Shown piece by piece: positions 1 through 46,452 of a stretch of DNA of 46,452 bases. How positions within the stretch are numbered: position 1 is the stretch's first letter; every line of letters begins with the position of its first letter. The position numbers and the translations under genes were made by a program. Source of the DNA: a virus; IMG/VR virus record IMGVR_UViG_3300002145_000035, positions 1 through 46,452 of that record. One strand, written 5' to 3'. The notes under the pieces were generated by a model. The model searched no databases. It was not told where the DNA came from and was given only the letters and a program-made list of their open reading frames with translations.

Positions 1-257
1 TCACTCATGCGACGGAGGTATCTTGCCCTCCTGTTATACATGCCTAGAGGGCGTATGACCTCTATGACTTCTTCTTCCTGTGCTGCTAAGAAAGTCTCCG
101 GATCGTGCCATCGAGAAAGGAATTCTGGAAGCACTCTCTTGACTGGTTTGCGGCCTGTTTGGTTGAGCATGATGACACCAACGAAGTGTTGCCAAGGACC
201 GTCAATCTGTTCTTGGACCATCAAGTCATCACGCAATGGTGTTACAAATTCTCCCAT
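1..257 (-). CDS. HhH-GPD DNA glycosylase (MBD4/EndoIII-like), partial
   Basis: The gene starts with ATG at 257 and runs off the left edge, so only the first 85 residues are visible. The translation contains PWQHFVGVIMLNQT at about residues 21-34, then a helical stretch and RPLGMYNRRARYL near the end. This follows the start of HhH-GPD base-excision glycosylases, especially the MBD4 type, where LN(R/Q)T and PLGLY-RA blocks occur. Such enzymes remove mispaired or damaged bases, for example T opposite G. The catalytic Asp and hairpin-helix-hairpin lie outside the window, so activity cannot be judged. It overlaps the end of the phosphoribosyltransferase gene by 16 bases and is probably co-transcribed with it. 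Confidence 0.65.
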   Translation of the reverse strand, partial: MGEFVTPLRDDLMVQEQIDGPWQHFVGVIMLNQTGRKPVKRVLPEFLSRWHDPETFLAAQEEEVIEVIRPLGMYNRRARYLRRMS

Positions 258-763
258 GGATACACGACCCATATATCATCCTCTGCTTTGTTCACTTCGT
301 TGGCGAAATACTGGCTATCAAAGTCACTGGCAAGATTTTCGGTCATCACAGCAAATCGAACATTGTCACCCCATACTTCGTTCCAACGCCCGTGCCCTGG
401 GCAACAAGTGCTTTCCCAATCATTCTTGATCCAATTGAAAGTAGCACCGGTGTCGTTGATATCATCAACGATGAGGATTTTCTTACCGATCAAATTGGTT
501 CCGGCGTAGTTTGGATCTCCAAAAGCATCCTCACTCATCCAACAGTTTGACTCTAGCAGACCTCGATCTGCATCACGCAAGCTAACCTTTAGCGTGTGGC
601 AAGGAATGTCCAAAATGTTTGATAGCATGGTTGCGAGAGGTAACCCTCCTCTCGTTATGCCAACGATGTAATCCGGACGCCACATGTCCTTATACATTTG
701 GATCGCTATGCTGTAGCAAGCCTTCTCGACATCTTGCCAGCTGTAGAAGTGTTTATCGCTCAC
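242..763 (-). CDS. Phosphoribosyltransferase, type I
   Basis: This 173-residue protein has the type I PRTase signature VDDINDTGAT at residues 99-108, which binds the ribose phosphate of PRPP, and a GITRGGLPLA loop near residues 35-44. Enzymes of this fold exchange a nucleobase with the pyrophosphate of PRPP; xanthine-guanine-type salvage enzymes are the nearest general match, but the base is not predictable. The start is GTG at 763, overlapping the last codons of the upstream gene, with GGAG about 14 bases ahead. Its place beside a glycosylase and the DpdA-type gene suggests nucleobase or modified-base metabolism, which is inference. T4-like marine phages often carry such a gene. Confidence 0.8.
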   Translation of the reverse strand: MSDKHFYSWQDVEKACYSIAIQMYKDMWRPDYIVGITRGGLPLATMLSNILDIPCHTLKVSLRDADRGLLESNCWMSEDAFGDPNYAGTNLIGKKILIVDDINDTGATFNWIKNDWESTCCPGHGRWNEVWGDNVRFAVMTENLASDFDSQYFANEVNKAEDDIWVVYPWENL

Positions 764-1055
764 CCTTCATTATCTCCAGTGTTTCATATTTGCCTTTTAC
801 ACGTATGTATTCATCCCTGGCCCGTGCAAGCTCGGGGTACTTGTTCTCCATCGCGATATCTCGTTCGACCAAGAGCAATCGTTCTTTAATCTCTCGTATC
901 GCCTCTTCCATCTGATATATGTTGTTGGCGCGGATGGTATGCGCATCAATATCGCCTTCGACCCGCAACACGTTATCGCCAACATAGGTATTATCCCACA
1001 CGGACTGATGTGTAGTGCCAGTATAGGCTTGGTTTGGTTTGAGCGTAAGAGGCAT
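753..1055 (-). CDS. Conserved small coiled-coil protein, unknown
   Basis: A 100-residue protein without a recognised domain. The first half is polar with a short beta-like pattern. Residues 45-98 are strongly charged and helical, consistent with a coiled coil (for example IREIKERLLLVERDI). ATG at 1055 shares one base with the TGA of the upstream gene, a TGATG junction that supports translational coupling. A structural or assembly role is possible but not shown. Confidence 0.55.
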   Translation of the reverse strand: MPLTLKPNQAYTGTTHQSVWDNTYVGDNVLRVEGDIDAHTIRANNIYQMEEAIREIKERLLLVERDIAMENKYPELARARDEYIRVKGKYETLEIMKGER

Positions 1056-1552
1056 CAGATCTCTCCGCGCTCCTTGCGGCCGTCGTAGTCATCCTTGACC
1101 ATTCCGTAGACCAACTTGAAGCGTTCAAACTCTTTCTCGAGTGCAGGATAATGTTTGCACATTTCTTCAATCTTGTCAAGATCGGGCATCTTGTCTTCCC
1201 ATTCAACTGACGAAGGAACATCACCAAAGATGAAATCGCTATCATTGAGTGTGTTGGTCGTGGTAGTCCAGATGCTGCTATTGCCCCTTAGGCCAGTAAG
1301 ATAATCGGTGCTAAAGTAATCACCGGTAGTAGTGGATGGGTCGATAGTGAATGTCGATCCCGATCCGTCAGAGACACTGTATTGGTAGGTCACCGGGTCC
1401 CAGTGTAATGTTCCTGCTGGAGTTGGCTCGATGATTACATCATTACCGGTGACCATAGCAGTGACGGGCTCGATTGCCGTTTCTGTCTTTGGTTTTTCAA
1501 GGTTCTTGAACCATCCAAGGACTTCGTCTAGCTTGCTCTTCTTTTCAGACAT
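1055..1552 (-). CDS. Conserved hypothetical phage protein (165 aa)
   Basis: I place the start at ATG 1552 rather than at an earlier in-frame codon because AGGA sits 5 bases upstream and the ATG lies within the CATGTCTGA end of galE, the usual tight junction here. The middle is rich in Thr, Ser and Asp and looks beta-structured. The C-terminal 50 residues are helical with an aromatic pattern (CKHYPALEKEFERFKLVY) that I remember from unknown proteins of cyanophage-type T4 relatives. No enzymatic motif is visible. It could be a structural or assembly protein; the function is unknown. Confidence 0.55.
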   Translation of the reverse strand: MSEKKSKLDEVLGWFKNLEKPKTETAIEPVTAMVTGNDVIIEPTPAGTLHWDPVTYQYSVSDGSGSTFTIDPSTTTGDYFSTDYLTGLRGNSSIWTTTTNTLNDSDFIFGDVPSSVEWEDKMPDLDKIEEMCKHYPALEKEFERFKLVYGMVKDDYDGRKERGEI

Positions 1553-2417
1553 GGTTCCTGCCGATTTCCAACTTGTACTGATCAAGGCACATGTCTTCAA
1601 TCGTCTTTTCAAGTGTGATGAAATCACTCAGTTCATCGACGACGCTGATCACAGCGTCACCTTCTCTACGAGGAGCGATCTCATAAGGAAGTTTCTTTCC
1701 AGTCACTTCCTCCATGGTCCGTACGACTTCCCATACGCTCATGCCTTGGTTTGATCCAAGGCATTCGTAAGGAGTGTTAGCCGGACCAGTCTCGACAGCC
1801 TTTACTATGGCCCGAGTTAGGTCAACTACATGGACGTAATCTCGTATGCAAGTACCATCGCGAGTATCATAGTCAGTGCCAAAGATCTGTAGCTTGTCAC
1901 GCTTGCCTGCTGCAACCATTGCTGCCATGCGTATGAGATGCGATGGCGGCGCGACTTGACGGTTGACTCCGTCCGTACCACTAACATTGAAGAAACGGAA
2001 GATCGTATAACCTTCTGCTTTTTCTTTGATCACGTCCTCTGCCGCGACCTTACTGCGAGCATATGGGGAAGCCATCTCCCATGCGCTAGAAGTGCTTGCG
2101 AAGAGGATATGTGGAGCCTTTACTAAGTCGAGCACATTAGATGTGCCCATCACATTGGTACGATAGTATTCGGTTGGGATCTTCATGCTCTCTGGTACGA
2201 TGCTGCGTCCAGCTAAATGGACGACAGCATCGTATTCAAGAGTCCACCAAAACTTGGTGACATCAATGTTCCGGTATTCGTCACAGTAAGCGGTGACATC
2301 ATTATGTTCGTCGTAGACCTCTTGATCCCAGCCAACGACATAATGGCCGTGTTCCTTTAGGAGTCGGCAAACGTGAGCGCCTATGTATCCGCTTGCTCCT
2401 GTGACTAATACTTGCAT
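1545..2417 (-). CDS. galE: NAD-dependent sugar epimerase, GalE-like
   Basis: This is a short-chain dehydrogenase/reductase of the extended type. It carries the Rossmann motif GASGYIG at residues 7-13, a Ser-rich stretch at 108-111 and the catalytic Tyr119-x3-Lys123 (YARSK). The layout fits UDP-glucose 4-epimerase, which interconverts UDP-glucose and UDP-galactose. At 290 residues it is shorter than bacterial GalE (about 330-340) and the usual C-terminal LGW region is degenerate, so the exact substrate is open. The next gene downstream in transcription is unknown, but the gene immediately upstream (overlap 13 bases) is a glycosyltransferase, so the pair may supply and transfer a sugar to phage DNA, to a virion protein or to a host surface glycan. 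Confidence 0.8.
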   Translation of the reverse strand: MQVLVTGASGYIGAHVCRLLKEHGHYVVGWDQEVYDEHNDVTAYCDEYRNIDVTKFWWTLEYDAVVHLAGRSIVPESMKIPTEYYRTNVMGTSNVLDLVKAPHILFASTSSAWEMASPYARSKVAAEDVIKEKAEGYTIFRFFNVSGTDGVNRQVAPPSHLIRMAAMVAAGKRDKLQIFGTDYDTRDGTCIRDYVHVVDLTRAIVKAVETGPANTPYECLGSNQGMSVWEVVRTMEEVTGKKLPYEIAPRREGDAVISVVDELSDFITLEKTIEDMCLDQYKLEIGRNHV

Positions 2418-3565
2418 GGTGCTATCTCATCCCTGTAGCGTATGGTGTCTCGGTTCCATTCCTCGCCATTGCCTTGCATGATATCGATGTAACGATCAAT
2501 GGTAGCAGACGTCCAATCACTGATCTTACCGATGTCCGGATGCGGCTCATCCAACAGCTTGTCTAGCTTCTCAAGCGCGTCCTCCATGCTCCATGGAACA
2601 TAAAGGCGAGTATGGTCATTCGCAAATACTTCCGGGAAGCTACGATATGCAGGATAAAGGACGTTACATCCGAGCGCATCAGCTTCGCTGACGGTGTTGC
2701 TAGTCCAATCCTGAAGGGCGCAATTGAACAACACTCGACTATCATTCACGATTGAATAATACTCGTTCTTCTGCAGGTTTTCGTAGATCTTGAGAAGACC
2801 ATGCTGCTCAAGAACACGAGCACGCTCAATATACTTCGGATTGTTGGAGCGTAGAGGGCCTCCGGACAGCAATGCGAACTCTGCTCGTCCGCCATAGCGT
2901 TCAACCATGTCCATGAAGAAATCTGGTTGCTTCTCCTGGTCAAACCTTGCGCCAAACACGACACGACGCTCGCGTTCTTCCCATGGCTTCACCGTACCGA
3001 CTCTTTCACGAACTTCATTCTTGTCGAATGCTAGTCCACTGATGTTATAGATTGGTGCTTTCCAGTTTGCTATCTTCATGTGTGCAACCATCTCTTCGTT
3101 GGATGCAAGGACACCAGTGACGAACTCGTTGCACATCTGCTCGTACAAGCTCATCCATTTGCTCATGCCCCAGACGTGTACGAAATCGTCTGGGTCGATG
3201 GCCTGTGCTAGGCAGCGTATCCAGATCTCCGGACGCTGTTCTTCTGTAATCTGATCCATGATGTACGGAAGACTTTCCATGCCAGGCTGGAACATGTCTT
3301 CGAAAAAGATCACATCCTCTCCTGTGACCTCTCCGTTACGCATCATCTGAACAAGGTTCATCATCTGGCTCATAGCAAAGTATGAACGACCGTGTGCATC
3401 AAGTACCTGCCCAACGCTGATAGCCTTGGTGTTGTCGATGGTCGTTCCGGGCACGCTTACCCAGTCAATTCCACGACGCTCAAATGCACGTTTTGACCAT
3501 TCTTCAAGTTGTAACGTATATCTGCCCTCATATTTCTCAAGTCCCATGTAAAATAATTTCCGCAT
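2405..3565 (-). CDS. GT-B glycosyltransferase
   Basis: I place the start at ATG 3565 (386 residues), which shares one base with the TGA of the preceding gene; a start further upstream would lie inside that gene. The protein has the two-domain pattern of GT-B enzymes: an N-terminal half with a possible acceptor region and a C-terminal half with RRVVFGARFDQEKQPDFF, a FALLSGGP strand and NTVSEADALGCNVLYP near the end, where GT4-type enzymes bind the nucleotide sugar. Donor and acceptor are not predictable. Being next to galE and two genes from the DpdA-like block, it may decorate DNA, as T4 glucosyltransferases do, or a virion protein. No membrane segment is seen. Confidence 0.7.
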   Translation of the reverse strand: MRKLFYMGLEKYEGRYTLQLEEWSKRAFERRGIDWVSVPGTTIDNTKAISVGQVLDAHGRSYFAMSQMMNLVQMMRNGEVTGEDVIFFEDMFQPGMESLPYIMDQITEEQRPEIWIRCLAQAIDPDDFVHVWGMSKWMSLYEQMCNEFVTGVLASNEEMVAHMKIANWKAPIYNISGLAFDKNEVRERVGTVKPWEERERRVVFGARFDQEKQPDFFMDMVERYGGRAEFALLSGGPLRSNNPKYIERARVLEQHGLLKIYENLQKNEYYSIVNDSRVLFNCALQDWTSNTVSEADALGCNVLYPAYRSFPEVFANDHTRLYVPWSMEDALEKLDKLLDEPHPDIGKISDWTSATIDRYIDIMQGNGEEWNRDTIRYRDEIAPCKY

Positions 3566-3762
3566 CAAGTTCTCTTCTTCATTGGTTTCCTTGGACGATT
3601 CCACCCCTTAGGGTCACGTAGGTAACGCTCATAAGTTTGCCAGTTACTATCGGACTTCCGATATAATGCAGCCTCGTCAAAGACCTTGCCGTTGAATCGG
3701 CAGAAGTCCTTGTACACATCTAGGTCGTTGAAAATCTTTTCGACCTCAGCCTTCATGTTCAT
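3565..3762 (-). CDS. Small conserved protein (65 aa), unknown
   Basis: A 65-residue basic protein with several aromatic residues and no known domain. ATG at 3762 overlaps the TGA of the upstream gene (ATGA), and its own TGA shares a base with the glycosyltransferase ATG. This packing is the main support that it is a true gene. Function is unknown; the tight coupling suggests that it is made together with the glycosyltransferase. Confidence 0.55.
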   Translation of the reverse strand: MNMKAEVEKIFNDLDVYKDFCRFNGKVFDEAALYRKSDSNWQTYERYLRDPKGWNRPRKPMKKRT

Positions 3763-4205
3763 CCTCTCCTTGGATAGAAGATGGTAGCTCCATTCTCGCC
3801 ATCTTCTGATACTTCAATCTCAACGAAACGACCAGGATACTTCTTGTTGATCGCATCGTAGAGATCATCTGCGATCATTTCGCAGGATTTGTGGTTTAGC
3901 TCTAGAACCGGCACACTGCCAGATTCACCTGTACCGTTGTAGAGTCGTTCAAGCCATCGCTTAAACTGTATGAATTCAACTTCCCTATCGTCGTGGAACA
4001 CTTCAATGCGCACCCGGAAATGGAAGATGTGGCGATGAGCAACACCAAGAAAGCTGACGTCATCCCAATCACCCGTTGCCAGCGCCGGATCGTCCTTTGC
4101 TGCGGGATACAGATGGATACCTTCCTTGCGGAAAGTAACCCAGATGCTCCTTGATGGTTCTGGTGCCTTGGCTGTTTCTGCACGCTTCTTACTCCATAAG
4201 CTCAT
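3759..4205 (-). CDS. QueD/PTPS-like T-fold protein
   Basis: This 148-residue protein follows the order of motifs of 6-carboxytetrahydropterin synthase (QueD): an HxH pair in HRHIFHF (residues 57-63) where QueD ligates zinc, EFIQFKRWL (77-85) where the family has a DF-LK helix, ELNHKSCEMIADDLYDAI (102-119) resembling the N-PT-EN-A helix, and EVSEDGENGATIFY at the C-terminus where the family binds the pterin with a Glu. The first zinc His and the usual catalytic Cys are not obvious, so it could be divergent, inactive or structural. QueD makes the precursor of 7-cyano-7-deazaguanine, which is what the DpdA-like enzyme two genes away would need. Confidence 0.5.
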   Translation of the reverse strand: MSLWSKKRAETAKAPEPSRSIWVTFRKEGIHLYPAAKDDPALATGDWDDVSFLGVAHRHIFHFRVRIEVFHDDREVEFIQFKRWLERLYNGTGESGSVPVLELNHKSCEMIADDLYDAINKKYPGRFVEIEVSEDGENGATIFYPRRG

Positions 4206-4744
4206 TCGTTAATAACCTCATCGTTCGTATATTTAGACCAATCCGTAAACTTGTCGGGGTCTTTTAGATCATGTACCCGGTGTACCCAGACACCTGGATT
4301 GCTTGCTCGAAAGTCTTTGTCATCGATCTTCAGGCAGGCATTGTAGTTGAGCAAGCTCTCATACGGTAGCTTCACGCTGATCATCGGAATGAAACGATCG
4401 GCACCTTCGTAGCTGCAATAACCACTCTCCATGACCCAATCGTGGTACTTGACATCGTAATCAAGAGTGACCCAAAGGTCCTTCTTCAACAGTGTCCTGA
4501 CCATGTGATCCCATGCAGTGTTTTCCGTATCCTTGCCGTTTGGCAGGGTGACGGAAAAAGACATGTTGGCACCAAGGTAGACGTGCCTGCATCCGTGCTT
4601 CCAAGCCTCGTCAATGATCTTCTCCGGGTCTTGGACACCAACGACGAATAGGGTCTTCATCCTGTGTGCAGGAGTCTTCTCCACTTCGCGACCAACGAAC
4701 ATCGTGACGCTATCATTCACGCCACTCTCGTATTCTCTTTTCAT
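4202..4744 (-). CDS. Unknown protein within the DpdA-like block
   Basis: A 180-residue soluble protein with alternating beta strands and helices (TLFVVGV, HVYLGANM, LWVTLDYDV, IPMISVKLP), the rhythm of an alpha/beta or partial TIM-barrel fold. It has only scattered Cys and no CxxxCxxC cluster, so it is not an ordinary radical-SAM QueE. It lies between the QueD-like gene (4-base overlap) and the TGT/DpdA-like gene (3-base gap), so the three form a unit. I recall similar proteins in marine T4-like phages but know no function. A role in making or handling a deazaguanine base is inference from position only. Confidence 0.55.
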   Translation of the reverse strand: MKREYESGVNDSVTMFVGREVEKTPAHRMKTLFVVGVQDPEKIIDEAWKHGCRHVYLGANMSFSVTLPNGKDTENTAWDHMVRTLLKKDLWVTLDYDVKYHDWVMESGYCSYEGADRFIPMISVKLPYESLLNYNACLKIDDKDFRASNPGVWVHRVHDLKDPDKFTDWSKYTNDEVINE

Positions 4745-4747
4745 TGC

Positions 4748-6205
4748 TTATCCTTCGTCAAAAAGAGCATTGAACTTAGTACCGGCATTGATGGTCTTCT
4801 TGCCAACATTTAGCCGGGTGCCGATAACCTTCATCCAGAATCGGCTATGCTTGTCTACTAGAGCCAAGCTCTTCGTGAGATCCTTTTGTGCAAAGATCTC
4901 GTCGACAAGATCCTTGAACAGTACCTTGTCGAATCTTTCATCCACCAGCATATAGGGAAGTTCGCCCTTATCGTAACGCTGGTTGGCGCGTTGTGTGCTT
5001 TCGATGTGCATCCATACGTTATGCCCCATCTGCAAAGCATAGCTGAAGCTATCCCAAGAAGTCTTGCCTTCCTTGCCAACCTTGTTTAGGTCGCCTGGCT
5101 TATAGATGCAGATGTCTGAGATCTTGCAATGTGCGCTGATTGGAGAATCCTCGAAGCTTGGGAAGATTTCGTCAGTCAACACTGCATCTCTAAACAGTCG
5201 TGAATCAATAGCATACTTCTTGTCATCCGCACTTGGAGCCATCATGTAACTCCATTTGCCTCTGTCTTTGATGCGTATGGTATGATAGACTTGTCCATTA
5301 GCAGTTGCTAGGAAAGGACTTGCACAATCATACGTGATCATAAAGTTTGGGTTATGATATTTTCGGACCGCACGCTGTATGTCAGTCAACAAGACTGCCC
5401 ATTCGAGCTTGCTTGTTCCTAGGAAGTGCATAACGTCGTGTATGCCTGGTTCAAGCATACCGTCATGGATCATGGTGACGATCCGTCTCAAGATCAAGTG
5501 TACGTCACACATGTTCTGTCCGCCCATCGCCCAGCCGTTGAAATGTGAATCTGGATATTTGTTCGGATCACAGTAATCCTTGAACTCCTCATACCAGTTA
5601 TCACCGTCGGTATGATTTGCACCCTGCAACACGTTTAGCACCTTGAAGTTGCCTTCTCGGTTAGCCATGTAGTAGCGTGCATTGATATGGGTTGCATCAA
5701 CTGCGTCTTGATAGCTATTGATGCCTGACGCTTTAGCTGCCTTTGGATCTTGGCTAGTCCATGTTGGAATATCAAGCATCATGCCATAATCCATGTAGGC
5801 GTCCATCCATTTGACGACAGCTTCGCGTTTCTTCTGTGCGCGAGGACATGAAGGATCTTTCCAGTCACCCTCCCACAAACCCTTGGCGATCTGGAAGCCT
5901 CCAGAGTCACCTAGTAGCCATGAGTTCTCTCGATCACGGTTGCGGATCATGTCTTCCTTCTCCGCTAGTTTTTCCGTGTTGAGATCCGCATGTCCAGCAG
6001 AGTACAACGCCCATTTATATTGGAAGTTGCCTTCTGCTGGATTGAGGAAGTTCAGTCCTTCTACAGTACCAATGCCTGCAGGAACTCGTGATGGTTCAAC
6101 ATACTCCCCAAACCGCTGCTTACCAATGAAGGTAGCATAGAACCCGCTGATGCTCGGCAGGAACACCGCATAATCCTTTTGTGTCTCGGTTTGGTTTGTG
6201 TTCAT
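4748..6205 (-). CDS. dpdA: tRNA-guanine transglycosylase paralogue, DpdA type
   Basis: This 485-residue protein keeps the skeleton of tRNA-guanine transglycosylase in order: GDSGGFQ (residues 99-105, general acid/base Asp100), MLDIPTW around Asp145, a VLQG loop at 192-195, GWAMGGQ at 224-230, FLGTSK at 261-266, and YDCASP at 292-297, where Asp293 matches the catalytic nucleophile of the DCV motif. The arginines that follow DCV in tRNA enzymes (PTR-x-AR) are replaced by PFLATAN, and no CxCxxC zinc site is seen. That pattern fits phage and bacterial DpdA proteins, which exchange guanine in DNA for preQ0-type bases to block restriction. Acting on tRNA remains a formal alternative. Its ATG shares a base with the gp45 stop codon, so it is probably read from the clamp promoter. 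Confidence 0.75.
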   Translation of the reverse strand: MNTNQTETQKDYAVFLPSISGFYATFIGKQRFGEYVEPSRVPAGIGTVEGLNFLNPAEGNFQYKWALYSAGHADLNTEKLAEKEDMIRNRDRENSWLLGDSGGFQIAKGLWEGDWKDPSCPRAQKKREAVVKWMDAYMDYGMMLDIPTWTSQDPKAAKASGINSYQDAVDATHINARYYMANREGNFKVLNVLQGANHTDGDNWYEEFKDYCDPNKYPDSHFNGWAMGGQNMCDVHLILRRIVTMIHDGMLEPGIHDVMHFLGTSKLEWAVLLTDIQRAVRKYHNPNFMITYDCASPFLATANGQVYHTIRIKDRGKWSYMMAPSADDKKYAIDSRLFRDAVLTDEIFPSFEDSPISAHCKISDICIYKPGDLNKVGKEGKTSWDSFSYALQMGHNVWMHIESTQRANQRYDKGELPYMLVDERFDKVLFKDLVDEIFAQKDLTKSLALVDKHSRFWMKVIGTRLNVGKKTINAGTKFNALFDEG

Positions 6206-6933
6206 TACTTCGCCTGCGCTGGAAGGATGTAATCGTACTTTGCCAGTCCAGAATCAACTGACAGCATCATCGCACCTTGGTCAGACAGCTTCATCGTGAT
6301 GTCACCGTCCAAGCTCAGTATGGCGATCGTTTGTGCAACAGGCCAAGACCAAGTGTGCTTCAGTCCGGTACCTACACCTTCCGCAAAAACGAACTTGCCG
6401 GCATGGCTACCGGCATCACCGAAGCTAATCAGTAGCTGATCGTTCTCGCAACGTGCATTGAAGACCGGCTCGTCGTTGTGTACTGCGCTCTGTAGCTTCA
6501 TCCTGCTGATAGCTGCGATGCTTGGTTCGATCTCGACATCCCATTGTGCGCCCTTGAAAGTGACCTTCTTCATCCTCTCATCGAGTACATTCTTGTTCAT
6601 GAATCGATAGTCGTTTTCATAGTCGCCAGACTTGTTCTCAAAGTGGATCGTAGTCGGTACATTCTCTCCGTTGCGATCTTCCTTGATGACGTCGATTGAT
6701 GCGCCATCCTGATATTCAGGATTCTTCAAATGCAACGCCAGCTTGTCAAGGTTGCCCATGCCAAACACGCCGTCAAACTCAGCGATCTTGTTGTGCGTGG
6801 TTGCAGTCAGGATCACGGAACGATCGTCCGTGCGTGATTCAATTGTTGTTTCGTCTTCCGACGTTACCCTTAGAAGGGTAAGAAATCCTAGCGCGTGAGT
6901 GTGCGCCACGATGTCCTTAAGGATGTCTTGCAT
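6205..6933 (-). CDS. 45: Sliding clamp, DNA polymerase processivity factor (gp45)
   Basis: The 242-residue protein has the two-domain beta/alpha pattern and length of T4 gp45 (228 aa), the trimeric ring that tethers gp43 to DNA and also activates late transcription. The C-terminus reads GLAKYDYILPAQ, where gp45 ends in a similar strand. I chose ATG 6933 because GGAG lies 7 bases upstream and a sigma70 promoter ends about 25 bases before it; the upstream in-frame TTG would overlap the promoter -35 box. Downstream comes the dpdA-like gene with a one-base overlap. In T4, gp44/62 and regA lie between 45 and 43; here they do not. Confidence 0.8.
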   Translation of the reverse strand: MQDILKDIVAHTHALGFLTLLRVTSEDETTIESRTDDRSVILTATTHNKIAEFDGVFGMGNLDKLALHLKNPEYQDGASIDVIKEDRNGENVPTTIHFENKSGDYENDYRFMNKNVLDERMKKVTFKGAQWDVEIEPSIAAISRMKLQSAVHNDEPVFNARCENDQLLISFGDAGSHAGKFVFAEGVGTGLKHTWSWPVAQTIAILSLDGDITMKLSDQGAMMLSVDSGLAKYDYILPAQAK

Positions 6934-6955
6934 GTTGTTCTCCGTAATAGTTGTT

Positions 6956-6984
6956 ATATTACAAGCACTTACCAAAAATGTCAA
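6956..6984 (-). promoter_or_regulatory. Sigma70-type promoter for the clamp gene
   Basis: On the minus strand TTGACA (6984-6979) is followed after 17 bases by TAATAT (6961-6956), a full consensus -35 and near-consensus -10. Transcription would start near 6949, about 16 bases before the gp45 start codon with its GGAG site between. The promoter overlaps the first codons of an over-long gp45 reading frame and lies just past the cupin stop. It probably drives gp45, dpdA and the genes leftward by host RNA polymerase. Confidence 0.75.
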
Positions 6985-6989
6985 CCATT

Positions 6990-7319
6990 TTACTGATGGC
7001 GCTTGCCTTCAAATACACAGACGAAGTAAAGATCGTCGTGCTCAGACGGGTTGATCACCTTATGGAACACCCCGTTGTGTATGAGAACGACGTCGCCTTG
7101 TGCGACATCTATCTCTTCGTCATCTAGCTGCATCTTCCCCCATCCAGAAACGAAGTTATACACTTCTTCTTGTCCTTCGTGCTTGTGACCAGTCGTTGAC
7201 TTGCCAGGATGGAGACGGGTGGAACTTACCACCAGATTTTTGAGCTCAGTATTGTCTTTCACGATGTATCGGTCGTCTTCTTTCACGACCTCACCACCGA
7301 TATCATATATGGATAGCAT
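6990..7319 (-). CDS. Small single-domain cupin
   Basis: A 109-residue cupin. Motif 1 is GHKHEGQEE with His45, His47 and Glu51/52, and motif 2 has GDVVLIHNGVFHKVIN with His86; together they form the metal site. Such stand-alone cupins include sugar-phosphate isomerase-like and binding proteins, and the substrate cannot be read from sequence. ATG 7319 is preferred over an earlier in-frame codon because GGAG precedes it and the earlier one would lie in the gp43 end. It sits between gp43 and gp45. Confidence 0.75.
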   Translation of the reverse strand: MLSIYDIGGEVVKEDDRYIVKDNTELKNLVVSSTRLHPGKSTTGHKHEGQEEVYNFVSGWGKMQLDDEEIDVAQGDVVLIHNGVFHKVINPSEHDDLYFVCVFEGKRHQ

Positions 7320-7320
7320 T

Positions 7321-8436
7321 CTACTCTCCAAAGTCAAATAGGCTATGGAACGTCGTGTCCTGTTTTGTGGACTCGATGTCGTAGTTCAAAACGCCGATGA
7401 GATTATCGATCTTGTTGTCGATGATGACATTTTCCATAGCCGCATCATCGAATGGTAAATCCTTGAACCATTGTGGCAAGCGTAGCTCGTCAGTTGGGTA
7501 GCTAACTGAAGTGAACCCCATTGGATTTGGTTTCAGCTTACAGACGATCGTCTTCATTCCGTCGACGATCTCCTGGCTGTACTTGTCACTGTTCATCCTC
7601 TTGAGTGTGTTCCAGTTTAGTGCAGCACGCACGTGACCGGGCATGTTTGCCTTGCCTTGCTTCTCTTCAAGCGTGCGGAACTTGGTCAAGTTGTTCACAC
7701 GCTTTGGTGTGCCTTTCTCCCAGCCCGGGCGATCCTTGAAGTCTCTCCGGAACTGTTCGATGCGCTCAAGTATCGCTGCTTCGGGCTTGCTAGTGAGCAC
7801 CATGAACAAGATGTCCTTCAAGAAGTCCTGCATGTAAACCGGAGTGTCTGAACGGCGGAGATCAAGGCCCATCGCTTTGACCTTACCTGCTTCGCCATTG
7901 ACATCCTTTCGCTTACCGTCCTCGTCATACACCAGTGCAGCATATCGTTTCTTAGTGATGTAGAGTCCGGATTCTGCGACGATCTCTCGACCTGCCGCAA
8001 TGACATCAGAACGTGACTTCGGACAATGGAATGCCTGTAGCATGAACTTAGGAAAGGTCTTGTTTGCTTCGCCGGCTACTTGATCATATAGCTGTACCAC
8101 ATTTTCCTTGGTCCAAGGAATCTTGCCAGCCATGATTTCTGCTTTGAGTATCGGATATGCCGAGAAGTAGACCGAGTTGTGAACTAGCATGTTGTTTGCA
8201 AAAAACCACGGATGATCTTCGTTTCGCATTCCGATGTCGTATACATCTGTGCCTTGTGTGTTGTCTACAGGCTTAACTTTTTTTACTTTTGTTCTTGACA
8301 GCTTAATTGATTTTTTCGGTTTTTGAGATAAAAGTATTTCTTTAACTTTATGATAATATTTAGAAATATCTTTGTCGTCGCAAGTTAATATCGTCTTTAA
8401 ATTTTTAATTAAGTTAGTTTTATGTTCTTCGTTCAT
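7321..8436 (-). CDS. 43: DNA polymerase gp43, C-terminal part with C-intein
   Basis: The first 87 residues are a C-terminal intein half, ending with the block F and G pattern VYDIGMRNEDHPWFFANN-MLVHN, that is with penultimate His and terminal Asn. The next residue, Ser88, begins the C-extein SVYFSAYP. The remaining 284 residues are the end of a family B polymerase: the strand after motif C, a KKRYAALV motif (the KxY block) and the thumb. Joined to the N-part by trans-splicing it would restore YGDTDSVYFS. ATG 8436 follows directly after the TAA of the N-part in the same frame, with GGTGGA just upstream. The C-terminal FHSLFDFGE resembles the clamp-binding tail of gp43. Confidence 0.88.
   Translation of the reverse strand: MNEEHKTNLIKNLKTILTCDDKDISKYYHKVKEILLSQKPKKSIKLSRTKVKKVKPVDNTQGTDVYDIGMRNEDHPWFFANNMLVHNSVYFSAYPILKAEIMAGKIPWTKENVVQLYDQVAGEANKTFPKFMLQAFHCPKSRSDVIAAGREIVAESGLYITKKRYAALVYDEDGKRKDVNGEAGKVKAMGLDLRRSDTPVYMQDFLKDILFMVLTSKPEAAILERIEQFRRDFKDRPGWEKGTPKRVNNLTKFRTLEEKQGKANMPGHVRAALNWNTLKRMNSDKYSQEIVDGMKTIVCKLKPNPMGFTSVSYPTDELRLPQWFKDLPFDDAAMENVIIDNKIDNLIGVLNYDIESTKQDTTFHSLFDFGE
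8176..8436 (-). other. C-terminal half of split intein (87 aa)
   Basis: It contains the C-terminal splicing blocks (VYDIG...HPWFFANN...LVHN before Ser+1). The first 45 residues are Lys-rich and helical, longer than the 35-50 residues usual for C-inteins, and could be the remnant of a linker or a docking segment for the N-half. The DNA is clearly more AT-rich than the polymerase on either side, a sign of separate origin. Confidence 0.85.
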
Positions 8437-10626
8437 TTATTCCACCATTTTATAATATTCAATTTCTTTAATTTCTATACTAACAAGTATGTCGTTGTCT
8501 TGTATTTCTTGAGGTTTAACTTCGATTAGATCGCCTTGTCTTTCTACCATTATGCTATGATCTTCTGTTACGGTAACAACATTTCCTAGCTCGTCTTCGA
8601 CTTCATAAAGTTGCTTATTTACAGAATGTTTATACACATAATTAATATGTCCGAAATACAGCTCGTCTCGGGTCTTATCGTATGACATTACCATAATATC
8701 AGAATCGAAGCCGTAATGTTTGTCATTAACCGAATCTTTTTGGTTGCATTGATTGTATAACTCTTCTATAGTCATTGGACCTTTTGAAGTTTCAATGATT
8801 GCATCACCTGTTAAACTGTCAGTATCGCCGTAGATGACTGCCCTGCCTATGTGGTTATACTCGCCTGTGATGATCTCATTCACCTTGGCGCTCATGTGCT
8901 TGACGATCTGACGACCGGTAAGCGTAGTTGACTGTCCGATGCGCTTATCAAAGAATCGACAGTGTGGATTTAGGATAGCGCCATATAGCGAGTTGAGGTT
9001 AATCTTCTTGACGAGCTGTCTCTTATCCCAGAACGCGATCTCAGTCTGGTTGCCAGCTTCGATAGCCTTGCGCATCTTGGCTTGCAGTTCTTTACGTTCG
9101 GAGTACCACCGCTTGAGTAGACCAGGAATGACAGCTTCGAACTCATAAGTGAAGATGGTGCCATTGGCACTTAGCATCCAAGGTTGATGGCTATCAAATA
9201 TCATCTGATAGATTTCTGCTGCGCTCATTATCTCTTCGCGGCCGTCCTCCCAATCAATGACGATATCCTTATCGCGCCGCTTCTCCATCACGTATTCGTA
9301 TTCTAGCGTACCGAACTTACCTTCCCATGCCGCAGCAAAAGATTTCTTCTGCAACAGCACCTGATCTTGGATGAAGGGATCAGTGTAGGTTGGACGAAGC
9401 TGACCAACGATTGCCTCTGGCGCCATGTTGAGCGCACGAATGACTGATGGATACAGTGAGTTCAAGTCCATTGATCCGACCCACATATGGACACCCTTCT
9501 TAGGGTACGCCACATATGCTCCGGCAGCGCCTTCGTTGCCATCTGTTTTGATCTTGTTTGGCACGACCATTCCTCGATCGTGTGCTTCGTTGATGATGGC
9601 TTGTTCGGTGACGGCTACTGCGCCCATGCCTGATTGCAGCAAGACAGTGTTAGCATGAGCCAGCTCATTCAGCAGTTCGATGAACTTTAGCTTCTTATCT
9701 AGCTTGTCAAGTAGTGCGACGTCTTGTCGGTTGTACTCAATGAACGTCCGGAAATCGTTGTTGTAGAGCTGATCAAGGGTGCCTTCGTAGACGGTCTTGT
9801 TCTCACCGATCTCAATTTCACCAATCGCGTCAAGGCGGTATGAATGCCTCTCTTCGTAGTTGTATTTCCGATATAGCTCAAGGCTATCAAGGTGTACGCG
9901 ACCTATGAGATCATATGTCTCGGCTTTCTTGCCGAACTTCTCATATTCGCGCTTGCGAGGTAATTGTCCCCATAGGCAGAATCTCCTCGTATCATCCTTG
10001 CTTAGGACTCTTGCTACGCGATTGACTGTATATGGAATATCATAACCTTCGCTGTTCCATCCGGTGATGATGTCTGCATCTTCGATCAAGTCAAGGAATG
10101 CCTTGAGCATGTCGCCTTCGTCAGCGTAAAGGTAGGTGTTTGGAAACTCTTTTACTTGCTCCTCAGCTTCTTCCATCGTGAGTGTCTTTGGAGGAACGGC
10201 AAGCGTGACGAGTGCATCCATCCATTGGAGGTGGACGGTGATGGCAGTGATCGGCATGAACGGATCGCTTGGTTGTGCGAATCCACGTTCTGGATCAAAG
10301 TCAGTCTCGATGTCAAAGAACGCCACATTCAGTGTCGGGGCGTCAATGTTGAGATAGTTCTCGCTCAAGCACTGCGTGACCGGATTGATATCCGATTCAA
10401 AGAGTGTCTTGTCTCTGTTGATGGCAAGTTCCTTGCGGAACTCCTTGGTGCTCTTACAGACGATCCGAGAAACAGGATCACCATATACGCTTCTGTGTTT
10501 ACCGGCTGGATCGGAATGATAGAAAGTATATTTTACCGGATATTCGTGGAATACACGCTTGCCTTCTCTGCGCTCAACTACACGGATTATGTCCGCTTCT
10601 CTGACAAATATTGCATCCACATACAT
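8437..10626 (-). CDS. 43: DNA polymerase gp43, N-terminal part with N-intein
   Basis: Residues 1-603 are the N-extein of a family B replicative polymerase like T4 gp43. They contain exonuclease motif I FFDIETDFD (Asp105, Glu107), exo II in NSEGYDIPY, exo III YNRQDVALL, polymerase motif A MDLNSLYPSVIR, motif B KINLNSLYGAI and the start of motif C, YGDTD. From Ser604 to the stop (126 residues) it is an N-intein half: SLTGDAIIET is block A and VTVTEDHSIM is block B with the TxxH motif. With the C-part the exteins add to 887 residues, against 898 in T4. ATG 10626 follows AAGGA about 12 bases upstream. Confidence 0.9.
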   Translation of the reverse strand: MYVDAIFVREADIIRVVERREGKRVFHEYPVKYTFYHSDPAGKHRSVYGDPVSRIVCKSTKEFRKELAINRDKTLFESDINPVTQCLSENYLNIDAPTLNVAFFDIETDFDPERGFAQPSDPFMPITAITVHLQWMDALVTLAVPPKTLTMEEAEEQVKEFPNTYLYADEGDMLKAFLDLIEDADIITGWNSEGYDIPYTVNRVARVLSKDDTRRFCLWGQLPRKREYEKFGKKAETYDLIGRVHLDSLELYRKYNYEERHSYRLDAIGEIEIGENKTVYEGTLDQLYNNDFRTFIEYNRQDVALLDKLDKKLKFIELLNELAHANTVLLQSGMGAVAVTEQAIINEAHDRGMVVPNKIKTDGNEGAAGAYVAYPKKGVHMWVGSMDLNSLYPSVIRALNMAPEAIVGQLRPTYTDPFIQDQVLLQKKSFAAAWEGKFGTLEYEYVMEKRRDKDIVIDWEDGREEIMSAAEIYQMIFDSHQPWMLSANGTIFTYEFEAVIPGLLKRWYSERKELQAKMRKAIEAGNQTEIAFWDKRQLVKKINLNSLYGAILNPHCRFFDKRIGQSTTLTGRQIVKHMSAKVNEIITGEYNHIGRAVIYGDTDSLTGDAIIETSKGPMTIEELYNQCNQKDSVNDKHYGFDSDIMVMSYDKTRDELYFGHINYVYKHSVNKQLYEVEDELGNVVTVTEDHSIMVERQGDLIEVKPQEIQDNDILVSIEIKEIEYYKMVE
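8440..8817 (-). other. N-terminal half of split intein (126 aa)
   Basis: The half begins with Ser directly after YGDTD in the polymerase active site and includes block A (SLTGDAII) and block B (TEDH). It ends in a TAA at 8439-8437, directly followed in frame by the ATG of the C-half. No endonuclease domain is present in either half. The insertion point is the conserved pol-c position used by several archaeal and viral polymerase inteins. The base composition is AT-rich compared with the exteins. Confidence 0.88.
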
Positions 10627-10645
10627 TTTTTTTGTTTTCCTTTTT

Positions 10646-10653
10646 GATAAATA
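10646..10653 (+). promoter_or_regulatory. Late-type promoter octamer GATAAATA (plus strand)
   Basis: GATAAATA lies 36 bases before the start codon of the plus-strand homing endonuclease. A T4-type late start about 6 bases downstream would give a leader of about 30 bases that includes the AGGA-like site at 10677-10680. Confidence 0.4.
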
Positions 10654-10667
10654 TTTTGTACGTTAAC
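10649..10667 (-). repeat. Left arm of inverted repeat flanking the homing endonuclease
   Basis: Read on the minus strand this is GTTAACGTACAAAATATTT. It matches the plus-strand sequence at 11405-11423 (GTCAACGTACAAAAATTTC) at 13 of the first 14 positions. The two arms enclose the plus-strand endonuclease gene almost exactly. Confidence 0.6.
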
Positions 10668-10669
10668 TC

Positions 10670-10689
10670 TATTTATAGGACTATAAATA
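10670..10689. promoter_or_regulatory. Palindrome with TATAAATA on both strands
   Basis: TATTTATAG (10670-10678), GA, CTATAAATA (10681-10689) is a perfect 9-base inverted repeat. Each arm is a perfect T4 late promoter octamer TATAAATA, one on each strand, so it could act as a divergent late promoter. The plus-strand octamer touches the ATG at 10690, so its transcript would begin inside the gene. The minus-strand octamer lies 44 bases before the gp43 start. The hairpin it would form in RNA could also hide the AGGA at 10677-10680. Confidence 0.5.
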
Positions 10690-11403
10690 ATGACTAAACA
10701 TTTTAGAACTAAAAATATTAGGTTTCTTAATTGGGTGTCTACTTGTAATGAAGTTCACAATCAAGCATATAATTACTCTGAAGTAATTTACGAAAATCAA
10801 AGGACAAAGGTAAAAATTATATGTCCTTATCATGGATCTTTTCTTCAAAAACCAAAAGATCATAAGATAGGACAAGGATGTCCTGAATGTTCTCATAATT
10901 TTCCTCTTACTGAAAACGAGTTTAAAAAAAGAAGTAGAGAAATGTATAATAATAAATTTACTCTTAATAGTAAGTTTATTGGCATGAAACACCCTGTTAC
11001 TTTAGAATGTGTTAAACACGGTCTCTTTATTTTGTCTTTAGCCGAAACACATTTTAGAAAGAATGGCGGTTGTCCAAAATGTTGGTATAATCTAAGAATA
11101 TCAAATTTAAAGCCAGGAAACGTTTCTAAAAAAGAAAAAGAATGGCTTGACACTTTAAATGTTCCTGTTCGACAAGAAGAAATCAATATTGGCACAAAAA
11201 AGTTCATAGTTGATGGATTTGATCCTACTACTAATACTGTGTATGAGTACAATGGATCATATTGGCACGGAAATCCAAATATATATAAACGAGATGACAT
11301 TAACACTGTTCTTGGGGTTACCTTTGGTGAATTATACCAGAAGACGTTAGAGAGAGAAACTCTCATTAAAAAACATTACAACTTGGTAGTCTTATGGGGA
11401 TAG
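10690..11403 (+). CDS. Free-standing homing endonuclease, zinc-finger plus Vsr-like
   Basis: This 237-residue protein has two zinc-finger-like repeats, Cys45-His48-Cys64-Cys67 and Cys107-His110-Cys128-Cys131 (pattern CPYHG...GCPEC), followed by a nuclease domain with Asp175 in VDGFDP and EYNGSYWHG at 186-194. This matches the Vsr-related (EDxHD) homing endonucleases described with split-intein genes in phage metagenomes. It would cut intein- or insert-free alleles so that repair copies the element. It is antisense to every neighbour, AT-rich (16 G+C in a hand-counted 60 bases at 10741-10800), and sits between the polymerase and dsbA blocks. AGGA lies 9 bases before ATG 10690. Its target is not known. 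Confidence 0.82.
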   Translation: MTKHFRTKNIRFLNWVSTCNEVHNQAYNYSEVIYENQRTKVKIICPYHGSFLQKPKDHKIGQGCPECSHNFPLTENEFKKRSREMYNNKFTLNSKFIGMKHPVTLECVKHGLFILSLAETHFRKNGGCPKCWYNLRISNLKPGNVSKKEKEWLDTLNVPVRQEEINIGTKKFIVDGFDPTTNTVYEYNGSYWHGNPNIYKRDDINTVLGVTFGELYQKTLERETLIKKHYNLVVLWG

Positions 11404-11404
11404 C

Positions 11405-11423
11405 GTCAACGTACAAAAATTTC
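11405..11423 (+). repeat. Right arm of inverted repeat flanking the homing endonuclease
   Basis: GTCAACGTACAAAAATTTC follows the endonuclease stop codon (11401-11403) by one base and mirrors the left arm at 10649-10667. Without the endonuclease segment the two arms would fold into a stem-loop between the small gene at 11427 and gp43. Confidence 0.6.
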
Positions 11424-11426
11424 TCC

Positions 11427-11684
11427 TTATTTCGTCATGAAGTATCTCGTCACATCCTTGTCGTTGATGATGAGCAGATCTTCTGGGTACTTATCGGTGG
11501 TACCCCCAGCCCAAGAACGGTATTGTGTTTCCGTCCGTGCAGGCTTCACCTTTATCATTTTGGGATTAATCTTCTCAACTGAGCAGATCCGGAGATCTCG
11601 AGTGCCAAAAGGGGCAACCACGAAATCTCCGACCTTGAGTTCTCTGTCTAGCTTGTCTTTATGCGTTGGTAGTTCCTTGGTCAT
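11427..11684 (-). CDS. Small beta-rich conserved protein (85 aa), unknown
   Basis: An 85-residue protein with RELKVGDFVVAPFGTRDLRICSVEKI in two pieces around residues 14-39, a pattern of small beta-barrel folds such as KOW or SH3-like domains, followed by KMIKVKPARTE. I recall similar small proteins in cyanophage-type T4 relatives, with no function. ATG 11684 overlaps the dsbA stop (ATGA), so it is probably the second gene of the dsbA transcript. Confidence 0.6.
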   Translation of the reverse strand: MTKELPTHKDKLDRELKVGDFVVAPFGTRDLRICSVEKINPKMIKVKPARTETQYRSWAGGTTDKYPEDLLIINDKDVTRYFMTK

Positions 11685-11941
11685 TGATCCTTGCCGACAG
11701 TCACGACGATCGTTTCGAGATCTTCAAACTCATCCTGATGCTTCTCCCAATCGCGCTTATAGGCGATCTTGATAGCCTTCTTGATGAGTGCCGGTTTAAC
11801 TTCAAGCTCTTCAGCTACTGCTTTGATGGTCTCATTCAGACCTTCGTTGAGATCTTCGATCTCCTGTAGGACGGTTACGCCCTCGTTGACCAGCCTTTCT
11901 AGCTTGGCCTTTTCTTCTGTGCCATAGGTGCGGTTAGACAT
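11681..11941 (-). CDS. dsbA: DsbA-like double-stranded DNA-binding protein
   Basis: This 86-residue helical protein matches my recollection of T4 DsbA (89 aa): a KAKLERLVNEGVTVLQEIEDL-type first helix, LNETIKAVAEELEVKPALIKKA in the middle and an acidic end. DsbA binds double-stranded DNA and takes part in late transcription in T4. It has an excellent sigma70 promoter and a GGAG site 7-8 bases before ATG 11941. The identification rests on memory of the family and on length, not on a catalytic motif. Confidence 0.65.
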   Translation of the reverse strand: MSNRTYGTEEKAKLERLVNEGVTVLQEIEDLNEGLNETIKAVAEELEVKPALIKKAIKIAYKRDWEKHQDEFEDLETIVVTVGKDQ

Positions 11942-11964
11942 GCACTTCTCCTTATTGTCTGCAG

Positions 11965-11993
11965 ATTATACTGCAAAAACAATGACTTGTCAA
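11965..11993 (-). promoter_or_regulatory. Consensus sigma70 promoter for dsbA
   Basis: TTGACA (11993-11988), 17 bases, TATAAT (11970-11965): both boxes are perfect consensus at ideal spacing, the best promoter in the window. Transcription would start near 11958, 17 bases before the dsbA ATG. It overlaps the last codons of the gene at 11997 by none or one base, so it sits in a 55-base gap. Confidence 0.85.
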
Positions 11994-11996
11994 GTC

Positions 11997-12596
11997 TTAT
12001 TTGGTGAATGCACCTATTCGGCCATGTATGTCAGGATATTCTCGATAGGTATATCCTAGTGGAGGAGTAGTATCTTGTCCCTCCCATACGGGAATAAAAT
12101 GTTCATTTACACCGATAAAATCTGTATTCCTGCGTAGATGGATCTCGATCAGCTTACCGCCGATGTATTCACAGTTAATCCATTCATACTTATGCTTAAT
12201 ATCTTCTATGATACTCGGAAGTGAGATCTTGTCATCCACGATGCGCCAGTCATCCCAATGTGTGAAAGTGTTTTCTTTTTTAAAACCTTCGACTGCAAGG
12301 ACTTGTTTTCCGTGATGATAATCGACGCTTACGTGCCTGCCTTTGAAGAATTCACACCAAAAGAAACCTAACGGTAAGTGCATCGTCTCTTCTTCGATAT
12401 ATAGCTTTTCTGCACCCATGCCTAAGCCTAGCATGTTAACACAAGGCCGGACTATATACGTCCCTGCTTTTGGCACATCCATTCCAGTTGGGCCACAAAT
12501 ATAGCCCATCTTCCGAGAAAGTATGAGCTTGTCCATGATCCAAATATCGTTTGGACTTATAGTAGTCCAAACGATATCTTCTGCATGATCTTCCAT
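11997..12596 (-). CDS. Conserved unknown protein, possible ATP-grasp-like fold
   Basis: A 199-residue soluble protein that I remember as a conserved unknown of T4-like phages. It opens with SPNDIWIMDKLILSRKMGY, has GTYIVRPCVNMLGLG around residues 45-59, which recalls the Lys/Arg-Pro strand of ATP-grasp enzymes, and later VSVDYHHGKQVLAVEGF. No complete nucleotide-binding set can be shown, so the fold is only a suggestion. ATG 12596 shares a base with the TAA that ends the -1 frame extension of the upstream gene. No promoter is seen directly upstream. Confidence 0.6.
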   Translation of the reverse strand: MEDHAEDIVWTTISPNDIWIMDKLILSRKMGYICGPTGMDVPKAGTYIVRPCVNMLGLGMGAEKLYIEEETMHLPLGFFWCEFFKGRHVSVDYHHGKQVLAVEGFKKENTFTHWDDWRIVDDKISLPSIIEDIKHKYEWINCEYIGGKLIEIHLRRNTDFIGVNEHFIPVWEGQDTTPPLGYTYREYPDIHGRIGAFTK

Positions 12597-12874
12597 TATC
12601 TTTTAGATGGTACCATTACCCAAGTTTCTTTTCCGTCTGGGGATTTAGTCTTTTTAGCAATTCCATAACCGCGTTTTTTGTAATCTCTAAATTCTTTCTC
12701 AAGGTATCTAGAAGTACCAGACTTAATTATAGTGCCCCTTGGCCATTGCGGATCACGTCTTTCAATTTCTGGATAAGGTTCTACGGCTTCTGATTTTACT
12801 TTAACGCAGACATCTTTGCCGTTTTTGGTGCCGTTATAACGGTACCCGTCCCAACACGCTTTTCCGTTGCTACC
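12596..12874 (-). CDS. -1 frame C-terminal extension of the 12796-14067 gene
   Basis: From 12874 an open frame without its own start encodes 92 residues (GSNGKACWDGYRYNG..., then a basic tail) and stops with TAA at 12598-12596, sharing a base with the next ATG. That junction style is the rule in this operon, while the 0-frame gene stops 200 bases earlier. KACWDGY-type motifs recur in unknown phage virion proteins that I remember. I read it as the true C-terminus of the upstream protein, reached by -1 ribosomal frameshifting or, if one A was lost from the run at 12875-12883, by ordinary translation. The fusion would have 490 residues. Confidence 0.65.
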   Translation of the reverse strand, partial: GSNGKACWDGYRYNGTKNGKDVCVKVKSEAVEPYPEIERRDPQWPRGTIIKSGTSRYLEKEFRDYKKRGYGIAKKTKSPDGKETWVMVPSKR

Positions 12875-14067
12875 TTTTTTTTTGATTCCGTATTCATACC
12901 ATACTCTTTTTCAAGTGCTGCTAGAATTTCTTCTTCTTCTGGTTCGTTATTGTCTTTTACATAGTCGTATAACTTTTTACCACCGTATAATGCAGCTAGA
13001 ACTGCTGCGGTAGGAATTCCGTATCTTACAATAACTTTTGCTAAATTAGGAATAAGTGCTTCGTCTAATCCTAACTCCTTTAAAAAGTCCATTGCGTCAG
13101 TTACAGTATCCCATACTTCGTATGCACCGTAAGCAGCTAATGACTTACCTGGATTTTTAACTACAATTTTTCCTGTTACAACTGCGGCCTTGCTTGTATT
13201 GTTAGCAACTTGTTTTGCAACTTGTTTAGCACCTTGCGTTGATAATAAACGTCCAACTACAGGTGCACCTAAACGTACTGCTGCTGCTAGTGCTGGAATA
13301 AGCAAAGGAAATGCTTCGTTTAATTGCGCTTCTTCCACAGTAACTTTACCTCGGGCAGCTTTCTTATTTTGTGCCGCCTTGGATTTAGTGCTTGCACCGT
13401 GTGCGCCTGCACCAGGACGTAACTTAGCAGCAACAGCATTTGGATCACGAGGTTTAGCAGGACCGCCTGCGGACGGCTTTTGTGCTTGCTGCGCACCGCT
13501 TTTTTGCTTTTTCTTTGCCATCTCAGCAAGACGTTCGCTAAGTGAATCCTTGTATTCGTCACCACCAGCATCACGTGCCTGCCTGACACGCTCTCTCTGT
13601 TCCATCTTGACAGCCATGCTTGCTGCCTCGTAATCCATGTGATGATAGACGGCATCTAGATAATCTGCTGCCTTGGTGATCTTAGCTTGGATCCAAGATT
13701 CGAGATCCGTGTTCGGATCGATACGGCTCATCATCTCATGTAGCTTGATGGCGTACTTCGCAATCTTGTATAGGTCTGAGCGAGCCATCTGAACCTCATG
13801 GTCTTTTTCGGCTGCATGAGCCATGGATCCTAGCCCTTCATTGACCTTGTTGTTTTCGTCTGACATGGTCGCTTCCTTCTTCATGCCCGCTTTTATCTTT
13901 TTCTTCTTGTTGTCGCCAGTGAACACACCTTTCACCCAATCTGCTGCGGCATCAGGAGCGAGCGGCCCATCCTTCTGGGTCGACCTAAAACCGCGCTGAA
14001 AAGCATTAGGCCCGTCGGCCTTCTGCTTGTGTTTCGGTACATACTTTTTCTTCTCAACAACTCTCAT
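12796..14067 (-). CDS. Late virion-type protein with frameshift site (0-frame 423 aa)
   Basis: A basic protein with several regions: a Lys-rich N-terminus, a helical block SDLYKIAKYAIKLHEMM...WIQAKITKAADYLDAVYHHMDYE at about residues 95-147, which recurs in cyanophage-type virion unknowns, an Ala/Lys/Pro-rich linker (about 180-250), and hydrophobic amphipathic segments AFPLLIPALAAAVRL and IPTAAVLAALYGG. A LNE site at about 253-255 resembles cleavage sites of T4 prohead protease gp21. The start is uncertain: ATG 14067 lies 4 bases past a late octamer, while ATG 13866 has AAGGA at good spacing. After codon 398 a slippery run leads to the 92-residue extension; the 0-frame tail has 25 unrelated residues. 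Confidence 0.6.
   Translation of the reverse strand: MRVVEKKKYVPKHKQKADGPNAFQRGFRSTQKDGPLAPDAAADWVKGVFTGDNKKKKIKAGMKKEATMSDENNKVNEGLGSMAHAAEKDHEVQMARSDLYKIAKYAIKLHEMMSRIDPNTDLESWIQAKITKAADYLDAVYHHMDYEAASMAVKMEQRERVRQARDAGGDEYKDSLSERLAEMAKKKQKSGAQQAQKPSAGGPAKPRDPNAVAAKLRPGAGAHGASTKSKAAQNKKAARGKVTVEEAQLNEAFPLLIPALAAAVRLGAPVVGRLLSTQGAKQVAKQVANNTSKAAVVTGKIVVKNPGKSLAAYGAYEVWDTVTDAMDFLKELGLDEALIPNLAKVIVRYGIPTAAVLAALYGGKKLYDYVKDNNEPEEEEILAALEKEYGMNTESKKKVATEKRVGTGTVITAPKTAKMSALK
12874..12885 (-). other. Slippery heptamer A-AAA-AAG in an A9 run
   Basis: On the minus strand the in-frame codons TCA AAA AAA AAG are followed by GTA. The heptamer A AAA AAG is the sequence used in E. coli dnaX. Slipping back one base gives GGT AGC AAC, opening the 92-residue extension. 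The palindrome CCGTTATAACGG lies about 27 bases downstream, which is further than the usual stimulator spacing, so an indel in the homopolymer is a real alternative. Confidence 0.55.
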
Positions 14068-14071
14068 ATCG

Positions 14072-14079
14072 TATTTATC
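14072..14079 (-). promoter_or_regulatory. Late-type promoter octamer GATAAATA
   Basis: GATAAATA differs from the T4 late octamer only in the first base. It ends 4 bases before ATG 14067, so a transcript starting about 6 bases past it would be leaderless for that ATG or would use ATG 13866. It lies in the gap between the ParB-like gene and the frameshift gene. Confidence 0.55.
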
Positions 14080-14081
14080 GA

Positions 14082-14579
14082 TTATTCGTAATAGTCTTCT
14101 TCAAGATTGTCGTAGTCAACTATGTTGGTTGAAACAACTTTCTCACCTCTTAATAATGCTGCCATTAACGCATGATGTCCGTCTAAGACGATAAGATGAC
14201 CTGCGAGCTTTGCTACTCGTATAGGTTTGCTAGTTGCGAGCTTTTGTTTGAGTACTTTCTCGTCTTCAATGCGAACAAATGGCTGACTGGCTTGTAGCTT
14301 GTTGACGGGAGTTTGTTCACGAGTGGTATATTTTTTAAATATCTTTTCTCGTTCTGCTCGACCATATTTTGTATCTAACGATTTTACCAAATGCCAGTTT
14401 AATCCGTCTATTTCATCAGCCCAATCTTCGTCGTAACTCTTTAAAGGAATATATTTGCCTTTTACTGTATCGCTTTTGTGATATCCATAATCGTCTTCTT
14501 TTCCATAACGACGTCCTGTCCTTGCTGCTAGTTTAGCCGGATCAACTTTTCGTTCTACAAAGAATTCTTGGAATCTCAT
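14082..14579 (-). CDS. ParB/Srx-like protein with putative capsid-targeting N-terminus
   Basis: A 165-residue protein. Its C-terminal part has the ParB/sulfiredoxin-like core: PIRVAKLAGHLIVLDGHH-ALMAALLRGEK, with Asp133-Gly-His135-His136 matching the DGHHR motif that binds nucleotide or DNA in ParB-like nucleases. The N-terminus MRFQEFFVE-R is close to the T4 internal protein leader MKTYQEFIAE, which directs proteins into the prohead and is removed by gp21. It could therefore be packaged and injected; this is inference. DNA is AT-rich relative to its neighbours. ATG 14579 shares a base with the TAA of the next gene. Confidence 0.65.
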   Translation of the reverse strand: MRFQEFFVERKVDPAKLAARTGRRYGKEDDYGYHKSDTVKGKYIPLKSYDEDWADEIDGLNWHLVKSLDTKYGRAEREKIFKKYTTREQTPVNKLQASQPFVRIEDEKVLKQKLATSKPIRVAKLAGHLIVLDGHHALMAALLRGEKVVSTNIVDYDNLEEDYYE

Positions 14580-15130
14580 TATCTTTTAATTTTGCCGCCG
14601 CCCATTAGGTTGTCGCCTGTGTCGAGCGCGTTCTTTGCGGTTCCGTTCTTATTTTTCTTCTGCTTCTTGCTCTTCGCGCCTGGGTTAGCAACAGTAGCAA
14701 CGGCTCCGGCCCCAGTACCTCCGGCTGTAGCGGTCTCGGTCACGTCTAGCTGCTCAATGGCAAATACTTTGTTTGGTGTAGAGAAGTTTGGTTTCTTCAT
14801 CACCGTCTTGGCGATGAGGTCGAGCTCTTGATTTTGCTCATCCCATACTAGCTTGAATGGGACGTTCACATCGGTGCGTAGGTCCTTCATGACACCTTGT
14901 GCCTCCGGACCCATCTGTGCGATCGGTTTACCCCATTGCTTTGCTTCCTGTTTGAATAGACGGATGAGTTCTGCCGAGGTGATCATAGCATCTCGGGTAC
15001 GCAACCTATCAAGGAAATGTCTGGTGAAATTTACGTCGATGCCAACTTTGGCAAACACTCGGTCGGCAAATGCTTCGATTTGATTGATGTTGATGACTTC
15101 CTCTCTGAGGAAGAGTTCTCTTAGTTTCAA
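14579..15130 (-). CDS. Conserved phage protein with putative capsid-targeting N-terminus
   Basis: A 183-residue protein of unknown function. Its core, VNFTRHFLDRLRTRDAM followed by ITSAELIRLFKQEAKQWGK and PFKLVWDEQNQELDLIAKTV, recurs in marine T4-like phages and has the size and order of a small beta-plus-helix RelE/BrnT-like fold, though I cannot show that. The N-terminus MKLRELFLRE-E looks like a capsid-targeting leader with an L-R-E cleavage site. The C-terminal 45 residues are Gly/Ala/Lys-rich and disordered. The start is TTG at 15130, overlapping the TGA of the upstream gene by four bases. Confidence 0.6.
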   Translation of the reverse strand: MKLRELFLREEVININQIEAFADRVFAKVGIDVNFTRHFLDRLRTRDAMITSAELIRLFKQEAKQWGKPIAQMGPEAQGVMKDLRTDVNVPFKLVWDEQNQELDLIAKTVMKKPNFSTPNKVFAIEQLDVTETATAGGTGAGAVATVANPGAKSKKQKKNKNGTAKNALDTGDNLMGGGKIKR

Positions 15131-15336
15131 CGGCGTCTTCCACGGAAGCCGTTTGATGCAGTCATTCCTGGAAGGCTAAACCAAAGATCAAACCATTCCG
15201 GGTCTCCTGGTTTGATACCTAGTGCCCTCTCTCGTTGCTTTAGCTCAGTTGAGGTAAATGAGAAGTTCTCAGTGACCGGCTTGCCCTTGTATTCATGTAC
15301 TCCTGCTAGTCGCTTCAGGATCTCAATGTCATCCAT
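15127..15336 (-). CDS. Small conserved protein (69 aa), unknown
   Basis: A 69-residue protein that starts MDDIEILKRLAGV, contains LKQRERALGIKPGDPEWFDLWFSL and ends in a basic GFRGRRR tail. It has no known domain. The 8-base overlap with the nucleotidyltransferase and 4-base overlap with the next gene support that it is real. Its position among putative capsid cargo genes suggests a structural role, but nothing proves it. Confidence 0.55.
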   Translation of the reverse strand: MDDIEILKRLAGVHEYKGKPVTENFSFTSTELKQRERALGIKPGDPEWFDLWFSLPGMTASNGFRGRRR

Positions 15337-16093
15337 TACCCATCCTTTTCTCGTATTTCTTTACGAGATTTTGTACGAATCGATTTGACAGATTATATGT
15401 CTGTGCGGCAACACTGATGCCATCCTGCATGGCCATTTGCACGATTTTATCGTGCGATGCACGATTGATTGCTATCTGTTTCACTTTGTCTTTCAACTGG
15501 TCAATAGTGAGTTCGGTGAGACCCATTCCAGATCTCACCGCCTCATATAGTGCTTCGGAAAACATGATTTCCGGAACTCCGTCTACGAAATCGTCAAAGT
15601 TTTCGTTCAATGCTGCTTCGCGCATTTTGCTTGCACTGGCGCCTTCGGCACCATCTGCATCGGGGTCGCGCTCGCCTGCGCTGACCACCGTGATTGATTC
15701 AAATGTATAGGGTATCACACCCTTCTTGTCTGGCTGTCCGTTATATGCGTTAAACATCTGTTCGAATGCTTCAACGCGATCCGAGCCTGCTACATAGATG
15801 ACTTTCTTGTAGCCCAACTCCTCTAACTTCTGTAGCATCTGGATCGGGGTTCGCACTTCTGGGTCACCTACAGTAACTCCTGGGAAGAACTGCTCTGCGA
15901 ACGCTAGTTTGGTTTCGAAAGCTAGCGGGTTATCCGGTAGCTTATGCGTTTGGCTGAGGAACAAGAAAGGGTCCCCGGGAAGAGACTGTACCTTCTCAAC
16001 CAGCTTCTTGTGACCGATCGTAGGTGGATTCATGCGGCCAAAAGCCACGACTGCCGTCTTGTTATCGTTCTCAAAAAGCTCGCGCACAAGCAT
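15329..16093 (-). CDS. Cytidylyltransferase-like nucleotidyltransferase, putative head cargo
   Basis: A 254-residue protein with the HxGH superfamily motif GRMNPPTIGH (residues 19-28; TIGH at 25-28), a long-range VIYVAGSDRVEAF strand and GASASKMREAA matching the ISSTxxR motif. These enzymes transfer nucleotidyl groups, for example in NMN adenylyltransferase, and some T4-like phages carry NadM/NadR-like versions. Residues beyond 195 are a helical tail typical of phage forms. The N-terminus MLVRELFE-N, directly before the enzymatic domain, resembles a capsid-targeting leader with an LxE cleavage site. The acceptor substrate is not predictable. Confidence 0.75.
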   Translation of the reverse strand: MLVRELFENDNKTAVVAFGRMNPPTIGHKKLVEKVQSLPGDPFLFLSQTHKLPDNPLAFETKLAFAEQFFPGVTVGDPEVRTPIQMLQKLEELGYKKVIYVAGSDRVEAFEQMFNAYNGQPDKKGVIPYTFESITVVSAGERDPDADGAEGASASKMREAALNENFDDFVDGVPEIMFSEALYEAVRSGMGLTELTIDQLKDKVKQIAINRASHDKIVQMAMQDGISVAAQTYNLSNRFVQNLVKKYEKRMGNG

Positions 16094-16094
16094 A

Positions 16095-16433
16095 TCAGTA
16101 TTCGCCTTTCCTAAGTTCTGCCTCTTCCTCAGCGAAGATCATCTCTATAATACTAGCTCTGTCCTCGTCTGTAAAGACTTCATTAGGCTTGCGATTGATC
16201 TTATACTTCCGCATATACATCGGAATTGCTTGATCAACGAGTGAAGAAAGTGACTCTTTCTTCAGCTTCTTCTTCTTGCGATAACCGTCGCACATCTCCG
16301 CCATCTTTGGGTAATAGTGTTGGCGGTAGAATCCAGGGTCATTCCTCATGTAAACTATGAGGTCATCACGAACGTCAAAGTCTAAGCCTTTGTCGTGATC
16401 CATGCCAAACCCCATCTCAGTTAATTTTACCAT
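16095..16433 (-). CDS. Conserved unknown protein (112 aa)
   Basis: A 112-residue basic and acidic helical protein with DVRDDLIVYMRNDPGFYRQHYYPKM split around residues 20-44, a motif that I recall from conserved unknowns in T4-like marine phages, and a C-terminal helix rich in Glu. It has no enzyme motif. ATG 16433 has AGGA about 10 bases upstream. The gap to the nucleotidyltransferase is one base, so they are co-transcribed. Confidence 0.6.
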   Translation of the reverse strand: MVKLTEMGFGMDHDKGLDFDVRDDLIVYMRNDPGFYRQHYYPKMAEMCDGYRKKKKLKKESLSSLVDQAIPMYMRKYKINRKPNEVFTDEDRASIIEMIFAEEEAELRKGEY

Positions 16434-16484
16434 TATCTTATTTCCTGTAAATATTTAGTTGTTCTATATAGATAATATAATTCA

Positions 16485-17078
16485 TCACCAGGCCCTACAA
16501 CTCCAGTACCGAGCAGATGTTCTAGGTCCTGGATTATCACAGTTGTGTCTTGCACGGAATGAGCGTCTACGTGCAGGATTTGATTTTTTAATCTTCATGT
16601 TAGGATCGCCAAAGTTAACTTTAACGACATTACCTTTAGGATTCTTTACATATACTTTAAACTTTTTAACATCGCCACGCATTGGTTTGCCTAGTTTAAC
16701 TTTACGACCTTGATATTCTGCTTCGTCAATTTCGTCATCTTCGTTGAACCACAACTCTCCATAAGCCTCATAAAAATCATTACCGTCGTATGTTTCTTCG
16801 GTAGCATCTTCGTCGAATGAAGTATAGATATCAAAGTTTTCGTAGCCTGCATCAAATAGTTTATTAGCAAGTTCTTCAGCGAACCTATCAGATTCTATGA
16901 TGTTTAGCTCACGTCTTAATGATAATTGTATGATTGAATCACCTTCGTTAGTCACTCCGCTTTCAAAAAGACCTGCTCCTTCTAATAATTTTTGTGATGA
17001 TATATTGATCATCATCGCTTGCACTGATTGTTCATTTACTGTTTTAATAGGTATAATTACGCTGACAAAATGTTTCAT
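16485..17078 (-). CDS. Protein with conserved basic C-terminal domain of unknown function
   Basis: A 197-residue protein in two parts. Residues 1-120 are acidic with a ferredoxin-like strand/helix pattern (VSVIIPIKTVNE, then ELNIIESDRFAEELANKLF). Residues 128-197 are a basic domain with GRKVKLGKPMRGDVKKFKVY, a VNFGDPNMKIKKSNP stretch, a RARHNCDNPG centre and a YWSCRAW end. I recognise that domain from many phage and metagenome proteins annotated only as a domain of unknown function; the conserved Cys, His and Trp may bind metal. The gene is AT-rich. ATG 17078; a 51-base gap follows it. Confidence 0.65.
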   Translation of the reverse strand: MKHFVSVIIPIKTVNEQSVQAMMINISSQKLLEGAGLFESGVTNEGDSIIQLSLRRELNIIESDRFAEELANKLFDAGYENFDIYTSFDEDATEETYDGNDFYEAYGELWFNEDDEIDEAEYQGRKVKLGKPMRGDVKKFKVYVKNPKGNVVKVNFGDPNMKIKKSNPARRRSFRARHNCDNPGPRTSARYWSCRAW

Positions 17079-17087
17079 AGACTGTCC

Positions 17088-17450
17088 TTAATGATTGAGC
17101 AATATGTTTCGGATGCTACCGTCAGTCCAATCACTCACGTAAACACGGACCCAAACAAAGTTACCGGTGAAGTTGTAGATGAATCCACCGGTTGAATTGC
17201 TTCCTTCGCTGTCTGTGCTCGTGTGTGTCGGACCAGAGACGGTAAACCAATCATCATCAGTTGGCGCCAAGGCCAAAGATGCTTGCATCTGGATGGTTCC
17301 ATTGAACCCTGTGAGGTTGTATTGGACCGTATGCAAACCGTCTGCTCGTCCGTAATAACCGTCACCCTTGTAGGCTGTGCCTGTCACAGTTTCTGTTGAA
17401 CTGTCACCCGGGTGTACTTGGTTAGTTAGAATAGTCTGGCTGTTTTCCAT
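17088..17450 (-). CDS. Beta-rich late protein (120 aa), possible virion component
   Basis: I choose ATG 17450 (MENSQTILTN) because the longer frame would overlap the upstream gene and because a late octamer ends five bases before it. The protein is almost all beta: GYYGRADGLHTVQYNLTGFNG, cut here near its Gly, then ASLALAPTDDDWFTVSG and FVWVRVYVSDW, the pattern of a jelly-roll or Ig-like sandwich as in phage head decoration or fibre proteins. No ribosome site is visible, so it may be translated from a leaderless late mRNA. Confidence 0.6.
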   Translation of the reverse strand: MENSQTILTNQVHPGDSSTETVTGTAYKGDGYYGRADGLHTVQYNLTGFNGTIQMQASLALAPTDDDWFTVSGPTHTSTDSEGSNSTGGFIYNFTGNFVWVRVYVSDWTDGSIRNILLNH

Positions 17451-17455
17451 GCAAA

Positions 17456-17463
17456 TATTTATC
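17456..17463 (-). promoter_or_regulatory. Late-type promoter octamer GATAAATA
   Basis: GATAAATA ends five bases before ATG 17450, so the predicted start of transcription falls at or next to the start codon. It lies within the end of the gene at 17470 upstream region and would drive the beta-rich protein and the following genes. Confidence 0.6.
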
Positions 17464-17469
17464 AAACAT

Positions 17470-18171
17470 TCACTTGTGCTCCAGCTCATACACTTTGTAG
17501 ATCTGATCCGGCGAAAGGCGCAAGTTTAGCAAGAACATCATCCTTTCATCGGACACATACAGTTGTGGATTGAACATGAAATTGTCCTTGCGTAGGTTGT
17601 TTGCTGCGTAATCTGATAGCATTAGCTTACCTTTGTTGGCCGCGATCCAATCAGGAAAATCAGGATCTCTTACTGCTCGCAAGACCACTTTGTACTGGAA
17701 CTTGGAATACTTTTCAGAAACGATCAGTTTTCCATCCATTAGTGCTTCAATGTCGTCAAGATCTGGTTCTGTTAGATCGACGCAGATGTGTGGAACAGCT
17801 TTGATCAAGGCATCTATGACTTTCCGATCGGTGTCATACACCATGAGAGTGGTGCGCTCACGACGTATCGTATGTTCCTCCTTAAGGTGTTCTTGTAGGA
17901 CTGCCTTGATGGCGAGAGCATCGACATATTCACCGTATGATATCTCGATCTCTCGCCAATAAGGTTTGATGACGGCTACGCTATCTACGTCAAGGTGTTT
18001 CTTCCTCTTGAACTTATTCTCCAATTCCTCCGTGAGCTTTTTGAACTCACGGAGTCTTGGAAAGTCAAACCAGCGTGACATGGTAGTGTCAATGTTAAGC
18101 CTATACGGGTATTTCTCGTAATAGAGCTTCTTAGTCTTGTATTTCTTCAAACGGAGCCTCGTGTACCACAT
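17470..18171 (-). CDS. Conserved unknown protein (233 aa)
   Basis: A 233-residue soluble protein, basic at the N-terminus (WYTRLRLKKYKTKKLYYEKYPYRLN) and mixed alpha/beta after it. It ends in a helical stretch LRLSPDQIYKVYELEHK. I recall similar proteins in T4-like phages but no function. ATG 18171 is used; a TTG three bases earlier is also possible. The first 41 bases overlap the clpA end in another frame, longer than usual here, so the start is less certain. Confidence 0.6.
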   Translation of the reverse strand: MWYTRLRLKKYKTKKLYYEKYPYRLNIDTTMSRWFDFPRLREFKKLTEELENKFKRKKHLDVDSVAVIKPYWREIEISYGEYVDALAIKAVLQEHLKEEHTIRRERTTLMVYDTDRKVIDALIKAVPHICVDLTEPDLDDIEALMDGKLIVSEKYSKFQYKVVLRAVRDPDFPDWIAANKGKLMLSDYAANNLRKDNFMFNPQLYVSDERMMFLLNLRLSPDQIYKVYELEHK

Positions 18172-20383
18172 CAAATTCTAGATTACCATCATGTGCATTG
18201 ATGGTAATCGTGCCGCCGTTCTTGAGATTGCCAAACAGCATCTCCTTGGCAAGCGGCTTCTTGATCTCGTCGTTTATCACACGCTTCAACGGACGAGCGC
18301 CAAACTTAGGATGGAAGCCTTTCTCGACCAGGTAGTCAAATGCTTCTCCGGTCATCTCGATCGTCACACCCTTGCTCTCGACTTTAAGTTTCAGTTCTCG
18401 CATGAACTTACCAACGATCTTGAGCATGATCTCCTTAGGCAGCTTGCCAAAGGTGATGATACCATCTAGCCTGTTACGGAACTCTGGACGGAAGAACTTG
18501 TCGAGCTCTTCGGTCGTATGCTCCTTCTCAAGGCTGACACCAAACCCGATGTTATGCTTCTCGGAATCTTGAGCACCGAGGTTAGTAGTGATGATGAGCG
18601 TGACATTACGGAAATCAGCTTCCTTGCCGTTTGATCCGGTCAGCTTGCCGTTGTCCATGATCTGCAACAGGATCTGTGCGATATCCGGGTGTGCTTTCTC
18701 AATCTCATCCAGTAGCAAGACACAGTTTGGATGTTCCTGCACTGACGTGATCAGCAAGCCCCTATTATCTTCGAAGCCAACATACCCTGGAGGCGAACCA
18801 ATCAGCTTAGAGATAGCATGTTTCTCCATGTATTCAGACATGTCGAAACGAATGAGCTTTGCACCAAGTTCTTCGGCAAGGGCCTTAGCCGTTTCTGTCT
18901 TACCGACGCCAGTTGGACCCATGAAGACGAATGCGCCGATTGGCTTATCGTCATCTTGCAGACCTGCTTGTGCGATGTGAACCTTGTCGGTCAGCGCATC
19001 AACGGCCTCGTCTTGTCCAAACACCTTGCTTTTGATGTTCTTGTTCAGGTTAGCGAGGTTCTCACTCTCCTTCTCGGCCACACGAGTTGGATCCATGCGT
19101 ACCATCTGTGAGAGTTCGTACTGGATGTTCTCTCGGTCCACGAACTTTCCTTCAGTCTGGTTGATCAGCTTGAATCGAGCGCATGCCACATCAATCAGAT
19201 CAATTGCCTTGTCAGGCAGCTTCTTGTCAGGCTGATACTTGACAGACAGCTTGACAGCTTCTCGTACAGCCTCATCCGTGATCTGTGCGTTGTGGTATTC
19301 TTCGTAGTACGGTTTGATTGAGATTAGGATCTCTTCTGCCTGTTCCGGAGTCGGTTCGTCCACCGTGACACGCTGGAAGCGCCTCATCAAGGCACGGTCC
19401 TTCTCGAAATACTTGCGATATTCTTCCCAAGTCGTAGAGGCGACCACCTTGACATCACCTTTGCCTAGTGCAGGCTTCAGCATGTTTGCTAGGTCGTTTG
19501 CATTGTTAGATGAGCCCGAACCAGCGCCACTGATCATGTGTGCTTCGTCGATGAACAAGACACACTTGCCTTTCTTCACGATAGCATTGAGCACCGCCTT
19601 GAAACGCTCCTCAAAGTCGCCTCGGTACTTGGATCCTGCCAGCATTGCTGAGATGTCCAAGTTGTAGACTTCGTATTCCTTGAGGAACTCAGGTACTGTG
19701 CCCTGCACGATGTTGAAGGCAAGACCTTCAACGATGGCCGTCTTACCGACACCTGGATCACCAACAAGTATCACGTTGCTTTTGTTACGTCGACCGAGCG
19801 CAAGCGCGATCTTATCAAGCTCAGGATTGCGAGCGATGACGGGATCGATCTTCTTTTGCTTGACCTTGCGGTTCAGGTTCTCGGTGAATGCCTTCAGTGC
19901 TTTCTGCTCGCCCTGAGTGATCTCTTCTTGTTCGATCGCTTCCTCGACTTCTGCATGTACGAATTCTGAGAATGATTTCTTGTCAACTCCTGCCTGTTCC
20001 AGGAAGTAGTAGCACATAGACTTCTTCTCAGCCATCATGCTGATGAGCACGTCGGTCAGCTCAATGGTACGTCCACCATTAAACAGAACCTGCGTGAACG
20101 CACGGTTGAGTACACGCTCAACCGTTTGTGTCTTCGTTGGCTTATATTTCTTGATGCTTGGATCGACCTTGATGTCATCCAGCTTGTCTTTCAGCATGTG
20201 CTGGAGATTGGTCTTGATGTATTGGACTTCTGCTCCATAGCCCTTGAGCAGCTTTGAAAAGTTCTCCTCTTCTAGCATCGCGAAGAGCAAATGCTCTAGC
20301 GTCACGTATTGGTGTCTGTTCTTGTTTGCAAGAGCTACTGCATTTTCAAATATCGTAGATAGCTCTTTAGATGGTTCTACCAT
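18131..20383 (-). CDS. clpA: ClpA-type AAA+ unfoldase
   Basis: This 750-residue protein has the full ClpA layout: an N-terminal repeat domain (residues 1-145) where ClpS or substrates bind, AAA+ domain 1 with Walker A GDPGVGKT (208-215) and Walker B LFIDE (276-280), and AAA+ domain 2 with GPTGVGKT (489-496), LLLDE (556-560) and an arginine-rich FRNRLD sensor region. NIGFG at 611-615 gives the IGF tripeptide that docks on ClpP. It lacks the long middle domain of ClpB. It would feed proteins to the host ClpP, since no clpP is seen here. It has a good sigma70 promoter and AAGGAG before ATG 20383. Confidence 0.95.
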   Translation of the reverse strand: MVEPSKELSTIFENAVALANKNRHQYVTLEHLLFAMLEEENFSKLLKGYGAEVQYIKTNLQHMLKDKLDDIKVDPSIKKYKPTKTQTVERVLNRAFTQVLFNGGRTIELTDVLISMMAEKKSMCYYFLEQAGVDKKSFSEFVHAEVEEAIEQEEITQGEQKALKAFTENLNRKVKQKKIDPVIARNPELDKIALALGRRNKSNVILVGDPGVGKTAIVEGLAFNIVQGTVPEFLKEYEVYNLDISAMLAGSKYRGDFEERFKAVLNAIVKKGKCVLFIDEAHMISGAGSGSSNNANDLANMLKPALGKGDVKVVASTTWEEYRKYFEKDRALMRRFQRVTVDEPTPEQAEEILISIKPYYEEYHNAQITDEAVREAVKLSVKYQPDKKLPDKAIDLIDVACARFKLINQTEGKFVDRENIQYELSQMVRMDPTRVAEKESENLANLNKNIKSKVFGQDEAVDALTDKVHIAQAGLQDDDKPIGAFVFMGPTGVGKTETAKALAEELGAKLIRFDMSEYMEKHAISKLIGSPPGYVGFEDNRGLLITSVQEHPNCVLLLDEIEKAHPDIAQILLQIMDNGKLTGSNGKEADFRNVTLIITTNLGAQDSEKHNIGFGVSLEKEHTTEELDKFFRPEFRNRLDGIITFGKLPKEIMLKIVGKFMRELKLKVESKGVTIEMTGEAFDYLVEKGFHPKFGARPLKRVINDEIKKPLAKEMLFGNLKNGGTITINAHDGNLEFDVVHEAPFEEIQD

Positions 20384-20412
20384 GGAGGCACTCCTTTGTT
20401 ATTGTTGCACTT

Positions 20413-20441
20413 ATTTTACGTGAAGATCTCAGTAAAGTCAA
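20413..20441 (-). promoter_or_regulatory. Sigma70-type promoter for clpA
   Basis: TTGACT (20441-20436), 17 bases, TAAAAT (20418-20413): one mismatch in each box at ideal spacing. The -35 box overlaps the stop region of dnaJ. Transcription would begin near 20406, leaving a leader of about 22 bases with AAGGAG at 20396-20391. Confidence 0.7.
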
Positions 20442-21286
20442 TGACTTAACTCTTCTTTAAGCGCACGTAATTTTTCAAGCAGCTCGGTTGATTGTATCTT
20501 TGGAATGTCTGCATTGACACAAACCAACAATCTTCCTCGTACTTGATTATTTACGTTTGGCATGCCATGGCCGGTCACACCAAAAAGAGTGCCTGATTTG
20601 GTACCAACAGGTATCTTGATCTTCACGTTTTTCTTTTCAAGGGTAGTGACGTAAGCATCACACCCGGTTATCATGTCAAGAGCATCGACGTTGATTGAAG
20701 TGATCAAGTCGTCTCCTTGTCTCTCCCAGTTGCGCTCTGGTGTGATGACCACCTTGACGAAGAGGTCACCACGTTGCGCTCCTTGTATTCCTTCATCTCC
20801 GAGACCAGGGTAACGCATGGTCGTGTTCTCATGCACACCAGGTGGTATCCGGATGTTCACTGTCTCTGTGCGACCCGTCCGTAGGCGATAGTTAGCAATC
20901 AGTTCCTTGCCTTCTATTGCTTCTGCAAGGCTGATGCTTGCTGCGATGGTTATGTCGGGGTTGCGCATGGCATGACCACGTGCTCCTCCGGCGCCGCGCA
21001 TCATCTCTGCAAAGAGATCGTCTATGTTGACGGTGCGGGTATAGATGTCATAATGGAAGCCACCACGGTGCCCACCACCTATACCACCACCAAAAGGGTT
21101 TGGGTTGTCGTACTCCGCTCTCTTTTTTGGATCTTTGAGCGTATCGTAAGCTTCGCCGATTTCCTTGAATTTTGCCTCATTGCCACCGGCATCAGGATGA
21201 TGTTTAGCTGCTAGTTTCCGGAATGCTGCTTTGATCTCATCTTGCGTGGCCGATTTCGAGACTCCGAGTGTCTTGTAATGGTCCAT
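20438..21286 (-). CDS. DnaJ/CbpA-type co-chaperone
   Basis: A 282-residue J protein: J domain with HPD at residues 30-32, a Gly/Phe-rich region (PNPFGGG...HRGGF, about 67-80), then two DnaJ C-terminal beta domains (GVHENTTMRYPGLGDEG, PVGTKSGTLFGVTGHGMP). There is no CxxCxGxG zinc domain, so it resembles CbpA rather than DnaJ. It stimulates the ATPase of the host DnaK and can present substrates. The gene lies directly after the holin gene (8-base gap) and before clpA, so a phage may use J protein and ClpA together on host or phage proteins. Confidence 0.93.
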   Translation of the reverse strand: MDHYKTLGVSKSATQDEIKAAFRKLAAKHHPDAGGNEAKFKEIGEAYDTLKDPKKRAEYDNPNPFGGGIGGGHRGGFHYDIYTRTVNIDDLFAEMMRGAGGARGHAMRNPDITIAASISLAEAIEGKELIANYRLRTGRTETVNIRIPPGVHENTTMRYPGLGDEGIQGAQRGDLFVKVVITPERNWERQGDDLITSINVDALDMITGCDAYVTTLEKKNVKIKIPVGTKSGTLFGVTGHGMPNVNNQVRGRLLVCVNADIPKIQSTELLEKLRALKEELSH

Positions 21287-21294
21287 GTAGCTAC

Positions 21295-21741
21295 TTATTC
21301 GTCTGGGTTCTTACGTCTTCCAGAGCCGACGTAAAGACCGAACCAGGCGGCGCCTGCACCTACTATTATAGACACTAATCCAGATTGTTCAAGAGATAAA
21401 TTCTCTACTTCCATGGCCCATAGCACGACTTCGTACAATAGGTAGATGTAAACGGAGATGAAGATACGAGGAAATATGCGCCATGAATCAACTGCACGCG
21501 CAAGATGTATGATGTTCTTGAAAGGATTGACACCGAGATCCTTGACAGAGGTATCTACCTCAAGGTCTAGCTTGACTTTCTTGGTAACTCCTTGTTCGTC
21601 CATCTCAACCACGACGCCTGCGTCGTAATCGTGATCTTCGTAGACGATAGTTTCAGGCGTGGTGTCGGCCCTTGGACGCGGACGCCTGCGCGGCGTCGGC
21701 TCTTCGTACGGCTCGACATCCTCTGGTTTTCTCCTAGGCAT
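21295..21741 (-). CDS. Putative holin-like two-helix membrane protein
   Basis: The first 60 residues are polar, Pro/Arg/Asp-rich and probably cytoplasmic. Two membrane segments follow at about 89-110 (FPRIFISVYIYLLYEVVLW) and 120-138 (SGLVSIIVGAGAAWFGLYV), then a short basic tail. The size, topology and place beside a lipoprotein spanin, an inner spanin and an endolysin suggest a holin; I recall like proteins in cyanophage-type T4 relatives. The typical T4 holin gpt is different, so this call is from context. A late octamer GATAAATA and GGGAGGG precede ATG 21741. Confidence 0.6.
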   Translation of the reverse strand: MPRRKPEDVEPYEEPTPRRRPRPRADTTPETIVYEDHDYDAGVVVEMDEQGVTKKVKLDLEVDTSVKDLGVNPFKNIIHLARAVDSWRIFPRIFISVYIYLLYEVVLWAMEVENLSLEQSGLVSIIVGAGAAWFGLYVGSGRRKNPDE

Positions 21742-21760
21742 CGAACCCTCCCTCTAATCA

Positions 21761-21768
21761 TATTTATC
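21761..21768 (-). promoter_or_regulatory. Late-type promoter octamer GATAAATA (holin)
   Basis: The octamer ends 19 bases before ATG 21741. A transcript starting about 6 bases downstream would keep the GGGAGGG ribosome site. It overlaps the last codons of the lipoprotein gene. Confidence 0.65.
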
Positions 21769-22213
21769 AGAAGGGCTTGATCTTGTTCCAGAAGCTTCCG
21801 TTTTCTTCTTGTACTTGACGATTGACGTCTGATGCGTTACTCTGTGCATCGTCGAGTGCCTGCTCTGCTTGCTTGTAGTAACGCTCGTAGGCAGCTATGA
21901 TCGTGCGCTGCTGCTGGATATAAGCACGCACATCGCTGAGATTAAGTGCTAGTCGTTCGTAACCTTCATCCGTGAGACCGAACAGCACAAGGTCTTTGTT
22001 TTCGCCCTTGAGGCGTGCGAAAACTTCTTCGTAGTTCTCAGGAGTGATCACGACCCATTGCACATCTCGCATGTTGAGTTGATCTGCAGATGGTAATACG
22101 AGCTCTGGGCGCTCAACCGGCTTCGCTGAGATCTCTAGCTTGCAAGGATTAGCGCAACCTGCTAGAGCCAGGATTACCAGGCCACAGCCAAGGGCATTTA
22201 TTATTCTTGACAT
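21767..22213 (-). CDS. Lipoprotein, putative outer-membrane spanin (Rz1-like)
   Basis: A 148-residue secreted lipoprotein: a short positive start, hydrophobic LVILALAGC with lipobox Cys20, then a soluble region with ELVLPSADQLNMRDVQWVVITPENYEEVF and a helical, probably coiled-coil C-terminus (IQQQRTIIAAYERYYKQAEQALDDA). The o-spanin role is inferred from the lipobox and from the inner-spanin-like and endolysin genes nearby. It is larger than phage lambda Rz1. Its ATG at 22213 overlaps the end of the homing endonuclease by 13 bases. Confidence 0.6.
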   Translation of the reverse strand: MSRIINALGCGLVILALAGCANPCKLEISAKPVERPELVLPSADQLNMRDVQWVVITPENYEEVFARLKGENKDLVLFGLTDEGYERLALNLSDVRAYIQQQRTIIAAYERYYKQAEQALDDAQSNASDVNRQVQEENGSFWNKIKPF

Positions 22214-22893
22214 AATCTACGATTCCTTGCTTCTTTAGATGAAGTCGAAACATAATTCCAATCACTAGGTTTACCAATTTGATTTTTTAAATAAGCTTCT
22301 TTGGTAATAATAGATGTTCTACCTTCCTTATTAATAACAGGTAATTTTCCTTTGAAGTTATGTTTACCTTCTTTAGCAAGCTTCTTTTGGGTTTCACTAA
22401 CACGTCTTCGATTATTCTTGATCTTTTCTTTGTTTAAGAACGGATGGGTACCGTCGATGAGCATACGTTCATTATTTTCTTTAACATATTTTCCACCTAA
22501 GAAAGGATGTGTACCTTCTTTAGATTTTTGAAGATTCTTTTCTCGAGTCTTAGATCCATTAAGCCAATGATGCGTGCCGTCTTTGATTCTTTTCTTTTGT
22601 AATCTTTTTGAGAAATCCGAACCAATACCGTTTCCGGTTTCTTCAGTTAAATTAGCCCATTCCTTTGATTTAACTATATTCCATTTTTTACTATAATGAA
22701 GTCCTGCTTCTTTGAGTTCTTTTTCGGAATTGGTTTTCAGTAATATCTTTGTTTCAACGTCATAGCCGTGCTTTTTGATATTTGCCGTCCAATGTTTTCC
22801 GGAACCTTTATAAGCATAAGGATCTTTTGCTGTTGTTTTACCAAGGTACTTAAGGCCTGTTTTTTTATGTGTCTTTACGTAAAGGTATATCAT
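22201..22893 (-). CDS. GIY-YIG homing endonuclease with NUMOD3 repeats
   Basis: A 230-residue basic protein. The first 85 residues form a GIY-YIG nuclease: MIYLYV, KYLGKT (residues 15-20) and ELKEAGLHYSKKWNIV with the catalytic Glu62. Then come three or four NUMOD3-type DNA-binding repeats built on DGTH(H/P)(W/F)L and EGTHPFLGGK. The rest is Lys-rich. It is a seg/bmo-type free-standing endonuclease that spreads by cutting cognate DNA. It is inserted between the two spanin genes with ATGA overlap upstream and 13-base overlap downstream. Its AT-rich DNA differs from its neighbours. Confidence 0.85.
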   Translation of the reverse strand: MIYLYVKTHKKTGLKYLGKTTAKDPYAYKGSGKHWTANIKKHGYDVETKILLKTNSEKELKEAGLHYSKKWNIVKSKEWANLTEETGNGIGSDFSKRLQKKRIKDGTHHWLNGSKTREKNLQKSKEGTHPFLGGKYVKENNERMLIDGTHPFLNKEKIKNNRRRVSETQKKLAKEGKHNFKGKLPVINKEGRTSIITKEAYLKNQIGKPSDWNYVSTSSKEARNRRLCQE

Positions 22894-23360
22894 CTATTAC
22901 CTTCCCATAGCCACGGGCACTCGCTGTTAAAGGATCTAGCACTGTCTGCATTCCTTTCTTTATCTGTCAGTGGTGCACCACTGAGCAGTTCAAGGCATCT
23001 TGCTGCCTTGTCGCTGGCGTTGTTGATCACCCGCTCCACCAGTCCGGGTTTTGCATTTCCGAGCGTGCCGATGTCATGTTTTGACAGCCTGTCACGCAGT
23101 TCTGCATTCTGGGCGCGGATCTCCTGGAACTCAGCATTCACACGTCTCAATTCATCCGTGATACGCTGCTGGTCAGCCTGTAAGGTGGAGATCGTCTCTT
23201 CGTTTATACTTACTGCCGTCTCCAACTTGGCATTGTTTTCATTCAGCGTAGCAATCGTGTCTTGTGAATCCTTGTAGTACCAGTAGAATCCGCCAACCAT
23301 CACGGCCATTATTATCAACATGACTCCAACGATCTTCAATGAGCTGAGTCCTGGAATCAT
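22890..23360 (-). CDS. Inner-membrane spanin-like protein (Rz-like)
   Basis: I place the start at ATG 23360, where ATGA overlaps the endolysin stop; the frame upstream of it lies inside the endolysin gene. The 156-residue protein has one membrane segment at residues 8-27 (LKIVGVMLIIMAVMVGGFYW) and then a long coiled coil (about 30-95, with DSQDTIATLNENNAKLE and RRVNAEFQEIRAQNAELRD), the usual type II topology of an i-spanin. A Cys pair in the C-terminal part could form disulfides. Two membrane-disrupting partners, this and the lipoprotein, would fuse the membranes in lysis. Confidence 0.7.
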   Translation of the reverse strand: MIPGLSSLKIVGVMLIIMAVMVGGFYWYYKDSQDTIATLNENNAKLETAVSINEETISTLQADQQRITDELRRVNAEFQEIRAQNAELRDRLSKHDIGTLGNAKPGLVERVINNASDKAARCLELLSGAPLTDKERNADSARSFNSECPWLWEGNR

Positions 23361-24196
23361 CCTAGCATTGCCCTCAATGTACGAGGACCGACTATTCCGT
23401 CCCCCTTCAAGCCGTTCTTGATCTGCCAATTCACTACCGCGAGTTCTGTTCCAGGGCCAAAGATTCCATCTGCTTTTAGACCGAGTGCTTCCTGGACGGC
23501 GCGGACCGTCTGGCCCCGGGAGCCACGCTTCACCGTCCGGTGTTGCACGTTCTCCCTTGTTGGCACTCCATCCGTAAAAAGCTGGAGAGCATGACGCCAC
23601 CGGCGCTCGCGATCATCTAGACCATGCGTACCGCCGTTGATGAGTCGTGTCATTTCTACGATGTCTAGCTCATCTGCTTCACGATTTAGATTGCGTGAAT
23701 CCCAGAACCAGCAAGCTGAGTCAACTGCACCCTTCTTGGTCTCAACATAATCAACGACCTCGTCTAGGCTCATGTCCATGACACGAGCAAAAGCGGAGTA
23801 ATTGTTCTTGCCAGTCAGCTGCATGATTCCGCGTCCACGGAACTTCCAGCCGTCGCCGCTTGCGGTGTTGCCGTTGCCCATCCTATTAGCATAAACCACG
23901 TTGGCGATCTTCTCTGGCTGACGATGATATGCGTTGGCATCACGCCCGGCCCTTTGGAAATATTTTGGAAAAACTACGTTCAAGCGCGACGCAGAGTAGT
24001 TAAGGTTCTCACTTAGGCGGCGATATTCTCCGCTCTCGTGTGCCGTCTGTGCAATGAATCCTGCTACACGTTCTGGGGTGTTGATATCCCAGAGCGGCAA
24101 GACTTCGATCATTGCGTCGTACCAACCATCAGGATCTGGATTGCTCGGAAGGAGAGCCCGCACGTGATCCCTAGAAAAATTGAATGTAAAGATCAT
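23357..24196 (-). CDS. GH19 (chitinase class I) endolysin with peptidoglycan-binding domain
   Basis: A 279-residue endolysin. Residues 1-195 form a GH19 catalytic domain: IAQTAHESGEYRRLSENLNY with general acid Glu54 and second Glu63, then RGRGIMQLTGKNNYSAF, the conserved substrate cleft. Residues 210-279 form a PG_binding_1 domain (KRGSRGQTVRAVQEALGL, DGIFGPGTELAV and DGIVGPRTL). No signal peptide is seen, so release needs the holin. GH19 phage enzymes cleave peptidoglycan glycan strands. T4 gpe is a different fold. ATG 24196 follows AGGAAC. Confidence 0.92.
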   Translation of the reverse strand: MIFTFNFSRDHVRALLPSNPDPDGWYDAMIEVLPLWDINTPERVAGFIAQTAHESGEYRRLSENLNYSASRLNVVFPKYFQRAGRDANAYHRQPEKIANVVYANRMGNGNTASGDGWKFRGRGIMQLTGKNNYSAFARVMDMSLDEVVDYVETKKGAVDSACWFWDSRNLNREADELDIVEMTRLINGGTHGLDDRERRWRHALQLFTDGVPTRENVQHRTVKRGSRGQTVRAVQEALGLKADGIFGPGTELAVVNWQIKNGLKGDGIVGPRTLRAMLG

Positions 24197-24212
24197 GTTT
24201 CGTTCCTATCTT

Positions 24213-24926
24213 TTAGAGTCGTTTTACTATGAGACTCTTATCGCCATTTTCGATGACGATCTTTGATCCGTATTTAGTGATGTTATAATCGCCGATATAC
24301 TTGGTAAGGAAGATGATTTCGGCCCAGTCATTGAAGTTGATCGTTTCGGTGATCGTTTCGTTCATTGCGACTGCGTCTCCAAAGTCTAGCACCTTGAACT
24401 GCACCGGCTGCGAATAGATCTTTCGGATGGTTAGGATGTCATCCATTAGCTCAACACTATCAACAAACGAACGATTGAAGAAATGCTTATAGTTGTTTAG
24501 GTTCGATTCTTTCACGACAAGGTCATAAGAATCTGGATCAATAGGGATCTCTCCTTCGAGATTCTCTACGGTAGCCTCATGTCCACGGAATTGCTTATGG
24601 TATCGAAAACGCCATTTCTCGATGTCCGCTAGCTTGCTCACACCGTCAAGTAGCTCAATGATGTTTTCAATAGCTTTGCGATCTCGCTGGAATTCAACAA
24701 ACACACGATATTTCGCGTTCTCTAGCTCACCTTCGGTAGCATCAGCATCCAGAACGAAATCGTATCCTGACTCAATGAATTGCACGAGATCATTGGCCGG
24801 CTCTCGATCATTTACGACAAAGCTGACTGTAATGATGTCTCGGTCATCGCCCATCTTTGAACGATAGTTGTCAACCTCAAAGACATCATGTACTAGGTTT
24901 CGGAGATCGCCTGCGTTCAATCCCAT
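24213..24926 (-). CDS. Conserved T4-like phage protein (237 aa), unknown
   Basis: A 237-residue acidic protein. Its start MGLNAGDLRNLVHDVFEVD and the VQFIESGYDFVLDADATEGE region match my recollection of a conserved unknown of cyanophage-type T4 relatives. The first half looks alpha/beta, the second (about 125-237) all beta. It has no motif for an enzyme. It is joined by a TAATG junction to the upstream gene and both lie behind a late octamer, which suggests a virion or assembly protein. Confidence 0.6.
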   Translation of the reverse strand: MGLNAGDLRNLVHDVFEVDNYRSKMGDDRDIITVSFVVNDREPANDLVQFIESGYDFVLDADATEGELENAKYRVFVEFQRDRKAIENIIELLDGVSKLADIEKWRFRYHKQFRGHEATVENLEGEIPIDPDSYDLVVKESNLNNYKHFFNRSFVDSVELMDDILTIRKIYSQPVQFKVLDFGDAVAMNETITETINFNDWAEIIFLTKYIGDYNITKYGSKIVIENGDKSLIVKRL

Positions 24927-25474
24927 TATAGACCGCCTCCGGCATTCTGATCACCACCTCCATCGCCACCTACGTCAGGTGTTGATTCGGCTTCCATGTC
25001 GGCTTCTTGTGGTACAGGCGGTGGCTTGTTAATGCCCGGCATGCCCTGGTCAAGTTCTGCCTTGTGTCCACCGTAGATGTCTTTCATGAGTTTCTTTGGC
25101 ATCTCGATCTCAACGATCCATACATCCTCGCGATCTAGCTTGCCCTTCTTTGTACCAGGGCGAATGTCGTCTGGAGACTCAATCTGCCGAGGAACCATCA
25201 ATGATTCCTTCTTATACCGGACCTTGCAGTCATAATCCAGGAGACGCTTTCCGCCCATTGGATCTGGCATCTTGTTTCGTGGCCACATGAATCCACATGT
25301 GACCCAATAGCGATCAATCTTCGGGCCCATCGCAAGCTCGCCATCTTCCCAGTTAGCGTAAACGTATAGGTCTAGTTCATCCAAGACACGCTCAAAATCC
25401 TTTAGGACCTCAAAAGCGTTCGGAGTTTCTGTGATCGTTTCAATATTCTTGAGTATGTCGAGTATGTCTTTCAT
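24926..25474 (-). CDS. Conserved T4-like phage protein (182 aa), unknown
   Basis: A 182-residue protein with helical N-terminus (LKDFERVLDELDLYVYANW), a central beta region with WVTCGFMWPRNKMPDPMGGKR and a disordered C-terminus rich in Pro, Gly, Glu and Asp. I recall it as a conserved unknown in the cyanophage group, next to the gene now downstream. The late octamer ends seven bases before ATG 25474 and no ribosome-binding site is visible. Confidence 0.6.
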   Translation of the reverse strand: MKDILDILKNIETITETPNAFEVLKDFERVLDELDLYVYANWEDGELAMGPKIDRYWVTCGFMWPRNKMPDPMGGKRLLDYDCKVRYKKESLMVPRQIESPDDIRPGTKKGKLDREDVWIVEIEMPKKLMKDIYGGHKAELDQGMPGINKPPPVPQEADMEAESTPDVGGDGGGDQNAGGGL

Positions 25475-25481
25475 CGTACTG

Positions 25482-25489
25482 TATTTATC
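25482..25489 (-). promoter_or_regulatory. Late-type promoter octamer GATAAATA
   Basis: GATAAATA ends seven bases before ATG 25474, so the transcript would be almost leaderless. It faces left, back-to-back with the phoH region on the plus strand. Confidence 0.6.
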
Positions 25490-25546
25490 GTCCGCCGTCT
25501 TATAAACTCTAGCTTTTCAAAATGATAGGGTCGGTAAATATGATTG

Positions 25547-25569
25547 CAGGGCAGGATCGTCCTGCCCTG
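25547..25569 (+). promoter_or_regulatory. 10-bp stem-loop in the phoH leader
   Basis: CAGGGCAGGA (25547-25556), TCG loop, TCCTGCCCTG (25560-25569): a perfect, GC-rich 10-base stem. It ends 11 bases before the AGGAGG of phoH and has no T-run behind it, so it looks like a leader element or operator, not a terminator. A possible -10 TATGAT lies just upstream at 25539-25544, without a clear -35. Confidence 0.5.
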
Positions 25570-25591
25570 TGTTTCCATAAGGAGGAAATAT

Positions 25592-26302
25592 ATGGGTGCA
25601 AAGAGGAAGACTGGTCGTAGCAACGGTCAGTTCTCAAACGTGGTGAATGTAGATTTTGAACGCAAGAAAGAGGTCAAGATCATACCTAGAAGCAAACACC
25701 AGGAAGACTATGTCCTCAGGCTCCTTGATCCAGAAAGTAGTATCGTCTTTGGAATCGGACCAGCAGGTACCGGTAAGACCATGCTGGCCGTACTAGCAGC
25801 GATCAAGAAGTTCAAGGACCGTGAGATTGACAAAATCATCGTGACACGTCCAGCGCATAGCGCGGACGAGGATATTGGTTTCTTACCTGGAACACTTGAG
25901 CAGAAAATGGCTCCGTGGACACGTCCAATTTTTGACGTGCTTCGGGATTACTTTACCGCGAGTGAAATCGAAGGAATGCTCCGAGAGGGTGTTCTAGAGA
26001 TCGCACCACTCGCTTTCATGCGAGGACGTACTTTCAAAGATGCGTATATCATCGCGGATGAGATGCAGAACGCAACCCAAAATCAGATGAAGATGTTGCT
26101 AACGAGGATCGGTGAGGGGTCAGAGATGGCTGTCACTGGTGACCTAGCCCAGGCTGATAGGATGTCTGACAATGGACTCATGCACTTCATGAACCTGATG
26201 AACCGACGTCATACAGAGCATATCGACATAGTCAAGTTCACAGAGAATGATATTGAGAGGCACGACGCAGTTGCCGAAGTGCTAGACATATACGGAGATT
26301 GA
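25592..26302 (+). CDS. phoH: PhoH-like ATPase
   Basis: I choose ATG 25592, seven bases after AAGGAGG; an earlier in-frame ATG would lie in the leader hairpin. The 236-residue protein is the ATPase core of PhoH: Walker A GPAGTGKT (56-63), VTRPAHSADEDIGFLPG, Walker B IIADEMQN and TGDLAQADRM, all diagnostic of the family. PhoH-like proteins occur in many marine phages and may act on RNA or in phosphate response; their role in phages is unknown. It is the only plus-strand gene apart from one endonuclease and converges on the dCMP deaminase gene. Confidence 0.93.
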   Translation: MGAKRKTGRSNGQFSNVVNVDFERKKEVKIIPRSKHQEDYVLRLLDPESSIVFGIGPAGTGKTMLAVLAAIKKFKDREIDKIIVTRPAHSADEDIGFLPGTLEQKMAPWTRPIFDVLRDYFTASEIEGMLREGVLEIAPLAFMRGRTFKDAYIIADEMQNATQNQMKMLLTRIGEGSEMAVTGDLAQADRMSDNGLMHFMNLMNRRHTEHIDIVKFTENDIERHDAVAEVLDIYGD

Positions 26303-26304
26303 TG

Positions 26305-26330
26305 GTGTAGGGGACTTAGTTCCCCTACAC
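26305..26330. terminator. Hairpin between convergent phoH and dCMP deaminase genes
   Basis: GTGTAGGGGA (26305-26314), six-base loop, TCCCCTACAC (26321-26330). This strong 10-base stem lies three bases after phoH and includes the end of the opposing gene, so it may stop both transcripts. On the plus strand a weak TCTTCCTT follows; on the minus strand no U-run is present. Confidence 0.6.
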
Positions 26331-26750
26331 TCTTCCTTGTCGTATGCGACATTTACTTAAGAATTCAATACCTTCATTCGTTCGATAAGGATGACGGTAG
26401 TAAACTTCTGTTATGCCGGATTGGTGGATCAACTTAGCACAATCTAGGCAAGGCTGATGTGTTATGAACATCGTTGCTCTATCACCGCTTTCTGCAGACT
26501 TTGCTAACTTCATTAGAGCGTTCATTTCGGCATGCAAGACTTCGGGCTTGGTAACCAATTCAACCTCTCCGTCTTTGATTATCTCGTCTTCGCAGTCATT
26601 AGGAAAGCCTTCGGGCATCCCATTGTAACCTATTGAGATTATGCGATTATCTTTGACGATGATGCAGCCAACCTTCAGTCGTCGTCCATGAGACAGCTCA
26701 CTAAATCTCACAGCGACATCCATGAAGGCCTCCTTGAACTTAGTCTTCAT
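26325..26750 (-). CDS. cd: dCMP deaminase
   Basis: A 141-residue zinc enzyme of the deoxycytidylate deaminase family. The zinc site is His73-Ala-Glu75 and Pro100-Cys101-x2-Cys104. LSHGRRLKVGCIIV, YNGMPEGFPNDCED and GITEVYYRHPY are family hallmarks. It converts dCMP to dUMP, the substrate of the ThyA encoded next to it with a one-base overlap. Together they raise dTMP for phage DNA. Confidence 0.93.
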   Translation of the reverse strand: MKTKFKEAFMDVAVRFSELSHGRRLKVGCIIVKDNRIISIGYNGMPEGFPNDCEDEIIKDGEVELVTKPEVLHAEMNALMKLAKSAESGDRATMFITHQPCLDCAKLIHQSGITEVYYRHPYRTNEGIEFLSKCRIRQGRV

Positions 26751-27616
26751 CAGACTGCCATCTCTGCTTTGATCGGTGGATGTGGATCATAACCCTCAAG
26801 CACGAAATCTGCCGGAGTGAGTGCAACCACATCTTCGAGAGTCTCAAACGCAGGCATGATTAGCTTTGGTAGCGGACGAGGTTCTCTCTTGAGCTGTTCT
26901 TCGACTGCTTCGAAATGATTGTGATAGATATGGACATCACCGCCGTCCCAGATGAACTCACCAACTTCCATCCCGGCCAACTGAGCGATGATATGCGTCA
27001 GCAGGCTATAGCTTGCGATGTTGAATGGAACTCCAAGGAACATGTCGCAAGAGCGTTGATAGAGCTGGCATGAGATCTCATTGTCAATCACATGGAACTG
27101 GAAAAGACAATGACATGGAGGAAGTGCCATGATATCAACCATGTCAGGGTTCCATGCAGAGACTATGTGCCTCCGGCTCTCTGGGGAGAACTCAAGCTGA
27201 TCTAGCAGCTTGTTGATCTGATCGACCCATCCTAGCTTCGCATCCCAATGACGCCATTGATGTCCGTAAACAGGACCAAGTTCTTTGATCGTATCCGTGT
27301 TTGGATAACCGAGATTGCGTCCTTGTTCGTCGGCATTTGCCGTCCAGATAGTGGTCTTGCCAACGAGTTCTTCGCGTGGTTTGCCATAGTGGATCTCAGC
27401 AAGGCGCCGTTCGTCGGTGCTGCCTTCAAGCATCCAGAGTAGCTCACTCACCACGCTCTTCCATGCAAGCTTCTTTGTCGTGGTTGCAGGGAAGCCTTCT
27501 TTTAGGTTGAAGCGCATCTGGTGTCCAAACACCGTGCGCGCCGGGATGCCTGTTCGGTTTTGGCGATCTCGGCCGTTATCCATTATATGTCGTAATGCGT
27601 TAAGATATGTGTCCAT
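26750..27616 (-). CDS. td: Thymidylate synthase ThyA
   Basis: A 288-residue folate-dependent ThyA. It contains RTGIPARTVFGHQMRF, the catalytic LPPCHCLFQF with nucleophile Cys168, QRSCDMFLGVPFNIASY with Asn199, and HIYHNH near the nucleotide pocket. The Asn favours dUMP over dCMP, so it is a thymidylate synthase and not a dCMP hydroxymethylase. It methylates dUMP with methylene-THF, and the DHFR gene close by recycles the DHF. T4 td carries a group I intron; here the gene is continuous. Confidence 0.95.
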   Translation of the reverse strand: MDTYLNALRHIMDNGRDRQNRTGIPARTVFGHQMRFNLKEGFPATTTKKLAWKSVVSELLWMLEGSTDERRLAEIHYGKPREELVGKTTIWTANADEQGRNLGYPNTDTIKELGPVYGHQWRHWDAKLGWVDQINKLLDQLEFSPESRRHIVSAWNPDMVDIMALPPCHCLFQFHVIDNEISCQLYQRSCDMFLGVPFNIASYSLLTHIIAQLAGMEVGEFIWDGGDVHIYHNHFEAVEEQLKREPRPLPKLIMPAFETLEDVVALTPADFVLEGYDPHPPIKAEMAV

Positions 27617-27851
27617 TTATTACTTTTCTCATTTCTTCTACGAGCTCTTTGGCACGCTCAAGCCGTAAGTTATCCGGCGTTCGATACATGCGATTGAGCT
27701 CATTTATCGCATCGTATAATGCTTGCTCAATCTCTCCAAGGAACGTATCTGGAGATTGCCATGGCTCGTCTTCGTAAAGTTCGGTGGCTATCTTTTCAAG
27801 CTCAGATGACAGGGGGTGTTGTGGGTTCTGTTCCACGTCGCCATACCTCAA
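27600..27851 (-). CDS. Small helical protein (83 aa) between thyA and DHFR
   Basis: An 83-residue protein, mostly helical (FLGEIEQALYDAINELNRM, then LRLERAKELVEEMRKVIN). It overlaps DHFR by 50 bases at its start and thyA by 17 at its end. The long overlap is unusual in this window and no later in-frame ATG before residue 55 exists, so the start or the gene itself is less sure. No known domain. Confidence 0.45.
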   Translation of the reverse strand: MRYGDVEQNPQHPLSSELEKIATELYEDEPWQSPDTFLGEIEQALYDAINELNRMYRTPDNLRLERAKELVEEMRKVINGHIS

Positions 27852-28317
27852 AAGTTGCTTCTTGCGAGTGCAAGGTGTACTCGTTCTTGAAATCCTTTTC
27901 GATGGAATGGATGCTCAAGAAGGTGTCGCATTCCCACACACCGGGAATGCGAGTGAGATAGAATTCCTGTATGACCGGCCAAGCTTCGCCGATGATCCGA
28001 GCACCGCCTATCACCCAGATGATGAGGTTAGGATACTGTGCTTCTAGTTCTAGCATTGCCTGGGGGATGTCACCGCTTATAACAGCGTGTGCCCCCTCGA
28101 ACAGCTCAGGAGAGCGTGCAGACACTACGACGTTAATCCTGCGCGGTAGCGGCTTCTTAAAACTGCCGCCTTCCCACGTGTTTGCACCCATCACGATGAC
28201 ATGACCTGCGGTGTTGTTCTTGAACCAGGCTAAGTCAGTCTTGTTCTTCGGCCACGGAAGTGTTCCATCCTTACCTATGCCGCCCTTCTCGTCTACTGCT
28301 AAGATCGCCCTAATCAC
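27802..28317 (-). CDS. frd: Dihydrofolate reductase
   Basis: A 171-residue DHFR: AILAVDEKGGIGKDGTLPWP at the start includes the substrate loop with LPW, GHVIVMGANTWE is the cofactor strand, and IIWVIGGARIIGEAW gives the conserved GG. It reduces DHF to THF, closing the cycle with ThyA. The start is GTG at 28317, overlapping the gp44 stop by a few bases. Confidence 0.95.
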   Translation of the reverse strand: MIRAILAVDEKGGIGKDGTLPWPKNKTDLAWFKNNTAGHVIVMGANTWEGGSFKKPLPRRINVVVSARSPELFEGAHAVISGDIPQAMLELEAQYPNLIIWVIGGARIIGEAWPVIQEFYLTRIPGVWECDTFLSIHSIEKDFKNEYTLHSQEATFEVWRRGTEPTTPPVI

Positions 28318-29236
28318 TTAGACGTCCTAGCTTGATGAGAGTAGCTGCAAGGTTGATTTCAGGATCCACGACCAGCGTGTGATCTACCATTCCCTGCTTG
28401 ATGATCAAGACTGCCTTGTCTTGGGTAGCATCGTCACCGAAGATCTCGATGTTATCATATAACCACCGATAGATGCTCTCCATCTCTTCTGGGCGCACAC
28501 GGCCACAGAGCATCTTGCGTGCTTCGTGGATCTTGCCATCCTTGAAGAGCTCGACCATCTCTACCATCCAGTCAGCACTTCCTGCATCGCTTTCTGACGG
28601 CGAAAGCAGGGTTCCATCCTGGCTATTCATTTGCACCATGTTGATGCACTTTCGTAGATCAGGATACGTTGCCTTGACATACGTGTCTAGGACGTCGAGG
28701 TTTGGAGTGATTCCTTCGGTGATCAGGATCTCAGCTACGCGAGCAGTGAACTCAGTCTGATCAATCTTAGCGATATGGAAACCCTGGCACCGTGAATGCA
28801 GTGCTGGAATGATCCTGTTTGGATAGTTGCACGTAAGGATGAAACGTGCAGTGGTGTGATATTCTTCCATGACACCACGCAATGCAGCCTGTGCGTTTGG
28901 CGATAGGTAGTCTGCCTCGTCTAGAAGCACTACTTTGAAATCACCAAACGGAATCATCTGCACGAAGTTAACGATCTTATCGCGCACGTCATCAACGGAG
29001 TTGGTGCGCGAAGCGTTGATCTCAAGGATGTCGAGATCGTTTACGTTAAGCTCGTTTAGAAGCAGCTTTGCGAGCGTGGTCTTGCCGATGCCGGCGTGGC
29101 CAGAGAACAGCAAATGTGGAATGCTGCCGTCCTTGATCCATGTCTCAACTTGTTTCCTTTGTGCCTCGTCTCTGAAGACGTAACCTTTTACGGTCTTTGG
29201 CCGGTATTTTTCAGTCCAGAGGCTCTTTACTGCCAT
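28310..29236 (-). CDS. 44: Clamp loader large subunit (gp44)
   Basis: A 308-residue AAA+ clamp loader ATPase of the RFC/gp44 type: Walker A GHAGIGKTT (46-54), Walker B VVLLDEAD (102-109), the SRC motif (148-150) with the arginine finger, and a C-terminal collar domain. T4 gp44 has 319 residues. It loads the gp45 ring with gp62. No gp62-like gene follows; the gene downstream in transcription is DHFR. GGAG precedes ATG 29236. Confidence 0.93.
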   Translation of the reverse strand: MAVKSLWTEKYRPKTVKGYVFRDEAQRKQVETWIKDGSIPHLLFSGHAGIGKTTLAKLLLNELNVNDLDILEINASRTNSVDDVRDKIVNFVQMIPFGDFKVVLLDEADYLSPNAQAALRGVMEEYHTTARFILTCNYPNRIIPALHSRCQGFHIAKIDQTEFTARVAEILITEGITPNLDVLDTYVKATYPDLRKCINMVQMNSQDGTLLSPSESDAGSADWMVEMVELFKDGKIHEARKMLCGRVRPEEMESIYRWLYDNIEIFGDDATQDKAVLIIKQGMVDHTLVVDPEINLAATLIKLGRLSD

Positions 29237-29264
29237 TTATGTTCTACTCCATCTAATATTAGTT

Positions 29265-29810
29265 TTACGTTATACCCTTCTTGACCCCGAGCTTGTCAAA
29301 GGCGATTTGCACGCCTTTTGCTTGGAAGTAAGCATCCGCGAGCGCATTGTGCTCATTCGTCTGCATGGCCTTCCGTGGATCAACGTCGACGAGCTTGAAT
29401 AGCGTGCGGCTATCCATGATCTTGTAGAATTGCCACGGAATAGGCTTGCCAATCTGGCGCAGCATGTCTTCCAGGATGGTGATGTCAAAGCCATAGCCCT
29501 GACCCCATATGATGTCAACATTATGCGCCCATCTCGACAATTGGTCAAGACCTTCTTCGAGTGAAATTCGGCCGTTTGGATCGAATGCCGCATCCCGAGC
29601 CTCTTGTGACTGCTTGCTCCACCAATCAAGGGTAGAGTCTGTCACGGTTCGGCCGAGCCGATCCTGCTCGTCGATGTCGAATTTCATGTAGATCTCGCTG
29701 TGCGGTTCAGCGTCGGAGTACGGATCAAACTTGACCGCACCTAGGGTAAGCACCGTGCAAGACGGCTTAGTATCGAGCGTTTCCAGGTCGATCATTGCGT
29801 GTAAGGGCAT
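29265..29810 (-). CDS. DnaQ-fold 3'-5' exonuclease
   Basis: A 181-residue DEDDh exonuclease. Exo I is AMIDLETLDT (Asp8, Glu10), exo II is GYGFDITIL, and exo III is HNALADAY near the C-terminus. It resembles exonuclease VIII/DexA-type enzymes, and T4 DexA has a similar role in DNA degradation or processing. Its target, RNA or DNA, is not decided by sequence. It sits between gp44 and a P-loop gene in a nucleotide metabolism run. Confidence 0.85.
   Translation of the reverse strand: MPLHAMIDLETLDTKPSCTVLTLGAVKFDPYSDAEPHSEIYMKFDIDEQDRLGRTVTDSTLDWWSKQSQEARDAAFDPNGRISLEEGLDQLSRWAHNVDIIWGQGYGFDITILEDMLRQIGKPIPWQFYKIMDSRTLFKLVDVDPRKAMQTNEHNALADAYFQAKGVQIAFDKLGVKKGIT
29269..29299 (-). promoter_or_regulatory. 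Possible sigma70 promoter for gp44
   Basis: TTGACA (29299-29294), 19 bases, TATAAC (29274-29269). The boxes are good but the spacer is two bases longer than ideal. The start would lie about 25 bases before ATG 29236. The -35 box lies within the end of the exonuclease gene. Confidence 0.45.
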
Positions 29811-29819
29811 GAGGGTTCC

Positions 29820-30347
29820 TTATATGATGTTTTCGTTCTTGAGACGCTGGTAGATCTTTGCCGGAGCATCGATATCGCCAGGTATCTCCTCGTACGGTAG
29901 ATTTCGGGACTTGAGAAAGTCTACGAGCGCACGGTCAATTTCCAAAGCACCTGCTTCATCTTGATTACGGCCCACTGGATTATAGGGCTTGGTGCGGGTG
30001 ATCAGAAAATTGATGTTTTCATATTGATTCCAGAGCTCCATGAGCATCGGCTCGTATTTGCCGGAGAGGTAACCAGGCAGTGCGTAATGGATACCTAGGA
30101 GCAGAGGACTGTCGGTCACGACCAGAGAGATATCATGGTCCATCAACCGAGCTAGGCGGCGGTTCTGCTTCGCCGTGATGTAAAGTTGGTCATTGAGGAT
30201 GTTATGGCGACCTTCCCAGGTCATGTCCTTGGCATACTCTGTAACCAATTCTACGTTTTGGTCAGATGCCTTGAGCAGGTAGAACAGCCCGGACGCTGTA
30301 GTGGATTTCCCAGCGCCCGGACCAGCCCAGAGGTTTACGACGCGCAT
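29820..30347 (-). CDS. P-loop NTPase/kinase-like protein
   Basis: I place the start at ATG 30347, which shares a base with the TGA of the Bax-inhibitor gene; a TTG one codon earlier is also possible. The 175-residue protein has Walker A GPGAGKST near the N-terminus, LVVTDSPLLLGIHY as the Walker B strand with Asp, and FLITRTKPYNPVGRNQ as a lid-like segment. This fits small AAA_28/nicotinamide riboside kinase-like or deoxynucleoside kinase-like phage proteins. The substrate is unknown. Confidence 0.75.
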   Translation of the reverse strand: MRVVNLWAGPGAGKSTTASGLFYLLKASDQNVELVTEYAKDMTWEGRHNILNDQLYITAKQNRRLARLMDHDISLVVTDSPLLLGIHYALPGYLSGKYEPMLMELWNQYENINFLITRTKPYNPVGRNQDEAGALEIDRALVDFLKSRNLPYEEIPGDIDAPAKIYQRLKNENII

Positions 30348-31036
30348 CAATCGCGTTGTCCGAGCAAGCTCATCAGCATGTTGAACAGGTTGATGAAATT
30401 GAGGTACAAGCTCAGCGCGACGTCATAGACGCCCTTGTCTCGTTCCTCGCCACTCGTCCTTCCGTAGACTTCCTTGGCATACTGTGTGTCATACGCGGTC
30501 AGTCCAGTGAAGCTTACGACGCCGATGACACTGATAGCAAACATCAGCGCGGATGATGCAAGGAAGATGTTCACGATGGCTGCGATGATGATGCCGATCA
30601 GACCGATCATCAAGAACGATCCCATCGCCGTCAAGTCACGTTTCGTGGTATACCCGTACAAGCTCGCTGCGCCAAAAACGGCAGAGGTGATGAAAAACAC
30701 CCTTGCGATGCTCATTCCAGTGTAAACCATGAACACGCTGGCCATGAAGATGCCCATGACTGCTGCGAACGCATAGTAGAACGTTCGGATGCCGCTGAGG
30801 CTCATCTTGCCGCGGCCGGCAAACGAATACCAGAGGATCATTCCAAGCGGCGCGAACATCGCAACCCATACTAGAGGGGTTCCGAATACTGCGGCAGACA
30901 GTGCCGGTACGCTCGCTACGATCCATGCAACCAGACCCGTGATGCCGACGCCAACGGCGGTCTGATTGAAAAGGCTGAGCATGAACTGACGCATACCTTC
31001 GTCATAACTTGTAGCGGTTTGTGTTGCTGTACTCAT
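30347..31036 (-). CDS. Bax inhibitor-1/YccA-YbhL family membrane protein
   Basis: A 229-residue protein with about seven membrane segments and the family marks SLYGYTTKRDLTAMGSFL, TGLTAYDTQ and LSLYLNFINLFNMLMSLLG at the C-terminus. BI-1 proteins leak Ca2+ or H+, and bacterial YccA is an inhibitor or substrate of the FtsH protease. The gene is complete, keeps the conserved residues and shows normal composition. It may have been taken from a bacterial host. Its role in infection is unknown. Confidence 0.9.
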   Translation of the reverse strand: MSTATQTATSYDEGMRQFMLSLFNQTAVGVGITGLVAWIVASVPALSAAVFGTPLVWVAMFAPLGMILWYSFAGRGKMSLSGIRTFYYAFAAVMGIFMASVFMVYTGMSIARVFFITSAVFGAASLYGYTTKRDLTAMGSFLMIGLIGIIIAAIVNIFLASSALMFAISVIGVVSFTGLTAYDTQYAKEVYGRTSGEERDKGVYDVALSLYLNFINLFNMLMSLLGQRD

Positions 31037-31452
31037 TTTGGTTCCTTTCCATATCTCCCGTAGAGAGCATTTAGAAGCGTCTTGGGAGGTTTCATCGGTT
31101 GTACTCCGATGATTTCTTCTGCTAGTTTCTTGGGATCAAAGAGAGAAGCCATCTTTGCGTAAGGCGCGAGATAAGCATGATATGAGATCCCGAGTACGAT
31201 CATGTGTGATTCGTAATGATCCCATTGCTCACGACGAGCAAATGTCTTAAGAGTCGGATGATCCATCTGTTGGCCAAGATGCCAGCTATCTGGATCTGCT
31301 GGAAGTCCGACATCGGACGGAACGAATCTCTGTAAGATTCCAACGACTTGGTTAAAGTCGTCCCATTCCTTAGAGGTCCCCTGCTTCTCTGTTTTCGCTT
31401 CGGTAGACGTCGAACTGTCCTCCTGGGTAGCGTTTCTCGAGCTTACGGACAT
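31033..31452 (-). CDS. Conserved unknown protein (up to 139 aa), start uncertain
   Basis: The C-terminal 110 residues look like a real soluble protein (KEWDDFNQVVGILQRFVP, ESHMIVLGISYHAYLAPY, PKTLLNALYGRYGK). The first 27 residues overlap the mazG end in another frame and are low in complexity. I found no in-frame ATG, GTG or TTG after the mazG stop until residue 63, so either the 83-base overlap is real or a rare start is used. The ATGA junction with the next gene is normal. No known domain. Confidence 0.5.
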   Translation of the reverse strand: MSVSSRNATQEDSSTSTEAKTEKQGTSKEWDDFNQVVGILQRFVPSDVGLPADPDSWHLGQQMDHPTLKTFARREQWDHYESHMIVLGISYHAYLAPYAKMASLFDPKKLAEEIIGVQPMKPPKTLLNALYGRYGKEPK

Positions 31453-31774
31453 TCTCGGCGATTACCTCGTTAGGGTCAAGACCCAAGCTTCGGCAAGCAC
31501 TAATCCAATACCAGGCAATATCGCCCAGTTCTCGCTTGAGATGGAAGATAGTTTCGTCATCCAAAGGCTTACCTTGGAAACAACACTTCTTGACGATCTC
31601 ATCAAACTCGCCTCCTTCTGATGCGAGCCCGATGCCCGCAGTTAACAACAGTGCTATATTAACACTATCGTCCAGTTCTCGCAACCTCTTAATCAATGCT
31701 TCGAGATCATTTGACTCTTCAGAAGTGACGGCTTCAACGAAGTCCTTATATCGATTCAGATCTGCCTGGCTCAT
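31370..31774 (-). CDS. mazG: MazG-like nucleotide pyrophosphohydrolase
   Basis: A 134-residue all-alpha NTP-PPase: ASEGGEFDEIVKK at residues 51-63 (Glu53, Glu56, Glu59) and KRELGDIAWYW at 80-90 (Glu82, Asp85) form the metal site E-x2-E-x(n)-E-x2-D. It hydrolyses NTPs or ppGpp-like nucleotides to monophosphates. In marine T4-like phages MazG is common and thought to shift host metabolism or clear dUTP/dCTP analogues. It overlaps the GroES-like gene by four bases. Confidence 0.85.
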   Translation of the reverse strand: MSQADLNRYKDFVEAVTSEESNDLEALIKRLRELDDSVNIALLLTAGIGLASEGGEFDEIVKKCCFQGKPLDDETIFHLKRELGDIAWYWISACRSLGLDPNEVIAENVRKLEKRYPGGQFDVYRSENREAGDL

Positions 31775-32220
31775 AGTTCACCATTCATTTCTGCGATATA
31801 ACCTGGTTCACCTGGAAGGTACCGAGTTGGCTTGATGAAGCCTTCCCCAGGGTTCCTATTCTTGGCGATTAGATCTTCACCGAGTGATAGTTCTTCGGGA
31901 CACGTCCCTCCTGGCTGCATCATCAAGATGGATTGTGCTTCCACCATCCGAAGGGTGATTTCTTCACCGTCGTCGTCCACGAAATCAACTCCTCGTGTCC
32001 AACGACCGTGTTCAACAAGGACCCAATCACCTACTTGGTATTCATCCTTGTTCATCGGTCCTTTTGCGTAGACCTTGCCCCAACGAGGGCGGATACCATA
32101 ATCCTTCCCATCGTCGGAGCGTATGATAAGTCCTCCAGCAGTCTTGCGTTCACCGAAGTGCATATCTTTCACGATAACTCGGTCCTGTACCGGACGTAAT
32201 GTACCGTACTGTTTCTTCAT
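31771..32220 (-). CDS. 31: GroES-like co-chaperonin (gp31-type)
   Basis: I place the start at ATG 32220, sharing a base with the TAA of the gene upstream. The 149-residue protein has the Cpn10 layout: TLRPVQDRVIVKDMHFGERK at the start, AGGLIIRSDD (beta hairpin and mobile loop), RWGKVYAKGP and YQVGDWVLVEHGRWTRGV. It is longer than GroES (about 97 aa), as is T4 gp31, and has an extended C-terminal tail. T4 gp31 lets host GroEL fold the major capsid protein gp23, and this is the likely role. Confidence 0.8.
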   Translation of the reverse strand: MKKQYGTLRPVQDRVIVKDMHFGERKTAGGLIIRSDDGKDYGIRPRWGKVYAKGPMNKDEYQVGDWVLVEHGRWTRGVDFVDDDGEEITLRMVEAQSILMMQPGGTCPEELSLGEDLIAKNRNPGEGFIKPTRYLPGEPGYIAEMNGEL

Positions 32221-32627
32221 TATTTCCTCACGAAGTTTCCGTCGTCGTCTTCTTCCCATTCAGCTAGTTCGGATGCTGTGGGAGCATCGGCCGTTTCTGC
32301 GACAGCCGGTTCTTTCTTGCTGCGTGTACGCTTTGGCTTTTCGTCAAGGTCGGCACCTTCTGAGAGGCTTTCAACGAGTGAACCTCTTGTCTGGCGTGGC
32401 TTGGTCTCGTCAGGCACGGATCCAGCCTGTGATGCGTAATGATCATGCATGATCGCCTCACGCTTGCGGACGATCTTCCCATTCGGGCCGAGTTCATCTC
32501 CGCGTGCGTTTACGCGCTGGTTTCCTACTGCGAGCGTTAGCTCGTTCCTCTTGCGAAGCAGATCCATGTCGACCTGCTTGCCTTGCATCGTGCGATGCGT
32601 CTTGCGTCTTGCTTGTTTAAGTGGCAT
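32220..32627 (-). CDS. Conserved T4-like phage protein (135 aa), unknown
   Basis: A 135-residue protein whose beginning, MPLKQARRKTHRTMQGKQVD then LLRKRNELTLAVGN, is strongly conserved in cyanophage-type T4 relatives as I remember it. The second half is disordered with Ala, Glu, Lys and Asp and ends DDDGNFVRK. No enzymatic motif. AGGAGG lies at a good distance before ATG 32627. Beside gp31 it may be an assembly protein, but this is only context. Confidence 0.6.
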   Translation of the reverse strand: MPLKQARRKTHRTMQGKQVDMDLLRKRNELTLAVGNQRVNARGDELGPNGKIVRKREAIMHDHYASQAGSVPDETKPRQTRGSLVESLSEGADLDEKPKRTRSKKEPAVAETADAPTASELAEWEEDDDGNFVRK

Positions 32628-32651
32628 GATAATGTCCTCCTGTACCTTTAC

Positions 32652-33167
32652 TTATCTCAAGAATTCGTGCCAGTCTAGGCCATATTGAATTGGATCGATC
32701 TTATGCACACCTATGAGATATAGGATGTAGCTTGATACCGAGCTGCCTCTTCCGACACCCCAGACTATCTTTTCTTTGCGCATGAAGTCCACGAGATAGG
32801 TAAGGAACCTTAGCAGGTTTACCATGTCACGTTGTTCAAATCCTCGGTATTCATCACGGACGCGATCTCTCGCTTCGTCTGAATCACACCGATCCAAGCA
32901 GAGTTGTAGCACATCAAGATCTTGATATTGAGCTGGCATGAACCATTCTGATTGCAATGCGTGATCAAAATCTTCCACACCACAATCAAGAGGTTCGTAC
33001 ACACGGATCTTGTCTGTGCCTAGTTCTTCTGCCGATTTGTTGAATTTCTGTATTTCCTCGCATGACTCACATAGCATGTCTGCTACCGCATCAATCTTGC
33101 CTTGGTATAAGGCATCAAAGATGTCTGTGCTAGAAAAACGAGGAACACCGAACTTGTCAGTCTTCAT
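32652..33167 (-). CDS. Protein resembling a piece of bacterial Pol III alpha (DnaE)
   Basis: A 171-residue protein whose last 36 residues (GVGRGSSVSSYILYLIGV, then HKIDPIQYGLDWHEFLR) match the GRGSAAGS-YLLGIT-IDP-YGL-FERFL block at the beginning of the DnaE polymerase domain. The chain ends there, before the catalytic PDxDxDF Asp pair, so it cannot be a polymerase. The first 110 residues have no clear relative. It could be a decoy or regulator of the host replisome, or a nucleotide-binding remnant; I recall similar short proteins in T4-like marine phages. Confidence 0.55.
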   Translation of the reverse strand: MKTDKFGVPRFSSTDIFDALYQGKIDAVADMLCESCEEIQKFNKSAEELGTDKIRVYEPLDCGVEDFDHALQSEWFMPAQYQDLDVLQLCLDRCDSDEARDRVRDEYRGFEQRDMVNLLRFLTYLVDFMRKEKIVWGVGRGSSVSSYILYLIGVHKIDPIQYGLDWHEFLR

Positions 33168-33173
33168 GCTCTT

Positions 33174-33202
33174 ATTTTAGCTTATATTGATTAAATCGTC
33201 AA
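33174..33202 (-). promoter_or_regulatory. Possible sigma70 promoter before the DnaE-like gene
   Basis: TTGACG (33202-33197), 17 bases, TAAAAT (33179-33174), five of six in each box. It lies inside the last codons of the gene at 33177 and would start transcription at or beside ATG 33167, giving a leaderless mRNA. Confidence 0.5.
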
Positions 33203-33407
33203 GTCCTTCGTCGTCTTTTTCTTGCATTCTTTTGAACGCAAGTGCTTGACGACGCTTGGTTTCTTCTTCGTGGTCTTGAAGTGCTGCTAGGATCTGGGCT
33301 TGTACTTCTGGGTTACGGACCATGAAATACTTGCGCCGCAGATTTCTAGTCTTTTCGTCTAGGTCTGTATCTGATAGCTTTGATAAGTCGCCAATCAAAG
33401 GGTGCAT
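33177..33407 (-). CDS. Small conserved protein (76 aa), unknown
   Basis: A 76-residue helical protein: LSKLSDTDLDEKTRNLRRKY, then FMVRNPEVQAQILAALQDHEE and a basic/acidic tail. Similar short proteins occur in cyanophage-type T4 relatives near tail genes, as I recall. ATG 33407 shares a base with the stop of the preceding tail gene (TGATG). A tail-assembly or chaperone role is possible but unproven. Confidence 0.55.
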   Translation of the reverse strand: MHPLIGDLSKLSDTDLDEKTRNLRRKYFMVRNPEVQAQILAALQDHEEETKRRQALAFKRMQEKDDEGLDDLINIS

Positions 33408-33967
33408 CAGCTAAACATTCCAACATAGTCCATGTAGACGGTATTACCGTTGTTGAAGGTCCAAACGTCTACGATGTAACGATCAGTTGCATTCTCTACA
33501 GAGAAAGGAGAAGGAAAATCGTTTGAGTACAAGATGGTTCCGCCGCCCTCGGATGAGAATGTGAGAGTCCACATGGTAGGACCATTTGATACCAGCTCGA
33601 TCCGCATCTTCGCTAGCCTGTTTGATTCTGGCCAATCCGCGAAGTTGATGTTGATGGCGTCACCGATGGTATAGACTTGGTAATGTCCATTTAGGAAACT
33701 GACATTCACGTTGGCAATAGCTGTACCGTTGTTGAGGAATTCTTCCGTGACCTGCACGAAATTAGCATCGCTCAAATCATTTCCGGCAAAGTTATTTCCG
33801 GTGTTCAGCTTTGCAGTGTCATCCTGCAATTCTTCAATCTCAGTCTTAGCTGCTGCTAGACTGTCTTTGATGGTTGAAAAGTTGTCACGGAACCCCTGGG
33901 AGTCATTGTCCTGACCCGCTACCGGGAATTCCGCATCAATTGTTTCGCTTACGATATTGCTCGACAT
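33407..33967 (-). CDS. Tail fibre/baseplate-associated protein (186 aa)
   Basis: The protein begins with VAGQDNDSQGFRDNFSTIKDSL and a short coiled coil TEIEELQ, the N-terminal adaptor seen in phage tail fibre subunits of the cyanophage group, and continues as a beta domain (NGPTMWTLTFSSEGGGTILY, SVENATDRYIVDVWTF). It is probably a virion protein. GAGAGGAAAC before ATG 33967 and a late octamer 16 bases further support late expression. Confidence 0.65.
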   Translation of the reverse strand: MSSNIVSETIDAEFPVAGQDNDSQGFRDNFSTIKDSLAAAKTEIEELQDDTAKLNTGNNFAGNDLSDANFVQVTEEFLNNGTAIANVNVSFLNGHYQVYTIGDAININFADWPESNRLAKMRIELVSNGPTMWTLTFSSEGGGTILYSNDFPSPFSVENATDRYIVDVWTFNNGNTVYMDYVGMFS

Positions 33968-33983
33968 GTTGTTTCCTCTCTGA

Positions 33984-33991
33984 TATTTATC
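33984..33991 (-). promoter_or_regulatory. Late-type promoter octamer GATAAATA
   Basis: GATAAATA ends 16 bases before ATG 33967 with GAGAGGAAA between, so it gives a translatable leader. It is in the gap between two tail genes. Confidence 0.65.
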
Positions 33992-33992
33992 G

Positions 33993-36900
33993 TCACGCTA
34001 CGTTGTACTGATAATTCGCGAATAGGATATATTGCTCATTGGAATTACCGGTGGTGCTGTCAATGATGTATCGGTCGACATCAAAGTTGAGCGACTTGAA
34101 ATCGAATCCGTTGTTTTCTAGGTTGAGTTTGATCTGTGCTGCGCCGCCTTCAATGCAATAGCAAAGCGGCAACGCAAGCGTATAACCAATCTCTTGTATG
34201 CCACCTACCTGCGCCGTGCGCATCCATAGTGGCAAGAAGTTACGTTCCGTGTCACCAACCTCGCTTATGCGTTCTTGCATGTTGGTGATGTTGACGATAT
34301 GTCGTGTTTGGTCTCCGGTATTGCCTACTCTCACTGCATCGCTATCAGCCGTGACCGTGTTCTCTCCCTTGCGTGGACGGAACTTAAACGGCTCACGGTC
34401 TGTATAAGCGGTGACTGTTACCGGGTTACCATTCTCGTCTATGATATCCGTATCGCCAACCGTGATGATGTTGTCATCGGCTATCGTTCGATGATACAGT
34501 TGTTCGGTCGTCACACGTTCTCCATTGACGTACATCTCAGGAAGGCCGGTGTCGGTTTGGAAGACGTCCTTCTGTGTATCATATTTCATCATGTCAGCTG
34601 TGATCTTGTCTTTGTTCTTGATCTTGTAGCTCTGTCTAACAGAACCGGAGCGTGGTTGATATGGATCAATGATCTCAACATAGACGATCTCATATACGAT
34701 CTCGTTGCTACCTGGTTCTTTAGCTATAGCCGTCTTGATGTCTCCAAGCCGATACTTGCGACGCTTGTGATTCTTCGCCGCAGCGGCGACATAGTTCGCG
34801 AGTTCTTTGGTCTCGATTCCGGCGTATGCCAAGACACGTATATCCTTCTGCAATCCAAATGCTGGATCGTTTGGACGATAGATGAGCTCAGGTGGGAAGA
34901 TATCTGGATCACCTATCAGTTCGGTATATGCTTGGCGTTGGGTTAGTGGCAAGAATGGCTTGAGATATAAGTTGCTGTAGAGTAGATCATTTGGATCTAT
35001 TACTGTGATAGTGAACGTGCGAGTCGTTGCAGAGAAATTGAACCTATCTCGTGCCTCAACGGTAAATTCGTATTCACGATCAAAACTGGTATCAGCACCA
35101 TCAAAAATGGTCGTTCCGCTATCAAAGACTGTAAGTCCAAGAGCTCCAGGCTCGCCAAACTGCTTGACCTTTCCAATGATCTCGCCATCAAACACGAGTT
35201 GCAATCCTGGAGGCAAGCGCCCACTGACGAGCCTATAGAGAAGCTTTGCATTTGGCACAGAAGTCTGTGCTCGTACTCGGAACGTGCTCAAGAAGTTTGC
35301 ATTGATGGTTCCAAGGTCTGAGTCCGTAAGCCAAGTGATGGTTGATTCAACTTCACCAAGGAGTTGTACTGTGAACGTCTTGTCCTTGAATGGCTGGGTC
35401 GTTTCGTCCGTTGCACCTGTGAACACGACGACTGAGAACGAGGAGCCTTCGAAGGCTCCTATGCCAATGTTACGCCCAGCTTCTAGTGTGCGCTGTAATC
35501 CAACGTCCAGGTCAATACGATCATAGAAGTCAATTAGTCCTGCTTCTAGCGTGACTCCGACTCCTGAAGGAGCAAACAAGGACTTGATGCGAGTGTCATT
35601 CCTATTCTCAGAAGTGGAAGGGACACGCAGGATCAGTTCATTGTCATCGTTGATTTCAAATACAGCGGTTGGGAAGACGCGCAATACTGCATCGTCAAAT
35701 GATTCGCCCATCACTTCAGGAAGTCCGATGTTAGTAGGGTCAATCTCGACATCTGAGTTATCGGAGTTGTTGATTCGCCACGTCGTGTATGGTGTGATCG
35801 AGTTGACCACGTATGCTTCTGTTGAGGTGAACCGGAACGTGCTACCACGTAGCCTTACGCGCTGGCTTTCTGCAAGCGTCTCCACAAAGATGTAGGTCTG
35901 CGGGCTGTTTGCTTCTTGGTTTAAGTTGACAGGGAAAGCAGGGCTCAAGCTATCCGAAAGGGTAATCAAATCATAGTCGGTGAACGTTCCGTTAACTGAA
36001 CTGATGGTATAAGCTTCATTTTCTATCCTTACGGACCGTCCTTCCAATTCAGCCAGATCGTCTACTCCGTCATCGCCATCAGTTGGCAGCTTGGCTATCT
36101 TGAGCGTGGACTTGCCAATCAGCGTATCTTCGTATACGACACCTGTGACCGCCACTTGGTTGATGTCGCCTGTGAATCGCGTTGCCCGTACGGTAAACTT
36201 GTAAGGAATCGTGACTGCTAGTTGATATGGAACTCGTCCGTATATCTCTCCGCTGATCGTATCTAGCTGTGTTCCAGGTGGAAGCTTACTCAAGCTACCG
36301 TCATCGTTTTCTGGAACCAAGGTGTAACGTATCACACCTGCCGTCGTGCTGGTGTCAAGCGTGTCCAGGAAGATGGTTAGGTAGTTATCGGCTCTCCGGT
36401 ATCCAAGATCTGCTGGTGTGAGCCAGATTGGTGTGCGAACATATGTATTATCTGCTGTGAAGAGGCCCGTTCCGGCTTGTGTGATCGTGTTGTCGGCGCG
36501 CAAGAAATCATCGCCTACTACATAGATGCGGAATACCCGTCTTGCTGTCGTGTCGCCATCATCTACGGTCACTGCGAACTCATAGAAGCGATTCAGTTTC
36601 TTTGGCGAAAGTGTCGGAATGGCATCATCATAGAATCCAGAATCGTAAAAGAAACTATCATAGCCGCTTGCGGATAGCACACCAAAGTCATATGGATACC
36701 CGTCATAGCCATTGCTGTCAAAGTGGCCCGATCCTGCTGCACGATCAAGTGCTAGGATTGGATCAACCACTCCGGTTATCCGACCATCTGCGGATAGCGA
36801 TAGTCCCGGTGGGAGTTCTCCGTCGCCGTCTGCGATATAGTATTCTAGTTCGTCGCCTGCAGGTAAGTCTTCGTCAATGGCCTGTAACTGGAAATTAACT

Positions 36901-37259
36901 AGAGAGCTGTCAACGATGAAGTAGAGACCATTGTTTCCGATTGGAAGCAAGTCTTCTGGCGTTAGCCATATCGGAGAATCTGGGCCTGCAACCGTTATCT
37001 TGAAAGTACGATCTTCAAATAAGTTATCAGGGAGCGTGCATCGTAGCACGAAAGTTGAGATCTCATCTCGTGCTACTTGGAATGGCGTCCCTTCTATCTT
37101 GGTTCCATTCAAGCGAAGTCCGCGTGGTAATGATCCACTGATGCGGACGATGGTTGGATTGACGACTCCGTTCGCGAGCGGTAGCTCTAACGATACGGTG
37201 ACACGTTCAATCAATGTGCTGAGCGTCGAACCCGAAGGTAGGTTCCAGATGTTTGACAT
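33993..37259 (-). CDS. Large tail/baseplate protein with putative Ig (He_PIG) domains
   Basis: A 1088-residue beta-rich protein. At least four copies of the He_PIG signature LP-x-G-L-x-L-x(n)-I-x-G are visible: LPRGLRLNGTKIEG near residue 44, LPPGLSLSADGRITG near 152, LPPGTQLDTISGEIYG near 327 and LPPGLQLVFDGEIIG near 690, each followed by a F-(T/K)-(F/I)-TV strand. These Ig-like modules are common in phage fibres and may bind sugars. The C-terminal 330 residues differ and contain no repeats. It has a late octamer and GAGGGGA upstream. A structural spoke between baseplate and fibres is likely. Confidence 0.75.
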   Translation of the reverse strand: MSNIWNLPSGSTLSTLIERVTVSLELPLANGVVNPTIVRISGSLPRGLRLNGTKIEGTPFQVARDEISTFVLRCTLPDNLFEDRTFKITVAGPDSPIWLTPEDLLPIGNNGLYFIVDSSLVNFQLQAIDEDLPAGDELEYYIADGDGELPPGLSLSADGRITGVVDPILALDRAAGSGHFDSNGYDGYPYDFGVLSASGYDSFFYDSGFYDDAIPTLSPKKLNRFYEFAVTVDDGDTTARRVFRIYVVGDDFLRADNTITQAGTGLFTADNTYVRTPIWLTPADLGYRRADNYLTIFLDTLDTSTTAGVIRYTLVPENDDGSLSKLPPGTQLDTISGEIYGRVPYQLAVTIPYKFTVRATRFTGDINQVAVTGVVYEDTLIGKSTLKIAKLPTDGDDGVDDLAELEGRSVRIENEAYTISSVNGTFTDYDLITLSDSLSPAFPVNLNQEANSPQTYIFVETLAESQRVRLRGSTFRFTSTEAYVVNSITPYTTWRINNSDNSDVEIDPTNIGLPEVMGESFDDAVLRVFPTAVFEINDDNELILRVPSTSENRNDTRIKSLFAPSGVGVTLEAGLIDFYDRIDLDVGLQRTLEAGRNIGIGAFEGSSFSVVVFTGATDETTQPFKDKTFTVQLLGEVESTITWLTDSDLGTINANFLSTFRVRAQTSVPNAKLLYRLVSGRLPPGLQLVFDGEIIGKVKQFGEPGALGLTVFDSGTTIFDGADTSFDREYEFTVEARDRFNFSATTRTFTITVIDPNDLLYSNLYLKPFLPLTQRQAYTELIGDPDIFPPELIYRPNDPAFGLQKDIRVLAYAGIETKELANYVAAAAKNHKRRKYRLGDIKTAIAKEPGSNEIVYEIVYVEIIDPYQPRSGSVRQSYKIKNKDKITADMMKYDTQKDVFQTDTGLPEMYVNGERVTTEQLYHRTIADDNIITVGDTDIIDENGNPVTVTAYTDREPFKFRPRKGENTVTADSDAVRVGNTGDQTRHIVNITNMQERISEVGDTERNFLPLWMRTAQVGGIQEIGYTLALPLCYCIEGGAAQIKLNLENNGFDFKSLNFDVDRYIIDSTTGNSNEQYILFANYQYNVA

Positions 37260-37280
37260 ACTAAATCCCCTCGTATATCA

Positions 37281-37288
37281 TATTTATC
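37281..37288 (-). promoter_or_regulatory. Late-type promoter octamer GATAAATA
   Basis: The octamer lies 21 bases before ATG 37259; the leader contains GAGGGGA. It drives the 1088-residue tail gene. Confidence 0.65.
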
Positions 37289-37294
37289 CGGAGG

Positions 37295-37987
37295 TTACAA
37301 GGTGCCAAAATCGATGTTAAGTTCGTTAGGTGATACAAACGTTCCCATGTCAACATCCTGTGTGAGGATGATGTATTCGAATGCGCTTGAGATGTCTGGA
37401 AGTATCTCACCAAAGTCAAAGTCTTCGAAGTATGAATTGAGTACTCGAACGTCAATGCCATAGACGAGACCGTCCAAGGAACCTTGGAAGTTGTTCGCTT
37501 GGATTAGGTTAGCATTGGTGATATCGTTTTGATCTGCTTCTAGATCAGCACCTAGTTGCGGTGATGTATCCTCAACGAGTGAAGCAAAACCGGTGTAATC
37601 AATCGTGAGTGTGCTGCCTGAGATCGTCGTCGTGATATCAGTTCCACCGGCTATGGTGAGAGAATCACCATCTGCAAGTATGATGCTGCCGCCGTCTGCA
37701 CTGATGAGCAAATCTTGTAGTCCGCCGACTGCGCTGATCGTGAGCGCGTTATCGGTTGATGTGATGGTGATGTTATCACCTTGCACGAGGCTCTTGAACT
37801 TCAGATCGTATCCGGATTTCTGTGCGAATATTCCTGCACCAGATCCTAGGTTAGAGGCGGTGGTCTGCTCTGGCTGGCGTAGATCCAGCTCTTCGAAATT
37901 GTTGTTGACTTTACGGAAGGCTTCACGTAGATCGTCACCAGTTCCATCGTTAGCTATCAGTCCAAGATTAATGAGTTCTACGGCCAT
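37295..37987 (-). CDS. Tail fibre-type protein (230 aa) with repeated adaptor motif
   Basis: The N-terminus has NLGLIANDGTGDDLREAFRK and VNNNFEELDLR, the adaptor shared by two neighbouring genes. The rest is a beta-rich trimer-like segment (SLVQGDNITITSTDNALTIS, GGSIILADGDSLTIAGG). This is the general pattern of fibre and collar subunits in T4-like marine phages. CATAAATA and AAGGAGG stand upstream of ATG 37987. Confidence 0.7.
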   Translation of the reverse strand: MAVELINLGLIANDGTGDDLREAFRKVNNNFEELDLRQPEQTTASNLGSGAGIFAQKSGYDLKFKSLVQGDNITITSTDNALTISAVGGLQDLLISADGGSIILADGDSLTIAGGTDITTTISGSTLTIDYTGFASLVEDTSPQLGADLEADQNDITNANLIQANNFQGSLDGLVYGIDVRVLNSYFEDFDFGEILPDISSAFEYIILTQDVDMGTFVSPNELNIDFGTL

Positions 37988-38003
37988 GTTGCCCTCCTTA
38001 CTA

Positions 38004-38011
38004 TATTTATG
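38004..38011 (-). promoter_or_regulatory. Late-type promoter octamer CATAAATA
   Basis: CATAAATA ends 16 bases before ATG 37987, with AAGGAGG in between. It differs from TATAAATA only in the first base. Confidence 0.6.
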
Positions 38012-38795
38012 CTATTTGCACCCATGCGCCGTTCAAGTAAATTACTAGATGTTCGTTTCCAACCGATCCAGGATCCCAGCTAGATCCGTCAGCCACCGCA
38101 ATCATGCCTGGGACCGGAGTGCCTGGTTCCGAACCTCGCGGTTGCAACGTAGCGTATCCTCCAGCAATGCTGAACCCTCCGTCGGGCGATATGAATGAGT
38201 TTACAAAAGAACTACCGTTCGTCGTTGTGCTGAAAACGATGTTTGAATTGGTTGGGCCAACGATGCTGAAGGCGCCAGTATCACTGGCGGTGATACTGTA
38301 TACATCTTGTAGCCGATTATCATCTGCATCAAGATCGCCGGTCAGTCTAGTGTTGATTGGCAATCCGTTGTTCGTAATCTGTGTAGAAACGACAGCGCCA
38401 AAATCGACGAGTAGCTGTGCCTCGGTGACCTGTACGTCGCTTATGACACTAAACGGAATGGATCCGTTTACCGCATCAACGAGTAGTGTGCTGTCATCTG
38501 CAAATACCGATCCGTTGATGTCACCTACTTCTGTGAGGAATGCAGGAGCATTTACGATGTTGTTCCAGCTTATCTGTCCATTCTGTGCATCGACAAGTAG
38601 TGTTGAATCTTCGGCATATACGTTACCGATGATGTTCTGCACGACGGTTGCACCTGTGCCTGGCCCTTCTTCGAGAGTTTCGATGCGGCTATAAACTTCC
38701 GTAAAGTTTGAGTTGACCTTGCTGAAGGCCGATCTAGTTTGATCACCGTCACCTGCATTAGGTGCGCTGCCGATGTTGATGGTTTGCTGTGCCAT
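38007..38795 (-). CDS. Tail fibre-type protein (262 aa) with repeated adaptor motif
   Basis: It begins MAQQTINIGSAPNAGDGDQT and RSAFSKVNSNFTEVYSR, the same adaptor as in the flanking fibre genes, then a short coiled coil IETLEEG, then beta repeats with VYAEDSTLLVDAQNGQI and VFADDSTLLVDAVNGSI, two copies of one about 30-residue unit. ATG 38795 shares a base with the end of the upstream gene. Confidence 0.7.
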   Translation of the reverse strand: MAQQTINIGSAPNAGDGDQTRSAFSKVNSNFTEVYSRIETLEEGPGTGATVVQNIIGNVYAEDSTLLVDAQNGQISWNNIVNAPAFLTEVGDINGSVFADDSTLLVDAVNGSIPFSVISDVQVTEAQLLVDFGAVVSTQITNNGLPINTRLTGDLDADDNRLQDVYSITASDTGAFSIVGPTNSNIVFSTTTNGSSFVNSFISPDGGFSIAGGYATLQPRGSEPGTPVPGMIAVADGSSWDPGSVGNEHLVIYLNGAWVQIA

Positions 38796-41700
38796 TATAC
38801 CCTTCCTACGACTACTTCGATGATTCCATAACCGTCATCATCCTTGTTTTCTAGGGCTTTACCAATGATCGTTCCTGACTTTGCGTTATTGTCAACACAA
38901 GCATACCCCTTGACTGGGCTAGTCACCATCAAATCACCCTTCTTGATGCGTCCAAGTACCTTGGTCGGAACCCTTCCTTGTAGGGCAAGAGCAACGACCG
39001 TATCGCCCTCTAGCTGGCTGTTCATCAAGTGTGCTGGGTTCGCGGACACGACACCTGCGACCTTTGTATCACCCTTGCTATGTCCAACAGTGACTTCATT
39101 CTCACCACCAAAGACTAGGACCGTACCTGGCTCGTATGCTTCGTCTGCCATGTACTTCTCTGCCAAGTCAGCATAACGCGCCGATGTTGCAACTCCGTTA
39201 AACACATTGGCAGTCAAATTACCAGATGCATCTCGTGCAGCAACGGTATTTGCCGTTGCTGCGGTCGCCGCAGCTCGATAACTACCGCCATCAACTTTTA
39301 ATGTATCTGCTTGAGTAGCTGTAGTCGATGTGGTTGCATTGCCACTAAACGTACTGGCGTAAATCGTATTATATTTAAATGATGCACTGCCGATATTATA
39401 AGAATTATCAACATCTGGAATCACACCAGTCTTATCAAATTTAAACGGCATAAGAGTAGTTGAACCAACAGTGTTGGCAACCAAGATAGCAACCTGTCCG
39501 GTCGTCGTAACACCGGTGTTAGCGCCGATTGCTATACCGGTTGATGCAGCGCCCTTTTCTTGCGGTGCTTCAATGAAGCTCGAATAGATCCAAGAAGCAC
39601 CAAGTCCTTTGTTTCCTGTTAGTAAAGAATTTCCATGCAGTACGGATTCACTTGCACCAATCCCATCAATCTCAATGTTACCAGTGAATGATGCGGTTGG
39701 ATCGGTTGCACCGGATGCTGTGAAGACGACACCTTGTGCTGGAGTCTTGACGTTTAGCTGCGTTCCAGTCAGGCTCAAGATCTCATAGGTGTTGTTACCG
39801 CCGAGCCTTAGGCTTTCGACACGTATGGATCCATCACCTTGTGTAAGCACGACGCTATTGACACCGGATCCTGTCGTGACAGGAACTTCTGTTACCGGAC
39901 CAGAGCTTCCACTGATGTTACCAAGCACACGGTTGTTTGAGATGTCTTCGATCTTTGCTACTTCTAGCGCGCCGTCTGCGATCTCAATCCATCCATTGGT
40001 TGCAGTAAAGGTTGCAGAATCAAAACTTGCAAGTCCAAGGTCGACCTGCGAGATACCAGTGGCATTGGCACGTGTCGTAGCTGCGTTCATCGACAGCTTG
40101 CTCTGAGAGATGGCTGCACTTGCATTCACGTTAGCGTTGACGATCGCGCCTGTTGCGATGGTCAGTTCTGCTTCGGCTGTTCCTGATGTGCGGGTGATAC
40201 TGATTGAGATGTCTGATGTACCCGGGACGTCTGCGTTGGTAATCTCATCGAGTGGGTCAGAGATGACATCTGCTGTCTTGATACCTGAACTGATCGAATC
40301 ACCATCGCTTATGGAACCAGCGGTCACTGTGTAAGTGAGAAGGACGCTCGTACCGTATACGATATCTGATGCTACGTTCTCAACTTCAACTAGGGTACCT
40401 GTGCCGCCTGAACCATTAGTGATGTTGTCGCCGGCTGTGAACGGACCATTAGCTACGTTGTTGACATAAATCTTCTTCTTGCCGGTTGCTACAACGATCT
40501 GACCTTCTGCGAACGTGTTCGCATAGGTGTTGCGTAGCTCTTCGAACGTGTCGTAATCTTCAATCGCACCATCAACATACGCCTTGGTTGCTGCATCTGA
40601 ATCTGTGCTTGGTGCGGCTAGATTCGTGATCTTGTTGGATGCAGCATTTAAGTCACCGCCAAGCTGTCCACCGACTGCTGCGACGACACCTGAACCAATG
40701 ACGTTGCTGACAGCATCGCCTGAGTGATCGAATCCGAGTCGCCTGTTCACATATCCTCGGACTGCGCTCTGGGTAGGAACGATATCCGTGGCGTTTTCGC
40801 TCATCGCTGTATCTGTGCTGAACTCAGCAACGACGACACCGCGCTTGAATCCGATACCATCAAGGTTGGAGAGTGCGATGCTTGCTGCGAACGTGACCCT
40901 ACCCGTTCCTTGGTCGACTGTGAAGAAGCGTCCTACTCGGAAGAAACCATCTTGGTCCGTTGAGACATAGAAGACACGTCCTTTATTGCGCTCTTCGACT
41001 TCGTTTGCTTGCTGCGGATCACGTGGTGAACCAAGCAATACGTTAGGGAAGTTAGAAGTGTTGAAGCCACCGGTGCCGATATCTAGGAAGTCGTGGCCTG
41101 TTGCACGACACGTTGAGATGTTGACCGTGATGGTAGCATCAACTGCCGCTTTTTGTCCTGCGCGTAAGGTGACAGTCTGTCCGCCACCTAATACCACAGG
41201 AGTGATGAGTCCGCTTGAAGATGATGCTGCATTGACGATGTCAGAGCCTTCAAGGTCCGTGATCTCAACGGTTGCATAGGTTCCACGATCCACATAGTTG
41301 GATAGCTGGTGCACCTTACCGTCCCAACCGAAGATGTACGAATTGGAATTGATCCTGTTGATTTCTGCATCTTCTGCGATCGGTTCGATCGCAATGATCG
41401 TATCGCCTATGCTGTCACCCATGGTGCCACCACCGCCGCGAACATCTGATAGTGCTGCGTTTGAAGAGCTTACGATCATTCGGACGTAGTCATAAGTCAC
41501 ATCAAACGTGACTGTCAATGAACCATCGACATGATCTTCACCGGTTGATTCCGTGACACCAAACGCGATAGAACGATATGTATCATCTGGTTCGGAGTCG
41601 AACACGATAGCGGTCGAAGGACGGTTGGTAAGACGTTCGCGATTGGCAACGTCTGTGAAGACGAAAGTCTGGTTGTGCCTATATGTTCCTGGAATCTTAC

Positions 41701-44700
41701 CGTCAGTAGCTTCGGTTAATCCGTTATCAGCAAACGAAGTGTCACCAGTTGTAAAGTTTAGCTTGTAAACCTGTCCGTCTTTGTTCGGTGTATCTGTATT
41801 TGTCGGAACAGTACCAGCAGAGGTATAATCTAATATAACACCACTATCTGAAACTTCAGTAACTGTAACAGTTAAGTCGTTCGCCGGAGAAGCGCCACCT
41901 AGGTCAGTACCTAAAAAGCTTAGAACATCCGATACTACGTAACCTGTACCACCCGAGCTTAGATCAACCAAATAACCATTATCAACTGTTTTCTTAACAT
42001 TAAAGATAGCACTTGAGCCTAAACCACCTGTGTAAGAAGGAGCAATGATGCCCCCAACTATTCTGTTGGCTACTAGTCCAACATTTGTAACTTCATAACG
42101 CGACAATGTACCGCTATCATGGAGAATATCGATTTCACCAGTATTCTGTGGATTATGATCAAAATCATAAGCATATACTGAAACCGTTGTGATTGCATTA
42201 TTGTAAGCGTCTATTGAAACACTAGTCGGAACACTTGGTGCACCAAGTGCACCTGAAGTTGAACCAGTTATCTGGTTTGAAGTATCAAAAGTTCCAGTCG
42301 TGTTCTCAAGGTAGATCTGATTTGAATCGGTATCAAAGACGACGTCGCCGGTAGCACCTGAAGTAGCCTGTGTCAGCGTCTCTCCGGCTACGACAGAAAC
42401 CGTACCGGTCAGCTTCAAGGTGACTTCTGATTTGAATGTCTTGAATGGCATGACCATGTTGTCACGCAACTGCACGGCATCTGGAATCTCGTTTGGATCT
42501 GAACCTTCTGCGACCAAACCATATTCGCCATATGCGTTAGAACCGTTGAGCGAGCGTATCTCGGAACCGTTCTTGGAGTAGTATGCAGTCCAGCAATAGT
42601 AGGTAAACTGCGAGACCATCTCGCTAAGACCACCGTTGATCGTGACCAGACCATAACCGAGGTCGTTGATCTGGGTGAAGTCGTTACCAAGCATGGACCT
42701 GTTGCCTGCTGTTTGTACCGTGATATCAACCGGAAGCGAATCAAGGTCTACACCTGTTGGCAACAGACTGGTCACACCAGTGAAGCCATTGCCTTCGTTG
42801 GATGACTTATCCAGGAGGAACGTTGCTGTACCTGACGCCTGATCATAGTCAATGACTGCATTGACCTGGAATCTCTTACCATCGATGTAGAATGGTGCCG
42901 GAACCTGCGGACGCCTAATGTAGAGTCCGGTATCTGCATCACTCTCAACATCAATCTGGAATGCACTCGTCTTTGATGTGACTGAGACTGGAATGTTAGC
43001 ACAGAATGCGTCGACGAGCATACCGCCTCGGAACGCTTGCCTGTTTAAGCTCTGCGCGAAGGAAGATCCGGTCTGGCAGTACGGAGACTTGGTAAGGACC
43101 TGCCCGTCTGGATCCAGCACCATCATGAAACCTCCGTGTCCTTGCACTGTGAGGTTACGGATGATGGTCGCATCTCCCATCATGAAGCAGTCTAGTTCAC
43201 GGTTATGTCTCGGTGGATTGTAACTCGGATCGAACGCATATGCGACAAGGTTAACGAGAGCGTTGACTTGTGTGTCGGATCCTGATTCTGCCGTAAAGTC
43301 AGTATCAATCACCTGGTCGACCGAGCCAAGCTTCGCGCCAAAGGCAGTGTTTGCTATCACGCTGGCTGCGACCGTCTTGATGTAATTGATTCCTGCCGCT
43401 GTTTCTGTTGCTTGTATTGCGAGCACCGCTGCAGCCGTCTGGTAGAAATAAGCACCCTGAGCACGCAATGTCTGCACGCGGCCACCATTGATGAGATCGG
43501 ATACGATCGCGTCAACGATCAATCCAACGTCTCTGCGGCAAACTTCCTTGTTGTAAGTCAATGCCGGATAGGTAGCGTCGATGTACTCAACGATCTCTTC
43601 TGCGATGAATGCACGGTTGCGGTTTAGTAGCTCTGCCGCGTCTTCGTAACCACCGCTATTGGAATTACCGAAGTTGGAGACATTGACGTCCGTAGTCGGA
43701 TCGTATAGGTAGTGGTGTCCCAACCAACCATCCTGCTCGCCGGTGAGTGGATTGATGTAAGCGACACCTGCGGTCGGTAGGTTAGTATCTGGGATGCCTG
43801 TAACTGAGCTTGAGTCACCCGTCAGGCCGTCAAACTCAAGATCACGGTAGAAGTATGTGTTAGCCCAACGAGATTGTGATATGCGATCTGCAGGACGGAC
43901 GATGACTCGCCTAAATTCGTCACCCTTGATGGATACATTTTCCGGAACCTTGATCGGGAAGTCTTCATAATAGATACCAGATTCAACACGTATGCTGATC
44001 TGCTCTTCACGAACGCGATTACCGTATTCTAGTTCTTCACCTACTTCGAACTCAACTGGTTCTGTTAGGATGACATCTAGCTGGTCGTTTCCTGCCGGGG
44101 TCGAAGTAGTTGGGTCATCTTCTCGGCGGTACTCAACGATGATACCAAGAGCACCCGAGGATCGTCCTCGGATGATCTTGCCCGGAAGCAAGTCAACTTG
44201 GTTCTCAGCACCCTGGTCGACATATCCGATTCCACCGTTGGTGAATGACAGCTGATAAAGAGAGCCGTCAACTACGTTCGGAGCCTCTAGAGGACCATCG
44301 GTGATGATGTCAGTGATGATGTCAAATTTAGCTGCGACGGCCGATAGTGAGGTCCCGTCAACGACCTCGCCGAGATCGATGGTCTGCGTGATGAGTCCAT
44401 CACCTGTCTGCAAAGTAGTGATAGCATTGTTCTGTAGAACGTCGCTTACAAGCGTTTTAACGTAGGCTATAGCAGCGAGAGTCTCTGTTGCTTGCTCTGT
44501 GATAGCACGCTGCGCACTAGGGTTGCTGTAGTAGCGCAAACCTGCTGCACGCGACAGATAGTTAGCGTTGTTGCCTAACAGCACGTCAAGCACAACGGCG
44601 TCTAGGATCAATCCGACGTCACGTCGGTAAAGCGTCTCATCGTATGTGAAGTTTGGATAGTTGATGTTGATATAGAAGATCGTTTCTTCGATGATGAAAT

Positions 44701-46012
44701 CACGGTTGTATGAGATCAAGTTCTGTACGGCATCACGTCCTGCGACAGGAGATTTGATACCAACTCCTGTCGTTAGTGAGTTGCCTGTAGCATCATCATA
44801 GACGATCGTCTGCATGTATGGACCCGGCTCGATCGGAGCCGACATCATTATCTCTTCTGCTTTCTGGCAAGCGCGATTGATGGACCTAAACGATGCACGG
44901 TTCGAACGACCTTGCGTAGCGATAGGAGTGCCATCCTGGATGTCGTCACCTTGCGTAGTGACGAATAGGTTCGTTGGAGAGAAATAGCTGTTCTGGTCGA
45001 CGTAATACTTGGTAGCGGCCTTGTAGTCTTCGAGACCACCTGCTCCTACTACGCCCTCTAGTTCACCTGGATGATCTTCTAGGTAAAGTGGACCATCCAT
45101 GCGATCGCCCTGCCTACGGACTGAGCTCTTCCTTGGAAGAGCTTCTGTGTCCATCCAGTAACCCATGAGGTCTGAATCGTAATTGTTGTTAACCAGGGTC
45201 TGCGTACCTGAACCACCAGATGCTGTGATCTTGTTGGTGTTGGAACGAGCGTCTGATGCGCTCGGATATAGCAAGATCTGATTGGTGTTGGAACGCCTGA
45301 TGTAATAGGTGTTTCCAGAGGTCAAGTTTGTTGCTGCGGCGCCAGTGCTGGTGTAGGTATAAGCGCCACCAGTCGACGCACGGGTCAACCCATGTCCTGT
45401 GACGACAGCGTTACCGCTAGAATAGCTAGAAATCGTCAGGGTGTATTCCGTAGCATCCAATGGCTCGTCTCGTGTGTTGACGTATTCGCCTGGATTGCCA
45501 CGAGCGGTATAATTCTCATCTGCGTACTTGATGTCCGGAACCATGTCCTGGACTTCAAAAGTGCCGCCGTGCTTGGTCACGAAAGCAGTCGCATCAGCTG
45601 GATCTGTTCCAACGTTGCCGATGGCAAATCCTGCTGCGTTTAGAGGACCGCCTGCGACAGGTGAAGTGTCTTGTACCAGCTTGGAGTTACGTGTGGTGAC
45701 GACGATCTTGCCTTCTGACGTGAAGTCAAAACGCACCGTGTCGTCGTCCGCATCATCAGTAAGGAAACCGTTAGATACTAGCTCTCTGAAAACTATAGCA
45801 TCACCAGTAGAATTGACTACTGCGACCTTGTTCTCAGCGTCGTCGTAGTTTTCTGGAGTGTCGCTTAGGCTCTCAAATGTGAGCGTACCTTCGATACCAA
45901 ATGCTGCGTACAGTTCCTGGAAGTTCTCATTAGTTTTGCGGAACGATTCGCGGATTGCATCACCAGTACCGTCATTACCCTCTACGCCAATATCAACAAT
46001 TTGCCTTGCCAT
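38795..46012 (-). CDS. Giant tail fibre protein (2405 aa)
   Basis: One of the longest genes in the window. Order: adaptor (GVEGNDGTGDAIRESFRKTN then ENFQELYAAFG, residues 6-38); a beta region; two copies of a helical domain with YRRDVGLILDAVV and CRRDVGLIVDAIV; beta-helix-like and Gly/Thr-rich repeats in the middle; and a C-terminal 120-residue domain (YADLAEKYMADEAYEPGTV, VAGVVSANPAHLMN, LQGRVPTKVLGRIKKGDLMV, GIIEVVVGRV). That end resembles the self-cleaving peptidase G2/chaperone domain of phage fibres, which helps trimer formation. The SANPAHLMN region would hold the cleavage site, but I cannot name the residue. It probably contacts the host surface. Confidence 0.8.
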   Translation of the reverse strand: MARQIVDIGVEGNDGTGDAIRESFRKTNENFQELYAAFGIEGTLTFESLSDTPENYDDAENKVAVVNSTGDAIVFRELVSNGFLTDDADDDTVRFDFTSEGKIVVTTRNSKLVQDTSPVAGGPLNAAGFAIGNVGTDPADATAFVTKHGGTFEVQDMVPDIKYADENYTARGNPGEYVNTRDEPLDATEYTLTISSYSSGNAVVTGHGLTRASTGGAYTYTSTGAAATNLTSGNTYYIRRSNTNQILLYPSASDARSNTNKITASGGSGTQTLVNNNYDSDLMGYWMDTEALPRKSSVRRQGDRMDGPLYLEDHPGELEGVVGAGGLEDYKAATKYYVDQNSYFSPTNLFVTTQGDDIQDGTPIATQGRSNRASFRSINRACQKAEEIMMSAPIEPGPYMQTIVYDDATGNSLTTGVGIKSPVAGRDAVQNLISYNRDFIIEETIFYININYPNFTYDETLYRRDVGLILDAVVLDVLLGNNANYLSRAAGLRYYSNPSAQRAITEQATETLAAIAYVKTLVSDVLQNNAITTLQTGDGLITQTIDLGEVVDGTSLSAVAAKFDIITDIITDGPLEAPNVVDGSLYQLSFTNGGIGYVDQGAENQVDLLPGKIIRGRSSGALGIIVEYRREDDPTTSTPAGNDQLDVILTEPVEFEVGEELEYGNRVREEQISIRVESGIYYEDFPIKVPENVSIKGDEFRRVIVRPADRISQSRWANTYFYRDLEFDGLTGDSSSVTGIPDTNLPTAGVAYINPLTGEQDGWLGHHYLYDPTTDVNVSNFGNSNSGGYEDAAELLNRNRAFIAEEIVEYIDATYPALTYNKEVCRRDVGLIVDAIVSDLINGGRVQTLRAQGAYFYQTAAAVLAIQATETAAGINYIKTVAASVIANTAFGAKLGSVDQVIDTDFTAESGSDTQVNALVNLVAYAFDPSYNPPRHNRELDCFMMGDATIIRNLTVQGHGGFMMVLDPDGQVLTKSPYCQTGSSFAQSLNRQAFRGGMLVDAFCANIPVSVTSKTSAFQIDVESDADTGLYIRRPQVPAPFYIDGKRFQVNAVIDYDQASGTATFLLDKSSNEGNGFTGVTSLLPTGVDLDSLPVDITVQTAGNRSMLGNDFTQINDLGYGLVTINGGLSEMVSQFTYYCWTAYYSKNGSEIRSLNGSNAYGEYGLVAEGSDPNEIPDAVQLRDNMVMPFKTFKSEVTLKLTGTVSVVAGETLTQATSGATGDVVFDTDSNQIYLENTTGTFDTSNQITGSTSGALGAPSVPTSVSIDAYNNAITTVSVYAYDFDHNPQNTGEIDILHDSGTLSRYEVTNVGLVANRIVGGIIAPSYTGGLGSSAIFNVKKTVDNGYLVDLSSGGTGYVVSDVLSFLGTDLGGASPANDLTVTVTEVSDSGVILDYTSAGTVPTNTDTPNKDGQVYKLNFTTGDTSFADNGLTEATDGKIPGTYRHNQTFVFTDVANRERLTNRPSTAIVFDSEPDDTYRSIAFGVTESTGEDHVDGSLTVTFDVTYDYVRMIVSSSNAALSDVRGGGGTMGDSIGDTIIAIEPIAEDAEINRINSNSYIFGWDGKVHQLSNYVDRGTYATVEITDLEGSDIVNAASSSSGLITPVVLGGGQTVTLRAGQKAAVDATITVNISTCRATGHDFLDIGTGGFNTSNFPNVLLGSPRDPQQANEVEERNKGRVFYVSTDQDGFFRVGRFFTVDQGTGRVTFAASIALSNLDGIGFKRGVVVAEFSTDTAMSENATDIVPTQSAVRGYVNRRLGFDHSGDAVSNVIGSGVVAAVGGQLGGDLNAASNKITNLAAPSTDSDAATKAYVDGAIEDYDTFEELRNTYANTFAEGQIVVATGKKKIYVNNVANGPFTAGDNITNGSGGTGTLVEVENVASDIVYGTSVLLTYTVTAGSISDGDSISSGIKTADVISDPLDEITNADVPGTSDISISITRTSGTAEAELTIATGAIVNANVNASAAISQSKLSMNAATTRANATGISQVDLGLASFDSATFTATNGWIEIADGALEVAKIEDISNNRVLGNISGSSGPVTEVPVTTGSGVNSVVLTQGDGSIRVESLRLGGNNTYEILSLTGTQLNVKTPAQGVVFTASGATDPTASFTGNIEIDGIGASESVLHGNSLLTGNKGLGASWIYSSFIEAPQEKGAASTGIAIGANTGVTTTGQVAILVANTVGSTTLMPFKFDKTGVIPDVDNSYNIGSASFKYNTIYASTFSGNATTSTTATQADTLKVDGGSYRAAATAATANTVAARDASGNLTANVFNGVATSARYADLAEKYMADEAYEPGTVLVFGGENEVTVGHSKGDTKVAGVVSANPAHLMNSQLEGDTVVALALQGRVPTKVLGRIKKGDLMVTSPVKGYACVDNNAKSGTIIGKALENKDDDGYGIIEVVVGRV
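43340..43653 (-). repeat. Internal repeat copy 2 in the giant fibre (helical domain)
   Basis: The encoded stretch runs AAELLNRNRAFIAEEIVEYI, ATYPALTYNKEVCRRDVGLI, VDAIVSDLINGG and QATETAAGINYIKTV. It aligns over about 105 residues with the copy at 44415-44735. Boundaries are approximate. Confidence 0.65.
44415..44735 (-). repeat. Internal repeat copy 1 in the giant fibre (helical domain)
   Basis: The encoded stretch runs AVQNLISYNRDFIIEETIFYI, cut here, then YPNFTYDETLYRRDVGLILD and QATETLAAIAYVKTL. It shares the RDVGLI-DAV and QATET blocks with copy 2. Such domains recur in fibres of cyanophage-type T4 relatives. Boundaries are approximate. Confidence 0.65.
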
Positions 46013-46023
46013 TTATATCTCCG

Positions 46024-46380
46024 TTAGTCCCAAGGACCATCCATCCTATCAAAGTCGTAACTAAAACTGGTTCCGCATCCGCAGGAACTAGCTGCACCTG
46101 GGTTTTCAACGGTGAACATTGATCCAAACATGTCGTCCTTGAAGTCGACCTTTGAACCAAACAAGAACATGACGCTTTCCTTGCCGACGACCAGTCTTCC
46201 TGTGCCGGCTTCGTTGACGTCGTCCATCTCGTCTACTTCTGCTTCATCCATGAAGCCCCATTCATATTCAAAACCAGCGCATCCACCGCCCTTGATATTG
46301 AGCGATACGGCATACTTGCCTTCATTTTCGCATAGTGTCGCGATCCTGTTTGCTGCTTTTTCGGTGATTTGTACGATCAT
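46024..46380 (-). CDS. A-type Fe-S carrier protein (IscA/ErpA/HesB family)
   Basis: A 118-residue A-type carrier with the three ligand cysteines: Cys34 in KGGGCAGFEYEW and Cys100-Gly-Cys102 in SSCGCGTSFSY. It passes Fe-S clusters to apoproteins in Isc or Suf pathways. The family is usually about 105-120 residues, so it is complete. It stands at the head of the giant fibre gene, 11 bases apart, behind a perfect late octamer and AGGAGG, so it is made late with the tail, not with metabolic genes. Clients are unknown. Confidence 0.9.
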   Translation of the reverse strand: MIVQITEKAANRIATLCENEGKYAVSLNIKGGGCAGFEYEWGFMDEAEVDEMDDVNEAGTGRLVVGKESVMFLFGSKVDFKDDMFGSMFTVENPGAASSCGCGTSFSYDFDRMDGPWD

Positions 46381-46396
46381 TTCATTCTTCCTCCTG

Positions 46397-46404
46397 TATT
46401 TATA
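46397..46404 (-). promoter_or_regulatory. T4-type late promoter octamer TATAAATA
   Basis: This perfect TATAAATA lies 16 bases before ATG 46380, with AGGAGGA between. It would drive the Fe-S carrier and the fibre gene. Confidence 0.75.
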
Positions 46405-46418
46405 TGTATCGTTTGTAA

Positions 46419-46448
46419 GCCTAATGTAAATACAGTATGATATTAGGC
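46419..46448. repeat. Inverted repeat near the right edge
   Basis: GCCTAAT (46419-46425) and ATTAGGC (46442-46448) are perfect arms 16 bases apart. It could be a weak terminator of the gene beyond the right edge or an operator of the late promoter. No U-run follows on the minus strand. Confidence 0.35.
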
Positions 46449-46452
46449 CAAC

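What the first reader, a model, noticed from the sequence alone, without database searches (positions are those of the whole stretch)
7321..10626. Replicative polymerase split by an intein at the catalytic YGDTDS motif, with only a TAA between the halves
Seen: N-part ends in YGDTD plus a 126-residue N-intein (blocks A, B); C-part has an 87-residue C-intein ending LVHN before SVYFS. The two genes abut in the same frame: TAA then ATG. Known: inteins at this pol-c site occur, and split inteins occur in phage replication genes. Inference: polymerase activity needs trans-splicing, so replication is gated by assembly of the halves. An origin from one nonsense codon in an intact mini-intein is possible, because the frame continues.
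Basis: partly seen in the sequence, partly recalled or inferred. Interest (0 to 1): 0.72.

Follow-up and report, generated by a model that had tools for sequence, protein, structure and literature searches.

The report
Split polymerase intein lacking its endonuclease
A bacterial virus makes its DNA-copying enzyme as two proteins that carry the halves of a self-splicing intein; relatives show that a selfish DNA-cutting gene once sat between the halves and was deleted, leaving only a short scar and a stop codon.

Summary
A family B DNA polymerase is split at YGDTD^S by a split intein (126-aa N half, 87-aa C half), and the two genes meet as TAA-ATG in one frame. Inteins of this kind are known: PolB split inteins of Aeromonas, Campylobacter, Tenacibaculum and Pseudomonas jumbo phages, usually 'fractured genes' with a free endonuclease gene between the halves. 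The Aes123 member splices in vitro, and its crystal structure is the top match of my model. New here is the route. Among 55 representative loci, 35 keep the endonuclease gene, 13 (window included) keep the split but have only remnants or nothing, and 7 are contiguous. The window's junction retains the endonuclease's last codons in another frame (scar reads NIIKWWNK*; relative QILKWWNK*), unique among 92,852 positions. Its intein groups with an endonuclease-bearing one (100/98), while its polymerase groups elsewhere, so the intein arrived horizontally. Contiguous relatives that keep the former initiator Met suggest the same process can re-fuse split inteins. Trans-splicing is inferred, not shown; replication 'gating' has no support.

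The parts
8818..10626 (-). N-extein of family B DNA polymerase: exonuclease and palm up to YGDTD (603 aa)
   Evidence: Pfam DNA_pol_B_exo1 and DNA_pol_B; PHROG 262 DNA polymerase E 1.2e-145
8440..8817 (-). N-intein, 126 aa, Ser1; net charge -16; the last ~9 residues (EIEYYKMVE) are not intein-homologous but run through the deletion scar
   Evidence: alignment A1, charge, Pfam Intein_splicing
8433..8459 (-). 27-nt scar of the 3' end of the lost endonuclease gene, overlapping the C-half start codon; reads NIIKWWNK* in the endonuclease frame; contains a GGTGG ribosome-binding-like motif
   Evidence: 22/27 identity to endonuclease 3' ends of L106 and L013, best of 92,852 positions
8437..8439 (-). 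TAA stop of the N-half gene; the homologous codon is TGA in L013 and L007 and a sense codon in L106 and L108
8176..8436 (-). C-intein, 87 aa: ~43-aa predicted two-helix extension, then ~44-aa C-intein core ending HN
   Evidence: alignment A4; AlphaFold2 model, helices at 130-144 and 152-164 of the read-through intein
7321..8175 (-). C-extein of the polymerase (284 aa), starts SVYFS, ends at TAG
   Evidence: PHROG 1918 and 262 DNA polymerase

Best explanation
It is a naturally split, Ser1-type PolB intein at YGDTD^S. The two precursor proteins are translated from adjacent genes, the second probably through the GGTGG site and the TAA-ATG junction. The acidic N half and basic C half would associate, fold into one HINT domain and splice, giving an intact polymerase with YGDTDSVYFS. 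The element descends from a 'fractured gene': N half, free Vsr-like homing endonuclease gene, C half. It invaded this polymerase horizontally and later lost the endonuclease by deletion. The 3' scar persists because the end of that gene overlaps the translation start of the C half. Shown by sequence: the split, the conserved splicing residues, the scar, the endonuclease-bearing sister and the mismatch of intein and extein trees. Inferred: splicing activity, translation mode and the order of events.
For: Ser1, TEDH-region T/D/H and other N-half columns are invariant over 14 relatives; the C half has VYDIGM and ends HN, with Ser as the next residue. The model of the joined intein (mean pLDDT 89.6, pTM 0.78) matches best the fused Aes123 PolB1 split intein, 9hth, E 4.2e-13. 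Net charge is -16 for the N half and +6 for the C half, as in natural split inteins. Full endonuclease genes lie between the halves in most relatives, e.g. L087, L013, L106, L002. The scar identity is unique in the window, and no other of 989 ATGs has a comparable upstream match (18 of 23 against at most 15). Intein sister is L087, split with endonuclease, 100/98; the polymerase's sisters are L014 and L017, and L087's polymerase lies far away. Two endonuclease-free relatives (L118, L126) have dN/dS near 0.1 in both halves, so splicing seems still needed.
Against: No experiment or reads. The exact deletion ends cannot be placed, because L087 is too diverged. The scar also carries the ribosome-binding motif, so part of its conservation could be selection rather than descent. 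No near-identical copy of the window with the endonuclease still present was found.
Confidence: 0.85

Rival explanations
1. One reading: an intact contiguous mini-intein was split by one nonsense codon, and an ATG just downstream took over.
For: The frame is continuous across the TAA; contiguous relatives of the same family exist (L009, L117, L121). A variant survives: the deletion may have fused the halves first and the stop arisen later, since the homologous codon is sense in L106 and L108.
Against: The intein's sister is split with an endonuclease; an endonuclease scar lies at the junction; the same codon is already a stop in L013, with intact endonuclease, and in L007, with a decaying one.
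Confidence: 0.1
2. Sequencing or assembly error: the intein is contiguous and the TAA is false.
For: No reads available; a single-base error could create it; contiguous relatives exist.
Against: L118 shows independently a TAA with a 9-nt gap in the same frame; L007 and L013 have a stop at the homologous codon; a second ATG with a plausible ribosome site follows; the halves have the charge polarity of split inteins.
Confidence: 0.04
3. Programmed read-through of TAA yields mostly a contiguous precursor that splices in cis.
For: Same frame on both sides of the stop.
Against: TAA followed by A is not a known leaky context (own knowledge); TAA is the commonest stop of this window and no tRNA gene lies in it; no relative shows a conserved read-through signal.
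Confidence: 0.03
4. The split polymerase is dead and another polymerase replicates the phage.
For: The window is only 46 kb, probably of a larger genome, so other polymerases cannot be excluded.
Against: Both halves have intact frames and conserved motifs, and related endonuclease-free alleles are under purifying selection.
Confidence: 0.03

Closest known systems
Aes123 PolB1 split intein and other Aeromonas phage gp43 split inteins (PMC11923092; record JN377894)
   Same: Same host gene and motif, DTD^S insertion, Ser1 and Ser+1, typical split site, HINT fold; free Vsr-like endonuclease in the same slot
   Different: 36% identity in the N half; Aes C half is 39 aa without the helical extension; Aeromonas locus keeps the endonuclease
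PA5oct/MIJ3/PAC2 Pseudomonas jumbo phage split PolB intein (PMC6892783)
   Same: Closest among annotated phages: N half about 50%, same site, same long C half with extension
   Different: Keeps a 1.68-kb Hef/HNH-like endonuclease gene between the halves
Fractured genes with split inteins (Dassa et al. 2009, doi 10.1093/nar/gkp095; known to me from memory and from citing papers, full text not held)
   Same: Split intein whose halves flanked a free endonuclease gene of the Vsr-like family
   Different: Endonuclease gene lost; halves abut
Campylobacter phages CP21 (split, endonuclease), F379 (broken endonuclease frames) and CC_R7 (contiguous)
   Same: The same states seen in cultured phages, CP21 and CC_R7 polymerase genes being about 93% identical in DNA
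   Different: Distant intein; no abutting split form among them

Membership tests
Split PolB intein (Aes123 PolB1-like, Ser1 type) | Two separate genes each ending or starting in an intein half, together one HINT domain | tested here: met
Split PolB intein (Aes123 PolB1-like, Ser1 type) | Nucleophile Ser1, block B TxxH, C-terminal HN, Ser or Thr at +1 | tested here: met
Split PolB intein (Aes123 PolB1-like, Ser1 type) | Trans-splicing activity | not testable with these tools
   shown in the literature for Aes123 and a few others (PMC11923092, PMC12707363), not for this one
Split PolB intein (Aes123 PolB1-like, Ser1 type) | No essential cysteine | tested here: inconclusive
   splice-site residues are Ser; one non-conserved Cys in each half
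Fractured gene | Free endonuclease gene between the intein halves | tested here: not met
   gap is 0 nt; only a 27-nt scar of the gene's 3' end; so a descendant of this arrangement, not a member
Homing element (mobile intein) | Own endonuclease able to cleave empty alleles | tested here: not met
   no endonuclease in the intein; the free HEG at 10690-11403 is a different one with unknown target
Homing element (mobile intein) | History of horizontal transfer | tested here: met
   intein and extein trees disagree

The most novel reading that the evidence does not exclude
Intein splitting is reversible in this family: split inteins of fractured genes repeatedly lose the endonuclease gene, giving abutting split inteins (window, L118) and, where the deletion falls in frame, re-fused contiguous mini-inteins that keep the old initiator Met inside (L121, L009, L159). 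The window would be a form one step short of re-fusion.
Probability: 0.6. Interest if true: 0.6.

Novelty: new variant of a known kind. Interest (0 to 1): 0.47.

Why it matters
Split inteins are usually thought to arise from contiguous ones (stated in PMC12707363), and the homing-cycle model describes endonuclease decay (PMC3229294). This family offers a dense series of intermediate states and at least one very close pair (L121/L123), so the fate of fractured genes and the direction of split-contiguous change can be tested. It also gives a clade of Ser-based split inteins with a conserved helical C-half extension, of possible use in protein ligation.

Tried and rejected
Idea that the free endonuclease at 10690-11403(+) is the displaced partner of the intein: rejected, because it is 61% identical to a separate HEG in the same divergent place upstream of the polymerase in L079/L081, which also have their own endonuclease between the halves. 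Recoded TAA: rejected by stop usage. Use of L014 as an intein-less sister: withdrawn, since its contig starts with HN-SVYFS, so it carries an intein of unknown arrangement. DNA patterns for a second copy of the junction or of the upstream splice site found no near-identical contig; genome contigs gave only ten distant loci, mostly archaeal or bacterial MAGs.

Full report
Observation. The two genes are as described. The N-half gene (8437-10626, minus strand) encodes 603 aa of family B polymerase up to YGDTD and a 126-aa N-intein; the C-half gene (7321-8436) encodes an 87-aa C-intein ending LVHN and 284 aa starting SVYFS. TAA and ATG touch in one frame. One Pfam intein profile spans both halves with a single TAA inside. 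Intein-less relatives read YGDTDSVYFS or YGDTDSCYFS in one frame.

What it is. The N half has Ser1 and the TEDH motif, conserved over 14 relatives; the C half has VYDIGM and ends in HN before Ser. AlphaFold2, reading the TAA as a residue only for the purpose of folding, gives a confident HINT domain (pLDDT 89.6), and the best solved match is the fused Aes123 PolB1 split intein, 9hth (also by sequence). The N half is strongly acidic and the C half basic, the polarity that fits the electrostatically driven association described for natural split inteins (PMC11923092). Trans-splicing is therefore very likely but was not tested.

Relatives. Searches of viral contigs with the C gene, the N half and an alignment of N halves gave 63 distinct N-half sequences, phage records included. 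They were classified by what lies between the halves. Of 55 representatives with both halves, 35 have an endonuclease gene of about 0.95-2 kb there, 9 a remnant of roughly 100-230 nt, 4 little or nothing (the window, L118, L015, L153, the last with a short remnant), and 7 are contiguous. In the remnants it is the 3' end of the endonuclease that survives: in L087, L090, L079 and L106, for example, the C-half start codon overlaps the last codons of the endonuclease, so that end is needed to translate the C half. L106 (full gene) and L108 (remnant) are 92-94% identical in the flanking DNA.

The scar. Read in the endonuclease's frame, the 27 nt ending at the C-half start give NIIKWWNK*, against QILKWWNK* in L106, QILKWWNE* in L013 and RIKQWWIK* in L087. 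The identity (22, 22 and 20 of 27) is the best of 92,852 positions in the window for each reference, and no other ATG in the window has a similar upstream match. In the polymerase frame this stretch reads KMVE-stop-M; L007 and L013 also have a stop at that codon, L106 and L108 have a sense codon. So the stop most likely comes from sequence that once encoded the endonuclease's end, where the change can be silent, not from a nonsense mutation in a working mini-intein. Whether the stop arose before or after the deletion is not settled.

History. On the intein tree the window is sister to L087, split with endonuclease, at 100/98; endonuclease-less and contiguous alleles are scattered next to endonuclease-bearing ones, 19 changes of state in all. 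Counts on an unrooted tree do not give direction; the direction rests on the remnants and scars. On the polymerase tree the window sits with L014 and L017, far from L087. The intein thus moved between polymerases. The pair L121 (contiguous) and L123 (split with endonuclease), 95.7% identical in the N half, differs by a 1-kb stretch bounded by a GAT repeat, and L121 keeps the last endonuclease codons and the former initiator Met inside its intein; L009 and L159 also keep an internal Met at the former start. The Campylobacter phages CP21, F379 and CC_R7 show split, decaying and contiguous states in cultured phages. Two related endonuclease-free inteins (L118, L126) are under purifying selection in both halves.

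Function. The best reading is a splicing-competent but immobile split intein, kept because the polymerase it interrupts is needed and precise loss is rare, as in the homing-cycle model (PMC3229294). There is no evidence that the split regulates replication. The clade has a conserved ~35-45-aa helical extension in front of the C-intein core, present in PA5oct-type phages but absent in the 39-aa Aes C half; its role is unknown, an assembly aid being a guess.

Novelty. Split PolB inteins, fractured genes and endonuclease decay are all known. The endonuclease-free abutting form with a readable scar, and the series that links it to both fractured and contiguous inteins, was not found in the papers searched, but Dassa et al. 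2009 was not available in full, so priority is uncertain.

Noticed in passing
window 10690-11403 (+): Free-standing HEG (DUF723/Vsr-like, zinc-ribbon) divergent to the polymerase; 61% identical to a HEG in the same place in L079/L081/L169/L171. Target unknown.
   Followed up: partly
window 8176-8436; L087, L105, L106, L118, L090, L002: Conserved ~35-45-aa two-helix extension before the C-intein core in this clade of split PolB inteins, also kept in the contiguous L009; function unknown.
   Followed up: partly
L013 and L015: Nearly identical polymerases carry different inteins at sites two codons apart (YGDTD^S and YGD^TDS).
   Followed up: no
L007 4785-5361: The polymerase N-extein has two further interruptions upstream of the intein, probably introns or other inserts.
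   Followed up: no
L014 1-20: Contig of the closest polymerase relative breaks off inside the intein just before HN-SVYFS, as if the locus is polymorphic in the population.
   Followed up: no
L192, L196, L197: Cultured Campylobacter phages CP21, CC_R7 and F379 carry the same PolB intein as split with endonuclease, contiguous, and split with broken endonuclease frames.
   Followed up: partly

Follow-up and report, generated by a model that had tools for sequence, protein, structure and literature searches.

Three of four consecutive genes in a fragment of an uncultured T4-like phage encode proteins with unrelated bodies and a common N-terminal leader pattern, which raises the question of what the leader does. 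The fragment, referred to here as the window, is the 46,452-base IMG/VR virus record IMGVR_UViG_3300002145_000035. It encodes a family-B DNA polymerase, clamp loader, PhoH, dCMP deaminase, thymidylate synthase, MazG, spanins, and endolysin, a T4-like gene content, and is without head genes. No DNA-level matches to positions 10,000-22,000 were found among the phages of the annotated collection, and PADLOC returned one weak match. In T4, the leader of an internal protein binds the core, gp21 cleaves it, and the protein is ejected. The considerations below indicate that P1, P2, and P4 are probably capsid cargo of a T4-like myovirus, with their leaders serving as capsid targeting sequences.

The genes P4, P3, P2, and P1 follow one another on the minus strand, with start and stop codons that touch or overlap. 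The three leaders described in the initial annotation, MRFQEFFVE-R, MKLRELFLRE-E, and MLVRELFE-N, were found at the N-termini claimed for them. P4 (15329..16093, minus strand) starts with ATG at 16093 and encodes 254 residues, in which the leader MLVRELFE (16070..16093, minus strand) stands shortly before strand 1 of a HIGH-superfamily adenylyltransferase-like domain and forms a low-confidence part of the predicted model. Between P4 and P2 lies P3 (15127..15336, minus strand), whose 69-residue product is without a leader; a P3 homologue comes directly after P4 in almost every close relative. P2 (14579..15130, minus strand) encodes 183 residues from a TTG start at 15130, which overlaps the P3 stop and has GGAAG six bases upstream. 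Its leader, MKLRELFLRE (15101..15130, minus strand; next residue E), is followed by a conserved domain that corresponds to the C-terminal part of phrog_23027 and contains the motif DVNFTRHFLDR. P1 (14082..14579, minus strand; ATG start at 14579) encodes 165 residues, comprising the leader MRFQEFFVE (14553..14579, minus strand) and a putative ParB-like domain with a DGHH motif. The leaders end in FVE (P1), LRE (P2), and LFE (P4), putative cut motifs of the L/I-x-E type.

Compared with a T4-type leader of about 10 residues having hydrophobic residues at 4, 7, and 8 and glutamate at 10, P1 agreed strictly, and P2 and P4 agreed with shifted spacing. Leaders were searched with a strict pattern, R1 (M, one to three residues, F/Y/L, two residues, F/Y/L, F/I/L/M/V, one residue, E), and a looser pattern, R2, both tuned by eye and written after some of these sequences had been viewed. 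The initial annotation had proposed looking for the same leader elsewhere in the genome. Among the 56 gene-like ORFs of the window, R1 matched P1 alone, and R2 recovered P2 and P4 together with the N-terminal half of the DNA polymerase and one internal start. On its own, the window offers a cluster of weak matches, and the evidence gains strength only from the relatives.

At least 593 relatives of the P4 nucleotidyltransferase domain occur in IMG/VR. The 80 loci that were fetched yielded 63 distinct N-termini whose start codon lies 8-45 residues ahead of the FGRxNPPTxGH motif. R1 was matched by 26 of the 63 and R1 or R2 by 46, against shuffled expectations of 0.2 and 1.3, respectively; MINSFKNYLVEEEKTVYFTFGRMNPP, MKKFSKFLTEGKDKGAVFTFGRFNPP, and MRLRQLFESPRTAVMAFGRMNPP are examples of such starts. 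At four loci (L051, L070, L088, and L110) the nucleotidyltransferase begins almost at the domain, and the leader is therefore an add-on that the fold does not need. The leader MHLRELFLKE before the nucleotidyltransferases of L054 and L057 is almost identical to that of P2, although the bodies differ. Over all gene starts of the fetched relatives, R1 matched 124 of 1,456 (6.3 when shuffled), and 96 genes remained against the same 6.3 once the nucleotidyltransferase genes were excluded; in these counts, the ORFs are metagenomic and their start codons guessed, orthologues lack independence, and the rate is that of this neighborhood rather than of whole genomes, since the loci were fetched for P2 and P4 homologues. 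Inside proteins, a comparable motif was found near chance, with four matches (two distinct) versus 1.6 shuffled. The leader-bearing bodies included a CCA-adding enzyme, DnaJ, NT5C nucleotidase, ParB-like proteins, and DUF6267 with a nucleotidyltransferase, and MKLREIFEN precedes a pterin-4a-carbinolamine dehydratase domain. The leader is thus portable between unrelated bodies and strictly N-terminal. At 8859-9632 (plus strand) of the L096 contig, a leader-bearing ParB-like protein runs in frame into a second unit starting KMKSFKQLTEAVTG, an arrangement that a merger of two cargo genes would produce.

Examination of the 15 closest relatives (L035-L049) revealed a common gene order, in which a long chaperone-like gene (MVEPS...), conserved genes, P5, P4, and P3 are followed by variable genes, a homologue of the window gene at 12796, and then the polymerase. 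In the window, P5 (16095..16433, minus strand) is a conserved gene at the upstream border, and its stop codon adjoins the P4 start. The gene following P1 (12796..14067, minus strand) encodes 423 residues; its homologues carry an EGLGxxAxxAEKDHEVQMARSDLYK block, and KVNE-GLG within it is a possible processing site. Variable genes of the relatives open with MKISELLNED, MKLREIFENG, MKIYEIVTET, MKVHDLVNEA, and similar sequences. A post hoc pattern, R3, matched 21 of 93 of the other island genes compared to 2 of 85 upstream genes (P = 3e-5), a count that excludes the P1, P2, and P4 homologues and has a shuffled expectation of 0.13. R2 gave no separation between island and upstream genes, since the members of an upstream family open with MEHFVRIVMEK. 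A position-weight matrix scored with one family left out at a time was uninformative, with shared domains placing 65 of 109 island genes in a single family, and pattern counts with shuffles were therefore used. The P1-P4 cassette forms an end of a variable island of probable cargo genes, located between the conserved chaperone block and the DNA polymerase. The cargo cassette proposed in the initial annotation thus understated the case: the island is larger, and the leaders of the relatives stand on many more enzyme types. The polymerase of the window (7321-10626, minus strand) is encoded by two ORFs that divide it at the YGDTDS motif. An intein-like N part closes the first ORF, an intein-like C part ending LVHN-S opens the second, and this is probably a naturally split intein.

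We then considered the bodies. P4 carries the motifs NPPTIGH (HxGH-type) and SASKMR (S-x-S-x-x-R), in the arrangement GRMNPPTIGH ... SASKMR. A profile search of P4 against the PDB gave no match, but a fold search did: Foldseek with the P4 model returned PPAT/CoaD first (E = 2e-6), with NadD below. The model had a pLDDT of 54 over the first ten residues and about 90 over the domain. By its motifs and predicted fold, P4 belongs to the HIGH-superfamily nucleotidyltransferases, with a Rossmann-like, PPAT/NadD-like fold, which bears out the earlier description of a nucleotidyltransferase whose domain comes directly after the leader. Membership in this superfamily implies that the product is likely an adenylylated cofactor, a CoA or NAD precursor. 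Our guess is that P4 might provide NAD early in infection or act against an NAD-depleting defense.

The ParB-like character first assigned to P1 is plausible at low confidence. A PHROG match (E = 0.002) and the DGHH motif are consistent with it, whereas the match to Pfam ParBc_2 fell under the cut-off; an hhalign comparison with the ParB_N-like L096 group gave E = 8e-5 at a probability of 61%. A search of viral contigs with P1 returned no relatives. The sole close homologue, L046, was met in the P4 neighborhood and is 49% identical over the whole protein. Its leader, MKIRDILDE, occupies the same place, sharing only M1 and E9 with that of P1, but with charged and hydrophobic residues arranged alike.

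The AlphaFold model of P2 was unusable (pLDDT 43), and with this failure a guess at a BECR/DUF4258-like nuclease was dropped. Several stand-alone P2 homologues open with the leader-like MINFKDFINEE, MKSFKQFTISE, or MKTFKQYIILE. Where the homologous domain stands behind another (L004, L005, and L045), the match begins only at about residue 13, past the leader; L005 is a fusion of leader, nucleotidyltransferase, and P2 domain. In proteins of the L008 type, the P2 domain lies within fusions that are without a leader.

Published virion proteomes of three cyanomyoviruses, unequal in depth, were used to determine whether R1 proteins are found in virions. For S-CREM2, with 52 virion proteins (PMC10665884), five of six R1 proteins were in the virion versus 52 of 219 proteins overall (P = 0.003), namely a SAM hydrolase, an APH-like kinase, a cytidylyltransferase, and two hypotheticals. 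The corresponding values were one of three for S-SZBM1 (PMC9146016) and one of four for S-SCSM1 (PMC9602691), neither of which is an enrichment alone. Pooling the three proteomes placed 7 of 13 R1 proteins in virions, with 2.5 expected (P = 0.005). The P4 homologues detected in virions all bear leaders: MKNFSSFLTEA in S-CREM2, MRFRQFIIEA in S-SZBM1, and MKSFLQFLKEA in S-SCSM1. In the portions of the S-CREM2 and S-SCSM1 papers seen, the authors proposed carriage of these enzymes by the virion and gave no targeting mechanism (PMC10665884, PMC9602691), and a full-text literature search for 'capsid targeting' with 'cyanophage' turned up only a review.

Several further observations concern these phages. 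Five consecutive virion-detected genes of S-SCSM1 (86357-91835, ORF89-93) include the NMNAT-like gene, which alone among them has a clear N-terminal leader; many virion-detected neighbors are without one. S-SZBM1_191 (MKSFKSFLSESVNISG) and the similar S-SCSM1 ORF30 (MKTFKQFMSESVNISG) are small proteins with strict leaders that were undetected in virions. A Cas9-like virion protein of S-CREM2 (7704-10313, minus strand) has the leader-like LRFASFMAEA at residues 17-26, and the codon before RFASF is CTG, which is not the annotated start.

A Peptidase_S77 prohead protease is present in S-CREM2, in Melnitz, and on the L096 contig. A protease search of the first seven relatives found none because these are fragments, and a later search with S-CREM2 as positive worked. 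The window and its closest relatives are likewise fragments lacking head genes, and a gp21 of this phage would lie outside the covered sequence.

The leaders resemble the capsid targeting sequence of T4 IPI, IPII, IPIII, and Alt in comprising about 10 N-terminal residues, hydrophobic near 4, 7, and 8, with a glutamate near 10, and, as with the T4 internal proteins, one leader is joined to unrelated bodies. In the T4 leader, residues 4 and 7 carry targeting and residues 8 and 10 processing (PMC9026906), and among T-even phages the leader is kept while the internal-protein bodies vary (PMC3012670, PMC9026906). Leaders in this clade follow an MKhxEhhxE scheme, nearer to those of T4 Alt and gp24 than to IPIII, and the residue after the proposed cut is R, E, or N, whereas A follows the IPII and IPIII leaders. 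The cargo also differs, being a nucleotidyltransferase, a ParB-like protein, and further domains carried by a variable island close to the DNA polymerase gene. As a control, R1 applied to the annotated starts of 150 kb of T4 matched IPII, IPIII, and gp61.1 only, missing IPI and Alt. The gp61.1 gene (record 18966-19130, minus strand) is annotated as hypothetical and opens with MKTFKEFIKEDMVAGD, a capsid-targeting-like leader; its product may be an unrecognized internal protein.

Two other systems bear comparison. The NMNAT-like or cytidylyltransferase virion proteins of S-CREM2, S-SZBM1, and S-SCSM1 share with P4 a homologous domain, a leader, and detection in virions, but are longer, with an insert after the leader in S-CREM2 and S-SCSM1. 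Such a virion protein has been reported for S-CBWM1 also, and the parts of the papers on these proteins that were seen name no targeting sequence. The polyvalent proteins described in phages and conjugative elements, for which entry into the host along with the DNA has been proposed (Iyer et al. 2017, PMC5512222), likewise have shuffled enzymatic domains, as in the L005 fusion, but the proteins here are mostly single-domain and have a defined N-terminal tag. The T4-type leader reading of the initial annotation has thus held in that the leader is of the T4 internal-protein type, portable, and borne by homologous nucleotidyltransferases in published virions. Its placement of the genes among late-promoter genes found no support, as exact TATAAATA sites on the minus strand of the window occur only at 10677, in front of the DNA polymerase half, and at 46404, with none near the cassette.

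Leaders of this kind might instead be docking tags for a scaffold or assembly protein, with their bearers acting as assembly factors or companions of the scaffold that undergo degradation or stay behind rather than being ejected. T4 gp24 (MAKINELLRES), gp2, and gp22 have similar first residues and are not of the internal-protein type, and S-SZBM1_191 and S-SCSM1 ORF30, undetected in virions, lie beside head genes. We nonetheless consider this unlikely, as the bodies are metabolic or nucleic-acid enzymes, several of them in mature virions.

Carry-over of an abundant late enzyme whose action is in the producing cell, named as possible in the S-SCSM1 proteome paper (PMC9602691), could also bring a nucleotidyltransferase into virions, and the N-terminal pattern would then be a helix specific to the fold. 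Unrelated folds bear the same pattern, however, some homologues are without the leader, the leader is a low-confidence part of the P4 model, and leader proteins are over-represented in virions; this explanation appears more improbable still. The least credible explanation is that three genes fit a loose hydrophobic-acidic pattern by chance. Within the window R1 does match only P1, and the loose R2 also matches the DNA polymerase, but across relatives the leader is kept at the same position despite little sequence identity, and the counts there are far over the shuffled expectation.

Capsid targeting by the leaders would therefore remain the preferred reading and appears well supported by homology. 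For this phage, we infer packaging, cleavage, ejection, and role by analogy. Late in infection, the first 8-10 residues of P1, P2, and P4 would bind the scaffold core, so that the protein becomes enclosed in the prohead. A prohead protease of the gp21 family would probably cut after the leader glutamate, freeing the enzyme, which could then exit the head together with the DNA when the phage next infects a cell. The bodies are interchangeable, here a HIGH-type adenylyltransferase, a ParB-like protein, and the P2 domain. The role would most likely be an early supply of adenylylated cofactor (NAD, CoA) or repair of defense damage.

Enzyme cargo represents a real and broad extension of the T4 internal-protein system. 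There is an even chance that across the T4-like superfamily, far beyond the T-even phages, one leader marks as capsid cargo a large, shifting repertoire of enzymes (adenylyltransferases, CCA-adding enzyme, deoxyribonucleotidase, DnaJ, ParB-like proteins, SAM hydrolase, and kinase) in dedicated islands, making the injected kit of uncultured phages predictable from sequence. Virions of marine T4-like phages hold unexplained enzymes, including NMNAT-like proteins, a SAM hydrolase, and a kinase, and a leader readable from sequence would account for the entry of several of them. Injected proteins would then be searchable in metagenomes, including those of many phages beyond cultivation, and the list of leader-bearing proteins would be one of candidate enzymes for early host takeover or counter-defense.
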